Source: Curtobacterium citreum
GTDB taxonomy: Bacteria; Actinomycetota; Actinomycetes; Actinomycetales; Microbacteriaceae
Direction of reading: 5' to 3'
Length of the DNA stretch: 64,000 nt
Assembly: GCF_006715175.1 (NCBI RefSeq)
Contig: NZ_VFMQ01000001.1
Span: 2,976,001 to 3,040,000, forward strand
Under the pieces are notes generated by a model, which did no database searches, was not told the origin of the DNA, and saw only the letters and a list, made by a program, of their open reading frames with translations. Within the stretch, counting starts at the first letter, position 1, and each line of letters opens with the position of its first letter. The translations under genes and the position numbers were made by a program. Of the stretch, positions 1 through 64,000 are shown in pieces.

Positions 1-383
1 GTGCGGCCGAGACGTCGATGATCCTGCACCTGCGGCCGGACCTGGTCGACATGTCGCTCGCCGAGCGGTGGGTGCCCGACCACCTGGCCGAGTTCGAGCG
101 GATCCGGTTCAACGGCGGGCCGGTGTCGTTCGGCTGGCTGTCGAACGACTTCGGGACGCCCGGGGTCGTCGGCGACGCGAGCCGGGCCACGGCGGCGTAC
201 GGGCAGGCGCTGTGGGACGTGTCGCTCGACGAGGCGGTGGCGTCGCTGCACGAGATCGCGCGCTTCGACCCGGCGGTGGCGCGGCCGGCGGCCGGCGCCG
301 GCGCCGTCGCGGGTGGTGCCGGCGCGGGTGGTGCCGTCGGGGTCGGTGGTGCCGCCGTTCCCGCTGTGGTGGCGGTGTCGTGA
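1..383 (+). CDS. Creatininase-family amidohydrolase, C-terminal part (5' end outside window)
   Basis: The reading frame is already open at base 3 and ends at the TGA at 381-383, so only about 126 C-terminal codons are visible. The opening residues AAETSMILHLRPDLVDM resemble the late conserved segment of the creatininase family (ETS..LHLRP.LV), metal-dependent enzymes that hydrolyse cyclic amides such as creatinine or act on formamide-type intermediates. The last 30 or so residues are a low-complexity Ala/Gly/Val tail, not part of the conserved fold. The stop overlaps the GTG of the next gene (GTGA), so the two are translationally coupled. The family call is fairly safe; the substrate is unknown. 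Confidence 0.7.
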   Translation, partial: AAETSMILHLRPDLVDMSLAERWVPDHLAEFERIRFNGGPVSFGWLSNDFGTPGVVGDASRATAAYGQALWDVSLDEAVASLHEIARFDPAVARPAAGAGAVAGGAGAGGAVGVGGAAVPAVVAVS

Positions 384-1018
384 CCGTGCTGCCGGGGCAG
401 GCGGCGGCCGCGACCGGCGACGCCGCTGCCCCGGCCGACCCGGCCGCCCTGGTCGACCCGCTCGTCCTGGCGGCGGCCTGGCTGCCGTCGGCCGAGGACG
501 GCCCGGGTCCGACGATGACGCTGTCGACGGTCGGGCTCGACGGCTACCCCGACGCCCGGACCGTGCTGCTGTCGCGGTTCGACGGGGAGCGCCTGCACTT
601 CCACACCGACGCGAGGAGCCGGAAGGCGGCCGAGCTCGCCGCGCTCGCCCGTGCGGCGGTGACCCTCGTCTGGCCGGAGGCGGCCCGGCAGCTCGTCGTC
701 GTCGGCGACGTCGCACCCGTGACGGACGCCGAGGCCCGAGCCGCCTACGCCGCCCGCACGCGGTACCTGCAGGTGCTCGCGTGGGTGAACGACCGCGAGG
801 CCGCGGAGCGTGACCCCGAGCACCGGCGACGGGCCTGGGCGGACTTCACGGCATCGCGCGGTGGTGCTGCGCTCGACCCGCCGTCGACGTGGGCCGGCTA
901 CGCGCTGACCCCGCGTCGGATGGTGTTCTGGCGCGGTGCTGTCGACGCCGCGAGCCACCGGACGGCCTACGAGCGGGGCCCGGACGGCTCGTGGTCGCAG
1001 GAGTCCTGGCCGGGCTGA
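380..1018 (+). CDS. Pyridoxamine 5'-phosphate oxidase-family FMN-binding protein
   Basis: 212 residues from a GTG that overlaps the upstream stop by four bases. After an Ala-rich leader of about 30 residues comes a PNPOx-type split barrel: TMTLSTVGLDGYPDARTVLL, then FDGERLHFHTDARSRKAAEL, typical of the FMN-binding strands, and a C-terminal RRMVFWRGAVDAASHRTAYE block like the PdxH C-terminal substrate segment (EFWQGR..R.HDR). Length is close to PdxH (about 210-230). It could be a true PdxH making pyridoxal phosphate, but its coupling to a creatininase-family gene rather than vitamin B6 genes leaves a different flavin-linked oxidase role open. Confidence 0.7.
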   Translation: MTVLPGQAAAATGDAAAPADPAALVDPLVLAAAWLPSAEDGPGPTMTLSTVGLDGYPDARTVLLSRFDGERLHFHTDARSRKAAELAALARAAVTLVWPEAARQLVVVGDVAPVTDAEARAAYAARTRYLQVLAWVNDREAAERDPEHRRRAWADFTASRGGAALDPPSTWAGYALTPRRMVFWRGAVDAASHRTAYERGPDGSWSQESWPG

Positions 1019-1024
1019 CCGGCG

Positions 1025-2614
1025 CTACGCCCGGCCGAGCGCCCGCGTCGCCAGGTGCAGCGCGAGCCGGGTCTCCGGGTCGCCGAGGTCGACGCCGAGC
1101 AACCGCTGCACCCGGTCGATCCGGTCCGCCACGGTGTTCCGGTGCACCCCGAGCACGGCCGCGGTCTCGGCGACGGACGACTCGGCGTCGAGGTACGCCG
1201 CCAGGGTCGAGCGGAGCGCTCCCCCGCCGCGCTCGAGCGGGGCGAGGAGCTGCTCGGCCGCCGGCAGGAACGTGTCGGTCTGCGTCCACGCGAGCAGCAA
1301 CTGCGCCAGCCCGAGGCGGTCGACGTGCACGAACCACCCCGACTCCGGCCGGGCGGCGGCCAAGCGGACGGCGTCGCCGGCCTCGCCGAGGGTCCGGACG
1401 AGTCCGGCGGGCCCGGCGTGCACGCTCCCGACGCCGGCGTTCGTGTCGACGGCCGAGCGCAGCGCGTTCTGGGCGGACCGGACGGACGCGGCGAGGGCGG
1501 CCACGGCGGCTCGGTCCGGCTCGTGCGGCACGGAGCACCAGAGCGCCCAGCCGTCGGTCTGCTCGACCACGACGACGTCCAGGCCCTCGCCGTCGAAGGC
1601 CATCTCGACCTCGCGGCGCAGGGCGACGGCGTCGACGGGTCCGCGGGCGACCAGCCGGATGCCGACGTGCCACGCGTCGAGCTGCCACCCCGCGGCGATG
1701 GTGCGCTGCACGAGCGGCGGCGCGGGTGCCCCGTCGGCCGTGCGGAGGTCGTCGAGCATCGCCATCCGGTAGCGGGCGTCGCGTTCGTCGTCGAGCCGGG
1801 TGAGCACGAGGCGGTGCCCGGCCGCGACCGCCGCGACCCGCAGCGCCGTGGCGAGCGTGGCCCGCTCGGCGCGGAGCGGCGCGGTCAGCCCGACGGCCAG
1901 CCAGGCGCGCGGCCCGATGCCGGTCGGCACGGGCACGGCGACGACCGTCTCGGCAGCACCGCCCGACGACGCAGCGCCGCCCGACGAGCCAGCACCACCG
2001 GACGAGGCGCCGTCGCCGGGGTCCGTCGCCCACACCGGCTCGCTCGTGCCGACGGTCCGGGCGAGCAGCGCGGCCGTCGACGGCGCGACCCCGGCCCCGC
2101 GGAGCGGCCGACCGGAGGCGTCGAGGAACCGCACCGGGTGCCCGAGGTCCGCCTCGAGCCGGGTGAACAGGTCCTCGAGCTCGGGGCCGGCGTCGAGCCC
2201 GGCGCGCGCGGCGACGACCGCGGCCCGTGCGGCCGGGGCGTCGCCGGTGCCGATCAGCTCGTGCACCCGCACCGACGTCGTCCACGGGTCGGGCGTCGCG
2301 AGCACCCCGACCCCGAGCCGGTCGGCGAGCGCCGCGGTCCCCGGCCCGGGCAGCGGGGTGTCCTCGGCCACGGCGACGACGAGGACCGCGACCCGGGCGG
2401 ACGCGGCACGACGGAGCAGCACGTCGAACCGGGCGTCGAAGCGTGTCACGGGGGTGAGCAGCACGACCGCGTCGTCCTGCGGGGTGAGCGTCCGGCCGAC
2501 CTGCTCCGGCGTGCCGACGACCCCACGGACCGCGGCGACGCTGCCGGTCACCGGTCCGACGAGCACCTCGGTGCCGGTCGGCAGCAGCGGCAGGAACTCC
2601 GCGACGGGGATCAC
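1025..2614 (-). CDS. PucR-family transcriptional regulator
   Basis: 529 residues, GTG start chosen because it overlaps the stop of the upstream DUF917 gene (GTGA at 2611-2614). The N-terminal part (about 1-180) fits the PucR sensory domain, the middle is poorly conserved with an SGG repeat linker near residue 190, and the last 60 residues form the PucR-type helix-turn-helix (YLDAESSVAETAAVLGVHRN, then DRIDRVQRLLGVDL). PucR proteins usually activate catabolism of purines, allantoin or related nitrogen compounds in response to an intermediate. As last gene of the permease-hydantoinase-DUF917 operon it is the likely regulator of that operon and is made together with it. Confidence 0.85.
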   Translation of the reverse strand: MIPVAEFLPLLPTGTEVLVGPVTGSVAAVRGVVGTPEQVGRTLTPQDDAVVLLTPVTRFDARFDVLLRRAASARVAVLVVAVAEDTPLPGPGTAALADRLGVGVLATPDPWTTSVRVHELIGTGDAPAARAAVVAARAGLDAGPELEDLFTRLEADLGHPVRFLDASGRPLRGAGVAPSTAALLARTVGTSEPVWATDPGDGASSGGAGSSGGAASSGGAAETVVAVPVPTGIGPRAWLAVGLTAPLRAERATLATALRVAAVAAGHRLVLTRLDDERDARYRMAMLDDLRTADGAPAPPLVQRTIAAGWQLDAWHVGIRLVARGPVDAVALRREVEMAFDGEGLDVVVVEQTDGWALWCSVPHEPDRAAVAALAASVRSAQNALRSAVDTNAGVGSVHAGPAGLVRTLGEAGDAVRLAAARPESGWFVHVDRLGLAQLLLAWTQTDTFLPAAEQLLAPLERGGGALRSTLAAYLDAESSVAETAAVLGVHRNTVADRIDRVQRLLGVDLGDPETRLALHLATRALGRA

Positions 2615-3687
2615 GCGACGACCTCCGGCACGGGGTCGGCGTCGATGCCGAACGCCCGCGGGGACACCCGCTCCGTCCGGCGCGGGTCCGCCCACCACCA
2701 CGGGGCCCCCGGGAGCACGAGCACGGCGAGCTCGTCGCCGACGCGGGCGCGGTCGGTCGCCACGGGCCGCAGGGACCGTGCGTCGACGACGACGATGCAG
2801 CTCGGGGTGGCCGCGACCGGCTCGCCGTCGACCAGGCAGTGCACCCACTCGCTCCCGGCCTCGACCCGGACGACGGCACCCGACCCGAGGTCCTGCAGCG
2901 CCATCGAACCGTGCACGAAGGCCACGGCGTCGCCCCCGCGCTGCACGTCGAGCACCCGACCGTGGGCGACCAGCCGACCACCGACCGCGGCCGCGAGCGT
3001 GCCGACGTCGCGCGCCCCGGCTGCCGCCCGTCCGGCACGGAGCGCGCGGCTGACACTGCCCACGACGGCGCGGTCCGCGAGCGTCGCCGCGTCGACGGGT
3101 CCGATCGCGAACGCCGCCCACCCGCCGCTGTGCGACACCGCCTCGCGCCACACCGTCTCGAGGTCGCTCGGGTCGGGGGCGTCGACGACGATGCGGAGCC
3201 CGCTCGACGTGACGGCGGCCGCGGTGACCGGGACCGGGTCCACGAACAGGGACAGCTGGTCGATCCGTGGCGTCGCCCGACCGACCAGGTCGGCGTCGAC
3301 GAGCGGCAGCCCGGCCGCCCCGGCCGTCAGCGCGGCCGCGGGTCCGGTGACCCCGCCGATCTGCGCCGCGACGACGGCGTCCGCCCGCCGACCGGTCCAG
3401 CGCTCGACGGCCGCGAGCGCGTCCGGCAGTTCGCGACCGCTCGGGGTCTTCTCCTCGAGCACGGTCGTGGACCCGATCAGCCCGACCGCCACCACCGACC
3501 CGAGGGCGCCGTCCAGCGGCACGACGGGCACCGCGGCCGCGCCGAGCGCGGTCCGCAGCGCGTGCAGCATGTGGTCGACCTGACCGCCGCCACCGCACCC
3601 GAACAGCGCGGTGCCGCGTCCGAGGTCGTCGACGTCGACGGCCTGGAGGCTCGTCACGGCTCCGTCACGCTGCTCGCCCTGGTGCAC
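2611..3687 (-). CDS. DUF917-family protein, divergent paralog
   Basis: 358 residues. The GTG at 3687 is preceded by a GAGGA sequence 8 nt upstream, which favours it over an internal GTG at 3657. The protein has the DUF917 outline (DVDDLGRGTALFGCGGGGQV near the N terminus, LIGSTTVLEEKTPSGRELP, then GLPLVDADLVGRATPRIDQL) but the usual AILGTGGGGDP motif is changed to ALFGCGGGGQV and the C-terminal half is shortened and divergent compared with its two neighbours. DUF917 proteins occur beside or fused to hydantoinase/oxoprolinase proteins; part of the family is known as S-methyl-thiohydantoin desulfurase. It may be a non-equivalent subunit rather than a third redundant enzyme. Third DUF917 gene of the operon; its stop overlaps the pucR-type start. 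Confidence 0.75.
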   Translation of the reverse strand: MHQGEQRDGAVTSLQAVDVDDLGRGTALFGCGGGGQVDHMLHALRTALGAAAVPVVPLDGALGSVVAVGLIGSTTVLEEKTPSGRELPDALAAVERWTGRRADAVVAAQIGGVTGPAAALTAGAAGLPLVDADLVGRATPRIDQLSLFVDPVPVTAAAVTSSGLRIVVDAPDPSDLETVWREAVSHSGGWAAFAIGPVDAATLADRAVVGSVSRALRAGRAAAGARDVGTLAAAVGGRLVAHGRVLDVQRGGDAVAFVHGSMALQDLGSGAVVRVEAGSEWVHCLVDGEPVAATPSCIVVVDARSLRPVATDRARVGDELAVLVLPGAPWWWADPRRTERVSPRAFGIDADPVPEVVA

Positions 3688-3715
3688 ACCGTCGATCCTC
3701 GCGCATCGGCGCGGC

Positions 3716-4831
3716 TCAGCGCGCCCCCACCGGCACCCGTTCGTGCAGGTCCTCGACGGGGACGAAGGCGTCGTCGAGCCCGAAGCACGAGGGGCCGAAG
3801 ACGGCGAGTGCCTCCGGGGTGCGCATGAGGTCGGGCGTCGAGACCCCGACCACCCGGACGCGCTGCCCGTACCGGAGCCGCTCGGTCGTGATCGGCTCGG
3901 CGGTCTCCGCGTCGAGGACGCAGATCAGGTCCGGCACGACGGCGACGAGCCGGCCGTCGCGTCGCGCCACGAGGTTCTCGTTCTGGAAGGCGATCTCGAG
4001 CTCGGACCCGTCGGCGCCCTGCACGGTCGCGCGGCCCTTCGCGAACCCGTCCACCGTGCGGCGCTCGACGTCGACGACCTTGCCGTCGAACAGCTCGCGC
4101 AGGTGCGTGTAGATCGTCTGCGAGAACGCCTCGGCGAGGCCCTCGACGGGGTCGCGGTGCTCCTCGCGGGCGACCCGCACGGCACGACCGACGGCGAGCG
4201 CGAGGGACAACGTGCGCGGCACCGCGGTCTCGCGGACCTGGCGTCCGGTCATGGCGTACTCGGCGATGTACGCGACGCCGCCGAGCCGGATCGTGACGCC
4301 GCGGGCGAGCCACTCCATCTGGCGGTTGTCGTGCCCGGTGTCGATGACGACGCCGTGGCCGTTCTCGTCGCTGATCGCGAGCGGCGACCCGGGGACGCCG
4401 TACACCGAGAACGTCTCCATCTGCAGCTCCGGGAACGCGCGGCCCATGCCGTCCGCGTCGACCACCGGCAGTCCCCCGGTGGCCCCCACGAGGAGCGGGA
4501 TCATCGAGTTGATGCCGCCGCACTCGATGGGCATGGTCGCGGTCGCGGTGCGGCCGAGGTGCTGCTCGAGCCGTCGCAGGGCACCGAGCGGCTCCGGGCC
4601 CGCCGGGAGTCGTTCGAGCACGACGGTCGGGGCGCCCATCTGCGCCGTCGGGATGACGAGGGCGTCGTCGGGGACCTCGTCGGGGTCGAGGATCGTGACG
4701 GGGCCGTGCTCCGTGATCGCCGCGCGGACGAGCAGCATCCCCACCGTCGGGTCGCCGCCGCCGCCGGTGCCCAGGATCGCCGCGCCCCGGGCCAGGTCGG
4801 GCAGGTCGTCGACGTCGATCGTCCAGCTCAT
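3716..4831 (-). CDS. DUF917-family protein (S-methyl-thiohydantoin desulfurase-like)
   Basis: 371 residues from an ATG that overlaps the previous stop (ATGA at 4828-4831). It has the full family pattern: VDDLPDLARGAAILGTGGGG at about 7-26, a following DP, PTAQMGAPTVVLERLP, then GGLPVVDADGMGRAFPELQM around residue 120, and a C-terminal CVLDAETAEPITTERLRYGQ block. Family members pair with hydantoinase/oxoprolinase proteins and act on ring-shaped amide or thioamide substrates; the exact substrate cannot be read here. It lies 28 bp upstream of the divergent paralog within one operon. Confidence 0.85.
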   Translation of the reverse strand: MSWTIDVDDLPDLARGAAILGTGGGGDPTVGMLLVRAAITEHGPVTILDPDEVPDDALVIPTAQMGAPTVVLERLPAGPEPLGALRRLEQHLGRTATATMPIECGGINSMIPLLVGATGGLPVVDADGMGRAFPELQMETFSVYGVPGSPLAISDENGHGVVIDTGHDNRQMEWLARGVTIRLGGVAYIAEYAMTGRQVRETAVPRTLSLALAVGRAVRVAREEHRDPVEGLAEAFSQTIYTHLRELFDGKVVDVERRTVDGFAKGRATVQGADGSELEIAFQNENLVARRDGRLVAVVPDLICVLDAETAEPITTERLRYGQRVRVVGVSTPDLMRTPEALAVFGPSCFGLDDAFVPVEDLHERVPVGAR

Positions 4832-5967
4832 GCGTGCTCTCCCTCGCTGACGGTGCCGTCGTGGCGGACCGCCGGGGTGTCGTAGCCGAAGTACCTCGGG
4901 CCGGCGAGCGCGAGGCCCGCCGGGGTGTGCCAGCGCGGGTCGGCCGGCGCGGTGACGATCCGGACGCGCGCGCCGAACCGCAGGCCCTCGGTGGTGATCG
5001 GTTCGCCGGTGTCGGCGTCCAGCGTGACGATGAGGTCCGGTGCCGTGGTGCGTACCGACCCGGCCACCTCGACCAGCAGGTGCTCGTTCTGGAACCGGAG
5101 CAGGGCCTCCCGGCCGGTGTCGCTGCCCGACCCGGTCAGGTGGGCGGTCCCGCGGGCGAACCCCGTGACGGTCTTCCGCTCGACGTCCGTGACCTTGCCG
5201 GTGAAGACGACCCGACCACCCAGGACCGACGCGACCGCGTCGACGGGGTCCTCGTTCGCGGCGCGCGCGTCGACCAGGGCCTCCCCGAGCCGGACGCACA
5301 GCGACAGGCTGCCGCGGACGTACGAGTCGCGGACCTGTGCACCGCTCATGGCGTAGTTCGCGGTGATCGCGGAGCAGCCCATCTCGACGGTCGCGGTGCG
5401 GGCGAGCCGCTCCGCCCACCGGTTGTCGACGGTGTCGAACACGACCGAGTTGCCCTTCTCGTCCGCGAGCGCCATCGGCGTCGCACGGACCCCGGCGAGC
5501 GTCGGCAGGACCATCTGGACCTCGGGGAAGGCGCGGCCCATCGCGTCGCCGTCGACGAGCGGCAGGCCGAGCTCGGCCGCCGCGACGATCGGACTCGTCG
5601 AGTTGACCCCGCCGACCTCGATGCACGCGATGTGCGTCGGTGTGACCCCGAGGTGCGCAGCCAGGCTTCGGACCGCCTCGGCGAACTGCCCGGCGGACGG
5701 GGTCTTCTCGACCATCACGGTCGGTGCGCCGATCATCGCGACGTTGAGCACGACGGCGTCGTCGGGCAGGTCCTCGACCTGCACCACCGGCACCGGGCCG
5801 TGCGCACGGACGGCGGCCTCGGCGAGCAGCCGTCCGATGTACGGGTCGCCGCCGCCGCCGGTGCCGAGGATCGCGGCGCCCCGGGCGAGCGCGGAGCAGT
5901 CACCGTCGATCGTGGTGAGCGGCCGGGTGCCCGCGAGCGTTTCGACCGGGCTCTCGACGGTGCTCAT
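4828..5967 (-). CDS. DUF917-family protein (S-methyl-thiohydantoin desulfurase-like)
   Basis: 379 residues. The ATG overlaps the hydantoinase stop (ATGA at 5964-5967), so translation is coupled. The N-terminal 20 residues are variable, then CSALARGAAILGTGGGGDPY marks the conserved glycine loop at about 25-44, followed by NVAMIGAPTVMVEKTPSAGQ and GLPLVDGDAMGRAFPEVQM. The C-terminal LIVTLDADTGEPITTEGLRF block matches its neighbour. It is clearly a paralog of the next gene, which suggests a heteromeric enzyme or two related substrates. Family assignment is firm, function inferred from neighbours. Confidence 0.85.
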   Translation of the reverse strand: MSTVESPVETLAGTRPLTTIDGDCSALARGAAILGTGGGGDPYIGRLLAEAAVRAHGPVPVVQVEDLPDDAVVLNVAMIGAPTVMVEKTPSAGQFAEAVRSLAAHLGVTPTHIACIEVGGVNSTSPIVAAAELGLPLVDGDAMGRAFPEVQMVLPTLAGVRATPMALADEKGNSVVFDTVDNRWAERLARTATVEMGCSAITANYAMSGAQVRDSYVRGSLSLCVRLGEALVDARAANEDPVDAVASVLGGRVVFTGKVTDVERKTVTGFARGTAHLTGSGSDTGREALLRFQNEHLLVEVAGSVRTTAPDLIVTLDADTGEPITTEGLRFGARVRIVTAPADPRWHTPAGLALAGPRYFGYDTPAVRHDGTVSEGEHA

Positions 5968-7520
5968 CGGACGAGGGCCCCGAGCGCGAGGTCCCCGACG
6001 GCCTTCGCCCGGATGCGGGTGGCGTTGCCGGGCAGGTACGGGATCGGGACCTCGTCGAAGTCGACGATCGCGACGCTCGACGGGTCCGCTCCGGCCGCGA
6101 CGGCGCGGTCGACGGCCTCCTGCCGGGCCTCGTCGACGACCGCGGACCGCTTGCCGTCGCTGATCGCGTAGACCTTGTCGACCTCGCCGGACACCTGCGC
6201 GATGGCGGCGCCGATCGCGTTCGCGACCGAGTAGTGCTCCGGCCGGTGTACCGTCCCGAGCCCGGGCAGGGTGTCCGGCAGCAGCACCGATCCCCCGCCG
6301 ACCGCGACCACGGGCAGCGGCGCGGACGAGGTGCGCATGCGCTCGACGACGTCGGCGACGCGTTCGGCGATCACCGCGAGGGCCCGCTCGGCGACCTCGG
6401 CGCTCACTCCGGCGACCCGTGCGGCGTCGCCCACCGCGCCCCGGCCACCGCGGACCGCGACGTCGGTGGCGGTGAGGGTGTCCCCGCCGAAGACGAGTGC
6501 CTCGTCGACCAGTCGGTACCCGACCGAGTCCGGTCCGACGACCGCGCCGTCCTCGCGGATGCGGGACCCGCCGCCGATGCCGATCGACAGCACGTCGGGC
6601 ATCCGGAAGTTGGTGCGGATCCCGGCGACGGCGACCTCGCCGGTGGCCTCGCGCGGGAACCCGCCGGTCAGGACGCCGACGTCGCTCGTGGTCCCGCCGA
6701 CGTCGACGACCGCGCACGTGTCGAAGCCGGACAGCACCGCGGCGCCGCGCATGGAGTTCGTCGGGCCGGAGGCGAACGTCGCGACCGGGTAGCGCCGGGC
6801 GTACTCGACGTCCATCAGGGTGCCGTCGTTCTGGCTGAGGAAGAGCGGCGCCTCGATGCCGCTCGACGCCACCGAGCCGGACAGCCCGTCGACGATGGTG
6901 TCGGCGAGCTCCCGGAGCGCGGCGTTGATGATCGTGGCGTTCTCCCGCTCGAGCAGGCCGATGCGGCCGATCTCGCTCGACAGCGAGAACGCGACGTCCG
7001 GCCCGAGCTCGGCGGCCAGGATCTCCTGCGCGCGCTGCTCGAACTCGTCGTTGATCGGCGAGAACACCGACGAGATCGCGACCGAGCGGATGCCGGCGGC
7101 GGCGATCGCGGCGGCGTGCCGCTTGAGCTCCTCGGGGTCGAGCGGCGAGATCACCCGGCCGTCGAACTCGTGCCCGCCGTGCGCGAGGAACGCCCGGCCC
7201 TGCACGGCGCCGACGAGCCGCTCCGGCCAGTCGGTGTACGGCGGCAGCGACGCGGTGGCCGGGAGCCCGAGCCGGACGGCTGCGGTCGGGGCGAGCCCGC
7301 GGGCCTCGATGAGCGCGTTGATGAAGTGCGTCGTGCCGATCATCACGCCGTCGACGTCGGCGGACCCGAAGTCGCGCTGCTCGCGGAGCCCGGCGAGCGC
7401 CGCGACGATGCCGGAGGTCACGTCCTGGCTCGTCGATCGCTTCACGGCCGCGGCGACCGTGCTGCCGTCCATCAGGACGGCGTCCGTGTTCGTGCCGCCG
7501 ACGTCGATGCCGATGCGCAT
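5964..7520 (-). CDS. Hydantoinase/oxoprolinase-family protein
   Basis: 518 residues. The ATG at 7520 has AGAGGA about 6 nt upstream. The N terminus (MRIGIDVGGTNTDAVLMDGS) is the ASKHA-fold phosphate-binding loop typical of the HyuA / 5-oxoprolinase family, and AVVDVGGTTSDVGVLTGGFP around residue 268 is the second nucleotide-binding motif. These enzymes use ATP to open cyclic amides such as hydantoins or 5-oxoproline. Here it is followed by three DUF917 genes, the common partner family, and preceded by a permease, so a pathway importing and opening a five-membered ring compound is likely. A separate hydantoinase B gene is not present in the window. Confidence 0.85.
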   Translation of the reverse strand: MRIGIDVGGTNTDAVLMDGSTVAAAVKRSTSQDVTSGIVAALAGLREQRDFGSADVDGVMIGTTHFINALIEARGLAPTAAVRLGLPATASLPPYTDWPERLVGAVQGRAFLAHGGHEFDGRVISPLDPEELKRHAAAIAAAGIRSVAISSVFSPINDEFEQRAQEILAAELGPDVAFSLSSEIGRIGLLERENATIINAALRELADTIVDGLSGSVASSGIEAPLFLSQNDGTLMDVEYARRYPVATFASGPTNSMRGAAVLSGFDTCAVVDVGGTTSDVGVLTGGFPREATGEVAVAGIRTNFRMPDVLSIGIGGGSRIREDGAVVGPDSVGYRLVDEALVFGGDTLTATDVAVRGGRGAVGDAARVAGVSAEVAERALAVIAERVADVVERMRTSSAPLPVVAVGGGSVLLPDTLPGLGTVHRPEHYSVANAIGAAIAQVSGEVDKVYAISDGKRSAVVDEARQEAVDRAVAAGADPSSVAIVDFDEVPIPYLPGNATRIRAKAVGDLALGALVR

Positions 7521-7566
7521 GGGGGTCCTCTCGGGGTGGTGCGGATGGTGGAGCGGGTGGCGTCGG

Positions 7567-7601
7567 CCGTGCCGCGGCCGGATCAGGAGGCCGCGGCACG
7601 G
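7567..7601 (-). terminator. Strong hairpin between permease and hydantoinase genes
   Basis: A 13-bp perfect stem (7567-7579 with 7589-7601, arms around GTGCCGCGGCC/GGCCGCGGCAC) encloses a 9-nt loop in the 127-nt gap between the two genes. There is no U-tract, so it may reduce transcription between the genes or protect an mRNA end rather than fully terminate. Confidence 0.45.
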
Positions 7602-7647
7602 TCGACGTCGGCGACGGTCGACGTCGGGGGAACGCCGACCGTCGGTC

Positions 7648-9021
7648 TCAGGGCGCCGGAGCGGGTGCGGGCGCAGCCGGGGCCGCCGCCGCGACGGTGG
7701 GCGCCTGCTCGGTGCGGCTGACACCGACGCCGCGGACCCAGCCCGCCTTGCCGGCGACCACGTACAGGACGAAGGCGATCACGACCGAGTTGATCGACGG
7801 GATGCCCACGGTGACGAAGTAGCCGACGACCGAGGCGATCACCCAGATGACGAGCGTGGCGGGCACCCACGTCGGGCTCGTCGCCGGCAGCGACTCGCTG
7901 TCGCTGAGCTCACGACGCCAGCGCTTCACGACGAAGTACTCCGCGACCATGATGCCGGCGATCGGCGGGAAGACGACGCCCAGGACGATGAGGAACGGGG
8001 TGAACGCACCGAGGAAGCCGACCGCGGCGAGCACGGAGCCGACGACACCGAGCACGAGGGTGACGACACCGCGGTTGACCTGCTTGCCGAAGACGACGTC
8101 GATGAAGTTCGTGACGCCGAGGCTCGAGCTGTAGATGTTCCAGTCGTTGATCTTGAACGTGCCGAGCAGGATCACGAGGATGCCGACCCAGCCGACGCTC
8201 GACGTGATCACGCGGGTGATGTCCGACGAGCCGACGGCGTGGGCGAGCAGGACGCCCGCGAGCCCGATGACGTACTCGCCGAGGGTCACACCGAGGGCGG
8301 TCTGCTTGACGACGTCACCGACCGACCGGTTGAAGCGGGTCATGTCCGGGGTGATCACGGCGCCGACGATGAAGCCGCCCGCGACCAGGGTGGTGCCGGC
8401 GACGAAGCTCAGTTCCGGACCGGCGGGGGCCTTGGCGGCGAGCTCGGCGATCGAGTGCTTGCTCAGCTCGATGACCACCGCCCACCCGACCAGGATGAGG
8501 AACAGCGGCACGGTCACGTTCGCGAGCCACTGCATCGAGTGGAACCCGCGGAGCACGATCGCCGTGACGAGCAGCCCGAACACGAGCGACCACGCCCACG
8601 CCGGCAGCACGGGCAGGATCGCGACGAGCCCGGCGGCGGAGACACCGGACTGGATGCCGAACCAGCCGATCAGGCTCAGGCCGATCGCCAGGCCGACGAG
8701 GGCGGACCCGGCCTTGCCGAACCCGGTCCAGCGCGCGATGACCGAGGTGTTCAGTCCCTCGCGCATGCCGATGACGCCGACGAAGACCGACACGATCTCG
8801 AGGATCACGGCGCCGAGGGTGATCGCCCAGAACGCCTGCCAGAACCCCATGCCGAAGCCGAGCGTGGCGCCGAGGAGGAACTGGGACAGGGCGGAGATCT
8901 GGCCGAACCGCTGGACGGCCACCTGGAACCAGCCGTAGCGGGCGGTGGTGGGGACGCGGGACAGGGAGTAGTCGTCGACGACGACGGACGGGGCTGGTGG
9001 TGCTGACGCTGCACTGGCCAT
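7648..9021 (-). CDS. NCS1-family purine/cytosine-type permease
   Basis: 457 residues, ATG preceded by CAGGAG at 8 nt spacing. About twelve hydrophobic helices are visible. The early segment SRVPTTARYGWFQVAVQRFG and the helices LSQFLLGATLGFGMGFWQAF and IARWTGFGKAGSALVGLAIG fit the nucleobase-cation-symport-1 (cytosine permease/CodB) family, which imports purines, pyrimidines, hydantoins or allantoin. The protein ends in a low-complexity Ala/Pro tail. As first gene of the minus-strand operon it probably imports the ring compound handled by the hydantoinase and DUF917 proteins. Confidence 0.85.
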   Translation of the reverse strand: MASAASAPPAPSVVVDDYSLSRVPTTARYGWFQVAVQRFGQISALSQFLLGATLGFGMGFWQAFWAITLGAVILEIVSVFVGVIGMREGLNTSVIARWTGFGKAGSALVGLAIGLSLIGWFGIQSGVSAAGLVAILPVLPAWAWSLVFGLLVTAIVLRGFHSMQWLANVTVPLFLILVGWAVVIELSKHSIAELAAKAPAGPELSFVAGTTLVAGGFIVGAVITPDMTRFNRSVGDVVKQTALGVTLGEYVIGLAGVLLAHAVGSSDITRVITSSVGWVGILVILLGTFKINDWNIYSSSLGVTNFIDVVFGKQVNRGVVTLVLGVVGSVLAAVGFLGAFTPFLIVLGVVFPPIAGIMVAEYFVVKRWRRELSDSESLPATSPTWVPATLVIWVIASVVGYFVTVGIPSINSVVIAFVLYVVAGKAGWVRGVGVSRTEQAPTVAAAAPAAPAPAPAP

Positions 9022-9311
9022 CGGGATGCTCCTGGGGAAGGGGTGCCGGTCGGGCGACCGGGTTGGGGCAACCGTAGTGACGGGGCAGGAGCGGCAGAAC
9101 GTGCAGGTCGTCGTTACGGGCACGTGAATCCGTGCACCCTGCACACCCCGCTGCGAAGCCGCCTCGGTGCGACGTCGGTGGAGCAGAAGACGTCGGGTGC
9201 GCTCCCGGCGGGCGACGTCGTCTGCTCCATCGATCGCGTGCGCGACCCCGGCCCGACTCCGACCCGACCCGGCACGCCCGACCCGACCGCCCCGGCCCGC
9301 CCGGGAACGAC

Positions 9312-9342
9312 GAAGGCCCCGCCGCAGTGCGACGGGACCTTC
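9312..9342 (-). terminator. Hairpin downstream of tRNA-Arg
   Basis: Arms at 9312-9321 and 9333-9342 pair with one mismatch just beyond the tRNA 3' end on the minus strand. The rest of the stretch from 9022 to 9311 shows no gene that I can support. Confidence 0.5.
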
Positions 9343-9347
9343 TCGTA

Positions 9348-9423
9348 TGGTGCGCTCGAAGGGACTCGAACCCCCAACCTTCTGATCCGTAGTCAGATGC
9401 TCTATCCATTGAGCTACGAGCGC
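9348..9423 (-). tRNA. tRNA-Arg(ACG)
   Basis: The minus strand gives a full cloverleaf: acceptor GCGCTCG paired with CGAGCGC, a D arm with TAGCTCAATGGATAGAGC, an anticodon stem TCTGA/TCAGA closing loop CTACGGA (anticodon ACG), and a T arm with GGTTCGAGTCCC. The 3' CCA is encoded (TGG at 9348-9350 on the plus strand). ACG becomes ICG by deamination and reads CGN arginine codons. Confidence 0.95.
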
Positions 9424-9534
9424 ATCCGGCTTTCCAGCCGAACCGGCCTTGCGGCCGTGGAAGACTCTACAACAGGTGCGGCACGGAACGCGAATCGAGC
9501 CGCGCCGACCCGGCCCCTCGGCGTGTCGCAGGAC

Positions 9535-10320
9535 TCACACGATGGTCGGCTCCTCGTCGAACACCTCGGCGAGGAACACCTGCAGCGCCTGCCACGACCG
9601 ACGGTCCGCCCGCTCCTGGTACTGCGCGCCGTGGTCGGGGGCGTCGGTCCCCGGCACCGCGAACGCGTGCATCGCACCCGCGTACGTCACGACCTGCCAG
9701 TCGACCTCCGGGGCGCCCCGCATCTCGTCCTGCCACGCGGTGACCGCGCTGTCCGGGACGACCGGGTCCGACCCGCCGGTGAGCACGAGCAGCTTCGCCC
9801 GGATCGCGGCGGCGTCCGACGGGTCGTGCGCGATGAGTCCACCGTGGAAGGAGACGGCCCCGACCAGGTCCGCCCCGGTGCGGGCGAGTTCGAGCGCGCC
9901 GGACCCGCCGAAGCAGTAGCCCATCACGACGATGCGCGAGTGGTCGACGTCGGGGTCCTCGCGGAGCCGGTCGAGCCCCGCGGTCAGCCGGGCGCGGAAG
10001 AGCGGCAGGTCCTGGTAGAACGAGCCGGCGACCTCGGAGGCGGTGTCGTCGCCCGGGCGGACGCCCTCGCCGTAGACGTCGGCACCGAACGCGACGTAGC
10101 CCAGGCGGGCGAGCATCGCGACGCGGGCCTCGACGTGCTCGTTGACCCCGTGCCAGTCGTGCACGACGAGGACGGCGGGGCGCGGGCCGGACTCCGCGTG
10201 GTCCTTCGCCAGGACGCCGAGGAGCGCGGTCCCCTCGTGGTCGTAGCGGACGGGCTCGACGCGGACGTCGGAGCCGGCGGGAGCGGGGACGGTGGACAGG
10301 ACGTCGTCGGTGGTCTTCAC
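9535..10320 (-). CDS. Dienelactone hydrolase-family protein
   Basis: 261 residues from a GTG. It shows the alpha/beta-hydrolase triad of dienelactone hydrolases: nucleophile Cys in VVMGYCFGGSGAL (about residue 123), Asp in LTGGSDPVVP (about 175) and His in YAGAMHAFAVPG (about 212). The oxyanion segment VLVVHDWHGVNEH precedes it. Such enzymes hydrolyse small lactones or esters in the cytoplasm; the physiological substrate is unknown. No clear Shine-Dalgarno lies before the GTG, so the start could be slightly different. It stands alone between tRNA-Arg and the shared palindrome at 10351-10399. Confidence 0.8.
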   Translation of the reverse strand: MKTTDDVLSTVPAPAGSDVRVEPVRYDHEGTALLGVLAKDHAESGPRPAVLVVHDWHGVNEHVEARVAMLARLGYVAFGADVYGEGVRPGDDTASEVAGSFYQDLPLFRARLTAGLDRLREDPDVDHSRIVVMGYCFGGSGALELARTGADLVGAVSFHGGLIAHDPSDAAAIRAKLLVLTGGSDPVVPDSAVTAWQDEMRGAPEVDWQVVTYAGAMHAFAVPGTDAPDHGAQYQERADRRSWQALQVFLAEVFDEEPTIV

Positions 10321-10350
10321 GATGCGCGACGCTACGCCGCGCGGCCAGGA

Positions 10351-10399
10351 GACGGACGGGAGGATCGTGGCGGGGCCCGCCACGATCCTCCCGTCCGTC
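10351..10399. repeat. 24-bp-arm palindrome, founder of an intergenic repeat family
   Basis: Arms 10351-10374 and 10376-10399 are perfect inverted copies (GACGGACGGGAGGATCGTGG then CGGG) around a single G. It lies between the G6PDH stop and the dienelactone hydrolase start, both on the minus strand. Almost the same sequence occurs at 57024-57073, with relatives at 29558-29601, 54887-54932 and 44409-44429. It lacks a U-tract. A role as terminator or mRNA 3'-end stabiliser fits its position. Confidence 0.8.
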
Positions 10400-10425
10400 C
10401 GTCCGCGCGCACCGCGCGCACCGCG

Positions 10426-11850
10426 TCAGCAGTCGATGTTGTCCCAGGAGTCGGGGCCGACGGATCCCGCCGCGTACTCGTCGAGCGGGGTGTCCCCCGC
10501 GCGCCAGGCCCGCAGGAACGGCTCGACGACCCTCCACCCCTGCACCGCGCTGTCGCCGCGCACCGACAGCGTGGCGTCACCCTCGAGCACCCCGGCGAGG
10601 ACCTCGCCGTAGGCACTCAGCCGACCCGGGTTGAAGGTGGTCGTCAACGAGGTGTGGTCGATCGCGTACGGGTCGCCGGGACCGTTGACGTTGAGCTCGA
10701 GCTGCATCTCGTCCGGCGCGATCCAGATCCGCAGCTTGTCGGGTCGTTCGGCGCCGGTGAGCCCGTTCGGCACGTGCGGCGAGTCCTTGAACGTGATGAC
10801 GATCTCGCGGCGTTGCTGTTCGAGCGCCTTGCCCGAGCGGAGCGTGAAGGGCACCCCGGCCCACCGCCAGTTCGCGACCTCGAGGGTGAGCTGCGCGAGC
10901 GTCTCGGTGCCGAGCGACGGGTCCACGCCGTCCTCGTCGACGTAGGACGGCAGCGACCGGTCCCCGATCGTCCCCGCCGCGTAGCGGGCCCGCTTGCCCG
11001 CGGCCACCACGTCCCCGCCCCACGGCCGGACGGCGCGCAGGACGAGCTCCTTCTGGGTGCGCAGGTCGTCCGCGTCGATCGACGCCGGGGCCTCCATCGC
11101 GACGACCGCCATCACCTGCAGCAGGTGGCTCTGGATCATGTCGACCAGGGCGCCCGCCTTGTCGTAGTAGCGCGCGCGCCCCTCGAGCCCGAGGGTCTCG
11201 TCGTAGACGATGTCGACGCGGGCGACGTGCTGCGACGACAGCAGCGGCTCGACGATGCGGTTCGCGAAGCGCAGGCCGAGCAGGTTGAGCACGGTCGAGC
11301 GGCCGAGGAAGTGGTCGACGCGGTGGATCCGCTCCTCGGGCAGGAAGGAGTGCAGCACGTCGTTGAGGTGCTCGGCGCTCGCAGCGTCGGTGCCGAAGGG
11401 CTTCTCGAGCGCCAGGCGCGTGCCCGACGGCAGGTCGAGGTCCTTCAGGACCGCGCAGCTCTTCTCGGTGACCGCCGGCGGCAGCGCGAAGTAGACCGCC
11501 GGGTCGTGGTCGCACGCGGCGAGGAGTGCCCGGAGGTCGTCGGCGTCGGTGACGTCGGCCTTGCGGTACGTCGAGGCGGCGACGACGTCGAGCAGCCGCT
11601 CGCTGAGCCGTTCCCCGCCGTCGTGGGCACCCTCGTCCTCCTCGTTCTTCGACGCCTGGGCGTTCTCGAACGAGGTCTTCACCTGCGCCTTCCAGTCGGC
11701 GTCGGAGAGGTCCTCGACGCCGGCGCCGACGAGCTGCACGTCCCAGTCCTCCTTCACGTCCAGCAGGGTCGCGAGGCCGGGCAGCAGCAGTCGCTTGGAC
11801 AGGTCGCCGCTGGCTCCGAGGATGAGCAGGCTGGTCTGGAGGCTCGACAT
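10426..11850 (-). CDS. zwf: Glucose-6-phosphate dehydrogenase
   Basis: 474 residues. The NADP-binding loop LILGASGDLSKR lies at about 9-20, LALEKPFGTD at 147-155 supplies the conserved substrate-site lysine region, and the G6PDH signature RVDHFLGR lies at 177-184 with its catalytic His. It oxidises glucose 6-phosphate to 6-phosphogluconolactone, the entry to the oxidative pentose phosphate pathway. A short charged insertion at about 61-82 is unusual. The gene is not in the usual tkt-tal-zwf-opcA operon, so it may be an additional isozyme. It is divergent from an oxidoreductase gene 81 bp away. Confidence 0.92.
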   Translation of the reverse strand: MSSLQTSLLILGASGDLSKRLLLPGLATLLDVKEDWDVQLVGAGVEDLSDADWKAQVKTSFENAQASKNEEDEGAHDGGERLSERLLDVVAASTYRKADVTDADDLRALLAACDHDPAVYFALPPAVTEKSCAVLKDLDLPSGTRLALEKPFGTDAASAEHLNDVLHSFLPEERIHRVDHFLGRSTVLNLLGLRFANRIVEPLLSSQHVARVDIVYDETLGLEGRARYYDKAGALVDMIQSHLLQVMAVVAMEAPASIDADDLRTQKELVLRAVRPWGGDVVAAGKRARYAAGTIGDRSLPSYVDEDGVDPSLGTETLAQLTLEVANWRWAGVPFTLRSGKALEQQRREIVITFKDSPHVPNGLTGAERPDKLRIWIAPDEMQLELNVNGPGDPYAIDHTSLTTTFNPGRLSAYGEVLAGVLEGDATLSVRGDSAVQGWRVVEPFLRAWRAGDTPLDEYAAGSVGPDSWDNIDC

Positions 11851-11898
11851 GCCCCAGACGGTACTCACGCGTTCCGGCGCGTGGCCGGGCTGCCTCGG

Positions 11899-11904
11899 TA
11901 CGGT
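11899..11904 (+). promoter_or_regulatory. Candidate -10 box for the dehydrogenase gene
   Basis: TACGGT fits the actinobacterial TANNNT -10 pattern. A start point near 11911 would leave a short leader that contains the GAGGGAG ribosome site at about 11921. No convincing -35 is visible. Confidence 0.35.
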
Positions 11905-11931
11905 GGTCCCAGTCCGGCGCGAGGGAGCACC

Positions 11932-13101
11932 ATGAGCAGTGGGTACGGAGGGCGACGCATCCGCGTCGCCGTGGTCGGGACCGGCATGATCGCCGGCGTC
12001 CACGCGCGGGCGGCGCGTGCCGCCGGGGCCGAGGTGGTCGGGGTGCTCGGCCGGACGCCGTCCCGCTCCGAGCAGGTCGCCGCGCAGCTCGACGTCCCCC
12101 GCGGGTACGCCTCGCTCGACGACGTGATCGCGGACGCGCCCGACGTCGTGCACGTCTGCACGCCGAACGACCAGCACCACCCGCAGGCCCTCGCGGTCAT
12201 CCGCGCCGGGATCAACGTCGTGTGCGAGAAGCCACTCGCGATCAGTGCCGCGCAGGCCGCCGAGCTGGTCGACGCCGCGGACCGTGCGGGCGTCGTCGCC
12301 ACCGTGCCGTTCGTGTACCGGTACCACCCGGTGGTCCGGGAGATCCGCGGTCGGATCGCGGCCGGCGAGCTCGGGCGACTGCTGGCCGTGCACGGGCACT
12401 ACCTGCAGGACTGGATGCTCGACGAGGACGCCTCGTCGTGGCGGGTCGACGCGGGGGCCGGCGGGGTGTCGCGGGCCTTCGCCGACATCGGTTCGCACTG
12501 GTGCGACCTGGTCGAGTTCGTCACCTGTGAGCCGTTCGCGTCCGTCTCCGCCGCGACCGACATCGTCTACCCGACCCGACCGGCGGCCTCGGGTCCGTCG
12601 TTCTCCGGCTCCCCCGACCCCGACCCGGTCGCGGACGCCGGGCAGCGCGCCGAGGTGACCACCGAGGACACCGCGGTCGCGACCTTCCGCACCGCCTCCG
12701 GCCGCATCGGGAACGTCGTCATCTCGCAGGTCGCCGCCGGACGCAAGAACCGACTGTGGTTCGAGGTCGACGGCACCCTCGGCTCGGCGGCGTTCGACCA
12801 GGAGCAGCCCGAGTCTGCGTGGTTCGGCAACGAGCGGGGCGCCCAGATCGTCGTCCGCGACCCGTCGCTCGGCTTCCCGGACCAACGGAGGCTGGCCGTC
12901 GTGCCGGCCGGCCACCCGCAGGGGTACCTCGACGCGTTCGGGGCCTTCGTCGCCGACACCTACGCGGCGGTCCGCAGCGAGGGCGACCGGTCGGCGTGGC
13001 CCGACGGGCTGCCGACGTTCGCGGACGGCGCCCGTGCGGCGTCGATCATCGAGGCGGTCATCGGCAGCGCGGCCGACGGGTCGTGGCGGGGGATCCGGTG
13101 A
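11932..13101 (+). CDS. Gfo/Idh/MocA-family NAD(P)-dependent sugar dehydrogenase
   Basis: 389 residues, ATG preceded by GAGGGAG at good spacing. The Rossmann start IRVAVVGTGMIAGVHARAA and the family signature NVVCEKPLAIS (about residue 97, with the catalytic EKP lysine) are clear, followed by the C-terminal sheet domain with GGVSRAFADIGSHWCDLVEF. Members oxidise sugars, inositols or sugar acids. Its stop overlaps the GTG of a sugar isomerase gene (GTGA), so the two enzymes probably act in one sugar catabolic route. The substrate cannot be told from sequence. Confidence 0.88.
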   Translation: MSSGYGGRRIRVAVVGTGMIAGVHARAARAAGAEVVGVLGRTPSRSEQVAAQLDVPRGYASLDDVIADAPDVVHVCTPNDQHHPQALAVIRAGINVVCEKPLAISAAQAAELVDAADRAGVVATVPFVYRYHPVVREIRGRIAAGELGRLLAVHGHYLQDWMLDEDASSWRVDAGAGGVSRAFADIGSHWCDLVEFVTCEPFASVSAATDIVYPTRPAASGPSFSGSPDPDPVADAGQRAEVTTEDTAVATFRTASGRIGNVVISQVAAGRKNRLWFEVDGTLGSAAFDQEQPESAWFGNERGAQIVVRDPSLGFPDQRRLAVVPAGHPQGYLDAFGAFVADTYAAVRSEGDRSAWPDGLPTFADGARAASIIEAVIGSAADGSWRGIR

Positions 13102-14024
13102 AGCTCGGGATGCTCACGGCCTGCCTGTCTGGGTGGTCGCTCGAGCGGATCGCGGCGTTCGCGGCCGAGCAGGGCTACGAGCGGCTCGAGGTCGCGGTGT
13201 GGCCGGACACCGGGTCACGGGACTTCGAGGCGGCGCACCTGCCAGTCGCCACGTTCACCGAGTCCGACGCCGATGCGACGCGGGAGGTGCTCGACCGGTA
13301 CGGGCTCGAGCTCTCGGCGCTGGCGTACTACGAGAACAACCTGCACCACGACACCGACCACCGGGCCGCGGTCAAGGAGCACCTGTTCCACGCGGTCGAC
13401 GCCGCCGCGATGCTCGGCGTGCCGTCCGTCGGCACGTTCGTCGGCCGGGACAACACGCTGTCCGTCCGGGACAACATGGCGCTCGGCGACCGCGTGCTCC
13501 CCGAGCTCGTCGACTACGCCGGCGAGCGGGGCGTCCGGCTGATCGTCGAGAACTGCGTGATGGAGGGCTGGCACCCCGACGGGTACCCGGGCAACCTCGC
13601 GTACTCCCCCGAGCTCTGGCACTGGGTCACCGGACTCGGCTTCGGCCTGAACTGGGACCCGTCGCACCTGACCTGGATCGGCATCGACCCGGTCGAGACG
13701 ATCCTGCCGTTCGCCGAGCACATCGTGCACGCGCAGGCGAAGGACGTCGAGCTGTTCCCCCGCAAGCGGGACGAGTACGGGTTCTTCGGGAAGGTCGACA
13801 AGGGCGACGACCCGTGGGACATGGGCTGGTGGCGCTTCCGCGTCCCGGGCCGCGGGGTCGTGGACTGGCCGCACGTGGTCGACCGACTGTACGAGGCGGG
13901 GTTCACCGGCACGCTGAGCGTCGAGCACGAGGACCCGCTGTGGGGCGGCACCGACGAGAAGGTGCTCGAAGGCCTCCGGATCGCGCACCGCACCCTGCGC
14001 CCCCTGATCGCACGGGAGTCCTGA
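13098..14024 (+). CDS. Sugar phosphate isomerase/epimerase (xylose isomerase-like TIM barrel)
   Basis: 308 residues from a GTG overlapping the previous stop. The barrel signature appears as MLTACLSGWSLERIAAFAAE at the start, with metal-ligand regions LIVENCVMEGW (about 152), GLNWDPSHLTW (about 192), AQAKDVE (about 215) and TLSVEHEDPLWGG (about 278). These are the Glu, Asp, His and Glu positions of the AP_endonuc_2 fold. It probably isomerises the product of the coupled dehydrogenase. Confidence 0.88.
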   Translation: MKLGMLTACLSGWSLERIAAFAAEQGYERLEVAVWPDTGSRDFEAAHLPVATFTESDADATREVLDRYGLELSALAYYENNLHHDTDHRAAVKEHLFHAVDAAAMLGVPSVGTFVGRDNTLSVRDNMALGDRVLPELVDYAGERGVRLIVENCVMEGWHPDGYPGNLAYSPELWHWVTGLGFGLNWDPSHLTWIGIDPVETILPFAEHIVHAQAKDVELFPRKRDEYGFFGKVDKGDDPWDMGWWRFRVPGRGVVDWPHVVDRLYEAGFTGTLSVEHEDPLWGGTDEKVLEGLRIAHRTLRPLIARES

Positions 14025-14058
14025 GCGCGTACAGGAAGCGGCGAGCACGGTGGAGCGC

Positions 14059-15873
14059 ATGGGCCAGACCGTGAGCGACTTCGTCATCGACCGCATCAAG
14101 GCGTGGGGGGTCTCCCGCGTGTTCGGGTACCCCGGGGACGGCATCGGCGCGTTCGACGGTGCGCTCGGCAAGGCCGACGGCAGCGAACGGGCGCTCGAGT
14201 ACGTCCGCCCGACGCACGAGGAGATCGCGGCCCTCATGGCCACCGCGCACGCGAAGTTCACCGGCGAGGTCGGCGTCTGCGTCGCGACGTCGAGCCCCGG
14301 GGCGTTCCACCTGCTCAACGGCCTGTACGACGCGCAGATGGACAACCAGCCCGTCGTCGCGATCGTCGGCCAGCAGGGCCTGGCGTCGATCGGGTCGTTC
14401 ACCCAGCAGGAGTCGAACCTCGAGCGCGTGTTCGCCGACGTCGCCTGCTACGTCGAGACCGTCGCGACGCCGGACGCGGTCGGGGTCGTCGTCGACACCG
14501 CCTTCCGCACCGCGATGCTCCGCAAGCAGCCCGCCGTGGTGGTCCTCCCCCACGACGTCCAGGCCATGGCGTACGAGGCCCCCGCCGCCGAGCACTGGGT
14601 GTCCCGGTCGAGCGACGTCGCCCCGTCGATCCGGATCACCCCGCCGCAGGACGAGATCGCGCGGTTCGCCGAGGTCCTGAACGCCGGTGAACGCGTCACG
14701 TTCCTCGTCGGTGCCGGGGCCCGCGGTGCGACCGACCTGGTGCTCGCCGCCGCCGAGAAGACCGGCGCCGGGATCATCACGGCCCTCCGAGGCAAGGACG
14801 TCGTCCCCTCCGACGTGCCGTACCACACGCAGCAGGTCGGCCTGCTGGGGTCACGCCCGAGCCTCACGCAGATCAAGGAGTGCGACACCATCGTGCTCCT
14901 CGGCTCGAACTACCCGTACGGCGAGTACCTGCCGGCGAGCGGCCAGGCCCGCGGCGTGCAGGTGGACATCAAGCCGGAGCAGATGGGGCTGCGCTACCCG
15001 ACCGAGCTCAACCTGTGGGGCGACGTCGGCGCGACGCTCGAGGCGGTGCTCCCGCTCCTGCGGGACAAGCAGGACACCGCGTGGCAGGACAAGCTCGCCG
15101 GTGAGATGCGCGAGTGGGAGGCGGAGATGGACCGCCAGGCCGAGGTGCACTACGACGACGGTGTCAACCCGCGCCGGGTCATCCGCGCCGTCAACGAACG
15201 CCTGCCCGAGCGTGTCACCGTCACCTGCGACGCCGGGACCACCGCGGACTGGTACGGCCACCACATCCGCCTGCGACGCGGCATGCACGGCGACATGTCC
15301 GGACGCCTCGCGACGATGCTCGCGGCGATGCCGTACGCCGTGGCCGCGAAGTTCGCCTTCCCGGACGCCCCGGCCGTGTGCACGATCGGCGACGGTGCGT
15401 TCCAGATGCTCGGCATGAACGAGCTCATCACCGTCAAGAAGTACATGGCGCAGTGGCCGGACCAGCAGCTCGTCATCGTCGTCATGCACAACGACGACCT
15501 CGGCCAGGTCTCGTGGGAGATGCGCACCGAGGACGGCAACCCGATGTGGTCCGGCTCGCAGGACGTCGAGACCATGGACTACGCCGGGTACGCACAGCTG
15601 CTCGGCTTCACGGGCATCGCGGTGCACCGGGACGACGAGGTCGAGGCGGCGGTGGAGCGGGCCTTCGCGAACCCCGGCGTCACGCTCATCGACGCGTACG
15701 TCAGCCGCAACGTGCCGCCCCTGCCGCCGCACATCACCGCGGAGTACGCGATCAACACCGCGAAGAGCCTGCTCAAGGGCGACCCGGCCGAGCTCGGGGT
15801 GGTCAAGGACTCGGCGAAGGCCATGGCGGCCGAGGCCGTCGAGCGGGTGAAGGGGGCGTTCGGCCGGGACTGA
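14059..15873 (+). CDS. Thiamine-pyrophosphate enzyme, pyruvate oxidase/dehydrogenase-like
   Basis: 604 residues. I chose ATG 14059 rather than GTG 14050 because the family start (QTVSDFVIDRIKAWGV) then sits at residue 3 and GGAG lies just upstream. The cofactor glutamate is in RPTHEEIAALMA (about residue 56) and the TPP/Mg motif begins at CTIGDGAFQMLGMNE (about 445) and ends in an HNDDLGQ variant of the usual NN. The layout (N-terminal PYR, central, C-terminal PP domain) matches PoxB-type enzymes that decarboxylate pyruvate to acetate with electrons passed to quinone or oxygen; acetolactate-synthase-like activity cannot be excluded. The C-terminal tail (about 570-604) resembles the membrane-binding tail region of PoxB in position. 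Confidence 0.82.
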   Translation: MGQTVSDFVIDRIKAWGVSRVFGYPGDGIGAFDGALGKADGSERALEYVRPTHEEIAALMATAHAKFTGEVGVCVATSSPGAFHLLNGLYDAQMDNQPVVAIVGQQGLASIGSFTQQESNLERVFADVACYVETVATPDAVGVVVDTAFRTAMLRKQPAVVVLPHDVQAMAYEAPAAEHWVSRSSDVAPSIRITPPQDEIARFAEVLNAGERVTFLVGAGARGATDLVLAAAEKTGAGIITALRGKDVVPSDVPYHTQQVGLLGSRPSLTQIKECDTIVLLGSNYPYGEYLPASGQARGVQVDIKPEQMGLRYPTELNLWGDVGATLEAVLPLLRDKQDTAWQDKLAGEMREWEAEMDRQAEVHYDDGVNPRRVIRAVNERLPERVTVTCDAGTTADWYGHHIRLRRGMHGDMSGRLATMLAAMPYAVAAKFAFPDAPAVCTIGDGAFQMLGMNELITVKKYMAQWPDQQLVIVVMHNDDLGQVSWEMRTEDGNPMWSGSQDVETMDYAGYAQLLGFTGIAVHRDDEVEAAVERAFANPGVTLIDAYVSRNVPPLPPHITAEYAINTAKSLLKGDPAELGVVKDSAKAMAAEAVERVKGAFGRD

Positions 15874-15900
15874 CCGCCGGGCGGGGACGTCCGTCACGTG

Positions 15901-15936
15901 TTGCCGATGTGAACACCTCGTGACACATCGCGGCAA
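15901..15936. promoter_or_regulatory. Imperfect inverted repeat upstream of 5'-nucleotidase
   Basis: TTGCCGATGTG (15901-15911) faces CACATCGCGGCAA (15924-15936), an inverted repeat with a 1-2 base bulge. It lies between the TPP enzyme stop and the candidate nucleotidase promoter. It could be an operator or the terminator of the upstream gene. Confidence 0.35.
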
Positions 15937-15964
15937 CCCCTGGCGCGTCCCCTGTGGGTTCTCC

Positions 15965-15970
15965 TAGGTT
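15965..15970 (+). promoter_or_regulatory. Candidate -10 box giving a leaderless nucleotidase mRNA
   Basis: TAGGTT is followed by 8 nt and then the ATG at 15979. No Shine-Dalgarno is present in those 8 nt. The same TAGGTT-8 nt-start arrangement occurs at 58491, which supports a leaderless transcript. Confidence 0.5.
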
Positions 15971-15978
15971 CGTCGCCG

Positions 15979-18345
15979 ATGAACACCACCTCCCACACCC
16001 GAACGCGTCGCGCCGCCGCCGGAGCGGTGCTCGCGACCGCCGGCGTCCTCGTGGCGCTGTCCGTCCCGTCCGCCGCCCTCGCCGCCGAGGGCGACGCGAC
16101 GATCGACCTCTACAACGTGAACGACTTCCACGGGCGCATCGCCCAGTCGCTCTCCTCGCCGCCGCGCGACGGCGACGCCGCCGGTGCCGCCGTGCTCGCC
16201 GGTGCGCTCGAACAGCTCCGTGGCAGCGACCCGTCGACCTCCGCCTTCGTCAGCTCCGGTGACAACATCGGCGGATCGACGTTCGAGTCCTTCATCCAGG
16301 AGGACCAGCCGACGATCGACGTGCTCAACCAGATGGACCTGACGGTGAGCGCGATCGGCAACCACGAGCTCGACCGTGGACAGACCGACCTGCGAGACCG
16401 CGTGATCGGGGCCGACGGTGCCCGCAACGCGAAGTGGGACTACGTCTCCGCGAACATCCTCGACTCGGCGACGGGCAAGCCCGCGTTCGACCCCTACGCG
16501 ATCCAGGAGATCAGCGGCAAGCGCGTCGGGTTCATCGGCGCGACCGTCGACCTGGTCGGACAGGGGCTCGTCAGCCCCGACGGCATCGCGGGCCTCGAGA
16601 TGGGCGACATCACCACCGAGGTGAACAAGGTCGCCGCGCAGCTCACCGACGGCGACGAGGGCAACGGCGAGGCCGACGTGCTCGTGCTGCTCGTGCACGA
16701 CGGTGCGGAGTCCCCCACGCCGGTCACCGCCGACGGCGGGTCCGACTTTGCCCGCGCGGTCTACGGGGTCACCCCGAAGGTGTCCGCGATCCTCTCGGCG
16801 CACACGCACCAGACGTACACGTACTCGGTGGTCCCGAAGGGCGGCACGGTCCCCCGTCCGGTGATCCAGACCGGCTCGTACGGGTTCAACCTCGGGCACG
16901 TGCAGCTCACGGTCGCCGCGGACGGCACCGTGACCCCGACGAAGAACGAGAACATCCGGCTCGCTGGCAGCACCTTCCCGAAGGACGCCGCGGTCCAGGC
17001 CACGGTGGACACCGCGGTCGCCGAGGCGGACCGGCTCGGTGCCGTCGAGCTCGGTGCCGTCGACCGCGACCTCAAGCGCGCCGTGCAGTCGAACGGCTCC
17101 GAGAACCGCGGCGGCGAGTCCACGCTCGGCAACTTCGTGGCCGAGGTCCAGCGCTCGCAGACGCAGCGCCAGGGCGCCCAGATCGCGTTCATGAACCCGG
17201 GCGGGCTCCGTGCGGACATCGCGTCCGGCCCGGTGACCTACAAGGAGGCAGCGGTCGTCCAGCCGTTCGCGAACACGCTCGTCGTGCTCGACCTCACCGG
17301 TGACCAGGTCCGCCAGGCGCTCGAGCAGCAGTGGCAGCCCGCGAGCGCGAGCCGTCCGTTCCTCAAGCTCGGCACGTCCTCCGGGTTCTCGTACACCTAC
17401 GACCCGCTCGCGGACGCCGGGTCCCGCATCACCTCGATGACCCTCGACGGCGCTCCGGTCGACGCGGACCGCACGTACAAGGTGACCGTGAACTCCTTCC
17501 TGGCGACCGGCGGCGACAACTTCGCCGCGTTCAAGCAGGCCGCGGCCAAGCAGGACAGCGGCATGGTCGACCTCGAAGCCCAGGTCGAGTACTTCAAGGC
17601 GAACCCGTCGGTCGCGGTGCAGGAGGACCAGCGCGCCGTCGGCGTCCGTGTCAGCGACGCTCCCGAGGGCGGCTTCGGCCCCGGCGACGAGGTCCGGATC
17701 GACCTGTCGTCGCTGACCTTCAGCAACGCGGCGGACCAGGCAGGTTCGGTGTCGGTGAGCGCCGGCGGCCAGGAGCTGGCCTCGTCGCCGATCGACACGT
17801 CGGTCGTGGACACCACCGACGAGCAGGGCCGCGCCACGCTGACCTTCACGGTGCCCGGGGTCGGCGGTGACCAGCCGACCGCCCGTGCGGCGGCGACCGG
17901 CACGGCGCTCCGCGCGGTCGCCCCGGCCGCGACCACCGACGAGCCCCTCGTCGTGACGCTGCCGAACGGCCAGACGATCACCCTCGCGGTGACCGTACCG
18001 ATCGAGGCCGCCGTCGACCCGACCGACCCGACCGATCCCACCGACCCCGGCACGCCGGGCACCGGTGACCCGAGCGCACCCGGCACGGGCGGCGGCTCGA
18101 TCGGCGGCGGCAACGGAACGGGCACGGGCACGGGCACGGGCACGGGCACGGGCACGGGCACGGGCACGGGCAACAGCGTCGCGGACGGTGCGCAGCGCCC
18201 CGGCACGGGCGCCCTCGCCTGGACCGGCGCCGAGCTCCTGCCTGCCGGCATCGCGGCCGGTGCCCTGCTCCTCGCCGGGCTGGTGACGATGGTGCTCGTG
18301 CGCCGGAACCGGGCCCTGCGCGGCGCGACGGTCGAGACCGACTGA
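15979..18345 (+). CDS. Secreted, sortase-anchored 5'-nucleotidase/2',3'-cyclic phosphodiesterase
   Basis: 788 residues. A signal peptide (RTRR, then a hydrophobic stretch ending ...PSAALAA at about 36) precedes a calcineurin-type metallophosphatase domain with NVNDFHGR (46-53), SSGDNIGG, GNHELDRG and SAHTHQTY, all metal-ligand motifs of the family. A 5'-nucleotidase C-terminal domain follows (GGESTLGNFVAEV, MNPGGLRADI). The end carries an Ig-like region, a Gly/Thr repeat, LAWTG, a hydrophobic helix and RRNR, a sortase sorting signal of the LPXTG type. It probably removes phosphate from extracellular nucleotides at the cell wall. The start fits a leaderless mRNA. Confidence 0.93.
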   Translation: MNTTSHTRTRRAAAGAVLATAGVLVALSVPSAALAAEGDATIDLYNVNDFHGRIAQSLSSPPRDGDAAGAAVLAGALEQLRGSDPSTSAFVSSGDNIGGSTFESFIQEDQPTIDVLNQMDLTVSAIGNHELDRGQTDLRDRVIGADGARNAKWDYVSANILDSATGKPAFDPYAIQEISGKRVGFIGATVDLVGQGLVSPDGIAGLEMGDITTEVNKVAAQLTDGDEGNGEADVLVLLVHDGAESPTPVTADGGSDFARAVYGVTPKVSAILSAHTHQTYTYSVVPKGGTVPRPVIQTGSYGFNLGHVQLTVAADGTVTPTKNENIRLAGSTFPKDAAVQATVDTAVAEADRLGAVELGAVDRDLKRAVQSNGSENRGGESTLGNFVAEVQRSQTQRQGAQIAFMNPGGLRADIASGPVTYKEAAVVQPFANTLVVLDLTGDQVRQALEQQWQPASASRPFLKLGTSSGFSYTYDPLADAGSRITSMTLDGAPVDADRTYKVTVNSFLATGGDNFAAFKQAAAKQDSGMVDLEAQVEYFKANPSVAVQEDQRAVGVRVSDAPEGGFGPGDEVRIDLSSLTFSNAADQAGSVSVSAGGQELASSPIDTSVVDTTDEQGRATLTFTVPGVGGDQPTARAAATGTALRAVAPAATTDEPLVVTLPNGQTITLAVTVPIEAAVDPTDPTDPTDPGTPGTGDPSAPGTGGGSIGGGNGTGTGTGTGTGTGTGTGTGNSVADGAQRPGTGALAWTGAELLPAGIAAGALLLAGLVTMVLVRRNRALRGATVETD
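18118..18171 (+). repeat. Nine tandem copies of ACGGGC
   Basis: The 54-bp array encodes a Thr-Gly repeat just before the sortase signal of the nucleotidase. Hexamer units keep the frame, so copy-number change would lengthen or shorten the wall-spanning stalk without breaking the gene. Confidence 0.95.
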
Positions 18346-18374
18346 CACCGCGCCTCCCGGCTGGATCCGAGGAC

Positions 18375-18402
18375 GGGCCGTCTCACCCAGGTGAGGCGGC
18401 CC
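18375..18402 (+). terminator. Hairpin after the nucleotidase gene
   Basis: A 13-bp stem (GGGCCGTCTCACC with GGTGAGGCGGCCC, one G-U pair) with a 2-nt formal spacer lies 30 bp after the stop. There is no U-tract. Confidence 0.6.
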
Positions 18403-18564
18403 ATCCGCCGTGCGCCCGTCCGCCGGCCGCCCGTCCGACTTCCGTGACGGCCCGCGCAACAACCGTGCAGGGGGGGGTACGCTCAGCCTGTCGCACAGCG
18501 ATGCGCCACGCCGGGTCGCCCTCAGGGCCGGACGGTGGTTCCGTCCGCGGACTCCGCGGCGCGG

Positions 18565-18599
18565 GTGCTCTCCGTCTCCAGGGAAACGGCGGAGGGCAC
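18565..18599 (-). terminator. Hairpin after efeB
   Basis: GTGCTCTCCG (18565-18574) pairs with CGGAGGGCAC (18590-18599) allowing one wobble, about 20 bp beyond the efeB stop on the minus strand. The stretch 18403-18564 holds no gene that I can support. Confidence 0.5.
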
Positions 18600-18619
18600 C
18601 CACCACCGACCACCGGGGT

Positions 18620-19900
18620 TCAGCGGAACAGCTGCTCCCCGATGTAGGAGCCCTTCCGCGGTGCCGGCGGCACGGCGAACACCCCGGACCCGATGTGCGA
18701 CACGTACTCGTTCAGCCGGTCGGACGCGCCGAGCTTCCGCTGCAACCGGGTGAAGTGGTCGGGGTCCGTCATGTACGCCGCGAAGAGCAACCCGGCGTCG
18801 AGCTGGCCGTACTGGTTCAGACCGTCCGTGTAGTTGTACCCACGGCGCAGGATCTTCACGCCGCCGTTGGCCTCGTGCGCGGCGAGGGCGATGTGCGAGC
18901 GCGGGTCGATCGCCGTCGCGCCGTCCGCGTCGGCGCCGTGTGCGGCCGCGTGGAAGTCCGGCGTGGTGTGCTCGCTGCCGCCGGACAGCGGCGCACCCTC
19001 GACCTTGGTGCGGCCGAACACCCGCTGCTGGTCGCTGACGACGTCGGCGTCCCACGTCTCCAGGTTCATCCGGATCTTCCGGACCACCTGGTAGGTGCCG
19101 CCGGCCATCCACCCGGCGTCGGAGTCGAGCCACACGAAGCGCTCGTACTCCTCGTCCGAGGTGACGTTCCGCGTGCCGTCCTTGAAGCCCATCAGGTTGC
19201 GCGGGGTCGACTGCGAGGGACCCGCGGACGCGCGGCCGAAGCCGATCACCGTCCACCGCACGGTCGCGGTGCCCCGCGCCATCCTGGCCAGGTCGCGGAC
19301 GGCGTGGTACGCCACCTGCGGGTCGTCGGCGCAGGCCTGCAGCGAAAGGTCGCCGCCGGTCAGCCCGTCCTCGAGCGCGTCGCTCGGCAGGGTCGGGATC
19401 GCCGCCAGGTGCGCGGGACGCTTCGCGGCGAGGCCGAAGCGCTCGTCGAAGACCCCGGGGCCGAGGCCCACCGTCACGGTCAGGGACGCGGGGCCGAGGT
19501 CGAGCGCCTCGCCGGTGTCCGCGCCGACGCCCTCGCCGTGGGCCGGCTCGACGCTGCCGATCGTCCGGCCTGCCTGCAGCTGCGCGATCGCCGCGGACCA
19601 GCGGGCGAGGAGCACCTGCAGCTCGGTCGCGGTCGAGGCGGTGAGGTCGAACACCATGAACACGCAGTGCCGCTGCGGGGTGGTGCGGATCCCGCCCTGG
19701 GGCTGCCGCGCGGCCGTCGCGTAGAACGGCACCTGCTGCGACAGGTCGATCGACTCGTCGGCGTTCGCGGCCGCGGCGAAGGGGTCGACGCCGGTCGCGG
19801 CCGTGGCCCCGGCGACGCCGGCGACCGCACCGACCCCGGCACCGGCTGCGGCGAGCCCGGCGCCGAGCAGTCCGCGACGGGAGAAGCGGGACGCGGTCAC
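18620..19900 (-). CDS. efeB: Dyp-type heme peroxidase EfeB, Tat-exported
   Basis: 426 residues from a GTG overlapping the efeO stop (GTGA at 19897-19900). A twin-arginine leader (SRRGLLGAG, about 6-14) directs folded export. The Dyp signature GFKDGTRN (about residue 237) has the catalytic Asp, and PRSHIALA (about 337) has the likely heme-ligand His. EfeB is the periplasmic or extracellular peroxidase of the EfeUOB ferrous iron system and oxidises Fe(II) or handles heme. It is the last gene of the operon. Confidence 0.93.
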   Translation of the reverse strand: MTASRFSRRGLLGAGLAAAGAGVGAVAGVAGATAATGVDPFAAAANADESIDLSQQVPFYATAARQPQGGIRTTPQRHCVFMVFDLTASTATELQVLLARWSAAIAQLQAGRTIGSVEPAHGEGVGADTGEALDLGPASLTVTVGLGPGVFDERFGLAAKRPAHLAAIPTLPSDALEDGLTGGDLSLQACADDPQVAYHAVRDLARMARGTATVRWTVIGFGRASAGPSQSTPRNLMGFKDGTRNVTSDEEYERFVWLDSDAGWMAGGTYQVVRKIRMNLETWDADVVSDQQRVFGRTKVEGAPLSGGSEHTTPDFHAAAHGADADGATAIDPRSHIALAAHEANGGVKILRRGYNYTDGLNQYGQLDAGLLFAAYMTDPDHFTRLQRKLGASDRLNEYVSHIGSGVFAVPPAPRKGSYIGEQLFR

Positions 19901-21132
19901 GCCGTCGCGACCTTCTCGGCCAGGCGGGACAGCGGGTCCTGGAGCGCCTGGACCTGCTGCGAGATGCGGTTGGCGTCCTTCGCCTTCGCGGCGTCGTCCC
20001 ACGTGCTGAAGCCGCCGAGGGCGTTCGCGTCGCGGAAGCCGTCCATCATCGTGTTCGTCGCGTCGAACTGCGCGGCGATCTGCTTCGTCAGGGCCGGGTC
20101 GACCTTCGTCAGGCCGGGCTTGAGGTACGCGAAGGCCTGCCGGGCGCCCTCGACGTTCGCGGCCAGGTCGACGAGGTCGATGTGGCTGTACGCCTCCTCT
20201 TCCCCGGTGATCTTGTTCGACTGGACCTCCTCGAGGAGCCCGGCGGCACCGTTCGCCAGGTCCTCGGGCTTGTACTGCAGCGTCGGCACGAGCTTCGCGA
20301 GGAGCTGCACGTTGCTCGTCAGGTCGCCCGCGGTCTGCTTCGTCGACGCGGTGATCGCACCGGCCTGGAACAGGTCCTTCTCGACGGCGTGGAACCCGCT
20401 CCAGCCGACGGCGTCATCGAGGTTCGACTGGCGCATGTCGACCAGGTAGTCGAGGTTGCCCTTGTTGTCGGTGGCCGAGAAGCCCTGCTTGACGAACCCG
20501 TCGACGTCGCTCTCGATGTGCTCGTAGAACGGGCGGGCGGCGGCGTAGTCCCGCTTCGCGGCGTCGAGGTCGCCGGCGTCGACGTCCTTCTGCAGCTGCT
20601 GCACGGCGCTCACCATGTCGTCGACCTGGCCGTCGACGTAGGTCGCGTAGCCGGTCGCTCCGTCGGCGAGCAGGCTCGCGGCGCTGCTGTTCGCGGTCGA
20701 GGCCGCCTTCCCCGTGACGGTGAAGTCGGTGAGCTCCTTCGTCGCCCCGGGGCAGTAGACCTGGTAGCTGCCGCCGGTCAGCGTGGCGGTGAACGTCACC
20801 GGGGCGAGCCCGGGCGCGAGGTTCTCCTTCTCGCCGAGGATCCGCTGGTCCTGCAGCAGCTCGACCTCGGTGATCGCGGTCGACGACTCGTTCTGCACCC
20901 GGAAGGTGACGGGCCCTGCGGGGACCTTCGTGGTCGACACGGCGCAGGCGTCGGAGCCGTCGTTCGTCAGGGTGATGGTGACGCGGGAGACCTTCCCCGA
21001 CCCGGACGACGCGTCGTCGGCGGGGGTGCCGGCGGAGCAGGCGGTCAGGGTGAGGGCGGCGACGGCGCCGAGGGCACCGAGGGCGATCAGGGGTCGGGCG
21101 GCCAGGGGGCGGGCGGCACTACCGAACGGCAT
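19897..21132 (-). CDS. efeO: Iron uptake lipoprotein EfeO
   Basis: 411 residues. The leader ends in a lipobox (LTLTACSAG, Cys about 32). An N-terminal cupredoxin-like domain (VTITLTNDGSDAC...) is followed by an M75/imelysin domain with the HxxE motif in SGFHAVEKDLF (about 255). EfeO binds iron outside the membrane and hands it to EfeU. Its start lies 14 bp inside the efeU gene, which couples translation. Confidence 0.93.
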   Translation of the reverse strand: MPFGSAARPLAARPLIALGALGAVAALTLTACSAGTPADDASSGSGKVSRVTITLTNDGSDACAVSTTKVPAGPVTFRVQNESSTAITEVELLQDQRILGEKENLAPGLAPVTFTATLTGGSYQVYCPGATKELTDFTVTGKAASTANSSAASLLADGATGYATYVDGQVDDMVSAVQQLQKDVDAGDLDAAKRDYAAARPFYEHIESDVDGFVKQGFSATDNKGNLDYLVDMRQSNLDDAVGWSGFHAVEKDLFQAGAITASTKQTAGDLTSNVQLLAKLVPTLQYKPEDLANGAAGLLEEVQSNKITGEEEAYSHIDLVDLAANVEGARQAFAYLKPGLTKVDPALTKQIAAQFDATNTMMDGFRDANALGGFSTWDDAAKAKDANRISQQVQALQDPLSRLAEKVATA

Positions 21133-22711
21133 GGTCGAGGCTCCTTGCAGGGACGTCGGCGGGCGGTCCGCGCGACGGGTCGGTTCCGGGGGTGGTGGTC
21201 GTGGGGACGGAGACGCGGCGCCGGTCGCGGACCGCGAGCGCGGCCTGGGCGGCCGCCGCGACGAGCAGCACGAGGGGCAGCCAGGCGTTCCAGAGTCGGA
21301 GCTCAGCGGCGCGCGTCTGCGCGGCGGCGACGGCGGTCGCCGCACGGTCCGCGTCGGCGGTCGGGACGGCCCAGACGTCGCGTCCCAGCGTGGTCGTCCG
21401 AGCGGCCGGGAGGCCCCCACCGCGGAGCGTGAGCACGTCGCGTTCCGAGCGGGTCGCCTCGAGGACGCCGCCGTCGACGGTCGTCAGGGTCACCGTGTCA
21501 CGGACGGTCCAGTCCGCCGCGAACGGGCCGGGGTTCGTCGACGGGGAGACGCCGACCGGGACGCGACCGAACAGCCCCACGAGCTGGTCGAGGGTCAGCG
21601 AGGTCGGTCGGTCGGCGGACGGGACGTCCTCGGTGACCTGCCACTGGTCGGCGGTGGTGCCCGCCCGGGCGACGCGGCGGTGGGCCGACGCGGGCAGGGT
21701 GATCTGTGCCTCCCGGCCGCTGCCGGCCACCCGCAGGACCGCCCTGTCCCCGTCGACGGACGCCGTGACGGAGCGCGCGTCGCCGGACACGGCGACCGTG
21801 CGGGGCAGGTCCGCGCCGCTGCCGGACGGGACGGCGACCGCGAGCACGACGGCCGTCGCGGCGAAGGCGGCGGCGAGGACGGCGCGCACCCGCGGGACGC
21901 GCTGCGGCGACGGCCGCCAGACGCGCGGCCAGAGCGAGATCGCGAGGACCGGGACGACGTAGAGGACCCAGCCGAGGACCTCGACGACCCGGGGGTCGGC
22001 GGGGATGCCGAGCACGCCCTCGACGAGCGCACCGCGGAGCGAGCCGTTCGGGGCGAGCCAGCCGAGGTCGACGGTGCGCTGCTGACCGATGACGAGCCAG
22101 CCGGCCTCGTGCGCGTGGCGGAGGGCGGTCAGGACGAGTCCACCGGCGACGAAGACCAGGAAGACGCCGGTGCCCGTGAAGAAGCGGCCGAGGTCGAGCT
22201 TCACGCCGCCGGTGTAGATCCCGTACCCGATGAGCACGGCCACGGCGATGCCGATCACGGCGCCGAGGGCGGCGGAGCCGGTGTCCGCGGACGCCTGGAA
22301 GGTGGCGAGCAGGAAGACCGAGGTCTCGAAGCCCTCCTTGAGGACCGCGAGGAACGCCATGCCGGCCAGGGCCCAGGCGGTGCCGCGGCCGAGGGCGGCG
22401 GTCGCACTGGCGACGAGGTCCTTCGAGAGCGTGCGGGCGTGGGTCCGCATCCACACGATCATGCCCGTGACGAACACCACCGCCACGGCACCGATGACGG
22501 TCTCCATGCCCTCCTGCTCGGCCTGCGGCAGGGCCTGCTCGACGAGCTGCAGCCCGAAGCCGACGGCGATGCTCAGGGCGACCGCGGCGCCGACGCCGAT
22601 CCACATCGGGGTGAGCGGAGCGCGGTTGCGACGCAGGAACGCGGCGATGATGCCGACGATGAGCGTCGCTTCGAGGCCTTCGCGGAGGCCGATGACGAGG
22701 GTGGCGATCAT
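21119..22711 (-). CDS. efeU: Ferrous iron permease EfeU with extended C-terminal domain
   Basis: 530 residues. The FTR1/EfeU iron-binding motifs appear as LREGLEATLIVG (about 9-20) and LKEGFETSVFLL (about 125-136), within about seven membrane helices. Usual EfeU proteins are about 270-290 residues; here a further 240 residues follow, mostly predicted outside the membrane, then a last helix (WLPLVLLVAAAAQ) and a basic tail. The extension has no family I recognise. The gene is first in the efeUOB operon and lies directly behind a DtxR/IdeR-type box, so iron-dependent repression is very likely. Confidence 0.92.
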   Translation of the reverse strand: MIATLVIGLREGLEATLIVGIIAAFLRRNRAPLTPMWIGVGAAVALSIAVGFGLQLVEQALPQAEQEGMETVIGAVAVVFVTGMIVWMRTHARTLSKDLVASATAALGRGTAWALAGMAFLAVLKEGFETSVFLLATFQASADTGSAALGAVIGIAVAVLIGYGIYTGGVKLDLGRFFTGTGVFLVFVAGGLVLTALRHAHEAGWLVIGQQRTVDLGWLAPNGSLRGALVEGVLGIPADPRVVEVLGWVLYVVPVLAISLWPRVWRPSPQRVPRVRAVLAAAFAATAVVLAVAVPSGSGADLPRTVAVSGDARSVTASVDGDRAVLRVAGSGREAQITLPASAHRRVARAGTTADQWQVTEDVPSADRPTSLTLDQLVGLFGRVPVGVSPSTNPGPFAADWTVRDTVTLTTVDGGVLEATRSERDVLTLRGGGLPAARTTTLGRDVWAVPTADADRAATAVAAAQTRAAELRLWNAWLPLVLLVAAAAQAALAVRDRRRVSVPTTTTPGTDPSRGPPADVPARSLDHAVR

Positions 22712-22714
22712 GGC

Positions 22715-22733
22715 GAAGGTGAGGCTAACCTAA
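22715..22733 (-). promoter_or_regulatory. DtxR/IdeR-type iron box of efeUOB
   Basis: The minus strand reads TTAGGTTAGCCTCACCTTC, which differs from the palindromic consensus TTAGGTTAGCCTAACCTAA at only three positions. It sits 4 bp upstream of the efeU start, where a bound repressor would block initiation. Confidence 0.88.
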
Positions 22734-22780
22734 CTCACCCTCGCACCGCCACTTCCGCGACGTGGGGTTTGATTGTTCTC

Positions 22781-23575
22781 ATGAACCTGCTGTCCCCCGA
22801 GGGCCTGGCGTCGGTCACGAACGTGCTCGACCTCGCCGGCGTGCTCGCGTCCGCGCTGCTCGGTGGATCGCTCGCCCGGACGATGGACTTCGACCTGTTC
22901 GGGTTCCTGGTCGTCGGGTTCGTCTCCGGCCTGGGCGGCGGCATGCTCCGCGACACCCTGCTGCAGAACGGCCCCCCGGTCGCGCTCGTCGACCCGCTCT
23001 ACGTGCCGGTCGCGATCGCCGGCGCGCTCATCGCCTTCTTCGTGTCGTTCTCCGAGCTCACCTGGGACCGGCTGTTCACCGTCCTGGACGCCGCCGTGAT
23101 CGGGTTCTGGTCGGTGGTCGGGGTGCAGCGGACCTTCGACGCCGGGCTCGGCTGGCCCGCCGCGATCATCATGGGGACCATCACCGCGGTCGGGGGCGGG
23201 GCCATGCGCGACCTGCTGCTCCGCCGTGTGCCCGCGGTCTTCGGCGGCAACGCGCTCTACGCCACGGTCGCGGTCGCCGCCTCGGCCGTGATGGTCGTCG
23301 CGTCGTACCTCGGCTCCCCCACCATCGGGATCATCGCGGCCATCGTGCTGTCGCTCGGCCTGCGCTACGGCGCCGTCAAGCGTGGTTGGGGGCTGCCGAA
23401 CGGCCGCGACTGGCAGCCGAAGTCGACCCTCGGCGCGCTGCTCCAGCGCGGCCGCCGACTCCGCCCGGACGCCGTCCGCCTGCTCCGCCGACCCGGTCGA
23501 CGGTCCGGCGTCGGGAGCGTCCGGTCGGACACCGGCAGCGTCCGGACTGACCACGAACCGCACACCGACGACTGA
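22781..23575 (+). CDS. TRIC/UPF0126-family cation channel
   Basis: 264 residues with about seven membrane helices. Two glycine-rich repeat motifs, VSGLGGGMLRDTLL (about 46-59) and ITAVGGGAMRDLLL (about 130-143), are the hallmark of the two-fold repeat in this family (trimeric intracellular cation channel homologs, YadS/YicG-like). The last 60 residues are a basic cytoplasmic tail. It is divergent from efeU with only 69 bp between the starts, so the iron box may also affect it. Confidence 0.85.
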   Translation: MNLLSPEGLASVTNVLDLAGVLASALLGGSLARTMDFDLFGFLVVGFVSGLGGGMLRDTLLQNGPPVALVDPLYVPVAIAGALIAFFVSFSELTWDRLFTVLDAAVIGFWSVVGVQRTFDAGLGWPAAIIMGTITAVGGGAMRDLLLRRVPAVFGGNALYATVAVAASAVMVVASYLGSPTIGIIAAIVLSLGLRYGAVKRGWGLPNGRDWQPKSTLGALLQRGRRLRPDAVRLLRRPGRRSGVGSVRSDTGSVRTDHEPHTDD

Positions 23576-23848
23576 GACTGGGCCACGACGGACCCTGGCG
23601 CTAGCATCGGTACCGCCGGGTATCGACCCCGGCGACCACCCGCCGATCGAGGCACCGACACGACCCGAACGTGCCGGTTCGTCCGTCGACGACAGGAGGT
23701 CGGGGCCGGCCACGTGCCGCGCGGGGAACCGACGCGCGGCGCGGCAGGCTCCGACGGACCGCACGGCACCACCGTGCGGGGATCGGCACGTCCGCCCGCC
23801 GTACGCGGCACGTCGTGCCGGACCGCCACGATCAGGGACCAGGACCAG

Positions 23849-24451
23849 ATGCGCGACGACGACGCCCCCACACCGAGGACCCCGCGAGCCGAGGTCCGGG
23901 AGCGCCTGCTCGTCGCGGCCGCGCAGGAGTTCGCCGAGTCCGGACTGCACGGGAGCCGGCTCGACACCGTCGCCGCCCGCGCCGGGTTCAGCAAGGGGGC
24001 CGTCTACTCGAACTTCGCGTCGAAGCAGGACCTGGTCGCCGAGGTCATGCAGCGCCAGACGAACCTGGTGCTCGCGTCCCTGCGGGAGCTCGTCGGGCCG
24101 GACCTGGCGGCGGAGGACATCGGCGACGTCCTGCGCGCCGCGTTCGGGCGGCACGACCAGACCGCGCAGTTCGCCCTGCTGTCCGAGTTCCGGGGCTACG
24201 CGATGCGGCACGAGGCGTTCCTGCCCGAATTCGTGCGTCAGCGACGGGCGCTCCAGGACGGGGTGCTCGAGCTCGTGCAGGAGTGGTTCGGGGCGCACCC
24301 GGAGGTCTCGCCCGGGATGCGGCTCGAGGACTTCGCGACGCTGCTCGTCGGGGCGAACGTGGGGATCGTGTTCGACGCGCCGGCGTTGCCCGGGGTTGAC
24401 CCGGGCGACGTCATCGCGGCCGTGGTGGACGCGGTGGTGCGCCCGCGCTGA
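23849..24451 (+). CDS. TetR-family transcriptional regulator
   Basis: 200 residues. ATG 23849 is preceded by AGGA; the 273-bp stretch before it shows no other gene, only a possible TAGCAT -10 near 23603. The N-terminal HTH reads RLDTVAARAGFSKGAVYSNF (about residues 32-51), typical of TetR. The C-terminal ligand domain is not diagnostic. Target and ligand are unknown; nearby candidates are the upstream channel gene or its own promoter. Confidence 0.85.
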   Translation: MRDDDAPTPRTPRAEVRERLLVAAAQEFAESGLHGSRLDTVAARAGFSKGAVYSNFASKQDLVAEVMQRQTNLVLASLRELVGPDLAAEDIGDVLRAAFGRHDQTAQFALLSEFRGYAMRHEAFLPEFVRQRRALQDGVLELVQEWFGAHPEVSPGMRLEDFATLLVGANVGIVFDAPALPGVDPGDVIAAVVDAVVRPR

Positions 24452-24697
24452 ACCACCGGCGGGCGGCGCGGGCGGCGCGGCGCGCGCGGCGCGGCGCGGC
24501 GCGCGCGGCGCGGCGCGCGCGGCGCGGCGCGGCGCGCGCGGCGCCCGGCGGCGCGGTGTGGCGTGCCTGCGCACAACGGGAAGCACGCCGCGCCACGTGA
24601 TCACATGGCGCGGTGTGCTTCCCGTTGTGCGGACCGCGCGCGGCGCGGGCGGCGCGGGCGCGCGGGCGGCGCGGCGCGCGCGGACCGCGCGCCCCGG
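24452..24697. other. Almost pure C/G stretch between convergent genes
   Basis: About 24466-24560 and 24631-24695 consist nearly only of G and C in irregular repeats such as GGCGCGCGCGGCGCGG, flanking a long palindrome at 24571-24630. There is no coding potential in either strand that I can support. Such alternating CG sequence can adopt left-handed Z-DNA under supercoiling and would be prone to replication slippage. Confidence 0.85.
24571..24630. terminator. 60-bp near-perfect palindrome between convergent genes
   Basis: Thirty-base arms pair with 28 Watson-Crick pairs, one wobble (24587-24614) and one mismatch (24596-24605). The outer 16 bp, GCACAACGGGAAGCAC and its complement, are perfect. 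It lies midway between the TetR stop and the transglutaminase stop and could end transcription from both sides. Confidence 0.75.
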
Positions 24698-27112
24698 CTA
24701 CGCCGGCCGGCGCCGCCGGCCCTCGTGCGACCAGGCCGACGACGGCAGCAGGCTCGGCGGCAACAGCCGCGACCGGACCACCCGCCCACGGGACACCGAT
24801 GCGTCCAGGGCGACCCGTGCCTCCAGGACGGCACGGAGGAGCGCGTCCCGGTCCACCGCAGCCGCACCGTCGGCGGCGAACCGCTCGACGTCGACCGCGT
24901 CGACCACCGTGGTCAGGTGCGGCAGCACCGTGCCGGGCAGGCGACCCGAGAGCCGACCGAGCACCGCCCGGGCGGTCCGTGCGGCCGCAGCGGCGTCGTC
25001 CGGCGGCGCCGCTCCGGGTGCGAGCCCGTGGTCGGCGACGTCGTCGAGGACCTCACGCCAGGCTTGCAGCGCCGGCGACCGCCCGATGCGGACCGCGGCG
25101 AGCCGACGGCGGCGGCGGACTGCCCGGACGACCGAGGGCGAGGCGAGCAGGACGAGCGCGAGGGCCACCCCGACCGCGAGCCCGAGGGCGCCCGTGCCGG
25201 TACTGCTGCCGGGCGCCGCGGCACCGGGGGCTGCGGACGCCGAGGGCGTGGGGGTCGGTGATGCCTCTGCCGGGGCAGTCTCGCCGGGTGCGGGCAGCGG
25301 GGTCTGCGGGTCGGCCGGGGCGGGCGTCGCCGAGGACCCGGTGGACGGCTGCGCGGCGGCGTCGGAGTCCGGGGTCGGCTCGAACGAGACCCAGCCGGCA
25401 CCGCGGATGTACAGCTCGGGCCACGAGTGCAGCTGCCGGTTCGTGACCGTGTACTCGCCGTCGTCGGTCTGCTGCGGGTTCGCCCGGTAGCCGACCGCGA
25501 TGCGCGAGGGGATCCCGAGCGTCCGGGCCATCACCGCCATCGACGAGGCGAAGTGCACGCAGTAGCCCTCGCGGACGCGCAGGAACGTGTCGATCACGCG
25601 CATGTTGTCGCCGTCGTAGCCCTGTTCGACGGGCGCGGTCTCGGAGTACGTGAACAGGTCGCTCCGGAACCACTGCTCGAGCGCCCGGGCCTGTTCGTAG
25701 TCGGTCGTCGCACCACCGGCCACGCGGCGGGCGGTCGACGCGATGTCCTTCGGCAGGTCGTCCGGCAGCGACAGGTCGGTGCGGAGCTGGGCGCGGCTCG
25801 GCGCCTGGAACCCCCGACCGTCGGCGCGACCGAGCAGCCCCGAGGACGCGATCGCGTCGAGGTACTCCCCCGACGAGGTCGAGGCGCCGTAGACCTCGTA
25901 CGTCGAGCCCCGCTGGGTCGTCGGCCCCGTCGACCGGATGGTGTTCGAGTCGCCCATCCAGCGCCAGCTCGCCAGGTCCAGGTTCGTCGACCTGGACTGC
26001 ACCGACACCGCCCCGGAGGGCACCGGCAGGTAGTTGCTCGACAGTCCGGTCACCCGGATGGTCACGTCGCCCCGGCTCGCCAGGCGCGGGTTGACCCCGA
26101 CCGCGAACTGCTGCTGGTCGGCGGTGTCCGACGTGCTGGCGTCCGAGACGGTGGGGACCCAGTCCCCGGAGCCGAACTCGTCCAGGTCGGCGAGCTTGAG
26201 GTACTCCGGCCGGCCGTCGGCCGAGCGGTACTGCAGTACCTCGAGTTCGTTCGGCTGGCGCAGGTCCTGGCCGAGCTGCAGCAGGGTGCCCGGGCGGCCC
26301 GGCTGGATCGGCGACTGCAGTGCCCCGGTCACCCCCGACAGCCAGCTCGCGTTGAGCGGCACGACGACGGGGAGCCCGACGGCCACGACGAGTCCGATCG
26401 CCCCGACGACCGCGGCCGGGAACGCGCGTTGCACCGGCCGGACCGACAGCCACAGCAGGCCGAGGAACGCGATGCCGACCAGGACGACGAGCACGGGCGA
26501 CGCCGGCTGGCCGGTGATGACGCCCGGGACGACGAGCACGACGAGCGCCGGCACGGCGGCGAGGGCGACGGTCGGGGCGATCGCGGCGAGGAAGAGCGAC
26601 ACCCCGGCGACCCAGCCGATCGCGACCGTCACGACGAGCCGGATCGCGTCGGTCTGCGGGAGCGGCGCCGGGTTCAGGCGGATGGCCGCCAGGGCCTCGC
26701 CGAGCGCACCGTCGCGGTCGAGCCACCCGAGCGGCGACAGGTCGTTCAGCACGGCCGCGGCGCACGAGCCGAGGACCAGCGTCGCGACGAGCGCGATGAA
26801 CCGGACGCCGGGAGCCCGTCGACGGACGACCAACATCACGGCGACGAGCACGGCGGTGAAGACCACACCGGACAGCCACCACTGCGCGCCCTGCACGAGC
26901 GGCCGCATGGCGAGCGCGGCGACGATCACGGGGACGGGGGCCAGCGCGACGATCCAGGCGCTCGGGGCATCGCTCCGTGTGGCGGGCTCGCGGCCGTCGG
27001 CAGCCCCGCCCCAGCCCGACCGGTCCGGCCGGTCGGCGACGGCGGTACCGCCACCGTCCTGCGGTCGGCGAGCGTCGTCGCGGCGGCCGGCGCCCCGACC
27101 CGTCCCGCTCAC
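24698..27112 (-). CDS. Membrane transglutaminase-like protein (TgpA-type)
   Basis: 804 residues from a GTG overlapping the DUF58 stop (GTGA). The order is a basic/acidic N-terminal tail, six or so membrane helices (about 50-245), an extracellular transglutaminase-like domain, a Pro/Ala/Ser linker, one more helix (LGLAVGVALALVLL) and a cytoplasmic tail. The catalytic Cys is in REGYCVHFASSMAVMA (about 520), the His in RQLHSWPELYI (about 562), followed by FEPTPD with the Asp. With MoxR and DUF58 upstream it forms the common actinobacterial MoxR-DUF58-transglutaminase operon, thought to act at the cell envelope. Confidence 0.9.
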   Translation of the reverse strand: MSGTGRGAGRRDDARRPQDGGGTAVADRPDRSGWGGAADGREPATRSDAPSAWIVALAPVPVIVAALAMRPLVQGAQWWLSGVVFTAVLVAVMLVVRRRAPGVRFIALVATLVLGSCAAAVLNDLSPLGWLDRDGALGEALAAIRLNPAPLPQTDAIRLVVTVAIGWVAGVSLFLAAIAPTVALAAVPALVVLVVPGVITGQPASPVLVVLVGIAFLGLLWLSVRPVQRAFPAAVVGAIGLVVAVGLPVVVPLNASWLSGVTGALQSPIQPGRPGTLLQLGQDLRQPNELEVLQYRSADGRPEYLKLADLDEFGSGDWVPTVSDASTSDTADQQQFAVGVNPRLASRGDVTIRVTGLSSNYLPVPSGAVSVQSRSTNLDLASWRWMGDSNTIRSTGPTTQRGSTYEVYGASTSSGEYLDAIASSGLLGRADGRGFQAPSRAQLRTDLSLPDDLPKDIASTARRVAGGATTDYEQARALEQWFRSDLFTYSETAPVEQGYDGDNMRVIDTFLRVREGYCVHFASSMAVMARTLGIPSRIAVGYRANPQQTDDGEYTVTNRQLHSWPELYIRGAGWVSFEPTPDSDAAAQPSTGSSATPAPADPQTPLPAPGETAPAEASPTPTPSASAAPGAAAPGSSTGTGALGLAVGVALALVLLASPSVVRAVRRRRRLAAVRIGRSPALQAWREVLDDVADHGLAPGAAPPDDAAAAARTARAVLGRLSGRLPGTVLPHLTTVVDAVDVERFAADGAAAVDRDALLRAVLEARVALDASVSRGRVVRSRLLPPSLLPSSAWSHEGRRRRPA

Positions 27113-28431
27113 CGGACGCTCCCGGGAGCGTGCGCGCCCGTGACCGGCACGACGAGCGTCCGCCAGCCGCCACGGTCGAGGATGCCGCGCACCACCGGCT
27201 CCGGCGGCACGATCGTCGCGAGGATGCCCCGGCTCGACCCGCTCGTCCGCGACACGAGCTCGGCCGCCTGCTCCGCGGTGCAGTGGCCGGTGACCACGGC
27301 CGTCATGCCGTGCACGTCCCGGCCGCGGACGTCCGGCAGGACCTCGGTCACGTCGCGGGCATCGGAGCGGAGCCGGACGTCGGCGAGCCCGACGAGCACG
27401 TCGGTCAGACTGCCGGCGTCCCCCGCGTGCCGGGTGTTCCCCGCGGCGCCGTCGCTCACGAGCAGCACGCGGGACGTCCGCGCGCTCAGGGCACGAGCGA
27501 CACTGGCGGCCACGACGACGGCGTGCTCGAACGCCGCGTCGCCACCGAGGTCGGACAGCTCGGCGAGGTCGTCGCGGCCGAGCCGCTGGTACGACTCGCG
27601 GCGGACGTCGAGCGCGATGACGGCCTCCGGCGGCTGCGCCTGGGTCGTCTGCCGCACGTGCAGTTCGCCCCGTCGGGCGCTCTGCCCCCAGTGCACCCGG
27701 CGGATCGGGTCGCCCTGGCGGTAGGGCCGCAGCTCGCTGTCGTCCGCCGATCCGCCCTGGCCGACCCGGCCCTCGTCGGCGGAGACCGCCCCGGCGAGGG
27801 CGCCGGTGTCGATCGCAGCGAGCGGGGTCGACGCCGGCACGACGACGATCTCCTCCGCCGGGACGACGGGCCGGTCGATGCGGAGCAGGCCGAACGGGTC
27901 CTCGACCCGGATCGTCACCGGGCCGACCAGCGTCCGGCCCCGGTGCATCGCGAGCGCCTCGACGTCGAGCACGGCCGGCGGCTCGTGCGGTCCGACGAGG
28001 GCGTAGGTCTCGGCCTCGGACACACTGGCGAAGGTGTCGTCGAGCTGTTCACGGACGAGCAGTCGCGTCCGTGGACCGATCGGCAGCGAGGTCCCGCGGA
28101 GCGTGATCCGCTCCCGGTAGACCTCGCCGACCTGGACGACCCCCCGCGCGGTGCTGCGGGTCGCACGGAGCGGTGCCGCGACGACCAGGGCCATCACGAC
28201 CCCGAGCACGAGCAGCACGAGCAGGAGCAGCCCCGCGGACACGGCGATGCTCGTCGTGGCGACGAGCCCGCCGACGGTCAGCCCGAGCCCGGACGCGAGC
28301 ACCGTCCACCCCCGCGCGGTCGGCCGGGGGAACGGGGTGCGGCGGAGCAGTGCCGTCCCGCGGCGGCCGTACCGGAGCGCCCGCGACCGCACCGCGCCGG
28401 CGCGCAGCGCGAGCGGCGCGGGCCCGGGCAT
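27109..28431 (-). CDS. DUF58 / VWA-like domain protein
   Basis: 440 residues. Two adjacent membrane helices near residues 45-90 are followed by a domain with the DUF58 signature ELRPYRQGDPIRRVHWGQSA (about 236-255). DUF58 proteins belong to the von Willebrand A-like clan and work with MoxR ATPases. Its ATG shares one base with the MoxR stop (TGATG), so the operon is tightly coupled. Confidence 0.9.
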   Translation of the reverse strand: MPGPAPLALRAGAVRSRALRYGRRGTALLRRTPFPRPTARGWTVLASGLGLTVGGLVATTSIAVSAGLLLLVLLVLGVVMALVVAAPLRATRSTARGVVQVGEVYRERITLRGTSLPIGPRTRLLVREQLDDTFASVSEAETYALVGPHEPPAVLDVEALAMHRGRTLVGPVTIRVEDPFGLLRIDRPVVPAEEIVVVPASTPLAAIDTGALAGAVSADEGRVGQGGSADDSELRPYRQGDPIRRVHWGQSARRGELHVRQTTQAQPPEAVIALDVRRESYQRLGRDDLAELSDLGGDAAFEHAVVVAASVARALSARTSRVLLVSDGAAGNTRHAGDAGSLTDVLVGLADVRLRSDARDVTEVLPDVRGRDVHGMTAVVTGHCTAEQAAELVSRTSGSSRGILATIVPPEPVVRGILDRGGWRTLVVPVTGAHAPGSVR

Positions 28432-29423
28432 CAGGAGTGGACCGGCGCCGCGGTGAACGGCACGGCGGTGTCGGAGACGATCCGCACGACGATCTCACGG
28501 GCGGTGTCGTCACCGGACCCGCCGAGACCACGGGCGACCGGCACCAGGCGGTGCGCGAGCACCACCGGGGCGAGCCGCGCGACGTCGTCCGGTGTGACGA
28601 ACGGCCGGCCGGCGAGGGCGGCGTGCGCGCGGGCGGCCTGCGCGAGGTGCAGCGTGGCACGCGGGCTCGCCCCGAGCACGAGGTCGGGGTGTGACCGGGT
28701 GGCCCGGACGATCGCGACGATGTACGCCTCGACGTCGGGCGCGACGTGCACCGCCCGCACGGCGTGCACCACCGCGCGGAGCGTCCCGACGTCGACGATC
28801 GGACGGAGCGACGAGAGCGGGTCGCGGACGCCGCGGTGCGCGAGCATGTTCCGCTCGGCGTCGGCGCTCGGGTAGCCCATCGCGATGCGCGCCATGAAGC
28901 GGTCGCGCTGCGCCTCCGGCAACGGGTACGTGCCCTCCATGTCGATGGGGTTCTGGGTCGCGACGATCATGAACGGCGACTCGAGCTGCCGCGTCACGCC
29001 GTCGACCGTCACCTGCGACTCCGCCATCGCCTCGAGCAGTGCCGACTGGGTCTTCGGGCTCGTGCGGTTGATCTCGTCGCCGATCACGACGTTCGCGAAG
29101 ACGGGTCCGGGCGAGAACCGGAAGGTGCCGGACGACTGGTCGTAGATGTTCACGCCGGTGACGTCCGACGGCAGCATGTCCGAGGTGAACTGGATGCGGT
29201 TCACGGAGCCGCCGACCGACGCCCCGAGGGCCTTCGCGAGCACGGTCTTGCCGACACCGGGGACGTCCTCGACGAGCAGGTGCCCCTCGGCGAGCATCAC
29301 CATGAGGGCGGTGCGGATCGCATCGACCTTGCCGTCGACGACGGTCGAGACAGCCGCGACGACGTCGTCGCCGACGGCGCGGACGTGCTCGATCGGGAAG
29401 GCGGGGTCGGTCGGGTCCGGCAC
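28431..29423 (-). CDS. MoxR-family AAA+ ATPase
   Basis: 330 residues from a GTG with GAGGAG 7 nt upstream. Walker A is in VEDVPGVGKTVLAKAL (about 52-67), Walker B in VVIGDEINR (about 113), sensor 1 in IVATQNP, and the C-terminal lid follows. MoxR ATPases act as chaperones that mature or activate partner proteins, here probably the DUF58 and transglutaminase proteins encoded downstream. Confidence 0.93.
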   Translation of the reverse strand: MPDPTDPAFPIEHVRAVGDDVVAAVSTVVDGKVDAIRTALMVMLAEGHLLVEDVPGVGKTVLAKALGASVGGSVNRIQFTSDMLPSDVTGVNIYDQSSGTFRFSPGPVFANVVIGDEINRTSPKTQSALLEAMAESQVTVDGVTRQLESPFMIVATQNPIDMEGTYPLPEAQRDRFMARIAMGYPSADAERNMLAHRGVRDPLSSLRPIVDVGTLRAVVHAVRAVHVAPDVEAYIVAIVRATRSHPDLVLGASPRATLHLAQAARAHAALAGRPFVTPDDVARLAPVVLAHRLVPVARGLGGSGDDTAREIVVRIVSDTAVPFTAAPVHS

Positions 29424-29456
29424 GCGGGCCTCCTCGTCTCGGGACAGGTGTCGTGC

Positions 29457-29462
29457 ATGCTA
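29457..29462 (-). promoter_or_regulatory. Candidate -10 box of the MoxR operon
   Basis: The minus strand reads TAGCAT 34 bp before the GTG, leaving a short leader that holds the GAGGAG ribosome site. No clear -35 is visible. Confidence 0.35.
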
Positions 29463-29557
29463 CAACGGCGCGGTGACAGCCACCGGAGGATGCGTCACCG
29501 GTCATCCGGAGGACACATCGGGGCGTTCCGGCGGGCGGCCGTGGTCGCGTCCACCAC

Positions 29558-29601
29558 CGGACGGGAGGCACGTGGCGGCGCCGCCACGTGCCTCCCGTCC
29601 G
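29558..29601. repeat. 22-bp-arm palindrome, repeat family member
   Basis: Arms 29558-29579 and 29580-29601 are exact inverted copies with no spacer (CGGACGGGAGGCACGTGGCG, then GC). The core differs from the 10351 and 57024 copies only at two positions in the middle (CA for AT). It lies 13 bp after the sugar isomerase stop, a terminator position. Confidence 0.8.
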
Positions 29602-29614
29602 CCCTGTGGTCACG

Positions 29615-30622
29615 TCATCCGGTCTGCGCGACGCGGGCCGCCTCCGCGGCCCGGAGGACCTCGGCCGCGACGGCGACCCCCTCCTCGCGACCGAGCTCGG
29701 TGTCCTCGTGCTCGATGTTGACGAGCATGTCCGGGTCGACCGCGTGCAGGGCCTCGAGGAACGCCGTCCAGTACGCCGTCGGGTGCCCCTTGCCGAGCGC
29801 GACGAAGTCCCAGGCGGACGGTGTCGGCCACGCGTTCGCCCACTCGTCCCCGCCGAGGTTCGTCCGCGGCTCGTCCGGCGACAGCCGCCGGAACGAGTTG
29901 TCGAGCACGCCGTTCAGCGCGACGGCGGGGTTCACCCGGACGTCCTTGGCCGCGGCGTGCACGACGAGCGGTCCGAGCTCGCAGACCACGGCGACCGGGT
30001 CCATCTGCTGCCAGAACAGGTGTGACGCGTCGAGCTCGACCCCGACGTTCGTCAGGCCGCCGCGATCGACGAGCTCGCGGATCGTGGCGACGTTGAACAC
30101 GAGGTTCTGGGGGTGGAGCTCGAGGGCGACGGTCACGCCGTGCTCCCGCGCCAGGGCGTCGATCTCCTGCCAGAACGGCACGGCCACGCTCCACTGGTGC
30201 TCGAGCACGTCGAGCGCCGCGGAGTTCCAGGCGTTCACGACCCAGTTCGGCCGGGTGCCGCCGGGCTCCCCCGCCGGCAGGCCGGACATCGTGACGACCC
30301 GGGTCTGGCCGAGTCGCGCCGCGAGTCGGATGCTGCGACGGACGTCCTCGGCGTGCGCGGGACCGATCACGGGGTCGGGGTGCAGCGGGTTGCCGTTGCA
30401 GTTCAGTCCGGCGATCTCGACGCCGGTGCCGTCGAACTGCGCGAGGAAGGCGTCCCGCGCACCGTCGTCGACCAGGATCGCGTCGACGTCCGGCACGTGC
30501 ACCGGGGGCAGGAACCCGCCGGTGTTCAGCTCGATGCCGGTGAGGCCGTTCTCGGCGACCACCCGGAGCGCGTCGGCGAGCGGCCGGTCGTGCAGGATCG
30601 CGCCGTAGAGCCCGAGCTTCAT
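29615..30622 (-). CDS. Sugar phosphate isomerase/epimerase (TIM barrel)
   Basis: 335 residues, ATG overlapping the dehydrogenase stop (ATGA). Metal-site regions are VALELHPQNLVF (about 166), VGVELDASHLFW (about 198), VVHAAAKDVRV (about 225) and LVNIEHEDTELG (about 303), as expected for the xylose isomerase-like AP_endonuc_2 fold. Together with the upstream Gfo/Idh/MocA gene and the divergent LacI repressor it forms a sugar or inositol catabolic unit, parallel to the pair at 11932-14024 but not closely similar. Confidence 0.88.
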   Translation of the reverse strand: MKLGLYGAILHDRPLADALRVVAENGLTGIELNTGGFLPPVHVPDVDAILVDDGARDAFLAQFDGTGVEIAGLNCNGNPLHPDPVIGPAHAEDVRRSIRLAARLGQTRVVTMSGLPAGEPGGTRPNWVVNAWNSAALDVLEHQWSVAVPFWQEIDALAREHGVTVALELHPQNLVFNVATIRELVDRGGLTNVGVELDASHLFWQQMDPVAVVCELGPLVVHAAAKDVRVNPAVALNGVLDNSFRRLSPDEPRTNLGGDEWANAWPTPSAWDFVALGKGHPTAYWTAFLEALHAVDPDMLVNIEHEDTELGREEGVAVAAEVLRAAEAARVAQTG

Positions 30623-31824
30623 GCGTGCACCGCCTGCCGGACGGTCTGCGCCGCCCCGTCGGCCGCCGCGGAGCGGACCACCGCGTCGAGGACCTCCATG
30701 TTGTGCACGCCGTCGTCGAACGTGGCGTTCGCCGGCAGGGCGTCGGCTGCTCCGACGACCTCGTCGAGGAACGCGCGCGCCTGGTACTCGAACATCTGGT
30801 TCTGGCCCCAGCCGACCCCGGGAGCGTCCATCGCCATGCCCCCGGCGACGTAGGGGTGGTCGGGTCCGAGGACGACCTGCCGGTACCCGCCGGTCCGCGG
30901 TCCGTCGGACTGCAGGGCGAGCCCGATCTCGGACGGCCGCTCCTGGTCCCAGCGCGCCGAGCCGCGCTCGCAGAGGACGTCGACGACCAGGCCGTTCGGG
31001 TGCCCGGTCGCGACGCGGGACACCTCGAAGGTCCCGACCGCGGCGCCGTCACCCAGGCGCGCGACGAACGTGGCGTGGTCGTCGTTCGTGACCGTCGCCG
31101 TCTCGCCCGTCGTCGCGGCCTGCTGCCCGCGGAGCACTTTCCCCGCTGCGACGGGCCGTTCGGTGATCGCGGTCGTGAAGGCGCCTCCGCTGACGCTCGC
31201 GACCGGGCCGGCGAGGAACTCGGCGACGTACGCCAGGTGCGAGCCGACGTCGGCGAGTGCCCCGGTGCCGGGGATCCCGGTGAAGCGCCACGAGGACGGC
31301 ACGTCCGGCGAGGCGCCGTAGTCGGTCCAGTAGCGCCCGGCGACGTGCAGGACCCGGCCGAGCGTGCCGTCCTGCACGAGCTCGCGGATCGCGGCCAGCC
31401 CTGGGGCGCGTCGGTAGGTGAAGCCGACCCGGCCGAGCACGCCGGTCGCCACGGAGGCACGGGCGGCGTCCGCCATCGCGCGGGCGTCGTCGAGCGAGTC
31501 GGCCAGCGGCTTCTCGCACAGCACGTGCTTGCCCGCGGCGAGGAGCCCCTCGACGACCTCGCGGTGCAGGCGGTTCGCGACCACGACGCTCACGACGTCC
31601 ACGTCGTCGGCCGCGGCGATCGCCCGCCAGTCGGTGTCGTGCCGCTCGTACCCGAAGCGCCGCGACGCGGCGGCGGCGAGCGGTTCGTCCACGTCGCCGA
31701 CCGAGACGAGCCGCACAGGCGGCAGCGTCGGGGCGAAGAGGGAGGGGGCGTTCCGCCACGCCGCCATGTGGGCCTTGCCCGCCATGCCGGCGCCGATGAC
31801 GGCGACCCCGATGCTGTCGACCAT
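30619..31824 (-). CDS. Gfo/Idh/MocA-family dehydrogenase
   Basis: 401 residues, ATG preceded by AAGGAGAG at 7 nt. The Rossmann motif IGVAVIGAGMAGKAHMAAW starts at residue 5, and GKHVLCEKPLADSL (about 94-107) carries the EKP catalytic lysine. ADVGSHLAYVAEF marks the C-terminal domain. It probably oxidises a sugar or cyclitol with NAD. A perfect palindrome 38 bp upstream suggests control by the divergent LacI-type protein. Confidence 0.9.
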   Translation of the reverse strand: MVDSIGVAVIGAGMAGKAHMAAWRNAPSLFAPTLPPVRLVSVGDVDEPLAAAASRRFGYERHDTDWRAIAAADDVDVVSVVVANRLHREVVEGLLAAGKHVLCEKPLADSLDDARAMADAARASVATGVLGRVGFTYRRAPGLAAIRELVQDGTLGRVLHVAGRYWTDYGASPDVPSSWRFTGIPGTGALADVGSHLAYVAEFLAGPVASVSGGAFTTAITERPVAAGKVLRGQQAATTGETATVTNDDHATFVARLGDGAAVGTFEVSRVATGHPNGLVVDVLCERGSARWDQERPSEIGLALQSDGPRTGGYRQVVLGPDHPYVAGGMAMDAPGVGWGQNQMFEYQARAFLDEVVGAADALPANATFDDGVHNMEVLDAVVRSAAADGAAQTVRQAVHA

Positions 31825-31861
31825 GCGTGCTCTCCTTCGAGACGAGGTGGCTCCAACCGAT

Positions 31862-31877
31862 TCTGGAACGTTCCAGA
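31862..31877. promoter_or_regulatory. LacI-type operator
   Basis: TCTGGAACGTTCCAGA is a perfect 16-bp palindrome with the central CG typical of LacI/GalR operators. It lies between the dehydrogenase start at 31824 and the divergent LacI-family gene at 31929, so one bound repressor could control both. Confidence 0.8.
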
Positions 31878-31928
31878 CTCGTTGGCGGTACTGTAGCCCG
31901 AGCAGTCCATGTCCTGTCAAGGAGCCGC

Positions 31929-32930
31929 GTGTCCCCTCGCCCGCCGACGATCATCGACGTCGCCACACGCGCCGGCGTCTCGAAGTCCCTCGTCTCGATG
32001 GTGATGCGCGACGACCCGGGTGTCTCCCCCGCCCGGCGGTCCGCCGTCCTCGCCGCCGCGGCGGACCTGGGCTACCGGCCGAACCGGGCGGCCGCGATCC
32101 TCGCCGGCACCCGCACCAGGACGATCGGCGTCGTCGTCGACGACTTCCGGAATCCCTGGTACGTCCCGATGCTCGACGGCATCCGCGCGGCCCTCGCCCC
32201 GCACGGCCTGCGGCTGACGCTGGCCGACACCCGCGCGAACGAACACCTCGGTTCGTCGCCGCTCGACGACCTGCTGTCCCTGCGCGTCGACGGGGTGGTG
32301 CTCGCCGCCGAGGGCTTCGCCGACGCCGTCGTCCCGGCGGACGTCCCGGTCGTGGTCGCGGGCGAACGGGCGACCGTCCCGTCCGGCCTGGACGTGGTCG
32401 CCTCCGACGAGGCCGCCGGCGGCCGGTCCGCGACCGCTCACCTGCTCGAGCTGGGTCACCGGCACATCGTCCACGTCACCGGCTCGGGAGGCCCGGCTGC
32501 CGCCCGCCGCGCCGCCGCCGTCGAGCGGATGGTCGCCGCCGGCGTCACCCCCGTGGTCGTCGGCGACGGCCCCACCGCCGAGGCCACGGGCTACGAGGGC
32601 ACCCGTCGTGCGCTCGCGGAGCACCCGGACACGACGGCGGTGTTCGCCGCGAACGACGTCATGGCGATGGGCGCGATCGCGGCGGTCCGGGACGCCGGAC
32701 TCCGGGTCCCCGAGGACGTGTCGGTCATCGGGCACGACGAGACCCCGCTGGCGGGATCGCCCCTGGTGCGCCTGACGACGGTGGACCCGCACAACGACGA
32801 GGTCGGACGACTGGCGGCCGAGCGGCTCGTCCGGCTGATCGGGGCACCGACGCCGGACGCGGCACCGCTGCGCCTGCTCGTGCCGCCGTCGCTCGTCGTC
32901 CGGTCGACCACGGCGCCACCGCGGCCCTGA
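31929..32930 (+). CDS. LacI-family transcriptional repressor
   Basis: 333 residues from a GTG with AAGGAG just upstream. The HTH and hinge read TIIDVATRAGVSKSLVSMVM then PNRAAAILAG, followed by a periplasmic-binding-type sensor domain (TIGVVVDDFRNPWYVPMLDG, VFAANDVMAMGAIAAVRDAG, DVSVIGHDETPLA). The divergent arrangement and shared palindrome indicate local repression of the dehydrogenase-isomerase pair, relieved by the pathway sugar. Confidence 0.92.
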   Translation: MSPRPPTIIDVATRAGVSKSLVSMVMRDDPGVSPARRSAVLAAAADLGYRPNRAAAILAGTRTRTIGVVVDDFRNPWYVPMLDGIRAALAPHGLRLTLADTRANEHLGSSPLDDLLSLRVDGVVLAAEGFADAVVPADVPVVVAGERATVPSGLDVVASDEAAGGRSATAHLLELGHRHIVHVTGSGGPAAARRAAAVERMVAAGVTPVVVGDGPTAEATGYEGTRRALAEHPDTTAVFAANDVMAMGAIAAVRDAGLRVPEDVSVIGHDETPLAGSPLVRLTTVDPHNDEVGRLAAERLVRLIGAPTPDAAPLRLLVPPSLVVRSTTAPPRP

Positions 32931-32957
32931 GCCCTTGGTCAGTGCTGGCCCCGCCGA

Positions 32958-33953
32958 TCAGTCCGGCAGGGGCTGCGTCCCGAGGGACCAGAGCGCGACG
33001 CCGTGCAGCCCGAGCTCCCGGGCGAGCGCGACCCGTGCCCGGTAGGACCGCGCGTCCGACCAGTGCAGCGCACGGCCGTTCGCGAGGGCTGCGGACCACT
33101 CCCCGGTCCGGTCCGACCACCGCGCCCGGTCCCCCGCGAGGGTCCGCGCGTAGGCGGGCGACACCTGCCCAGCGTCGCCCCCACCCCAGACGTACCCGTA
33201 GCCCGCGACCCCGAGGTCGATCCGGTCGGCCGGCAGCCCCTCGCGCTCGGCCGCGACGACCACCCGCTCCGCCCACGGCAGCGCCCCGATCGTGCCCGGG
33301 TCGCTCCACGGCCCGTGCTCGTCGTAGGTCATGAGGACGAACCGGTCGACGTGCCGGGCGAGGGCGCGGAGGTCGTACCCCGTGTCGCGGAACCCCGCAG
33401 CTGAAATCGAAGCCATCACGGCCATCGAGACCTCGGCGTCGGGGCCGAGTTCGTCGTGCACGGCGTCGACGAGGACCGCGGCGAACGCCACGAGGCCGTC
33501 GCGGTCCCGGGCACGCAGGGACTCCAGGTCGACCTGCACGCCGTCGGAGCCGGTGCGCGATGCAGCCCGGGCGAGCTGCCGTGCGACGCGCTCGCGGTTC
33601 CCGGCGTCACCGAGGAGCGCCGTGCCGACCTCGGGCGAGAAATCGCCGAGCGCCTCCGAGTAGTTGCTCACGAGGAGCTCCGACCGGGCACCACCGCGGT
33701 CGGCCGCGCGCGCGAGGTCCCGCACGCCGTCGGGCACCGACCGGAGCCCCGACCCGTCCTCGGTCAGCGTGACGCCGTCGACGCCGATCGTCGCCGCGTG
33801 CTCGGTGGCTGCGGTGACCCGGTCGACCATGCCGGACCCGGGTTCGGCGTAGGCCTCGACGGCCGGCGCGCTCGACCCGGGCGCGGTCGCGCACCCGGCG
33901 AGCACGACGCCCGACAGGACGAGGACGACCGCGACACCTGACCGACGGAGCAC
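32958..33953 (-). CDS. Glycoside hydrolase family 18-like lipoprotein
   Basis: 331 residues from a GTG. A lipobox (VVLAGCATAP, Cys about 20) predicts lipid anchoring outside the cell. The GH18 catalytic motif appears as GSDGVQVDLESL (about residues 140-151), with the proton-donor Glu two residues after the Asp, and FVLMTYDEHGPWSDPG matches the later MTYD segment of YaaH/chitinase-like proteins. It probably cleaves N-acetylglucosamine-containing wall polymers. The protein is short for a chitinase and lacks visible binding modules. Confidence 0.82.
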   Translation of the reverse strand: MLRRSGVAVVLVLSGVVLAGCATAPGSSAPAVEAYAEPGSGMVDRVTAATEHAATIGVDGVTLTEDGSGLRSVPDGVRDLARAADRGGARSELLVSNYSEALGDFSPEVGTALLGDAGNRERVARQLARAASRTGSDGVQVDLESLRARDRDGLVAFAAVLVDAVHDELGPDAEVSMAVMASISAAGFRDTGYDLRALARHVDRFVLMTYDEHGPWSDPGTIGALPWAERVVVAAEREGLPADRIDLGVAGYGYVWGGGDAGQVSPAYARTLAGDRARWSDRTGEWSAALANGRALHWSDARSYRARVALARELGLHGVALWSLGTQPLPD

Positions 33954-34018
33954 GCCGCTTACGGTAGCCGACGGCCGGACGCGGGGCGTGCCACCCGTCC
34001 GGTGGCGGCCGCAGGCGG

Positions 34019-34087
34019 GCGAGACGCCGCCAGGCGAGCGAGACGCCGCCCTGTTCGACACCGTGTCGCCACATCGGCGGCGTCTCG
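34019..34087. repeat. Direct and inverted GCGAGACGCCGCC copies
   Basis: GCGAGACGCCGCC occurs at 34019-34031 and 34038-34050; its complement GGCGGCGTCTCG lies at 34076-34087 and a shorter GGCGTCTCG near 34099. The second copy and its complement can form a 12-bp stem, with a small CGACAC/GTGTCG hairpin inside. The stretch 33954-34230 holds no gene that I can support. Confidence 0.7.
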
Positions 34088-34298
34088 GCAGATCCGGGGC
34101 GTCTCGTGGGACGGGGCGCGAATGGCCGAGTCAGCGTCACGGCCCAGCCACGCAGCTCTCACGGGCATCCGATCGGCGGCAGGGCCTCGGTCGTGACTAA
34201 GCCACGGTCGAGACTCAAACCGTGGCTACGGGACTGCTGCAGGTTTGGTTGACTCCTGACAGGTAGGGGCACTGGTTCCTGCTGGAAGGATGTGCGCC

Positions 34299-34595
34299 AT
34301 GGTGAAGGCGTATCCGGAAGAGTTCCGCCGTGATGTGATCGCGGTCGCTCGGAAGGGTGAGGCGTCGGTGCGGCAGGTCGCGAAGGACTTCGGAGTGTCC
34401 GAGTCCTGCCTGGCCCGCTGGCTGCGCCTCGCGGACCGCGACGACGGCATCAGCGCTGCAGCGGCTCCGTCGGGGAGAGCGGTCGAGCAGGCGGAGCTGC
34501 GGGACGCGCAGAAACGGATCCGGTTGCTCGAGCAGGAGAACGAGATCCTCCGCCGGGCGGCGGCGTACTTCGCCCAGTCGCAGCTCCCAAAATGA
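34299..34595 (+). CDS. IS3-family transposase OrfA
   Basis: 98 residues. ATG 34299 is preferred over ATG 34290 because GGAAGGA lies 8 nt before it. An N-terminal HTH (SVRQVAKDFGVSESCLARWL) is followed by a leucine-zipper helix (RIRLLEQENEILRRAAAYFA), as in OrfA proteins that bind the terminal repeats and dimerise. It overlaps orfB by ATGA; a -1 frameshift at the A-run could give an OrfAB fusion. Confidence 0.92.
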   Translation: MVKAYPEEFRRDVIAVARKGEASVRQVAKDFGVSESCLARWLRLADRDDGISAAAAPSGRAVEQAELRDAQKRIRLLEQENEILRRAAAYFAQSQLPK

Positions 34596-35461
34596 TCTAC
34601 CCGCTGGTCCTCGAACTCGCCGCAGACCGGATCCCGGTCGCGGTGGCCTGCCGGGTGCTGGGATTCTCGAAGCAGGCGTTCTATCGGTGGCGTGCGAGCC
34701 CCGTGTCGAACCGCGACTGGGACGACGCGCACCTGACCAACGCTGCGATTGACGCGCACCGGGATGACCCGACGTTCGGGTACCGGTTCATCGCCGACGA
34801 CCTCCAAGCGGCCGGCCACCGGGTTTCGGAACGGCGGGTGTGGCGGTTGTGCTCCCAGCAGCGGCTCTGGTCATTGCACGCGAAGAAACGCGGCCTGCAC
34901 CGCAAGGCGGGACCACCAGTGCACGACGACCGGGTCCGACGGGCGTTCACGGCACCGGATCTGGACCGGTTGTGGTTGACGGACATCACGGAGCATCGGA
35001 CCGGTGAGGGCAAGCTCTACCTCTGCGCGATCAAGGACGCGTGCTCGCGGCGCATCGTCGGCTACTCGATCAGTGACCGGATGCGTTCCTCGCTCGCCGT
35101 CGCGGCCCTGCAGATGGCAGTGCAGCGCCGGAACCCGGCCGGGACGGTCGTGCACTCGGACCGCGGCAGCCAGTTTCGTTCCAAGCGCTTCGTCCGTGCG
35201 ATCGAGGACGCCGGGCTGCTTGGGTCGATGGGGCGGGTCGGGGCGTGCGCGGACAACGCGGCGATGGAATCCTTTTTCGCGCTCCTGCAGAAGAACGTCC
35301 TCAACCGGACACGATGGGCCACCCGGGAAGAGCTCCGGCTCGCGATCATCACCTGGATCGAAGCGACCTACCACCGGAAACGACGGCAACGAGGTCTCGG
35401 CAAGTTGACCCCGATCGAGTACGAGACGATCATCAACCCACAGGTCGCACTCGCGGCCTAA
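34592..35461 (+). CDS. IS3-family transposase OrfB (DDE integrase core)
   Basis: 289 residues. The DDE residues are visible in LWLTDITEHR (about 128), VVHSDRGSQFRS (about 190) and NAAMESFFALLQKN (about 226), with the D-D-35-E spacing of the rve family. The N terminus has the HTH_21 segment (RDDPTFGYRFIADDLQAAGH). The gene appears intact, so the element may still be active. Confidence 0.93.
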   Translation: MIYPLVLELAADRIPVAVACRVLGFSKQAFYRWRASPVSNRDWDDAHLTNAAIDAHRDDPTFGYRFIADDLQAAGHRVSERRVWRLCSQQRLWSLHAKKRGLHRKAGPPVHDDRVRRAFTAPDLDRLWLTDITEHRTGEGKLYLCAIKDACSRRIVGYSISDRMRSSLAVAALQMAVQRRNPAGTVVHSDRGSQFRSKRFVRAIEDAGLLGSMGRVGACADNAAMESFFALLQKNVLNRTRWATREELRLAIITWIEATYHRKRRQRGLGKLTPIEYETIINPQVALAA

Positions 35462-35492
35462 ACGAATGAGTCAACCGAACCTGCAGCAGTCC

Positions 35493-35665
35493 CCATCACC
35501 GTCTGAGCCGTCGACGGTAGCGAAGCTGTGCCGGTAGGCATACAAGGGGTGCAGCACTCGGGCGTACGCCGCGAAACCCGTACCGACGACGCCACCCGGC
35601 GTCGCCCACCCCCCAACACGAGCACGCAACCAGTCCCCACGGCGGGTGTCCGTAATGAGCGGCAT
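35493..35665 (-). pseudogene. N-terminal remnant of a conserved hypothetical gene cut by the IS
   Basis: The minus strand starts MPLITDTRRGDWLRARVGGW at 35665 and continues through GTGFAAYARVLHP before running into the right end of the IS. I recall this beginning (PLITDTPRGDW..., GGVVGTGFEAYARVLHP) as that of an uncharacterised Microbacteriaceae protein of larger size. The rest of the gene is not on the other side of the IS, so the insertion was followed by loss of DNA. Confidence 0.6.
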
Positions 35666-35729
35666 GCCGTCACCGTACCGACCACAACCGGACACGCCCC
35701 GACCCCGGGAGGCAACGACCTGAGACTGC

Positions 35730-35861
35730 TTACGGTTCCAACTGCTCGTAACGGAGGTAGGTGTGGACCGTCTCCCGACTGACGCCGTACTCCCGCTCCG
35801 ACATCGACTCCGGCACCCCAGCACCCGCACGGTCCAGGAGCAGGAGCAAGCTCAAACCGAT
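35730..35861 (-). pseudogene. Possible C-terminal helix-turn-helix fragment
   Basis: The minus frame between a stop and TAA at 35730 reads ...VPESMSEREYGVSRETVHTY then LRY, which resembles the C-terminal HTH of resolvases or of small DNA-binding proteins. There is no adequate start codon or upstream domain. I treat it as a possible remnant only. Confidence 0.25.
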
Positions 35862-35903
35862 TCAGCAGCGAGGTGCGCGGCTAGCTGTCTACGGGGAACA
35901 AAA

Positions 35904-35946
35904 GGGCGCCACGGTCTTCCGGTTGAACCGGAAGCCCGTGGCGCCC
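35904..35946 (-). terminator. Intrinsic terminator of the cold-shock-like gene
   Basis: On the minus strand an 11-bp stem GGGCGCCACGG/CCGTGGCGCCC plus an inner 9-bp stem (CTTCCGGTT/AACCGGAAG) is followed directly by TTTTGTT. This is one of the few classical U-tract terminators in the window and begins 11 bp after the stop at 35958. Confidence 0.88.
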
Positions 35947-35957
35947 TCGTCGAAACG

Positions 35958-36272
35958 TCAGTTCTTTGACTGGTCGTCGTTCTTCGTGTCCCACTCGATT
36001 GTCAACTGGGAGTTGAGGACACCGGAGGCGGCAGCCCCGGCCGGAAGACCCTCGCTCTCATCAACGAGGACTCGTGTTGCCTGAGCCTGATAGGGAGGGT
36101 GAGGAGTCATTTCCCACTCCACCCCGACGGGTTCGCCGACGGCGAGGTAGCCGAAGGTTCGGCCTTCGATCGCGCTGAAGTGCACCCAGACGCCGCCGTC
36201 AACCTCATCGACGTCGACAACACCCCAACCTTCGTCGCCATCCCAGCTGCGGACGACCCCTGGCACTGGCAT
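35958..36272 (-). CDS. Cold-shock-domain-like small protein
   Basis: 104 residues. The first 55 residues read as a cold-shock fold: VPGVVRSWDGDEGWGVVDVD then GGVWVHFSAIEG, with the RNP-like aromatic WG and VWVHFS patterns; the rest is a variable acidic tail. Cold-shock domains bind single-stranded RNA or DNA, but this copy lacks the exact GFGFI and VFVH consensus, so binding may be altered. It follows the secreted protein gene by 9 bp and ends at a good terminator. Confidence 0.65.
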   Translation of the reverse strand: MPVPGVVRSWDGDEGWGVVDVDEVDGGVWVHFSAIEGRTFGYLAVGEPVGVEWEMTPHPPYQAQATRVLVDESEGLPAGAAASGVLNSQLTIEWDTKNDDQSKN

Positions 36273-36281
36273 CGGAGATCC

Positions 36282-36956
36282 CTAGCAGGAGGTAGCCGAC
36301 CCGCAGCGGTTGCCCGTTGCGGTGAACGATCCGTACACCTGAAGGGTCGCAGTACCGTTGCCCTTCACACGCCAGGTGTACACGCCCGAGTAGGCGATGT
36401 GCGTTCCGTCGGGCGAGCCGCTGTAGTTACCGTGGAACTGGTACGAGCAGTTCACCGTGTGTCCCGACTGAGCCTGCTGCGACTTCCCGTTCTTCGTCCA
36501 GTGCTGCGGGGCTTCGGTGACGAGGCCCGTAGCTGTCGCGCAGGCGGCTGGCGAGAGCTTGATGCCCCACGGGACGGTGTTCCCTCCGCACTGGTGCTGC
36601 ACGGTGTAGCTGAGGTTTGCGTCCGAGAACTTGTAGAACTTGTTGCAGAGAAGCTTCGTCCCCTGTGGCCCGGCGACTGCGGGGCTTGCCGCTGCCCGAC
36701 TCGCGACCTGCGCCGGCTGATCCGCGTTGACGTCATCGGCAGGAGTGACGTCTCGGACGGACTGCAAGGTCCCGGTCGAGGATGTCGTGCTGGATGTTCC
36801 GTCGCTGTTGGTGATCGTCAGCGTGCTTGAGAGAACAGGCTGATCAGTGTCAGCCGTGGTGGCGTCGGCATGCGCCGGCGCCGCAAGAGTGAGTGAAAGA
36901 AGGACGGCCCCCAGTGGCAATGCCCACAGTGCCGAGCGCTTCGATGTGATTCGCAT
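36282..36956 (-). CDS. Secreted hypothetical protein with paired cysteines
   Basis: 224 residues, ATG preceded by GGGGAG. A signal peptide (about 1-31, ending APAHADA) is followed by a Ser/Thr-rich region and a C-terminal domain with five cysteines (LLCNKFYKF, QHQCGG, PAACATA, VNCSYQF, NRCGS and a final C). Disulfides outside the cell are likely. I do not recognise the family. It is co-transcribed with the cold-shock-like gene and lies in the accessory region beside the IS. Confidence 0.7.
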   Translation of the reverse strand: MRITSKRSALWALPLGAVLLSLTLAAPAHADATTADTDQPVLSSTLTITNSDGTSSTTSSTGTLQSVRDVTPADDVNADQPAQVASRAAASPAVAGPQGTKLLCNKFYKFSDANLSYTVQHQCGGNTVPWGIKLSPAACATATGLVTEAPQHWTKNGKSQQAQSGHTVNCSYQFHGNYSGSPDGTHIAYSGVYTWRVKGNGTATLQVYGSFTATGNRCGSATSC

Positions 36957-37110
36957 GGTGCTCCCCTCGTACGGCCGAGTGCCGTGTGATCCCTTCTACC
37001 GCAGCTGCGACGCGGGTCGCGTCATCCCCTCGAATGATCGGGTAGCCACGCGGCTACCCAACGCACAGATGCGTCCGGCTTGCCACCACTGCGTCAGTTG
37101 ACGGCTGCGC

Positions 37111-37365
37111 TCACTTCTGGCGAGGTCGTCTAGCGCGACCGAGGAGCAAGCAGAGTCCTCCAAGGAGTAGGCAAATCACGCCGGCAATCGCGAAGAGCCC
37201 AGCGCTAGCCAACCGTTCCTTCAGCAAGAATGCGAAGGCAGTGATGAAACCGCCGAACGCGAACACCATGAGGATCGTACCGGTGTCGCTGGCGGATGAT
37301 CGCCACGATCGTCGCCCTTTGCGGCGGGTGAGGCCGAGGAAGTCGGCGGCGTTCCGGAGTCGCAT
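37111..37365 (-). CDS. Small two-helix membrane protein
   Basis: 84 residues: a basic N terminus (LTRRKGRRSWRSS), then two hydrophobic helices (ILMVFAFGGFITAFAFLL and LFAIAGVICLLLGGLCLLLG) and a basic end. No family is recognisable. A longer start at 37434 is possible but less likely given the candidate upstream reading frame that overlaps by one base. Located in the lower-GC accessory stretch. Confidence 0.55.
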   Translation of the reverse strand: MRLRNAADFLGLTRRKGRRSWRSSASDTGTILMVFAFGGFITAFAFLLKERLASAGLFAIAGVICLLLGGLCLLLGRARRPRQK

Positions 37366-37559
37366 CAGTTCACCGTTCGGCGATACATGAACCACTGCGT
37401 CCCAGAGAGCCACGGCGTGAGCACCAAGCCGCAAAGCACGGCATCAGTCCCCGTCGCTAATCGCGACGTCCGGTGGCCGCGGTCGGAGGCACTAGGAACT
37501 CCGTGCTCGTTCATCATCGACCTGGTCGCTTGAAGTGGAGAACGGGTCGCCTCGTTCAC
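37365..37559 (-). CDS. Possible small protein upstream of the two-helix protein
   Basis: A 64-codon frame ending one base into the next start (TGATG). It contains one hydrophobic run (AVLCGLVLTPWLSGTQWF). Coupling to the next gene favours expression, but there is no good ribosome site and no family match. The true start could be one of two ATGs near 37515. Confidence 0.3.
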   Translation of the reverse strand: MNEATRSPLQATRSMMNEHGVPSASDRGHRTSRLATGTDAVLCGLVLTPWLSGTQWFMYRRTVN

Positions 37560-37650
37560 GGAGCGCGCGTTGCTCGTTCAGTGGGATTCAGGCACGGCGC
37601 GCACGTAAGTTGAATTTGCCACACCGCGTTCATTCGCGGGACCGTGCTGG

Positions 37651-38118
37651 CTACTTCTCCGGGATCATCGGATCGTGCGTTTGGGGAAACAAATGACGAG
37701 TGATGACGAGCATCAGGCCGACTACCTGCGCCACGCTACCCCCCGCCCAAGTGCTGAGAACCACGGGGCTTGCTTCCTTGCCGAAGTAGATCATGTAAGC
37801 CACGATCCCGAGGACGCTCACGGTAGCGAACGCGAGCACGATCCCGTACACAGTCCAGAACAGGACCGGCCTCCACTTCGTGTTTTGGCCAGCCTGGTTC
37901 GCGACCTCCTCGGCCTGCTTGTTCCGCGCCGCTTCGTAGTCGTCGACCGGTGTCGACGCCGTCTGCATGCGGACGATTGCCTCTTGCCAGTTCGGCTGAA
38001 GCCGGTAGGGAACGTCTCCGCTCAGATCTTCTGCTGGCTCTTCACCAAAGTTGAATGGAGGATCAACATCCGGCTCCGAATCGTTCTGAAGACCCAAGTT
38101 GTCGTCAATGCCCGCCAT
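37651..38118 (-). CDS. Two-helix membrane protein coupled to ImmA/IrrE peptidase
   Basis: 155 residues. An acidic cytoplasmic N terminus (about 1-80, LQNDSEPDVDPPFNFGEEPA) leads into two long helices, FWTVYGIVLAFATVSVLGIV and WAGGSVAQVVGLMLVITRHL. Its start lies 14 bp inside the ImmA/IrrE gene, so the two proteins are made together. The family is unknown to me; similar small membrane partners occur beside peptidases or effectors in mobile elements. Confidence 0.65.
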   Translation of the reverse strand: MAGIDDNLGLQNDSEPDVDPPFNFGEEPAEDLSGDVPYRLQPNWQEAIVRMQTASTPVDDYEAARNKQAEEVANQAGQNTKWRPVLFWTVYGIVLAFATVSVLGIVAYMIYFGKEASPVVLSTWAGGSVAQVVGLMLVITRHLFPQTHDPMIPEK

Positions 38119-38602
38119 CGAGAAGTCCGAGAGCGCGGAGACGGCTGCGGACTGCCGGCTGCGAGACGACGAAGCGATCCGACAGCGACGCGACGCTGAG
38201 GCCCTCGTCCGCTGCAGCGATGAACTCGCGCGTCGGCATTAACAGATTAGCCGCGAAATGCTCTGCGAACCACTCGCGCGCGTCGTTGGGCTTGGCATTG
38301 CGATGGTCGACGAACGAATACTCACCGTCGTCTTGGCGCTCTCTCTCGAACCAGTGGCCGAGTTCGTGGGCGCACGTGAAGTTCTGCCGCAGTAGCGGCT
38401 CGTTTGCATTGATGACAATCTCGGCCGGTTCCCCAGCACGCTTGCTGATCCTCCCCGACTCGTCATCGTCGAGGTAGGCACGGTACACGCGCATGCCGAG
38501 CTTCATCGCGATACGTGCCGGGTCGACTGGGATCTGCCCGTCCCAGTGCTGCTGTAGGGCACGGAGGGCCGCGGACCGAGCTACGTCTTTGACAAGTGCC
38601 AT
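38105..38602 (-). CDS. ImmA/IrrE-family metallo-endopeptidase
   Basis: 165 residues from an ATG with GGAGG 7 nt upstream. The zinc motif is in NFTCAHELGHWFERE (HExxH, about residue 86), with the third ligand region WFAEHFAANLLMP (about 117). ImmA-type peptidases cleave phage or ICE repressors; IrrE-type act in stress response. No HTH repressor gene is adjacent; instead the partner is a membrane protein. The 283 bp upstream (38603-38885), up to the tRNA-Ser 3' end, contain only a weak open frame that stops 2 bp before this ATG. Confidence 0.85.
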   Translation of the reverse strand: MALVKDVARSAALRALQQHWDGQIPVDPARIAMKLGMRVYRAYLDDDESGRISKRAGEPAEIVINANEPLLRQNFTCAHELGHWFERERQDDGEYSFVDHRNAKPNDAREWFAEHFAANLLMPTREFIAAADEGLSVASLSDRFVVSQPAVRSRLRALGLLDGGH

Positions 38603-38885
38603 GGTCAGACCTCCCTCCACACGTGCGTCGCAAAATCAAACGCTAGCAGCGGCTCGTCTGTTCCCTCCGCTACGGCGCGATCTGGATGCAGACCGAACGC
38701 AGGTCGCACCGCAGGCACAACCTCGATACCACTGACGGCACGGGAGCCGAGGTCGCATGGGCCAGAGTTGATGTCGCACGGAGCGCCGCGTGCTTCCGAA
38801 AGCCAGCTCTTCGATCCGCACCAACATTGAGATGCACGGCCTCGACCCATCAACATGGACGGGTCGAGACCGTTAACATCCCCGG

Positions 38886-38974
38886 TGCGGAGACGGAGGG
38901 ATTTGAACCCTCGGTCCCCTAAGGGGGACTCCACCTTAGCAGGGTGGTGCACTCGGCCTGACTATGCGACGTCT
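38886..38974 (-). tRNA. tRNA-Ser(GCU)
   Basis: The minus strand folds with acceptor GGAGACG/CGTCTCC, discriminator G, anticodon stem CACCC... closing loop CTGCTAA (anticodon GCT), a long variable arm (GGAGTCCCCCTTAGGGGACC region) and T arm with GGTTCAAATCCCTC. CCA is not encoded. Its 3' end faces the accessory region 34.2-38.9 kb, a common integration side for mobile elements. A TATGGT -10 lies at 39002-39007 on the minus strand. Confidence 0.93.
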
Positions 38975-39086
38975 CCACGCACTCTCGCGAGTGCTGCGAC
39001 CACCATACAGGAGGACGAGCACCCCCACGAACGCGGCGCGAGACGGCGCGAACCTGCCGGTCCCCTGAAGTGGGGACACCAGGGGG

Positions 39087-39115
39087 TTGTCGGGACGTAC
39101 CCCGGTCAATAGCAT
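39087..39115 (+). promoter_or_regulatory. Orphan promoter, TTGTCG-17-TAGCAT
   Basis: TTGTCG (39087-39092) and TAGCAT (39110-39115) are separated by exactly 17 bp, the best -35/-10 pair in the window. No plausible coding start follows on the plus strand, which points to a non-coding transcript. Confidence 0.55.
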
Positions 39116-39121
39116 CATCGG

Positions 39122-39266
39122 GACGCGACGATCACATTCCGGGGTTCTCCCTCGCAGTCGCGACACAGCACCGGACGCCGTTCCCACTCGATCCGAGCCC
39201 GGCGCGCCCGATCGCGCGGCGCTCGGAGGGGAACGGACAGGGGGCGCGGACCAGGTCCGCGCCCCC
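39122..39266 (+). ncRNA. Candidate structured small RNA
   Basis: Starting just after the orphan promoter, about 145 nt can fold into three hairpins: CGCGAC (39124-39129) with GTCGCG (39157-39162); CCGTTCCC (39178-39185) with GGGAACGG (39229-39236) enclosing TCCGAGC/GCTCGGA; and the 13-bp terminator-like stem at 39240-39266. No reading frame on the plus strand is convincing. The rest of 38975-39340 holds nothing else that I can support. I could not match it to a known RNA family. Confidence 0.35.
39240..39266. terminator. 13-bp hairpin after the LCP gene
   Basis: GGGGGCGCGGACC (39240-39252) and GGTCCGCGCCCCC (39254-39266) form a perfect stem around one A. It can end the LCP transcript on the minus strand and the candidate small RNA on the plus strand. 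No U-tract. Confidence 0.7.
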
Positions 39267-39340
39267 GCTCTGGTTCTGCGACCCCTGCGACGCTGCGTCC
39301 GGCACCCCGGCGCCTGCTACCGGGCCGTTCGCGAGGCCGG

Positions 39341-40648
39341 TCAGGAGCCGAACGCGCGCGAGCAGGTCTGCTGATCGGCGGACTGCCCCTGCAGGCCGTC
39401 GATCGTGTCGGCCGACGACGGCACCGCGGGCGCTGATGATGCGGGCGGAGCCGACGCCGACGGAGCCGACGCGGACGGGGCCGGGGCCGACGGCGTGGAC
39501 GGTGCCGCCGGGGCGGCGGGTGCCGCCGTCGCCGGCGCCTGCTCCGACCCGATGCCGGTGCTGTCCGCCCCGAGCGAGAACGACTGGTCCGCCTCGATCT
39601 TGGCGAACAGTTGGTCGGCGAGAGCGGTCGTCGGCTGGACCTTGCCCGCGTAGACACCGGTCCCGCCGGTGGTGCCCGGGTACTGCACGAAGTTCACCTG
39701 CGACAGCGGCAGGTCCTGGAGCGCCCGACCCATCTGCACCATCGTCCCGACGTCGTTCAGGCTCTGGGACAACTGCATGTTCGAGGCGGCGGCCCGCGCG
39801 AGCTTGTAGAGCGTCGGGGGCGAGGTCAGTGTGTCGTTCGACTGCACCGTCCGCAGCAACGAGGACAGGAACACCTGCTGGCTCGAGATCCGCCCGAGGT
39901 CGGAGCCGTCACCGACACCGTGCCGGGTCCGCAGGAAGGCCAGGGCCTGGTCCCCCTGCAACGTGTTCGTCCCGGCGGGCAGGTCGAGCCCGGTGTAGCG
40001 GTCGTGGATCGGCTGGGCGACGCACACCGGAACGCCGCCGATGGCGTTCGACATCTCGATGACGCCCTTGAACGACACGGCGGCGGAGTACTGGATCGGC
40101 AGACCGGTCAGGCCCTGCACGGTCTGGACGACGCAGTTCAGCCCCCCGTCACCCCACGCGGAGTTGATCGGCTGCGCCGCCATCGCGGGCGTCGATCCGC
40201 TGCCGTCCGGCTTCTGGCACGCCGGGATCGGCGTGACGAGGTCGCGCGGGATGCTGACCGCGGTCGCGTTCGAGTGGTCGGCCGAGACGTGCAGCAGGAT
40301 GGTGACGTCGTTGAGCGTGGCGTCCCGTTCGCCGTAGTCGGTCCCCTGCGCTGGGTCGTTGTCCGTGCCGACGACGAGCACGTTGAAGCCGCCCTGGTAC
40401 GAGCTCAGCTCGGTGTCGTGTGCCTTCGCTGCTGGCTGCCCCTGGATCGCGACGCCGTCACCGAAGTCGTCGGTGACCTGCTTCGCGGCGATGGCGGCGA
40501 CCGACGCGGTGCTCACGAGGGCCACGGCAGCGACACCTGACAGGACCTTCGTGACCGACCGCAGCGGGTGGCGTCGGCCGAGGCGTCCGTGGCGTGCGAT
40601 GCCGGTCGCTCGGTTCAGCCGGTGGGACCGGTCCCGGACGTCGTTCAT
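39341..40648 (-). CDS. LytR-CpsA-Psr (LCP) family envelope ligase
   Basis: 435 residues, ATG preceded by AGGGAG. A cytoplasmic basic N terminus and one helix (SVTKVLSGVAAVALVSTASV) anchor an extracellular LCP domain: FNVLVVGTDNDPAQGTDYGE, TAVSIPRDLVTPIP and ALAFLRTRHGVGDGSDLGRI with the conserved Arg/Asp residues that hold the polyprenyl pyrophosphate. A Pro/Ala/Ser tail of about 50 residues ends the protein. LCP enzymes transfer wall glycopolymers from lipid carriers to peptidoglycan. Confidence 0.92.
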   Translation of the reverse strand: MNDVRDRSHRLNRATGIARHGRLGRRHPLRSVTKVLSGVAAVALVSTASVAAIAAKQVTDDFGDGVAIQGQPAAKAHDTELSSYQGGFNVLVVGTDNDPAQGTDYGERDATLNDVTILLHVSADHSNATAVSIPRDLVTPIPACQKPDGSGSTPAMAAQPINSAWGDGGLNCVVQTVQGLTGLPIQYSAAVSFKGVIEMSNAIGGVPVCVAQPIHDRYTGLDLPAGTNTLQGDQALAFLRTRHGVGDGSDLGRISSQQVFLSSLLRTVQSNDTLTSPPTLYKLARAAASNMQLSQSLNDVGTMVQMGRALQDLPLSQVNFVQYPGTTGGTGVYAGKVQPTTALADQLFAKIEADQSFSLGADSTGIGSEQAPATAAPAAPAAPSTPSAPAPSASAPSASAPPASSAPAVPSSADTIDGLQGQSADQQTCSRAFGS

Positions 40649-40756
40649 CGTGCTCCCTGTCGTGCGCGGACATCACCGGCGAACCAGACTGCAACACCGA
40701 TCCTGGCGATCCCGTGCGAAGCCCTCGTCGTCGGGCGACCGAGCGACGGGACCCCG

Positions 40757-41428
40757 TCACGCCGCCGAACGGAACCGCTCGGGGAGTGCGATGAGGTCGC
40801 GGGACAGGCCGACCAGCACCGCCGCACATTCGTCGACCTGGTCGCGTTCCGCCGCGGCGAGCGCCCGTTCGACCTGCCGCAGGCGCTCACGCCGCCCGAC
40901 GACCGCGTCGATGCCGTTCGCTGCGGCGACGTCGTCCGTGAAGAACATGTCGAGCACGGCCCGCTGCGCGACCAGCCAGTCGGCACTGATGAGCGCCCCA
41001 CGCCGTCGGAGGGTCCAGGACCCGAGCTCGACGAGTGCCCCGGCCTCGGTCGCACAGTCGTCGAGCCACTCCGGACGGAAGCGTTCGACCGTCGCGGGCG
41101 CCGCCACAGGGGGTTCCCCGACCAGGCTGCGCGTGATCCGGAGCCGCTCGACCATCTGCCCCACCGTCCACTGGGCGACCACCACGCCGATGTACCGCTG
41201 CACGCTGACGAGCCGCAGTGCCTCGAGCGGGACGAGGGCTTCGCGCACCGGGGTCCGCGACACCTGCATGTCGTTCGCGATGTCGTCGAGCCGGAGCCGC
41301 TGCCCGCGCCGGTAGACCCCGCGCAGGACGTTCTCGAGCAGCTTGAGGAAGACCGCGTCCCGGAGCAGACTGCGGCGGATGGCAGACGGGTCCGGGACAC
41401 CGCCGGCGGAGGCCGATGCGCGTTCCAT
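40757..41428 (-). CDS. GntR-family transcriptional regulator
   Basis: 223 residues from ATG 41428; a GTG about 20 bases upstream is possible. The winged HTH reads LRLDDIANDMQVSRTPVREA (about 45-64), preceded by VLRGVYRRGQ, the standard GntR pattern. The all-helical C-terminal part fits the FadR/FCD type. It lies downstream of the MFS transporter gene and may control it or the divergent MetE-like gene. Confidence 0.85.
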   Translation of the reverse strand: MERASASAGGVPDPSAIRRSLLRDAVFLKLLENVLRGVYRRGQRLRLDDIANDMQVSRTPVREALVPLEALRLVSVQRYIGVVVAQWTVGQMVERLRITRSLVGEPPVAAPATVERFRPEWLDDCATEAGALVELGSWTLRRRGALISADWLVAQRAVLDMFFTDDVAAANGIDAVVGRRERLRQVERALAAAERDQVDECAAVLVGLSRDLIALPERFRSAA

Positions 41429-41442
41429 CCAGTCATGGTCAG

Positions 41443-41476
41443 CCACGGCGACCGCCGGGTTCGCCGGTCGCCGTGG
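41443..41476. terminator. Hairpin between MFS and GntR genes
   Basis: CCACGGCGACC (41443-41453) pairs with GGTCGCCGTGG (41466-41476), 11 bp perfect, loop of 12 nt. It lies 15 bp before the GntR start and could limit read-through from the transporter gene or bind a regulator. Confidence 0.45.
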
Positions 41477-41574
41477 AGCCGTGGATGGAGTCGGACGAGC
41501 ACGCCGTGTGGAGGAGCATCCCACGAGGGTTGCAGCGCGACGATCGCCGCGCTAAACACTCCGGATACGAAATA

Positions 41575-43023
41575 CTACTTCTTCGACGACTCCGTCAGGA
41601 CGGACAGCGGTTGCGTGATGTCCTCGAGGCCCTTCCGCGCAGAGTCGACCCCGAAGATCAGTGCGACGACACCGCCGACGATCATCACCCCCGAACCGAG
41701 CAGGTAGCCCCAGAAGAGCGGGTCGCGCGACGACCCGTCACCGATGAACGCACCGTAGATCGTCGGCGCGATCGCACCGAAGATCTGGGCCAGGGCGAAG
41801 AAGTACGAGATCGCCTGCGACCGCAGCTCGAGCGGGAAGATCTCGCTGACGGTCAGGTAGGCACTCGACGCACCGGCCGACGCGAAAAAGAACGACACGC
41901 ACCAGAACACGACCTGCACGGTGGCGCTGATCGCGTCCGCCCGGAACAGGAAGGCCGACGTCGCGAGCACCAGGCCCGACACCAGGTAGGTCAGGAAGAT
42001 CATCTGCCGACGACCCCAGGTGTCGAAGAACCGGCCGAGGATGATCGGGCCGAGCAGGTTGCCGATCGCGAACGGGAAGAAGTAGATCGACGTCTGCGAG
42101 GTCTTCAGCCCGAAGAAGTTCGTGAGGACGAGCGCGTAGGTGAAGAAGATCGCGTTGTAGAGGAACGCCTGCGTGATCATCATCGTCGCCCCGACGAGCG
42201 TGCGGGTCGGGTACTGCCGGAGCAGCACGCGCGCGATCGTGAGGAACCCGACCTTGTCGAGCGGCGTGACCGTGAGCGCCTTCGAGTCGTCGACGTCGGG
42301 CAGGCGCTGACCGGTCGACTTCTCGACCGAGTCCTCGATCTCCGAGACCGTCCGTTCAGCCTCCTCCTCGCGGCCGTGCGTCATCAACCACCGCGGACTC
42401 TCCGGGATGTGCCGACGCAGGAAGATGATCGCGATGCCGAGCACCGGGCCGAGGAAGAAGCCGATCCGCCAGCCGATGTTCTCGGCGAAGATCGAGGTGT
42501 CGAGCAGGTAGATGTTCGCGAACGCACCGAGCGCCGCACCGCCCCAGTACGTGCCGTTGATGGCGATGTCGACGTGGCCGCGGTACTTCGACGGGATGAG
42601 CTCGTCGATCGCCGAGTTGATCGCCGCGTACTCGCCGCCGATGCCGAGCCCGGCGATGAACCGGAAGGCCGCGAGGAACCAGAAGTCCTGTGCGAGTCCC
42701 GCGATGCCGGAGCCGATCAGGTAGATCGCGAGCGTCAGGATGAAGAGCTTCCGCCGCCCGAGCCGGTCGGACATCCGGCCGAACACGAGCGCACCGATCA
42801 CCTGTCCGAACAGGTAGATGGTGCCGAGGTACGTCACCTGCTGCGTGGAGAGGTGCAGGTCGGCCTGGAAGCCGGCGTTCGAGACGATCTGGATCTCGAG
42901 GCCGTCGAGGATCCAGGACACCCCCAACCCCACCACCACGCTCCAGTGGAACCGCGTCCACGGCAGCCGGTCCATCCTGGCGGGCACCAGGCTCTTGATC
43001 GCCCCGTTCGTCGTACTGCTCAC
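41575..43023 (-). CDS. MFS transporter (metabolite:H+ symporter type)
   Basis: 482 residues from a GTG (43023), with a weak ribosome site. Twelve membrane helices are visible. The signature between helices 2 and 3 (GRMSDRLGRRKLFI) and its second-half copy (GRFFDTWGRRQMIFLT), plus IPESPRWLMTHGREEEAE after helix 6, place it with sugar/aromatic-acid symporters of the major facilitator superfamily. The substrate is unknown; the MetE-like gene starts 147 bp away in the opposite direction. Confidence 0.9.
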   Translation of the reverse strand: MSSTTNGAIKSLVPARMDRLPWTRFHWSVVVGLGVSWILDGLEIQIVSNAGFQADLHLSTQQVTYLGTIYLFGQVIGALVFGRMSDRLGRRKLFILTLAIYLIGSGIAGLAQDFWFLAAFRFIAGLGIGGEYAAINSAIDELIPSKYRGHVDIAINGTYWGGAALGAFANIYLLDTSIFAENIGWRIGFFLGPVLGIAIIFLRRHIPESPRWLMTHGREEEAERTVSEIEDSVEKSTGQRLPDVDDSKALTVTPLDKVGFLTIARVLLRQYPTRTLVGATMMITQAFLYNAIFFTYALVLTNFFGLKTSQTSIYFFPFAIGNLLGPIILGRFFDTWGRRQMIFLTYLVSGLVLATSAFLFRADAISATVQVVFWCVSFFFASAGASSAYLTVSEIFPLELRSQAISYFFALAQIFGAIAPTIYGAFIGDGSSRDPLFWGYLLGSGVMIVGGVVALIFGVDSARKGLEDITQPLSVLTESSKK

Positions 43024-43157
43024 GAGAGCGGACCGTACTCCGGAGATTCCAGGCTGGTTCCCAGTGGGAGTGCAGCTTTGCGTCCTCACAGAATCAGGGA
43101 GGTGCGGTGCTGCAGACGCGAGCCGTCACGTCCGACCAGCCCCGTGCCTCCCGTCGG

Positions 43158-43163
43158 TACGGT
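43158..43163 (+). promoter_or_regulatory. Candidate -10 box for a leaderless MetE-like mRNA
   Basis: TACGGT is followed by 6 nt and then GTG 43170, matching the distance from -10 to transcription start. There is no convincing -35. Confidence 0.4.
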
Positions 43164-43169
43164 GGCGAG

Positions 43170-44369
43170 GTGCCGCTGCAGAACTCGACCGACCGCATCC
43201 TGACCACCCACACCGGGTCGCTGCCCCGGACGCCCGAGCTGACCGCGCTCCTGGTCGCCCGCGACCAGGGCGCCGCGTACGACGAGCGGGCGCTCCGCGA
43301 GGAGACCGCCGCCGTCCTGGCCCGGACCGTCGACGCCCAGCTCGACGTCGGCCTGGACGTCGTCAACGACGGCGAGGTGCCGCGCGTCGGCTTCTCCACC
43401 TACATCCGCGAGCGCCTGTCCGGCTTCGGTGGGACGGGGCACCGCAAGCCGACGCTCGACTCGGTCAAGTTCCCGGAGTACGCGGCGTTCCAGGCCCGCC
43501 AGATCGACGAGGGCGCGACGTTCGCGCGGGTCTGGGACACTCCGGTCGCGCAGGGGTTCCTGGAGTACGACCCGGAGCGCGCCGGCATCCGGGAGGACCT
43601 GGACGGCTTCGCCCGCGAACTCGACCGCAACGCCGCGGCCGGCCGCACGCCAGCCGGCACCTTCCTGTCCGCGGCGACCCCCGGCATCGTCGCGACGACG
43701 CTCCTGCTCGACGAGCAGAACCCGCACTACCGGGACCACCGCGAGTACGTCTTCGCGCTCGCCGAGCAGCTCCGCGTCGAGTACGAGGAGATCGCCGCGC
43801 GCGGGCACGTCCTGCAGCTCGACGCGCCGGACCTGGCGATGGAGCGGGTGATCCACTTCGGCGACGCGTCGCTCGACGAGTTCCTGGCCGCCGTGGACCT
43901 GCACGTCGACGCGCTCAACCACGCGCTCCGCAACATCCCGAAGGAGCAGACCCGACTGCACGTCTGCTACGGCAACTGGCAGGGGCCGCACCAGGACGAC
44001 GTCCCCGTGGACGTGCTGCTCCCGCACCTGTACCGGGCCGAGGTCGGGGCGTTCAGCATCCCGTTCGGCAACCCGCGGCACGCGCACGAGTTCCCGGCGT
44101 TCCGTGACCTGCCGCTGCCCGAGGACGCGGTGCTCGTCCCCGGCGTGATCGACGTCACGACGAACTACCTCGAGCACCCGCAGCTCGTCGCCAACCGGAT
44201 CGTCGAGGCCGCCGAGGCCGTCGGCGACCCCACGCGCGTCGTCGCCGGGACGGACTGCGGGCTCGCGACGTTCGCGAGCTACGAGTTCGTGGCGTCGGAC
44301 GTGGCGTGGGCGAAGCTCCGCGCGCTCGTCGAGGGCGCCGAGATCGCGTCGCGCCGCCTGTTCGGCTGA
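43170..44369 (+). CDS. MetE C-terminal-like (cobalamin-independent methionine synthase family) protein
   Basis: 399 residues from GTG 43170, where the family start (ILTTHTGSLPRTPEL) falls at about residue 9. It matches the zinc/methyltransfer half of MetE: DVVNDGEVPR, RLHVCYGNWQGP with His and Cys ligands (about residue 270), and RVVAGTDCGLATFA with the second Cys (about 365). The N-terminal half of full MetE is absent, as in YxjG/YxjH-like proteins that move methyl groups between thiols. The true substrate may be another sulfur compound rather than homocysteine. Confidence 0.85.
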   Translation: MPLQNSTDRILTTHTGSLPRTPELTALLVARDQGAAYDERALREETAAVLARTVDAQLDVGLDVVNDGEVPRVGFSTYIRERLSGFGGTGHRKPTLDSVKFPEYAAFQARQIDEGATFARVWDTPVAQGFLEYDPERAGIREDLDGFARELDRNAAAGRTPAGTFLSAATPGIVATTLLLDEQNPHYRDHREYVFALAEQLRVEYEEIAARGHVLQLDAPDLAMERVIHFGDASLDEFLAAVDLHVDALNHALRNIPKEQTRLHVCYGNWQGPHQDDVPVDVLLPHLYRAEVGAFSIPFGNPRHAHEFPAFRDLPLPEDAVLVPGVIDVTTNYLEHPQLVANRIVEAAEAVGDPTRVVAGTDCGLATFASYEFVASDVAWAKLRALVEGAEIASRRLFG

Positions 44370-44408
44370 CGGCGGGCGAGGCGGCGCACGCCCCGTACGT
44401 GGGGACGG

Positions 44409-44429
44409 GACGGCCGGGAGGATCGCGGC
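44409..44429 (+). repeat. Decayed copy of the GGACGGGAGGATCGTGGCG repeat
   Basis: The left arm GACGGCCGGGAGGATCGCGG differs from the 10351 copy at two positions, but the right arm (about 44438-44453) is degraded. It lies after the MetE-like stop at 44369, the same gene-end position as the intact copies. Confidence 0.5.
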
Positions 44430-44451
44430 CGGGTCCGCCACGCGGCCACCG

Positions 44452-44480
44452 TCGACACTGTCGGTGCGCGGGCGTAGCGT
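44452..44480 (+). promoter_or_regulatory. Promoter TCGACA-17-TAGCGT, leaderless
   Basis: TCGACA (44452-44457) and TAGCGT (44475-44480) are 17 bp apart, and GTG 44488 begins 7 nt after the -10. Transcription would start at or next to the start codon, giving a leaderless AAA-VWA mRNA. Confidence 0.6.
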
Positions 44481-44487
44481 CAGACAC

Positions 44488-45873
44488 GTGACCCGACCCA
44501 CCATGAGAACGGTCGGCGAGCTCCGCGCTGCTGGGCACGTCCAGAAGTCGGTCCGCGCCGAGATCCGCGACAACCTCCTCCAGGCCCTCCGCGAGGGCCG
44601 CGACCCGTGGCCCGGCCTGCACGGCTTCGCCACCACCGTCGTCCCGCAGCTCGAACGCGCCCTCATCGCCGGGCACGACGTCGTGCTGCTCGGCGAGCGC
44701 GGGCAGGGCAAGACCCGCCTGCTGCGCACCCTGCAGGGCCTGCTCGACGAGTGGACCCCCGTGATCGCCGGCTCCGAGCTCGGCGAGCACCCGTTCGAGC
44801 CGATCACGACGGCGAGCATCCGCCGCGCCGCCGACCTCGGGGACGCGATGCCGATCGAGTGGCGGCACCGCGACGAGCGCTACGTCGAGAAGCTCGCGAC
44901 ACCGGACACGAGCGTCGCGGACCTGATCGGCGACGTCGACCCGATGAAGGTGGCCGAGGGACGCAGCCTCGGCGACCCCGAGACGATCCACTTCGGCCTG
45001 ATCCCCCGGGGGCACCGCGGCATCGTCGCGATCAACGAGCTCCCGGACCTCGCCGAGCGCATCCAGGTCGCGATGCTCAACGTGATGGAGGAACGCGACG
45101 TCCAGATCCGCGGCTACGTGCTGCGCCTGCCGCTCGACGTGCTCGTCGTCGCGAGCGCGAACCCCGAGGACTACACGAACCGCGGCCGGATCATCACGCC
45201 GCTCAAGGACCGCTTCGGCGCCGAGATCCGCACGCACTACCCGATCGAGCTCGACGACGAGATCGCCGTCATCCGGCAAGAGGCGCACCTGACCGCCGAC
45301 GTGCCGGACGCCCTGGTCGAGATCCTCGCGCGCTTCACCCGGGCGCTCCGACAGTCCAGCGCGGTCGACCAGCGCAGCGGCGTGAGCGCCCGCTTCGCGA
45401 TCGCCGGCGCCGAGACGATCTCGGCCGCGGCCGTCCACCGCGCGGCCCGCCAGGGCGAGGAGCACGCCGTGGCGCGGCCGATCGACCTCGAGACCGCGGT
45501 CGACGTGCTCGGCGGCAAGATCGAGTTCGAGAACGGAGAAGAGGACCGGGCGGACGAGGTCCTCGAGCACCTGCTCCGGACCGCGACCGCCGAGACCGTC
45601 CGGGCACGCTTCCGGGGCATCGACTTCGACGTCCTCATCGAGGCGCTCGACGGCGGGACGATGGTCACCACCGGCGAGCAGGTCAGCGCCCGGGCGTTCC
45701 TCGAGGGCCTGCCGTCTATCGGCGAGTCCGACCTGTACGACCAGGTGTGCGAGCGACTCGGTGCCACGGACGACGGCGAACGGGCCGGCGCGATCGAACT
45801 GGCGCTCGAAGGGCTCTTCCTCGCCCGCCGCATCAGCAAGGAGTCCGGGGGCGGCGAGGCCGTCTATGGCTAG
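44488..45873 (+). CDS. AAA+ ATPase, magnesium-chelatase-subunit-I-like
   Basis: 461 residues. GTG 44488 was chosen over ATG 44503 because it sits at the expected transcription start. Walker A is LLGERGQGKTRLLR (about 73-86), Walker B GIVAINELPDL (about 178), and sensor-like VVASANPEDY follows (about 218). The order resembles ChlI/BchI and RavA-type MoxR relatives. It overlaps a VWA-domain gene, as in chelatase I/D pairs. Since no chlorin genes are near, a chaperone or metal-insertion role for an unknown target is more likely than chlorophyll synthesis. Confidence 0.88.
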   Translation: MTRPTMRTVGELRAAGHVQKSVRAEIRDNLLQALREGRDPWPGLHGFATTVVPQLERALIAGHDVVLLGERGQGKTRLLRTLQGLLDEWTPVIAGSELGEHPFEPITTASIRRAADLGDAMPIEWRHRDERYVEKLATPDTSVADLIGDVDPMKVAEGRSLGDPETIHFGLIPRGHRGIVAINELPDLAERIQVAMLNVMEERDVQIRGYVLRLPLDVLVVASANPEDYTNRGRIITPLKDRFGAEIRTHYPIELDDEIAVIRQEAHLTADVPDALVEILARFTRALRQSSAVDQRSGVSARFAIAGAETISAAAVHRAARQGEEHAVARPIDLETAVDVLGGKIEFENGEEDRADEVLEHLLRTATAETVRARFRGIDFDVLIEALDGGTMVTTGEQVSARAFLEGLPSIGESDLYDQVCERLGATDDGERAGAIELALEGLFLARRISKESGGGEAVYG

Positions 45874-47893
45874 GCAGAACCGCCGCCTGTCCCGCGACGC
45901 CCGCTACGGGAAGTACGAGGGCGGACCCGATCCGCTCGCGCCGCCGGTCGACCTGTCCGAGGCGCTCGACGCCATCGGTGAGGACGTCATGGGCGGCACC
46001 TCGCCCGAGCGTGCCATCCGCGAGTTCCTCCGGCGCGGCGGCGAGACGCAACGGGGCCTCGACGACCTGATGCGCCGGGTCGCCGAGCGTCGCCGGGAGC
46101 TGACCAGCCGGAACAACCTCGACGGGACCCTGCAGCAGGTGCGGCAGCTCCTCGACGACGCCGTGCTGGCCGAGCGGGGCGAACTCGCCCGCAACGTCGA
46201 CCTCGACGACGGCGACCGGGCCCTGGCCGAGTTGCAGCTCGACAGCCTGCCGCCGTCGCCCGCTGCCGCCGTGCAGGAACTGAACGGCTACGACTGGACG
46301 AGCCCGCAGGCACGCCAGAAGTACGAGCAGATCAAGGACCTGCTCGGGCGCGAGGTGCTCGACCAGCGGTTCGCCGGGATGAAGCAGGCGCTCGAGGACG
46401 CGACCGACGAGGACCGTGCCGCGGTCTCCGAGATGATGCGCGACCTCAACCAGCTGCTCGAGGACCACCGCGCGGGGACGGACACCCCGGAGCAGTTCGA
46501 CGCGTTCATGGCGCAGCACGGGCAGTACTTCCCGTCGAACCCGGCGAACGTCGAGGAGCTCCTCGACGACCTGGCCGCCCGGGCCGCCGCCGCGCAGCGC
46601 ATGCGCAACTCGATGACCCAGGAGCAGCGGGACGAGCTCGACGCCCTGGCGCAGCAGGCGTTCGGCTCCCCCGACCTGATGAGCCAGCTCGGCCAGCTCG
46701 ACGACACCCTCCGATCCCTCCGCCCCGGCGAGGACTGGGGCGGCGCCGAGCGGATGGACGGCGAGCAGGGCCTCGGGCTCGGCGACGGCACCGGCGTGTT
46801 CCAGGACATCGCCGACCTCGACGCCCTGGCCGACCAACTCGCGCAGTCCGGGCCCGGTTCGGACCTCGCCGACCTCGACCTCGACGCCCTGCAGCGCCAG
46901 CTCGGCGAGCAGGCCGGCGTCGACGCGCGGACCCTGCAGCGGCTCGAGCAGGCCCTGCGGAACTCCGGTGCCGTGCAGCGCGGCGCGGACGGGCAGCTCC
47001 GGCTGACCCCGAAGGCCATGCGGCAGCTCGGCAAGAGCCTGCTCAAGGACGTCGCCGAGCGGATGTCCGGACGCCAGGGCGCGCGGGACCTCCGCCGCTC
47101 GGGGGCGTTCGGCGAGCCCTCGGGTGCGACGCGCCCCTGGGCCTTCGGCGACACGGAGCCGTGGGACCTCCCCCGGTCGATCACGAACGCCCTCGTGCGC
47201 ACCGCGGCCGATGGTCGCGACGGAGCCGGCGTGCGGCTGACGATCGACGACGTCGAGGTGCAGGAGACCGAGGCGCGGACGCAGGCGTGCGTGGCGCTCC
47301 TCGTCGACACGTCGTTCTCGATGGCGATGGAGGACCGCTGGGTCCCGATGAAGCGCACCGCCCTCGCGCTGCACACCCTCGTCAGCATCCGGTTCCGCGA
47401 GGACGACCTGCAGCTCATCGCGTTCGGCCGCGAAGCCGAGGTGATGGACATCGAGCAGCTCGTCGGGCTCGACGCCCAGTGGGACAAGGGCACGAACCTG
47501 CACCACGCGCTGCTGTTGGCGAACCGGCACTTCCGGAAGCACCCGACGGCGCAGCCCGTGCTGCTCATCGTCACGGACGGCGAGCCGACGTCGCACCTCG
47601 AGCCGAACGGGCAGGTGTGGTTCGGCTACCCGCCCGACCCGGTGACGATCGCGCTCTCCGTCCGGGAGCTCGAGAACGCCGGACGCCTCGGCGCGCAGAC
47701 GACGTTCTTCCGGCTCGGCGACGACCCGGGGCTCGCGCGCTTCATCGACGCGATGGCCCGACGCGTGGACGGGTCCGTGGTCGCGCCGGAGAACGACGAC
47801 CTCGGGGTCGCGGTCGTCGGCTCGTACCTCGGTGCACGACAGGGTGGCACGCCGCTGTTCGGCGGCTGGGGTCGCGACGAGTGGGGCGGCTGA
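45866..47893 (+). CDS. VWA-domain protein, partner of the AAA+ ATPase
   Basis: 675 residues; its ATG lies 8 bp inside the ATPase gene. The long N-terminal part (about 1-445) is charged, helical and rich in Gln/Leu/Asp. The C-terminal VWA domain has the MIDAS motif in ALLVDTSFSMAMED (DxSxS, about 480) and LIVTDGEPTSHLEP (about 573). Mg-chelatase D-like and RavA/ViaA-like pairs share this layout: the ATPase remodels a target bound through the metal site of the VWA protein. Confidence 0.88.
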   Translation: MARQNRRLSRDARYGKYEGGPDPLAPPVDLSEALDAIGEDVMGGTSPERAIREFLRRGGETQRGLDDLMRRVAERRRELTSRNNLDGTLQQVRQLLDDAVLAERGELARNVDLDDGDRALAELQLDSLPPSPAAAVQELNGYDWTSPQARQKYEQIKDLLGREVLDQRFAGMKQALEDATDEDRAAVSEMMRDLNQLLEDHRAGTDTPEQFDAFMAQHGQYFPSNPANVEELLDDLAARAAAAQRMRNSMTQEQRDELDALAQQAFGSPDLMSQLGQLDDTLRSLRPGEDWGGAERMDGEQGLGLGDGTGVFQDIADLDALADQLAQSGPGSDLADLDLDALQRQLGEQAGVDARTLQRLEQALRNSGAVQRGADGQLRLTPKAMRQLGKSLLKDVAERMSGRQGARDLRRSGAFGEPSGATRPWAFGDTEPWDLPRSITNALVRTAADGRDGAGVRLTIDDVEVQETEARTQACVALLVDTSFSMAMEDRWVPMKRTALALHTLVSIRFREDDLQLIAFGREAEVMDIEQLVGLDAQWDKGTNLHHALLLANRHFRKHPTAQPVLLIVTDGEPTSHLEPNGQVWFGYPPDPVTIALSVRELENAGRLGAQTTFFRLGDDPGLARFIDAMARRVDGSVVAPENDDLGVAVVGSYLGARQGGTPLFGGWGRDEWGG

Positions 47894-47966
47894 CCGGGAC
47901 CCCGGTCCGTCGGACCACGGCCGACCCTGACCCACGATCCGTCGGGCCTCGGCTGATGAGGTCCGG

Positions 47967-48764
47967 TCAGAACAGCGGCCAGGGCACCGCCGATCCGTGC
48001 CCCGGCGGCGGCGGGAACATCCCGACGGCGCGGAGCGCCGCGCACCGGGCCCGGGTGTTGTCGATCTCGGCCGGCGTCAGGTGCTCGGCGAGCGCCGCCC
48101 CGAGGTCCCCTCGGAGTGCCTCGGCCACCCGGTCGAGTCCCTCGAGCTCGTCCGGGTCGAGCGGTTCCCCGATCCACCCCCAGAGCACGGTGCGGAGCTT
48201 GTGCTCGACGTGGAAGGTCAGGCCGTGGTCGACGCCGTACCGGTGCCCGTCCGGCATCGCGAGCACGTGCCCGCCCTTGCGGTCGGCGTTGTTCACGACG
48301 ACGTCGAACACCGCCATCCGCCGGAGGGCCGCGGTGTCCTCGTGCACGAGGGTCACCGGGCGGTCGCGCTCGTCGATCGCCTCGAGCACGGGGAGCCACG
48401 GCGACCCCTCGGCGTCGGCCTCTGCGGTCGGGACGAGGTCGACGGCGTCCTGCTCGGGGTCGACGTCCTGCCACCGCTGCACCATGCCGGGGCCGAACGG
48501 CCCGTCGTCCACGAGCCAGGTGGGCGGCACGACGTCCCAGCCGAACGCCTGGGACACGAGGTGCGCCGCGACCTCGCGCCCGGCGAGGGTGCCGTCCGGG
48601 AAGTCCCAGAGGGGGCGTTCGCCCTGCACGGGCTTGTAGACGACGGACTGCCCGTCGAGCTCGGCGAGGAACGTGGCGTTCGAGGCCTCGCGGATGCGCG
48701 CTCGGATCGCGAACGAGCCGTCGGCGGGGCGCGGACCGTCCGGAATGGGCGAGCCGTCGCTCAT
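47967..48764 (-). CDS. SCO1664-family protein (kinase-fold)
   Basis: 265 residues, ATG overlapping the DUF3090 stop (ATGA). Blocks VVYKPVQGERPLWDFPDGTL, FDVVVNNADRKGGHVL and YGVDHGLTFHVEHKLRTVLW are diagnostic of the actinobacterial SCO1664 family, which resembles phosphatidylinositol-kinase/HipA-like folds with an HxxDRK-like catalytic segment (NNADRKGGH). Function is unknown. It forms a conserved trio with DUF3090 and a histidine phosphatase, often found near mycothiol synthesis gene mshC. Confidence 0.9.
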   Translation of the reverse strand: MSDGSPIPDGPRPADGSFAIRARIREASNATFLAELDGQSVVYKPVQGERPLWDFPDGTLAGREVAAHLVSQAFGWDVVPPTWLVDDGPFGPGMVQRWQDVDPEQDAVDLVPTAEADAEGSPWLPVLEAIDERDRPVTLVHEDTAALRRMAVFDVVVNNADRKGGHVLAMPDGHRYGVDHGLTFHVEHKLRTVLWGWIGEPLDPDELEGLDRVAEALRGDLGAALAEHLTPAEIDNTRARCAALRAVGMFPPPPGHGSAVPWPLF

Positions 48765-49288
48765 GCGTCGCCGGGCCGGCGTCCGGCGGCGACGACCTCG
48801 CGCGTGCGCTCGACGAAGGCGCGTGCGCTGCCGACGGGGATCTTGACCTGGAAGACCTCGGCGGGCTCGGGGATCTCGACGACGGCGTCGACCTCGTCGC
48901 CGTCCTCGTCCGTCTCGGTGACGATCTCGAGCTCCTCGTCGATCGGGTACGCCTCGATCACCACCTGCGCCGTCGCGGGGTCGAAGCCCAGGCTGAGCGC
49001 ACCGGCGCGGAACTCGGGCTCGACGGGTTGGTCGAGCGGAGCCGCGTCGCGGAGTTCGGTCGGCGCGGACGCGGGGACGCTGAAGCGGTTGTCGTCGACG
49101 GTCGCGACCTCGTCCAGGAGTTCGGAGACCTTCTCGGCGAGGACCGCGGACTGCTCCTTCTCGAGCGCGACGCTGGTGACCCGGCGGCCGTCGCGTGCCT
49201 GCAGGTAGAAGGCGCGCTCGCCCGGGCGGCCGACCGTCCCGACGACGAGACGTTCCGGCCAGTCGAAGCCGTGCACGATGGTGGGCAT
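48761..49288 (-). CDS. DUF3090-family protein
   Basis: 175 residues. The start PTIVHGFDWPERLVVGTVGR and the run RAFYLQARDGRRVTSVALEK match DUF3090, a family confined to Actinobacteria. The C terminus (EVFQVKIPVGSARAFVERTR) is also conserved. No enzymatic motif is evident. It sits between the phosphatase and SCO1664 genes in the standard order, 33 bp after the phosphatase. Confidence 0.92.
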   Translation of the reverse strand: MPTIVHGFDWPERLVVGTVGRPGERAFYLQARDGRRVTSVALEKEQSAVLAEKVSELLDEVATVDDNRFSVPASAPTELRDAAPLDQPVEPEFRAGALSLGFDPATAQVVIEAYPIDEELEIVTETDEDGDEVDAVVEIPEPAEVFQVKIPVGSARAFVERTREVVAAGRRPGDA

Positions 49289-49321
49289 GCCCCGATTGTA
49301 GGAGGGCCCGCCGACGCCCGT

Positions 49322-50032
49322 TCAGGCTCCGGCGGTCCCCGGACGGTCGTGGCCCGCTCCCCCGCCGACGGCTGCGTCACCGGAGGGCGCCGGGGCCGCG
49401 GCGAGCCACGACAGGTCCCCCGAGTCGGTGTTCGTCGCGACGACCTCGGGACGGTGCTCGCCGTAGCGCACGACGGACACCGACGCCGGTCCGACCGCGA
49501 TGCGCTGGAACAGGTCGAGGTGCATGCCGAGGGCGTCGGCGAGGACGGACTTCACGATGTCGCCGTGGCTCACCGCGACCCAGACGGCGGTCGGGCCGTG
49601 CGCCGCCTCGACCTCGGCGTCGATGCGCCGGATCGCCGCGACCGCGCGGGACTGCATGGTCTGCATGGACTCCCCGCCGGGGAACACGACCGCGCTCGGG
49701 TTCGCCTGCACGGTGCGCCACAGCGGTTCCTTCGCCAGGTCGGCGAGCTTCCGCCCCTGCCACAGCCCGTAGTCCGCCTCGGTGATGGCGCGCTCGACGC
49801 GGACGTCCGGGCTGCTCTGCTGCTGGGCGAGGACCGCACGGGCGGTCTGCCGGCACCGTTCGAGCGGGCTCGTGACGAGGGCGGCGAGTGGGATGGGCGC
49901 GATGCGGGCGGCGGCACGGTCGGCCTGCTCGCGGCCGACGCGGTCGAGCGCGACCCCGGCGGTCCGGCCGGCGAGCACGCCGGTCGCGTTCGCCGTGGTG
50001 CGCCCGTGCCGGAGGAGGAGGACGGTCGCCAT
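49322..50032 (-). CDS. Histidine phosphatase, MSMEG_4193 type
   Basis: 236 residues. The catalytic RHG is in TVLLLRHGRTTANATG (residues 3-18) and the second His in VWVAVSHGDIVKSVLADALG (about 150). Family members of this actinobacterial subgroup are phosphoglycerate-mutase-like phosphatases. The conserved cluster with DUF3090 and SCO1664 suggests a shared unknown process. The low-complexity last 30 residues are unlikely to be structured. Confidence 0.9.
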   Translation of the reverse strand: MATVLLLRHGRTTANATGVLAGRTAGVALDRVGREQADRAAARIAPIPLAALVTSPLERCRQTARAVLAQQQSSPDVRVERAITEADYGLWQGRKLADLAKEPLWRTVQANPSAVVFPGGESMQTMQSRAVAAIRRIDAEVEAAHGPTAVWVAVSHGDIVKSVLADALGMHLDLFQRIAVGPASVSVVRYGEHRPEVVATNTDSGDLSWLAAAPAPSGDAAVGGGAGHDRPGTAGA

Positions 50033-50042
50033 GCGCTCGATC

Positions 50043-50753
50043 CTAGGCCGCGACCGACGCCGCCCCCGCGGCCGACCCCGCGACCCGCCCGTCCACCACG
50101 GTCACCAGCGCGTCGAGCGCCCCACGGTGCACCAGGTCGTGCGTGACGAGCAGCGTCGCCGTCCCCCGCTCGTGCGTCAGCCGTGCGATGAGGTCCATCA
50201 CGGCCCCGCCCCGCTCCTGGTCGAGCGCGCTGGTCGGTTCATCGACCAGCAGGACCGCGGGGTCGTGCACGAGCGCCCGGGCGATCGCGACGCGCTGCCG
50301 CTGTCCGCCGGACAACTGCGCGGGCCGCTTGTCCGCGTGCCCGCCGAGCCCCACGGCGTCGAGCAGGCCGTCCGTGCGCTCCCGGGTGACCCGTCGGCCG
50401 CGCGCGCCGCCGAGGTGCCCCATCACGAGCAGCTGCTCCCGTGCGGTCAGCGACGGCAGCAGGTTCGACTGCTGGAACACGATGCCGATGCGCTCCCGGC
50501 GGAAGGCGGTGGCCGCGTCCCGCGGGAGTACCGCGACGTCGACCGCGTCGACCCCGCTCCCGACGAGCACCCGCCCGGCGTCCGGCCGGATCAGGGTCGC
50601 CGCGACCGCGAGCAGCGAGGACTTCCCGGAGCCGGACGGCCCGGTGACGCCGGTCACCGTCCCGGCCGGCGCGGTCAGGGTCACGTGGTCGACCGCGGTG
50701 ACACGGCGGTCGCCGTCGGGGAAGGTCAGGGTGACGTCGTCGAGGGTGATCAT
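50043..50753 (-). CDS. ABC transporter ATP-binding protein (LolD/MacB type)
   Basis: 236 residues, ATG overlapping the permease stop. Walker A GPSGSGKSSLL (about 38), Q-loop VFQQSNLLPSL, signature LSGGQRQRVAIARAL (about 141), Walker B VLLVDEPTSAL and H-loop LLVTHDL are all present. It energises the FtsX-like permease encoded just upstream. Confidence 0.93.
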   Translation of the reverse strand: MITLDDVTLTFPDGDRRVTAVDHVTLTAPAGTVTGVTGPSGSGKSSLLAVAATLIRPDAGRVLVGSGVDAVDVAVLPRDAATAFRRERIGIVFQQSNLLPSLTAREQLLVMGHLGGARGRRVTRERTDGLLDAVGLGGHADKRPAQLSGGQRQRVAIARALVHDPAVLLVDEPTSALDQERGGAVMDLIARLTHERGTATLLVTHDLVHRGALDALVTVVDGRVAGSAAGAASVAA

Positions 50754-51850
50754 CGGTTGCTCCCGAGTGCGGTGAGGGGGTCGGCTGCGGTGACGGTACG
50801 GAGGGCGATCGCGGCGCCCGCGAGCCCGAGCAGGGCCATCGCGACGCCGGGCACCAGGGTGGTGAGCGGGCTGAGGAGGAACGGGAGCGTGCCGCCGGCG
50901 ACCGCCCCGAGCACCGCGACGAGGGCGGTGCCCGTGCCGATCCCGAGGACGAGCACGACGAGCGCCTGCCCGAGGGCGTCCCGGACGAGCGACGCCGTGC
51001 TCGCACCGAGGGCCTTGAGCACCGCGACGTCGCCGGCGCGCTGCATGGTCCAGACGGTGAAGAACGCGCCGACGACCAGGGCGGAGACCCCGAACAGCAT
51101 CGCGATCATGAGCGCGAGCGAGCCGACCTCGGACCGGAACGTCTCGAGTGCCGTCAGCGACCCGAGCGGCGTCGCGGCCGAGGTGTGCGTGGCCGCGGCG
51201 ACGGCGTCCCAGTCCGGCGACCCGCTGACGGCCAGGAGCGTCGGTGCCCCGCTGCCCCCGAGCCGACGGTCGGCCGCGGCCCACGCGTCGGGCGTCATCG
51301 CGACGACCGGGGTGTGGCTGTACCAGGCGTCCCCGCCGACCGACGCGACGCGGTACGCCGTACCGGTGATGCTGATGCGGTCCCCGACCCACACGCCGAG
51401 TTCGGCGGCTGCGGCGGCCGACAGGCCGACGGCGTCGTCCCGGTCCGGCGCGAGCGCCGCGACGACGCCGTCGCCGCCGTGCGGCAGCCCGAACAGCGCC
51501 ACCCCGACCGCAGCGGCGGAGGAACCACCGGTCGTCCCGCCGGCGCCGGTGGCGGCCCGCCCCTGCACGATGCCCACCGGGACCACCCGGTCGACGCCGG
51601 CCGACGTCTGCCAACCGGCCCGTGCCTCCCGTCCGATCTCGGACTCGCCGAACGACGGCTGCCCGTCGGACGGCTGCTGCAGCACGAGTCGGTCGCCGGG
51701 CAGGCCGAGCACGGCGGAGACGTTCTGCGACGCCAACCCGCCGGTCAGTCCGGCGAGGAACCCCACGAGCAGGGTGATGAGGGCCACGACGGAGCCGATG
51801 AGCACGAAGCGTCCGCGGGCGAACCGGAGATCGCGCCAGGCGACGAACAC
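50750..51850 (-). CDS. FtsX/MacB-type ABC transporter permease
   Basis: 366 residues from a GTG preceded by GGAAGGA. One helix near the start (VLIGSVVALITLLVGFLAGL), a large extracellular domain of about 190 residues, then three helices near the C terminus (ALMIAMLFGVSALVVGAFFT; LGQALVVLVLGIGTGTALVA; VPGVAMALLGLAGAAIALRT) is the FtsX topology. These systems export antimicrobial peptides or lipids, or signal envelope stress. The divergent two-component system is the probable regulator. Confidence 0.9.
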   Translation of the reverse strand: MFVAWRDLRFARGRFVLIGSVVALITLLVGFLAGLTGGLASQNVSAVLGLPGDRLVLQQPSDGQPSFGESEIGREARAGWQTSAGVDRVVPVGIVQGRAATGAGGTTGGSSAAAVGVALFGLPHGGDGVVAALAPDRDDAVGLSAAAAAELGVWVGDRISITGTAYRVASVGGDAWYSHTPVVAMTPDAWAAADRRLGGSGAPTLLAVSGSPDWDAVAAATHTSAATPLGSLTALETFRSEVGSLALMIAMLFGVSALVVGAFFTVWTMQRAGDVAVLKALGASTASLVRDALGQALVVLVLGIGTGTALVAVLGAVAGGTLPFLLSPLTTLVPGVAMALLGLAGAAIALRTVTAADPLTALGSNR

Positions 51851-51998
51851 GGTCGTTCCTTCCCGGTCGTGGACCCTCCACGACCTCCGTCCCAGCGTCG
51901 CGTCCGTGCTCCCGACGGTCATCGCCGGGTCGATCGGTCCCGGGATCGAACTTCCGGTTGATCCGCCGCGACCCGGCCGTCCGTACGCTGTCCGTGAC

Positions 51999-53168
51999 AT
52001 GGCCCACAGCACGCTCACCCCGGTCTTCGTCGGTCTCCGCACCGGCCTGCACGTGCTGTCCGCCGCGCTCCTGGCGCTCGTCGTCGTCCGGATCGTCGTC
52101 GTCGGCGGCCCGACCGCGCCGCTCGCGGGCGTGCTCGCCGGAGCGTTCGCGGTCGTCTACCTGCTCGGGGCGGTCGTCGCCCGCACGGCCGGGCCCCGCC
52201 GCGTCCTCGCCGGCGCGCTCTGGGTCGTCGGTCTGAGCGTCGTCTGGGTCGGGCTGCTCGTCGTGGTCCCCGAGGCGGCGTACCTGGTCTTCCCGCTCTT
52301 CTTCCTGTACCTGCACGTCCTGCCCCGCGTCGTCGGACCCGCGGCCGTGGTCGCCGCGACGCTCGTCGCGGTCGTGGCGCTCGGCCTGCACGGCGGCTTC
52401 ACGGTCGGCGGGGTGGTCGGTCCGCTCGTCGGCGCGGGCGTCGCGCTCCTCATCGGCCTCGGGTACCGGGCGCTCGCCCGCGAGGCCGCCGAGCGCGAGG
52501 CCCTCGTCGCCGAACTCCTCGCCACCCGGGACCGGCTCGCCGCGACCGAGCGGGAGCAGGGGGTGCTCGCCGAGCGCGCACGGCTCGCGCGGGAGATACA
52601 CGACACCGTCGCGCAGGGCCTGTCGAGCATCCAGATGCTGCTGCACGCGGCCGAGCGCGCGGACGGCGACCGTCCGGGGACCGAGCACATCCGGCTCGCG
52701 CGCGAGACCGCCGCGGACGGACTCGCCGACACCCGTCGCTTCATCCGGGAGCTCGCGCCCCCGACGCTCGACCAGGGGCTCGGCGCCGCGCTCCGCCGGC
52801 TCGCCGAGCAGCAGTGGACCCGCCACGGGCTCACGGTCGGCGTCACCGTCCCGGACGCCGCCCTGCCGATGGACGTCGAGACCGCGCTGCTCCGCCTGGC
52901 GCAGGGCGCGGTCGCGAACGCGATGCAGCACGCGCGGGCGGCGCACGTCGACGTCGTGGTCGCCGTGGACGGCCGGGAGGCACGACTGACGGTCGTCGAC
53001 GACGGCGTCGGGTTCGACCCGGTCACCACCGGCGACCGGGCGGCGGCGACGGACTCCTTCGGCCTCCGCGCGATGGCCGAGCGCGTCGAGCAGTTCGGCG
53101 GCCGACTGACAGTCGACAGTGCCCCCGGCCGCGGCACCACGATCACCGCCGTCCTGGAGGTCCCGTGA
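51999..53168 (+). CDS. Two-component sensor histidine kinase (HisKA_3)
   Basis: 389 residues. Five or six helices occupy about 10-160, followed by a coiled linker ([20 protein letters not shown]) and the dimerisation box [20 protein letters not shown] (His at about 204). The ATPase domain ends with [10 protein letters not shown] and [12 protein letters not shown]. The NarL-type response regulator starts within its stop (GTGA). It is divergent from the ABC exporter, 149 bp away, a layout typical of drug- or peptide-sensing BceRS-like control. Confidence 0.92.
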
Positions 53169-53785
53169 TCCGCATCGTCATCGCCGACGACCACCCCGTC
53201 GTCCGCGCGGGACTCCGAGCGCTGCTCGACGCCGAGGACGACATCGTGGTCGTCGGCGAGGCCGCCACCCCCGACGCCGCGACCGCGATGGCCGAGCAGA
53301 CGGCGCCCGAACTCGTGCTGATGGACCTGCAGTTCGGGCAGGAGACCACGGGCGCCGACGCCACCCGCCGGATCCGGTCGCTCGACGCGCCGCCGTACGT
53401 GCTCGTGCTGACGAACTACGACTCCGACGGCGACATCCTCGGCGCGGTCGAGGCCGGCGCGAGCGGGTACCTGCTCAAGGACGCCCCGCCCGAGGAGCTC
53501 GTGGCGGCCGTCCGCGCGGCGGCCTCGGGGCAGAGCGCCCTCGCACCCGCGATCGCCGGACGGTTGATGGCCCGGATGCGGGCCCCGCGGGTGAGCCTGT
53601 CGGCGCGGGAGATCGAGGTGCTGCGACTCGTCGCCGACGGGGCGTCGAACGGCGAGGTCGCCCGGCGGTTGCACATCAGCGAGGCGACCGTGAAGTCGCA
53701 CCTGGTGCACGTCTTCTCGAAGCTCGGGGTCGCCTCGCGCACCGCGGCGGTGTCCGAGGCCCGGGCGCTCGGCGTGCTGCGGTGA
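53165..53785 (+). CDS. NarL/FixJ-family response regulator
   Basis: 206 residues. The receiver domain has the acidic pair ADDH (residues 6-9), phospho-acceptor Asp in LVLMDLQFG (about 54) and Lys in YLLKDAPPE (about 107). The C-terminal LuxR-type HTH ([20 protein letters not shown] then [16 protein letters not shown]) binds DNA. It likely acts on the exporter promoter between 51850 and 51999. Confidence 0.94.
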
Positions 53786-53847
53786 TCGCTGCGTGCGGCT
53801 CGCGGACAGTGGTCGGCGCGCCCAGGACCATGCACCAGGATGGTCCG

Positions 53848-54276
53848 GTGCTCGTCTCCATCGTCTACATGAGCCGGTCCGTCACGCCCTTCGACGACGA
53901 CGCGCTCGCCGAGCTGCTCCGGGAGTCGCGGCTCCGCAACGAGGCACTCGGCGTCTCCGGGCTGCTCGTGGCGAAGGGCGGCCGCTTCATGCAGCTGCTC
54001 GAGGGGCCGGCGTGGAGCGTCGACGACCGCTTCGCGGCGATCTCCCGCGACCGCCGGCACGACGAGGTGAAGTCGCTCATCCGTGAGGACATCGAGCGCC
54101 GACGGTTCGACGGCTGGTCGATGGCCTACCGGTCGCTCGACGAGCGGGACGTCCGCGACGAGGAGGGCTTCAGCCCCTTCCTGTCCGGGACGATGGACTT
54201 CGCGCCGGAGTTCGACCGGACGAGCGCCGCGTGGCTGCTCAAGTGGTTCCGCGACCGCGAGCTCACCGACCGCTGA
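53848..54276 (+). CDS. BLUF-domain blue-light sensor, first copy
   Basis: 142 residues from GTG 53848, which has AGGA 7 nt upstream; ATG 53830 has poorer spacing. The flavin-site residues of BLUF proteins are in place: Tyr in SIVYMSRS (about 7), Asn in RLRNEALGVSGLLV (about 31) and Gln in GRFMQLLEGP (about 49). It is a short BLUF protein with no output domain, so it must act on a partner. It ends 14 bp inside the convergent TetR gene, whose neighbour is a second BLUF gene. Confidence 0.9.
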   Translation: MLVSIVYMSRSVTPFDDDALAELLRESRLRNEALGVSGLLVAKGGRFMQLLEGPAWSVDDRFAAISRDRRHDEVKSLIREDIERRRFDGWSMAYRSLDERDVRDEEGFSPFLSGTMDFAPEFDRTSAAWLLKWFRDRELTDR

Positions 54277-54874
54277 CGAAGGTCTCGTCGACGACCGCGA
54301 GCAGCCGTGCCCGGTGCGCGGGCGCCGCGGTGGCCTGCACCACCACGCGCCACATCACCGCGACGGCGGGGTCGAGGTCCGCGCGGCCGCTCCGGACCTC
54401 CGCGACGAGCTGCACCCCCGTGAAGTACGGGACGACCGTGCCGCCGAGCTCTTCGGCGCTCAGGTCGGTCCGCAGCTCCCCGCTCGCGAGCGCCAGGCGG
54501 AACACGTCGACGATCCCACCGATCCACTGCTCGTAGAAGGACGACGTCGCACCCGCGAACTCGCCGCGCTCGAGCGACAGCCGGATGCCGGCCCGGACGA
54601 TCGGGTCGGTGCGGAGCAGGTCCGCGATCGCCTTCGAGGCCCGCACGAGCGCCGCGGTCGGCGAGGCGTCGGTGTGCTCGACGACGGCGAACGTCCGGGC
54701 GTTCTGCTCGTCGATCACGGCGAGGGCGAGCGCGAGCTTCGTCGGGAAGTGGAAGTGGAGCGTGCCCTGCGGGACGCCGGCGCCGCGCGCGACGGCGGCG
54801 ACCGCCGTGGCGGCGAAGCCGACGCGGTCGAACTCCTCGGCCGCCGCCACCAGGATCTGCTCGCGTCGTTCCAC
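54263..54874 (-). CDS. TetR-family regulator, gamma-butyrolactone-receptor-like
   Basis: 203 residues from a GTG. The HTH (FAATAVAAVARGAGVPQGTL then HFHFPTKLALALAVIDEQ) and the ligand-domain segments LLRTDPIVRAGIRLSLERGE and YFTGVQLVAE resemble ScbR/ArpA-type receptors of actinobacterial hormone signals. It overlaps BLUF copy 1 at the 3' end and follows BLUF copy 2 by 85 bp, so the regulator may be controlled by light or protein contact with a BLUF partner. Target genes unknown. Confidence 0.82.
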   Translation of the reverse strand: MERREQILVAAAEEFDRVGFAATAVAAVARGAGVPQGTLHFHFPTKLALALAVIDEQNARTFAVVEHTDASPTAALVRASKAIADLLRTDPIVRAGIRLSLERGEFAGATSSFYEQWIGGIVDVFRLALASGELRTDLSAEELGGTVVPYFTGVQLVAEVRSGRADLDPAVAVMWRVVVQATAAPAHRARLLAVVDETFVSGR

Positions 54875-54886
54875 GGTGCCAGTCTC

Positions 54887-54932
54887 CCGGACGCCAGGCG
54901 CGTGGCGGAGCCGCACCGCGCCTCCCGTCCGG
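54887..54932. repeat. Imperfect member of the gene-end palindrome family
   Basis: CCGGACGCCAGGCGCGTGGC (from 54887) and CACCGCGCCTCCCGTCCGG (to 54932) form an imperfect stem. Both arms resemble the 29558 copy with a few changes. It lies between BLUF copy 2 and the TetR start. Confidence 0.6.
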
Positions 54933-54959
54933 GTGTCGTCGCGGTGGTGCGCCCCTCGG

Positions 54960-55430
54960 CTACGCCGCGTGCCGCGCCAGGGTGATGCGCTCCTCCGGGA
55001 CGTCCTGCAGGTCCCGCCCGCGGAACCAGCGGAGCAGCCAGTCGGCCGGCGTGCCGGCCAGACCGGTCGGCAGTCCGCTGCGCTCGGTGAGGAAGGTGTT
55101 GAACCCCGGCTCGTCGCGGACCTCGACGTCGCTCGGGTTGCCGAACGCCATCGACCAGCCGTCGAAGCGACGGGCGTCGATCGTCTCGCGGGACAGGGAC
55201 TTCACGTCGTGGTGCCGCGGGTCTCGCTCGATCGCGGCGAAGCGGTCCTCGACACTCCACGCGGGGCCCTCGAGGACCTGCATGAACCGGCCGCCCTTCG
55301 CGAGCAGCAGGCCGGAGACCCCGAGCGCCTCGTTGCGCAGGCGGGCCTCCCGGAGCATGGCGACGAGCTGGTCGTCGGTGAGGTCGTCGACGGCGACGGA
55401 CATGTACACGAGCGAGGTGAGGGTGGTCAT
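54960..55430 (-). CDS. BLUF-domain blue-light sensor, second copy
   Basis: 156 residues. Flavin-site residues match those of copy 1: Tyr in SLVYMSVAV (about 9), Asn in RLRNEALGVSGLLL (about 33) and Gln in GRFMQVLEGP (about 51). The two copies share the runs EGPAWSV, DRFAAI and RRFDGWSMA, so they are paralogs. The C-terminal 30 residues differ (LPTGLAGTPADWLLRWFRGR). It probably shares a transcript with the TetR gene downstream. Confidence 0.9.
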   Translation of the reverse strand: MTTLTSLVYMSVAVDDLTDDQLVAMLREARLRNEALGVSGLLLAKGGRFMQVLEGPAWSVEDRFAAIERDPRHHDVKSLSRETIDARRFDGWSMAFGNPSDVEVRDEPGFNTFLTERSGLPTGLAGTPADWLLRWFRGRDLQDVPEERITLARHAA

Positions 55431-55474
55431 CGGCGCCAGTCTGTGTCGTGCTCCTGCGGTCGGTCAACGCGGTC

Positions 55475-55508
55475 GTCCGCACACCGCATCGGAGTGCGGT
55501 GTGCGGAC
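55475..55508. repeat. 14-bp-arm hairpin upstream of BLUF copy 2
   Basis: GTCCGCACACCGCA (55475-55488) and TGCGGTGTGCGGAC (55495-55508) are exact complements around TCGGAG. It lies in the 183-bp divergent promoter region between the BLUF and PepSY genes, so it may be an operator as well as an RNA hairpin. Confidence 0.6.
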
Positions 55509-55541
55509 GGACACGCCGCCCACGTCCGGCCGCGCCGTCGT

Positions 55542-55556
55542 TCTACATGTTGTAGA
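55542..55556 (+). promoter_or_regulatory. Operator-like TCTACA-TGT-TGTAGA with overlapping -10
   Basis: A 6-bp inverted repeat with 3-nt centre overlaps TAGAGT (55553-55558), a likely -10 for the PepSY gene. TACA...TGTA half-sites recall BlaI/CopY-type operators, though those usually have a 2-bp centre. Confidence 0.5.
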
Positions 55557-55613
55557 GTTCTCGGGTCGTCCGGCACGGTGCCGGACGCTCCGCCCGACAG
55601 GACCCGCGCCCCG

Positions 55614-57026
55614 ATGCCCAGCACCGCTCCGCCGCCCTCCCGTGGCTGGTTCGCCCAGCTCCTCCTCCGCCTGCACTTCCTCGCTGGCCTGTTCGTCGGC
55701 CCGTTCGTCCTGGTCGCCGCGCTGTCCGGAGCGGTCTACGCCGTCGCCCCGTCGATCGAGCAGGTCGTGTACCGGCACGAGCTCACCGCGCCGTCCACCG
55801 CCGCGGCACGCCCCCTCGCCGACCAGGTCGCCGCCGCGCAGCGGTACGTCGCCGCCAACCACCCCGACGACACCGTCGTCGAGGTCCGTCCGGCGCCCGC
55901 GCCCGGCGACACCACCCGCGTGATGTTCACCGAGGCGGGACTGCTCGAGTCGCAGACCCGCGCCGTGTTCGTCGACCCGGGCGACGCATCCGTCCGGGGC
56001 GACCTGCCCGTGTACGGCACCTCCGGCTCCCTGCCGTTCCGGACGTGGATCAGCACGGTGCACCGCAGCCTGTTCCTCGGCGACGTCGGTCGGCTGTACA
56101 GCGAGACCGCCGCGTCGTGGCTCGGGATCGTGTCGCTCGCCGGCATCGGGCTCTGGGCGTTCCGGCTCCGCACGGCCCGACGGAAGCGCGAGCTCGTCGT
56201 CCCGGACACCCGCCTGCGTGGGTACCGCCGCACCTTCTCGTGGCACGCGGCGACCGGCGCGTGGGTGCTCCTCGGCGCGCTCTTCCTGTCGGCGACGGGC
56301 ATCACGTGGTCGCACTTCGCGGGCGACAACGTGACCGCGCTCCGTTCGGCGCTCAGCTGGCAGGCGCCGACCGTGGACACCGCGCTGGGCGGCGCGGCGG
56401 CGATGGGCATGACGGCCGGCGAGCACGCCGGGCACCACGGGTCCGCCGCGGCACCGGTGGGCTCCCCCGCGACCGTCACACCCGAGCAGTTCGACGAGGT
56501 CCTGGCCGTCGCCCGGTCGGCCGACGTGCACGCCGCCGAGGTCCGCATCCGGCCCGCGGCGACGACCGACCAGGCGTGGACCGTCGAGGAGATCAAGCTC
56601 AGCTGGCCGGTCGCGATGAACGCCGTCGCGGTCGACCCGACGTCGATGACCGCGGTGTCGCAGGTCACCTGGGACGACTACCCGCTCATGGCGAAGGCCG
56701 CGAAGCTCGGCATCAACACCCACATGGGCGCGCTGTTCGGGCTGCCGAACCAGCTCGTGCTGCTCGCGGCGGCGCTCGGCATCGCCGCGATGGTCGTCCT
56801 CGGGTACGTGATGTGGTGGCAGCGACGGACGCCCGGCACGCGCGTCGGCCGCGCGCCCGCCGACGGCGCGCTCGCACGCGCACCGTGGTGGGGTGCGATC
56901 GCCGTCGTCGCCGTCGCGATCGGGCTCGCGCTGCTGCTGCCCGTCGTCGGGGTCACCCTGCTCGGGTTCCTGCTGGTCGACGCGCTGGTCACCGCGTTCC
57001 GGTCGCGTCCCGGGGCGACCCGGTGA
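55614..57026 (+). CDS. PepSY-associated transmembrane protein
   Basis: 470 residues. The start LRLHFLAGLFVGPFVLVAAL with a conserved His, a PepSY-like outer domain, ISTVHRSLFLGDVGRLYSET, the segment TFSWHAATGAWVLLGALFLS with further His residues, and a final helix cluster are the PiuB/PepSY_TM layout. Such proteins are linked to metal or heme reduction and uptake. A His-rich loop (GEHAGHHGS, about 265) suggests metal binding. The stop codon is the first base triplet of a family palindrome. Confidence 0.88.
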   Translation: MPSTAPPPSRGWFAQLLLRLHFLAGLFVGPFVLVAALSGAVYAVAPSIEQVVYRHELTAPSTAAARPLADQVAAAQRYVAANHPDDTVVEVRPAPAPGDTTRVMFTEAGLLESQTRAVFVDPGDASVRGDLPVYGTSGSLPFRTWISTVHRSLFLGDVGRLYSETAASWLGIVSLAGIGLWAFRLRTARRKRELVVPDTRLRGYRRTFSWHAATGAWVLLGALFLSATGITWSHFAGDNVTALRSALSWQAPTVDTALGGAAAMGMTAGEHAGHHGSAAAPVGSPATVTPEQFDEVLAVARSADVHAAEVRIRPAATTDQAWTVEEIKLSWPVAMNAVAVDPTSMTAVSQVTWDDYPLMAKAAKLGINTHMGALFGLPNQLVLLAAALGIAAMVVLGYVMWWQRRTPGTRVGRAPADGALARAPWWGAIAVVAVAIGLALLLPVVGVTLLGFLLVDALVTAFRSRPGATR

Positions 57027-57073
57027 CGGACGGGAGGATCGTGGCGACCCCGCCACGATCCTCCCGTCCGTCA
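57024..57073. repeat. 23-bp-arm palindrome between convergent genes, repeat family
   Basis: Arms 57024-57046 and 57051-57073 are exact complements (TGACGGACGGGAGGATCGTG then GCG) with loop ACCC. The core is identical to the 10351 copy 46 kb away. It starts on the PepSY stop codon and ends 11 bp before the HPS stop, a bidirectional terminator position. Confidence 0.85.
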
Positions 57074-57084
57074 GGCGGTGCCGA

Positions 57085-57723
57085 TCAGGCGGCCGACTGC
57101 TCCGTGATCGCGTCGCGGAGCGCCTTCGCGGCCGCGGCCACGTCGTCGGCGCTGTAGATCGCGCTGCCGGCGACCGCGATGCGGGCGCCGGACGCCTGGA
57201 CGGCGCCGATCGTGTCGGTCGTGATGCCACCGGCGACCGAGAACGGCACACCGGAGGCCTCACCGTCGTGCAGGAGCGTCTCGAACGTGAAGCCCTCCTC
57301 GGCCTGCTCGTCGAGGCCGGCGTGCATCTCGACGAACGTGGCGCCGAGCGCGACGACCTCCTTCGCGCGGGCGGCCTTGTCCTCGACGCCGATCAGGTCG
57401 ACGACGACGCCCTTGCCGTGCGCCTCGGCTGCCTTGACGGCGCCGGCGATGGTGCTGTCGCCCGCGACGCCGAGCACGGTGACGAGGTCGGCGCCGGCGT
57501 CGAACGCGATGCCCGCCTCGAGCTCACCGGCGTCCATCGTCTTGAGGTCCGCGAACACGGTCTTGTCGGGGTGCGCCTGCTTGATCGCGGTGATCGCCGA
57601 CAGGCCCGCGCTCTTGATCAGGGGCGTGCCGAGCTCGATGACGTCGACGTACGGCGCGGCCTTGCCGGCGAGGTCGAGGGCGTCCTCGGTGGTCAGGGTG
57701 TCCATGGCGAACTGGAGCTGCAT
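57085..57723 (-). CDS. hxlA: 3-Hexulose-6-phosphate synthase (HPS)
   Basis: 212 residues, ATG with GGAAGGA 7 nt upstream. The orotidine-5'-phosphate-decarboxylase-like barrel shows MQLQFAMDTLTTEDALDLAG, DVIELGTPLIKS, FADLKTMDAGELEA (catalytic D-x-K, about 58-66) and PFSVAGGITTDTI. The family joins formaldehyde to ribulose 5-phosphate. With the hexuloisomerase upstream it forms the ribulose monophosphate (RuMP) route for formaldehyde fixation or detoxification. Confidence 0.92.
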   Translation of the reverse strand: MQLQFAMDTLTTEDALDLAGKAAPYVDVIELGTPLIKSAGLSAITAIKQAHPDKTVFADLKTMDAGELEAGIAFDAGADLVTVLGVAGDSTIAGAVKAAEAHGKGVVVDLIGVEDKAARAKEVVALGATFVEMHAGLDEQAEEGFTFETLLHDGEASGVPFSVAGGITTDTIGAVQASGARIAVAGSAIYSADDVAAAAKALRDAITEQSAA

Positions 57724-57779
57724 GGTGGTGTCCTTCCGGTGGTGGTTCGTGGGGGTCGCGGTGCCGGTCATGCGCGGCG

Positions 57780-58388
57780 TCACTCGAGGTTCGCGTGGCG
57801 GGGCCACAGCTCGTCGGCGGAGCGGCCGCTGCGCTGCCAGAGCGCGTGGAACAGGGCGTCCCCGAGGAGGGCGACACCCTGCTCGAAGAGACTCCCGGCG
57901 TACTGTGCCGACGCGGTGCCGGAGCGGTCGGTCTTCGTCGCGGCGGGGAGCACGAGCGTGGCCTCGGCGACCGCCGCGAGCGGCGAGTCGTCGGTCGTGC
58001 TCACCGCGAGCACCCGGGCGCCGACGTCGGCCGCGGTCCGTGCGGCCTGCACGATGCCGCCGGTCGTGCCGGAGCCGCTCGCGACGAGGAGCACGTCGCC
58101 GCGTCCGATCGCCGGGGTCGTGGCCTCGCCGACGACGTGCACGCGCAGTCCGAGGTGCATGAGTCGCATCGCGGTCATCCGGAGCGCGAGTCCCGAGCGG
58201 CCGGCACCGTGCACGAAGACGCGGTCGGCGTCGGTGAGCAGGGTCAGCGCGCGCTCGAACGGGGCCTGGTCGGCGGCGCGGACGGTGTCGACGAGGGCGC
58301 GGAGCTCGTCGGCGACGAGTCCGAGGGCGTCGGCGGTGCTGCTGCCGTCGGCGGTGCTGCCGCCGTCGGGCGTGCTGCTGTTGTGCAT
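57780..58388 (-). CDS. hxlB: 6-Phospho-3-hexuloisomerase (PHI)
   Basis: 202 residues from ATG 58388. After a Ser/Gly-rich start the SIS fold shows DRVFVHGAGRSGLALRMTAM, GRGDVLLVASGSGTTGGIVQ and the end segment SLFEQGVALLGDALFHALW, all typical of PHI. It converts hexulose 6-phosphate to fructose 6-phosphate. HPS follows after 56 bp on the same strand, so both are probably co-expressed. The divergent ATPase-LuxR gene begins 116 bp away and may regulate the pair. Confidence 0.92.
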   Translation of the reverse strand: MHNSSTPDGGSTADGSSTADALGLVADELRALVDTVRAADQAPFERALTLLTDADRVFVHGAGRSGLALRMTAMRLMHLGLRVHVVGEATTPAIGRGDVLLVASGSGTTGGIVQAARTAADVGARVLAVSTTDDSPLAAVAEATLVLPAATKTDRSGTASAQYAGSLFEQGVALLGDALFHALWQRSGRSADELWPRHANLE

Positions 58389-58490
58389 GACGACGATGCT
58401 GCTCCGGCGTCGGTGGGAGCGCCGCTGCCCGGCCGGGCGGTCATCCCATCCGATCGGGTGGGCGTGCAGCGACCGGCAGGGTGGGGCGGG

Positions 58491-58496
58491 TAGGTT
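58491..58496 (+). promoter_or_regulatory. Candidate -10 box giving a leaderless LuxR-type mRNA
   Basis: TAGGTT followed by 8 nt and GTG 58505 repeats the arrangement seen before the nucleotidase at 15965. No Shine-Dalgarno is present. Confidence 0.5.
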
Positions 58497-58504
58497 CAGT
58501 CGCC

Positions 58505-59323
58505 GTGACGGACACCCCTGCAAGTCGATCAGCCGCGTCGGAGCACGCCCGCACGGTCGCCGAGCAGGCCGACCGGCACGCCCTGACGCTCGAGTCCGTC
58601 CTCGCGGTGCTCCGCTCCCCCCGGTCGTCCGACACCGCGGCCCGCGCCGAGGCCGTCGAGATCGCCTCGGCCGCGCTCGTCGAGCTCCGGACGGTGACGG
58701 ACCGGCAGCGCAGCACGTTGCTCGAGCCCGTCACGGGGGCGTTCTCCCGGCTGCGGGCCGACCTGCGCCCGCTCGTCCGGTTCGGCGACCTGGACGTGCA
58801 GTTCGTCGAACCGCCCGCCACCGGACGCGCGCTCCCCGGAGCCGTCGCGCACGGTGCCCGCGCGATCGTCCGGACGGCGGTGCTCGCGCTCGTCGACGAC
58901 GGCGTCGCCCGGCGGGTGCGGATCCAGTGGGACTGCGACGGCCGGAACCTGCTCGTGCAGCTCCGCGACGACGGCGCCGGCACGCTCGACGCCCACGACG
59001 ACGCCGTCCGGCCGATCGCCGAGCGGGTCGTCGCCCTCGACGGGACCCTGCAGGTCGACTCGACGCCCGGGTGGGGTTCGACGCTCGACATCACGCTCCC
59101 CCTCGACCCGGCGCCGGGCACGGTCGACCTGCCCGCGGACGCCGACCTGACCTCGCGGGAGCGCGACGTGCTCCGGCTCGTCGTCACCGGCGTGGGCAAC
59201 CGCGAGATCGCCGACGGCCTCGGCATCAGCCCGAACACGGTGAAGTACCACGTGGCGAACCTGCTCCGGAAGCACGGCGCCAGGACCCGCGCGGAGCTCG
59301 CCGCCCTCGGCGCGCGGCCCTGA
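58505..59323 (+). CDS. LuxR-type regulator fused to a kinase-like ATPase domain
   Basis: 272 residues from a GTG placed by the -10 box. The middle (about 90-200) looks like a degenerate GHKL ATPase: VQLRDDGAGTLDAHDDAV is a G1-like box and GTLQVDSTPGWGSTLDITLP a G2-like box. No phospho-acceptor His box is evident. The C-terminal LuxR HTH (LTSRERDVLRLVVTGVGNRE, then IADGLGISPNTVKYHVANLL) binds DNA. It is an ATP-binding regulator rather than a classical kinase-regulator pair. Divergent from the RuMP genes. Confidence 0.82.
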   Translation: MTDTPASRSAASEHARTVAEQADRHALTLESVLAVLRSPRSSDTAARAEAVEIASAALVELRTVTDRQRSTLLEPVTGAFSRLRADLRPLVRFGDLDVQFVEPPATGRALPGAVAHGARAIVRTAVLALVDDGVARRVRIQWDCDGRNLLVQLRDDGAGTLDAHDDAVRPIAERVVALDGTLQVDSTPGWGSTLDITLPLDPAPGTVDLPADADLTSRERDVLRLVVTGVGNREIADGLGISPNTVKYHVANLLRKHGARTRAELAALGARP

Positions 59324-59329
59324 CGGACG

Positions 59330-59395
59330 ACCTCTCGCGCTGAGCGACACCTCACGGGAGCGCGAGCGCGTGAGGTGTCGCTCAGCGCGTGAGGT
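59330..59395. terminator. 27-bp hairpin between convergent genes
   Basis: The core GCGCTGAGCGACACCTCACG (59337-59356) pairs perfectly with 59369-59388, and seven outer pairs follow with one mismatch. It lies 7 bp after the LuxR-type stop and overlaps the last codons of the GNAT gene, so selection has kept it inside coding sequence. Confidence 0.75.
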
Positions 59396-59930
59396 CCGCG
59401 GCGTCGCCCGGCGCCAGCACCTGGAACATGACGTGGTCGCGCCACTCGCCCGCGATGCGGATGTACTGCGGCGCGAGCCCGTACCGGGTGAACCCGTTCC
59501 GCTCGAGCGCCCGCTGCGACGCGGTGTTCTCCGGCAGGGTCTCGGCCTGCACCCGGTGCAGCCCGAGCGCACCGAACGCGTGCGCCACCGCGAGCCCGAT
59601 CGCCCGCGTCGCGTGCCCCTGGCGCACCCGGTCCGCACGCACCCAGTACCCGAGTGCGCACGACTGCAGGGCACCGCGGGTCACGCCGCTCAGAGTGATC
59701 CGGCCGAGCAACTCGTCGTCGTCCCCCACGATCACGAAGGGCACCGAACCGCCGGTCCGGGCCGCCGCGAGCAGCCCGCCGATCGTCGCGCGCTGACCGG
59801 CCTCGGTGTAGTAGTGCTCCGGCCGCGTCGGCTCGAACGGCCGCAGGTGGTCGGCGCTCGCGCTCACGATCGCGGCGAGCTCGGCGGCGTCGGCCAGCTC
59901 GACCGGTCGGAGGCGGGTCCCGGTGCTCAT
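59382..59930 (-). CDS. GNAT-family N-acetyltransferase (RimJ/RimL type)
   Basis: 182 residues from ATG 59930. The pattern RLRPVELADAAELAAIVSAS, CALGYWVRADRVRQGHATRA (acetyl-CoA loop, about 98-117) and ENTASQRALERNGFTRYG (about 146-163) is RimJ/RimL-like, acetylating protein N termini or small amines. The start is only 2 nt from the 3' end of a tRNA-Ser-like sequence, with no ribosome site, so it may be translated from a processed, leaderless mRNA. Confidence 0.88.
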   Translation of the reverse strand: MSTGTRLRPVELADAAELAAIVSASADHLRPFEPTRPEHYYTEAGQRATIGGLLAAARTGGSVPFVIVGDDDELLGRITLSGVTRGALQSCALGYWVRADRVRQGHATRAIGLAVAHAFGALGLHRVQAETLPENTASQRALERNGFTRYGLAPQYIRIAGEWRDHVMFQVLAPGDAADLTR

Positions 59931-59932
59931 GC

Positions 59933-59954
59933 GCGGAGGGTGTGGGATTCGAAC
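59933..59954 (-). other. Probable attachment site: 3' end of a tRNA-Ser gene
   Basis: The minus strand reads GTTCGAATCCCACACCCTCC then GC, which is the T loop, T stem and acceptor 3' strand expected of an actinobacterial tRNA-Ser. The 5' part of a tRNA does not precede it: the T stem partner is broken by GGAGC. This is how the displaced 3' fragment looks after integration into a tRNA gene. Confidence 0.65.
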
Positions 59955-60087
59955 GCTCCCCACAACCCGCTGTTGGCGGGCTTTGGCCCAGGAAGTCCGG
60001 AGTTACCGCCATCTGGGGCGTCACTGGCTAACAACTTTGAGTCTCAATCGCGACGGAGTGTGGGCAAAATGTGGGCACGGCGAACAC

Positions 60088-60360
60088 CTAACGCTTCCGC
60101 ATCCTACGCAGCTGCGACGGGCCGTCACCGTCTCGCTTGCGCTTCCGTCCAAGCGACTGCGGGGACTGCTTCCACGGGTCGCGCGGCTGCGATAGGTACG
60201 CACGAACTTCGGATGGCCAGAAGCGGTGCTGACGACCAACTCGGATCGACGGAAACTGCGGGTCGTTGCCGAGATCGCGCGCCTTCCATTCGCTGATGCG
60301 AAGCCATGCTGCGAGTCTGGCCACGTCGAGGGCTTCGCTGTCGTCAGGTGCACCATTCAT
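60088..60360 (-). CDS. Excisionase-like helix-turn-helix protein
   Basis: 90 residues. ALDVARLAAWLRISEWKARD and FPSIRVGRQHRFWPSEVRAY are the MerR-like HTH_17 pattern of excisionases and small phage DNA-binding proteins; the C terminus is strongly basic. It is divergent from another HTH gene with 87 bp between the starts. Its place next to the attachment site fits a role in excision or control. Confidence 0.75.
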   Translation of the reverse strand: MNGAPDDSEALDVARLAAWLRISEWKARDLGNDPQFPSIRVGRQHRFWPSEVRAYLSQPRDPWKQSPQSLGRKRKRDGDGPSQLRRMRKR

Positions 60361-60447
60361 GTCTGGACGCTAGGCGCTGGGCGGCGACAGTTGGTGGATG
60401 TCGCAGAGCGCGCGCATGTCTTCGACAGACGGCCGTACCGTGACGTC

Positions 60448-60717
60448 ATGACAGGGGACATTGAGAGCATCATCCGTCGGATCATCCGTGAAGAGCTCAC
60501 CAGAGCGAAGCCAGAAGCCGAACCCGAGCTCGACGGCAAGCGGGCCTTCTCAGTACAGAGCATGTCAGAGGCGTACGAGGTCAGCGTCTCCTACCTGCGA
60601 GACGACATCGCCACGGGCAAGCTGCGACCGAGGTACCTGGGACGGAAGCCGCTGATCAGCAGGACCGAGGCCGAACGTTGGTTCACCGCCCTCCCTGACG
60701 AGCGGCCCGCCGGCTGA
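60448..60717 (+). CDS. Small helix-turn-helix DNA-binding protein
   Basis: 89 residues. An N-terminal helix (IESIIRRIIREELTRAKPEA) may mediate oligomers; then AFSVQSMSEAYEVSVSYLRD and RYLGRKPLISRTEAERWF form an HTH_17-like domain. TACCGT at 60436-60441 lies 6 nt before the ATG, so its mRNA may be leaderless. Together with the divergent gene it may form a small genetic switch. Confidence 0.72.
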   Translation: MTGDIESIIRRIIREELTRAKPEAEPELDGKRAFSVQSMSEAYEVSVSYLRDDIATGKLRPRYLGRKPLISRTEAERWFTALPDERPAG

Positions 60718-60761
60718 CCTCTTTTTTTCGGCGGGGAGGGATGAGGGCACTTAACCTTTGG

Positions 60762-60817
60762 GACTGCCGTGCAGGGCCACCCGGGGGTCGCTGCCCTGCA
60801 CCGTCGACAGGACAGTC
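60762..60817. terminator. Branched hairpin between convergent small genes
   Basis: GTGCAGGGC (60769-60777) pairs with GCCCTGCAC (60793-60801), and outer GACTG pairs with CAGTC (60762-60766 with 60813-60817). It lies between the HTH stop and the small minus-strand gene stop. Confidence 0.5.
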
Positions 60818-60836
60818 TCACCCGTACTAGTCCGGA

Positions 60837-61040
60837 TTAGGCCGGGGCGTCGGCCCGCAAAACGATCGAAGTGCTGTGTCCGACCAGAATCTTCTGCACT
60901 CCAGCTGGCACCGGAACGTCAGCAAACACCGGTCGCCCGAGCTGCTGAGTCAGCGTAAGCGCTTTCCCGATAGCGGTCGCAAGCTCGTCCTGACTTGCGG
61001 TGCTCTGGATCTGCTGGCCGTTGTAGAACAGGTCTGCCAT
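60837..61040 (-). CDS. Small hypothetical protein
   Basis: 67 residues with a strong ribosome site (GGAGGAAGG 6 nt upstream). The sequence MADLFYNGQQIQSTASQDEL then IGKALTLTQQLGRPVFADVP is soluble and unlike anything I recognise. It follows the TM2 gene by 31 bp on the same strand, so the two likely share a transcript. Confidence 0.6.
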   Translation of the reverse strand: MADLFYNGQQIQSTASQDELATAIGKALTLTQQLGRPVFADVPVPAGVQKILVGHSTSIVLRADAPA

Positions 61041-61071
61041 GGGGCCTTCCTCCGGTTAGGTGTGAGTTGGG

Positions 61072-61332
61072 TCAGCGAAGCGTCGGCGCGACGGAGTTCT
61101 TCTCGTTCACGTCAACGACCTGACTATCGAGCGTGAAGATGTCGACGAGGACACCGATACCCACGAGACCACCAGTGCACGTGTAGAGGATGCCGGTGCC
61201 GATCTTGCCCATGTAGTAGCGGTGAGCCCCGAAACCGCCGAAGAAAATCAGCCACTTGTAGGCGGTGCCGATGTGCTTCTGAGGGCGGGCGTTCGTATAG
61301 GTGGGCTGGGGTGCCGGAGCAGTGCTGGTCAT
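61072..61332 (-). CDS. TM2-domain membrane protein
   Basis: 86 residues, ATG with CAGGAG 7 nt upstream. The TM2 motif is clear: TAYKWLIFFGGFGAHRYYMG, then KIGTGILYTCTGGLVGIGVL and VDIFTL. Two helices joined by a GAHRYY-type turn. Function is unknown; the family is common in bacteria and phages. Confidence 0.82.
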   Translation of the reverse strand: MTSTAPAPQPTYTNARPQKHIGTAYKWLIFFGGFGAHRYYMGKIGTGILYTCTGGLVGIGVLVDIFTLDSQVVDVNEKNSVAPTLR

Positions 61333-61364
61333 GTCGGGTCTCCTGGTCGATCATCAGTGAGCGA

Positions 61365-61380
61365 TTCCCACCTCTGGGAA
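61365..61380 (-). promoter_or_regulatory. Palindrome at the TM2 gene promoter
   Basis: TTCCCACCTCTGGGAA is a 6-bp inverted repeat with 4-nt centre; TACGTT on the minus strand (61384-61379) overlaps it as a possible -10 for the TM2 gene. It may be an operator. Confidence 0.35.
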
Positions 61381-61432
61381 CGTACAGCGACCGCCCCCGA
61401 GATATCGACGCCCCCAAGCGGGGGCTGGTGCC

Positions 61433-61576
61433 GACGCTCGCACCGACGGCACACGCGAGCTCGAGGGCCGCGTCATCGCCTACACGGAACGGGACGTGCT
61501 CGTCGAGTGGGGGTTCGGGCAGGGAGCCGAGTGCGCGTGGGTGTGGCGAGACGCCGTACGCGAAAGCCCCCTGTAG
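61433..61576 (+). pseudogene. Fragment of a small phage-type protein without start codon
   Basis: The plus frame reads DARTDGTRELEGRVIAYTER then DVLVEWGFGQGAECAWVWRD up to TAG 61574. The strand-like pattern looks like real protein, yet no start codon exists between the upstream stop (61358) and this block apart from an internal GTG. I read it as a remnant. A small hairpin GCCCCC-AAGC-GGGGGC lies at 61410-61425. Otherwise 61333-61622 holds nothing clear. Confidence 0.35.
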
Positions 61577-61622
61577 GAGGGACAGCGCAAACTGTTCGGG
61601 GCCCGTAATCTGCGTCGAACCC

Positions 61623-62846
61623 ATGACTACCCAAGACGAACTCAAGGAAGCTCGGAACCACGCTGCGTGGTTGGACCTGGAGCAACTCTCAGAGCTGCTG
61701 TCAGCGGCCGCGCCCCGGTCCAGCACCGATCGAGAGACTGTCAGTCGAGCGATCGCGGCGGTTCAGTATGCGCGGCGTTACCGATCGTCAAATTTGAGGC
61801 TTTTGCCGCGCGACCGCATCAACTCTCTGACACGCCTACAAAGTCACGCCTCCCAGTTGTCCAACCTCATTGAGGGCTGGGACCAAAGCGGGGCTATGAC
61901 AAACTCGACAGTCTCGCAGCTCGATCGATATGTAGACGAAATCCTCGAGGAAGTTAATCGATGGCCAGCGCTGCCAAAAGCGGAACGTGATCGCGTCAAC
62001 GTCGACGCTGACGAGGCCGAACGCACTGTTGCTTCAGCATCTCTTGATGCCCTACTGGGCGATGTCGAAAGCGCACGGGAAGCCTTGCGGGTCCTGCAGG
62101 ATACTTCCAGCACGGTGGAGGCGAGATCGCAACAAGTCGTTGCAGAGGCGCAAGCCGCTACCGAAGCTCTCCAAGATGCTCTCCGTGAGCAGAAAGCAGC
62201 CTCCGATTCCGAACGTGCCTCAGCCATGGAGGAGGTGCAGATACTTGCAGAGGCGCAGCGAGTGTCCATCAAGGCCGACGCAGAAAGCCAGGGTAAACAA
62301 CTTCTGGCCGACGCGAAGGCGATTATCGACAAATTGACCGCCGACGAGGCGACAGCTAAGAAGCTGCTCGCTTTTGTTTCGGACGGTTCGGTCTCTGGCG
62401 GTTACGGCACGTACGCGAAGTCTGAACTGAATGCGTACCGACTTTGGAATATATTAGGTGCGACTACCGCCCTGGCGGGCGTAGGCTACCTGATTTGGCA
62501 CTTTCAAGATATCTCGGGTCTTGATATCTCAGTAACAATCACTCGAGCCGCACTTTCGATTCCGATTTTCGGATTCACAGCCTTCGCTTTCAAGCAGGCG
62601 ACCCTCCGACACCGCAATTCCGTTGACGCCACTTACCGCGCTCTGGACCTACTAGCACTTCCGCCATTCACCGACGATATGCCGGAAGCTGAACGGTCCG
62701 AACTGCGCATGATCATGGGGCAACGCATTTTCTCGAGAATCCCCGATCATGAGGAAAGACGACCAGAATCAGACGGAACAATTACGCCAGAGGCAATAAC
62801 TTCGATCACAGCCCTACTGAAGACACTGCAGAACGTGGTCAAGTAG
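61623..62846 (+). CDS. Coiled-coil membrane protein of unknown function
   Basis: 407 residues; TAATCT at 61606 would leave a 5-nt leader, so the mRNA is nearly leaderless. A helical N-terminal part (about 1-120) is followed by a long coiled coil rich in Ala, Glu and Gln (about 130-245), then two helices, NILGATTALAGVGYLIWHFQ (about 280) and ALSIPIFGFTAFAFKQAT (about 310), and a cytoplasmic end. Codon use is markedly less GC-biased than in chromosomal genes here, so it is recently acquired. No family recognised; a membrane-linked accessory or defence role carried by the prophage is possible. Confidence 0.75.
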   Translation: MTTQDELKEARNHAAWLDLEQLSELLSAAAPRSSTDRETVSRAIAAVQYARRYRSSNLRLLPRDRINSLTRLQSHASQLSNLIEGWDQSGAMTNSTVSQLDRYVDEILEEVNRWPALPKAERDRVNVDADEAERTVASASLDALLGDVESAREALRVLQDTSSTVEARSQQVVAEAQAATEALQDALREQKAASDSERASAMEEVQILAEAQRVSIKADAESQGKQLLADAKAIIDKLTADEATAKKLLAFVSDGSVSGGYGTYAKSELNAYRLWNILGATTALAGVGYLIWHFQDISGLDISVTITRAALSIPIFGFTAFAFKQATLRHRNSVDATYRALDLLALPPFTDDMPEAERSELRMIMGQRIFSRIPDHEERRPESDGTITPEAITSITALLKTLQNVVK

Positions 62847-62850
62847 TGCG

Positions 62851-62891
62851 CAGACCCCCCTCGAGCTCCCGAAGGAACCCGAGGGGGTCTG
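62851..62891. terminator. Bidirectional hairpin between convergent genes
   Basis: CAGACCCCCCTCG (62851-62863) pairs with CGAGGGGGTCTG (62880-62891) with one bulged C. It lies 4 bp after one stop and 15 bp from the other. Confidence 0.7.
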
Positions 62892-62906
62892 GTCGTCCGC
62901 GTGTCG

Positions 62907-64000
62907 TCACATGGGGCTGAGGAAGCGAACGAGCTGGTCAGCGATGAACGCGTGCGACATGTCCGTGGGGTGGATGCCGTCCGTGTAGTACGGATTCGCC
63001 GCGGCCCCGTTGGCGGCCGGCATGCGCGCGTTCAGATCGAGGACGCACACCGATGGGTCGGCCGCTGCGATCTCGTACTGAGCGGCGACGAACGCTGACC
63101 AGGCGTCGCCGGTGAAGGTACCGGTGCGGAGCCAGTACGGCATGAGCACGATCGACGGCGGCGTGGTGACGTTCGCCTTGCACGCGGCGATAATCTTCTG
63201 CAGGTTCTGCTTCGCCGTGGACGCTGACGCGTTCGCCGCGTAGTCGTTGATCGAGAGCGCGATGACGAACAAGCTCGGCTGGATCGCAGCGATCGGCTTC
63301 GGAGCGTCCAGGTTGGCGAAAAACGTGGTCGACTGCCCGTAGTAGCCGTTGCCGTACGTGTGCACGCCCTGGTTCTCGTCGCCGTCGTTGACATAGATGC
63401 CCGAGAAGTAAAAGCTCCCGGACGCCCCAGCAAGGGTGATCGTGTGACTGCCGGACGCCCCGAGGGTGACTCGAATGACCTTCCCGTCGGACACCCCGCT
63501 TCCGCCGAACGAGATCGTCTGCGGTGTCCCGCCGTCGACGGTGACGGTCGCGGTGGCCCCGTTGACCTGCACGCCGTGGATGTCGACGCTCGTGCCCTTG
63601 ACGGTGATCGTCCACGTGTCGGTCGACGCCTTCAGGATGTACGTGCGGCGGCTCAGGCCGAATCCAGTGTCCGTGTAGCTGGTACCGCCGCCCGGGTTCG
63701 CAGGAAGGTTCCCGGCGACCGTGGCCGGCTGACCGAACGAGTTCGCCATCTGCCACGGGTCGATCCAACCGACACCTCCGCCGCTCCCGAGCGCGGTGGT
63801 CGGGAAGTGACGACGAAGCAGCATCTGTGCCCGCTGCACCCAGCGCCGATCGCGAGTCGTCGCGCCTTGCCCCTCGGTGATGCTGTCACCGGGGCCGAAA
63901 CGGACGACCGCGGGAGCGTAATCGCGGTTCGCAAGTGCGAACCACCAGGACTGCAGAGCTCGGGCGCGCTGCTGCTGCAGGTACTCGAGGCTGTTGCCAG
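62907..64000 (-). CDS. SGNH/GDSL hydrolase, phage tail-type (5' end outside window)
   Basis: At least 364 residues; the frame stays open to the window edge, so the start is beyond it. The GDSL block FGPGDSITEGQGATTRDRRW (Ser about 120 codons from the edge side) is coded upstream of a GTG that might be mistaken for a start at 63839. Later come VIALSINDYAAN (block III-like Asn) and YYTDGIHPTDMSHAFIAD (block V Asp-x-x-His). A beta-rich insert (VDIHGVQVNGATATVTVDGG) lies between. Phage SGNH proteins of this type sit on tails and de-acetylate or cleave surface polymers. Confidence 0.85.
   Translation of the reverse strand, partial: GNSLEYLQQQRARALQSWWFALANRDYAPAVVRFGPGDSITEGQGATTRDRRWVQRAQMLLRRHFPTTALGSGGGVGWIDPWQMANSFGQPATVAGNLPANPGGGTSYTDTGFGLSRRTYILKASTDTWTITVKGTSVDIHGVQVNGATATVTVDGGTPQTISFGGSGVSDGKVIRVTLGASGSHTITLAGASGSFYFSGIYVNDGDENQGVHTYGNGYYGQSTTFFANLDAPKPIAAIQPSLFVIALSINDYAANASASTAKQNLQKIIAACKANVTTPPSIVLMPYWLRTGTFTGDAWSAFVAAQYEIAAADPSVCVLDLNARMPAANGAAANPYYTDGIHPTDMSHAFIADQLVRFLSPM

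Follow-up and report, generated by a model that had tools for sequence, protein, structure and literature searches.

A hormone-receptor-type TetR regulator flanked by two short BLUF photoreceptors in Curtobacterium citreum, and its possible control by blue light

Genes of the locus and their products

We analysed a stretch of 64,000 nucleotides (the window) from the 3.61 Mb genome of Curtobacterium citreum. The genome holds six BLUF genes in total. Two of them, called BLUF1 and BLUF2 here, lie at window positions 53848-55430 on either side of a TetR gene; the four others comprise two short genes and two that run on into a TetR-like part. The genes and control features at the locus are listed below.

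51999-53168, plus strand: NarL-type kinase
53165-53785, plus strand: NarL-type response regulator
53836-53841, plus strand: CAGGAT, -10-like box of BLUF1, 6 nt ahead of its GTG, from aligned upstream regions
53848-54276, plus strand: BLUF1, short BLUF photoreceptor of 142 aa (PF04940, 93.3 bits; Y7/N31/Q49/W90/M92 intact)
54263-54874, minus strand: TetR, regulator of ScbR/AvaR1 hormone-receptor type, 203 aa from the GTG at 54874 (longer reading from 54916)
54881-54886, minus strand: GAGACT, -10-like box of TetR, 6 nt ahead of its GTG, from aligned upstream regions
54886-54933, no strand assigned: inverted repeat separating BLUF2 from TetR, belonging to a set of 42 similar sites genome-wide
54960-55430, minus strand: BLUF2, short BLUF photoreceptor of 156 aa, paralogue of BLUF1 (PF04940, 96.9 bits; Y9/N33/Q51 intact)
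55438-55443, minus strand: CAGACT, -10-like box of BLUF2, 7 nt ahead of its start, from aligned upstream regions
55462-55467, minus strand: TTGACC, -35-like box of BLUF2 picked out by eye, in many aligned BLUF2 upstream regions
55474-55509, no strand assigned: perfect 15-nt inverted repeat around a 6-nt spacer, adjoining the BLUF2 -35-like box on its upstream side
55614-57026, plus strand: PepSY_TM protein

The three central genes are separate, and BLUF and TetR domains are not in one chain. An earlier note on this DNA had described two paralogous short BLUF photoreceptors with intact Tyr/Asn/Gln flavin sites flanking the TetR gene, and this description was confirmed: the two proteins are 62% identical, and in a tree built from 74 BLUF sequences, with 8 rows of each, they form one clade with a support of 1.0. 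The same note had the genes overlapping or abutting. This is true of BLUF1 and TetR, which are convergent with a tail-to-tail overlap of 14 nt, but not of BLUF2 and TetR, which share a strand and are separated by 85 nt when TetR is read from the conserved GTG at 54874 and by 43 nt when it is read from 54916. The kinase and response regulator pair ends 62 nt upstream of BLUF1 on the common strand. Further away, the window contains two stretches of lower GC content (34001-39000 and 60001-64000, 57-69% versus about 74%), which are possible mobile islands. The first of them includes a transposase with integrase-core matches (34592-35461) and, on the minus strand, an ORF in which an HExxH motif was seen by eye (38105-38620).

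With a cut-off of 25 bits for BLUF calls, PF04940 was the sole domain found in BLUF1 and in BLUF2, and an output domain is absent. The Tyr, Asn, Gln, Trp and Met positions are invariant across all 53 BLUF1 orthologues. For the BLUF2 orthologues, Asn, Gln, Trp and Met are invariant in 24 of 24 and Tyr in the 22 of 22 rows that cover the position, a count that omits two rows with a late called start. Both proteins end in a segment LL[KR]WFR. Searched for with one narrow pattern, LL-x-WFR, the segment was also found in the four other BLUFs of this genome, in 19 of 28 other BLUFs of the genus, in all six fusions included in the tree and in 5 of 20 BLUFs from other genera. Since BLUFs away from any copy of TetR carry it, the segment does not set this locus apart. 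No gene matching the TetR of the locus (E 1e-5) was present within 1.5 kb on either side of the two other short BLUFs of the genome.

The regulator was compared with known receptors at three levels. In its 217-aa reading it narrowly passed the NCBIfam ScbR model NF041196, with 152.9 bits against a cut-off of 150, a margin of 2.9 bits. Its best sequence relatives in the PDB are AvaR1, a gamma-butyrolactone receptor, a further TetR protein (6srn) and CprB. An AlphaFold2 model computed from 33 rows had a mean pLDDT of 89.6, and a fold search of the PDB with this model returned only hormone receptors at ranks 1-34 (AvaR1, TylP, CprB, 7ky1/6srn). The residues of AvaR1 around avenolide are named in the available text of PMC7347384. 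In an alignment whose numbering was matched through Trp127, AvaR1 Gln64, Trp127, Val158, Phe161, Thr162 and Gln165 correspond to TetR Q57, W117, V148, F151, T152 and Q155, while Thr108 corresponds to S100 and the position of Thr131 holds Ile or Val. Across the 55 TetR orthologues, Trp127, Val158, Phe161 and Thr162 are kept in every one and Gln64 and Gln165 in 54 each; the Thr108 position is Ser in all 55, and the Thr131 position is again Ile or Val. The set is also largely kept in 14 family relatives that are 34-49% identical (a gene was obtained from 14 of 15 loci), and an intact pocket is therefore a property of the wider TetR group. Judged by model score, predicted fold and pocket residues, which agree, the protein is of the hormone-receptor type, and the resemblance to gamma-butyrolactone receptors proposed earlier is borne out at this level. 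In L119 (genome G009) and L121 (G025) the reading frame of TetR is broken into two, either by sequencing error or by decay.

Promoters and conservation of the neighbourhood

Similar -10-like boxes were found in the aligned upstream stretches of many orthologues of BLUF1, TetR and BLUF2. Because these boxes lie 6-7 nt before the three start codons, the upstream sequences suggest that each gene has its own promoter and a leaderless transcript. A generic E. coli-type scan gave neither a sigma-70 promoter match nor a T-tract terminator match, and Rfam gave no match in 53000-57000. A single operon of BLUF2 and TetR is doubtful, since TetR keeps its own -10-like box and the hairpin at 54886-54933 in loci without BLUF2. 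The same hairpin was considered as a private operator and rejected on account of the 42 similar sites in the genome (hand count). Together with the 41 other sites it represents a long GC-rich palindrome repeated across the genome, GGAGGCGCGGTGC...GCGCCT, which may be a terminator or a REP-like repeat.

The conservation of the gene pair was quantified in 56 stretches around TetR orthologues from 60 Curtobacterium genomes. One stretch (L120, holding a second, 53% paralogue in G006) was excluded, which left 55 loci, those of G009 and G025 with their split TetR frames included. Overall, BLUF1 was found less than 2 kb from TetR in 53 of the 55 and was convergent with it every time. The gap between them was -38 to 84 nt in 28 loci and 355-1953 nt, with other genes in between, in 25. 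As controls, PGM lay less than 2 kb from TetR in 25 of 55 loci and the response regulator and the PepSY gene in 6 of 55 each; BLUF1 and PGM were within 2 kb of each other in 29 of 49. The comparison of 53/55 with 25/55 for TetR and PGM and 29/49 for BLUF1 and PGM indicates that the BLUF1-TetR pair is tighter than the local gene order. PGM is kept in the TetR region in 51 of the 55 loci.

Across the 60 genomes, TetR and BLUF1 were both present in 53, neither was present in three (G040, G050, G051), and one occurred alone in four: TetR without BLUF1 in G021 and G025, BLUF1 without TetR in G002 and G044. In the latter two, TetR is missing from between its usual neighbours. The co-occurrence had a Fisher p of 0.003, uncorrected for shared ancestry. 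Six extra genomes from a search of the genus were also inspected; the pair was found in five, whose stretches had been picked by their BLUF1 match, with BLUF2 as well in four, and BLUF1 was absent from the sixth (G104).

The association of BLUF2 with TetR is looser. It was found at the TetR locus in 24 of the 55 loci, at a distance of 69-224 nt in 18 and of 4.2-4.7 kb in six, in which a block carrying an alpha-L-fucosidase gene has been inserted between the two. By hand count, 37 of the 60 genomes have BLUF2-like genes. In 24 of them the gene is at the TetR locus and in 12 it is elsewhere; in the remaining one, G004, a contig break intervenes, with BLUF2 and the fucosidase block on one contig and TetR on another. 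The link of BLUF2 to TetR is therefore confined to some lineages. Outside the genus, 22 genomes of the family have relatives of both BLUF and TetR (E 1e-20, about 29-50% identical), and by coordinates compared by eye none of the 22 has the pair close together. Rare joint occurrence of the genes, which the earlier note had named as a refuting outcome, is thus not what Curtobacterium shows, but it is what the genomes beyond the genus show.

The hormone side and the BLUF-TetR fusions

The idea of hormone-type control, which the earlier note had attached to the cluster, fared worse. The search for an AfsA synthase gave 0 matches in the C. citreum genome at E 0.01. No match to the ARE operator (Streptomyces consensus, from the available text of PMC7480387) was found at up to 3 mismatches in 50331-59481, and the total for the window was below chance. 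It is possible that TetR responds to a ligand from a source other than AfsA, or to a foreign ligand. In the genus as a whole, AfsA was found in 4 of 66 genomes (G042, G051, G101, G104), and in the two of these four that could be compared (G042:C25 and G051:C1) it adjoins a second ScbR paralogue of about one-third identity. In G042 and G051, AfsA and the second ScbR-type TetR possibly make up a genuine butyrolactone system within Curtobacterium. Syringolides, which are lactone-like, are products of AvrD-type enzymes, and these enzymes could be a candidate ligand source other than AfsA. An AvrD-family gene (PF05655; L229:2185-3336, minus strand) adjoins the closest TetR relative found outside Curtobacterium, which is about 50% identical.

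BLUF and TetR folds also occur in one piece. By hand count, near full-length matches to such fusions are present in 44 of 66 Curtobacterium genomes, with two in the C. citreum genome itself:

G000:C1:3238261-3239310 (L005:1498-2553), plus strand: BLUF-TetR fusion, Gly for the photoactive Gln
G000:C1:2964634-2965629 (L006:694-1779), minus strand: BLUF-TetR fusion, Gly for the photoactive Gln and Phe for Tyr

The second of these overlaps the neighbouring gene by 4 nt, and that gene reads like a PP2C/SpoIIE phosphatase. Among 291 other genomes of the family no fusion was found at E 1e-45, where the best candidates, at most seven per genome, were scored. In Pfam the fusions are BLUF plus TetR_C_6, with TetR_N scoring below threshold in one of the two C. 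citreum copies and undetected in the second; the TetR of the locus has TetR_C_45, and the two belong to different subfamilies. A model of one fusion (P0001; computed from 39 rows, with a mean pLDDT of 74.6 that drops under 50 in the linker and in part of the BLUF) has the order BLUF fold, helix with LLEWFR, TetR fold. Where the BLUF part could be aligned, Gly replaces the photoactive Gln in 36 of 36 fusions, whereas Asn is kept in 36 of 36 and Tyr in 35 of 36. Because Tyr and Gln are called essential elements in two models of the light response in the available part of PMC8508746, and Gln is replaced throughout, we infer that the Curtobacterium fusions are light-blind. BLUF and TetR folds are thus joined in the genus, but the BLUFs that appear light-competent by their residues are the separate ones. 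The fusions were set aside as proof of light control of the locus TetR, since they belong to a different TetR subfamily and have lost the Gln. The one-piece architecture itself is already in print: Table 4 of PMC8508746, as far as it is available, lists a BLUF+AcrR protein of Curtobacterium luteum (WP_058726129.1) after Kaushik et al. 2019.

Possible control by light and the rival explanations

Short BLUF proteins act through partners. Because the BLUF1-TetR pairing persists and BLUF-TetR fusions exist, TetR is the best candidate partner at this locus. By analogy with known systems, we predict that BLUF1, together with BLUF2 where present, binds TetR and likely alters its grip on DNA in blue light, a model that we put forward tentatively and rate at somewhat below an even chance. 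Having no output domain of its own, the short BLUF would work by capturing or releasing the TetR repressor, as BlsA does with AcoN. Contact may be made through the C-terminal part of the BLUF, perhaps the LL-x-WFR segment, and blue light would cause BLUF1 to change the grip of TetR on DNA. The TetR pocket may still accept a lactone-like ligand, in which case one repressor would receive two inputs, light and a small molecule. Binding, light effect, ligand, operator and target genes are alike putative. The full version, a two-input repressor that senses a lactone through the pocket of TetR and blue light through two docked BLUFs, while the fused BLUFs have lost the light-sensing Gln, seems to us unlikely.

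The closest functional parallel is BlsA of Acinetobacter, which binds the repressor AcoN in the light and Fur in the dark according to the available parts of PMC6712483 and PMC6595428. Like the BLUFs here, BlsA is a short BLUF without an output domain, and a regulator is its partner, as is proposed here. The partners differ, in that AcoN resembles the sigma-54-dependent Fis family in those texts and Fur is an iron regulator, whereas here a TetR of the hormone-receptor type is the candidate; in addition, the genes are adjacent here and the host is an actinobacterium. The regulator itself resembles AvaR1, ScbR, TylP and CprB in model score, predicted fold and pocket residues, with Ser for Thr108. 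It is unlike them in a genome without an AfsA match, a locus without an ARE match, photoreceptors as neighbours, and Ile or Val for Thr131. The C. luteum BLUF+AcrR protein likewise joins a BLUF to a TetR-type regulator in the same genus, but it is in one piece and known from the table entry available, whereas the genes in the window are separate with their Gln intact. Among the open-access papers searched, none combined BLUF with butyrolactone, and no title described a BLUF that works together with a TetR of hormone-receptor type; the one paper with both a BLUF domain and the TetR family is by its title on CryB of Rhodobacter, and those on short BLUFs and a transcriptional regulator deal with Acinetobacter, apart from the review PMC8508746. 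EL222, whose HTH is of the LuxR type, is a one-piece LOV protein, whereas BLUFs and separate genes are involved here. What it has in common with our model is a flavin photosensor acting on DNA binding (PMC4844311, in the part available). BlsA already provides a case of a short BLUF that acts on a repressor; a hormone-receptor partner would be a new variation on it.

Several other explanations need to be weighed against the light-control model. It is about as likely that the genes are neighbours without a working link, the ScbR-type TetR and the BLUF pair sharing a conserved stretch of chromosome and serving other genes. We give this reading, too, rather less than an even chance. The convergent orientation and apparently separate promoters of BLUF1 and TetR speak for it, as do the retention of PGM in the region, the two genomes with BLUF1 alone and the two with TetR alone, and the lack of adjacency in all 22 genomes outside the genus. 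Separate promoters, the two genomes of 60 with BLUF1 alone and the separation outside the genus also count against the light-control model, as do the off-locus BLUF2 genes, the fusions, with their other TetR subfamily and Gly for Gln, the LL-x-WFR segment in BLUFs away from TetR, and the lack of a match to TetR around the two other short BLUFs of the genome. A mere neighbourhood does not readily account for BLUF1 staying within 2 kb in 53 loci even though 25 of these have 355-1953 nt and further genes in between, while other neighbours drift further, nor for the fusions of BLUF and TetR folds within the genus. The BLUFs might instead work with another partner, for example the NarL-type kinase and regulator pair at 51999-53785, which lies just upstream of BLUF1 on its strand; the partners of BlsA include regulators, response regulators among them, in the available part of the review PMC8508746. 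We regard this as improbable, since the response regulator is the immediate neighbour of BLUF1 in no more than 4 of 53 loci and comes within 2 kb of TetR in six of 55.

The wiring could also run in the reverse direction, with a ligand-responsive TetR binding the palindrome upstream of BLUF2 and setting the amount of photoreceptor, while light does not act on TetR. The 36-bp palindrome at 55474-55509 adjoins the -35-like box of BLUF2. With its 6-nt spacer kept and up to 2 mismatches allowed, it occurs once in the genome, and two more sites appear at 3 mismatches. With starts as called, a repeat scoring at least 13 was found near this position in 16 of the 24 TetR-linked BLUF2 upstream regions (4 of these 16 repeats are alike in the outer arms only). 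By contrast, it was found in 1 of 12 upstream regions of BLUF2 genes far from TetR, there with another sequence and position, and comparable repeats occurred in 5-7% of 820 control upstream regions (scores of at least 14 and at least 12, respectively). According to the available part of PMC7480387, palindromes of this sort are present in promoters that hormone receptors repress, and these are often the promoters of the receptors themselves. On the other hand, the palindrome has no ARE spacing, the locus has no ARE match, and the upstream regions of TetR and BLUF1 lack the palindrome. In seven loci it lies 16-64 nt past the end of the upstream gene, and four of the six loci (of 55) in which PepSY replaces that gene carry only weak repeats (scores 5-9), as would be expected of a terminator. 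Taken as sequence, the palindrome could be a candidate TetR operator or the relic terminator of a lost upstream gene. We consider the reverse wiring unlikely overall, though less so than a different partner.

If the light-control model is correct, blue-light sensing and hormone-type control would meet at one regulator in Curtobacterium. The three genes would then form a compact system for studying how short BLUFs choose their partners, and the fusions with Gly for Gln provide a natural comparison, in which the two folds are joined without the residue said to be necessary for light sensing.
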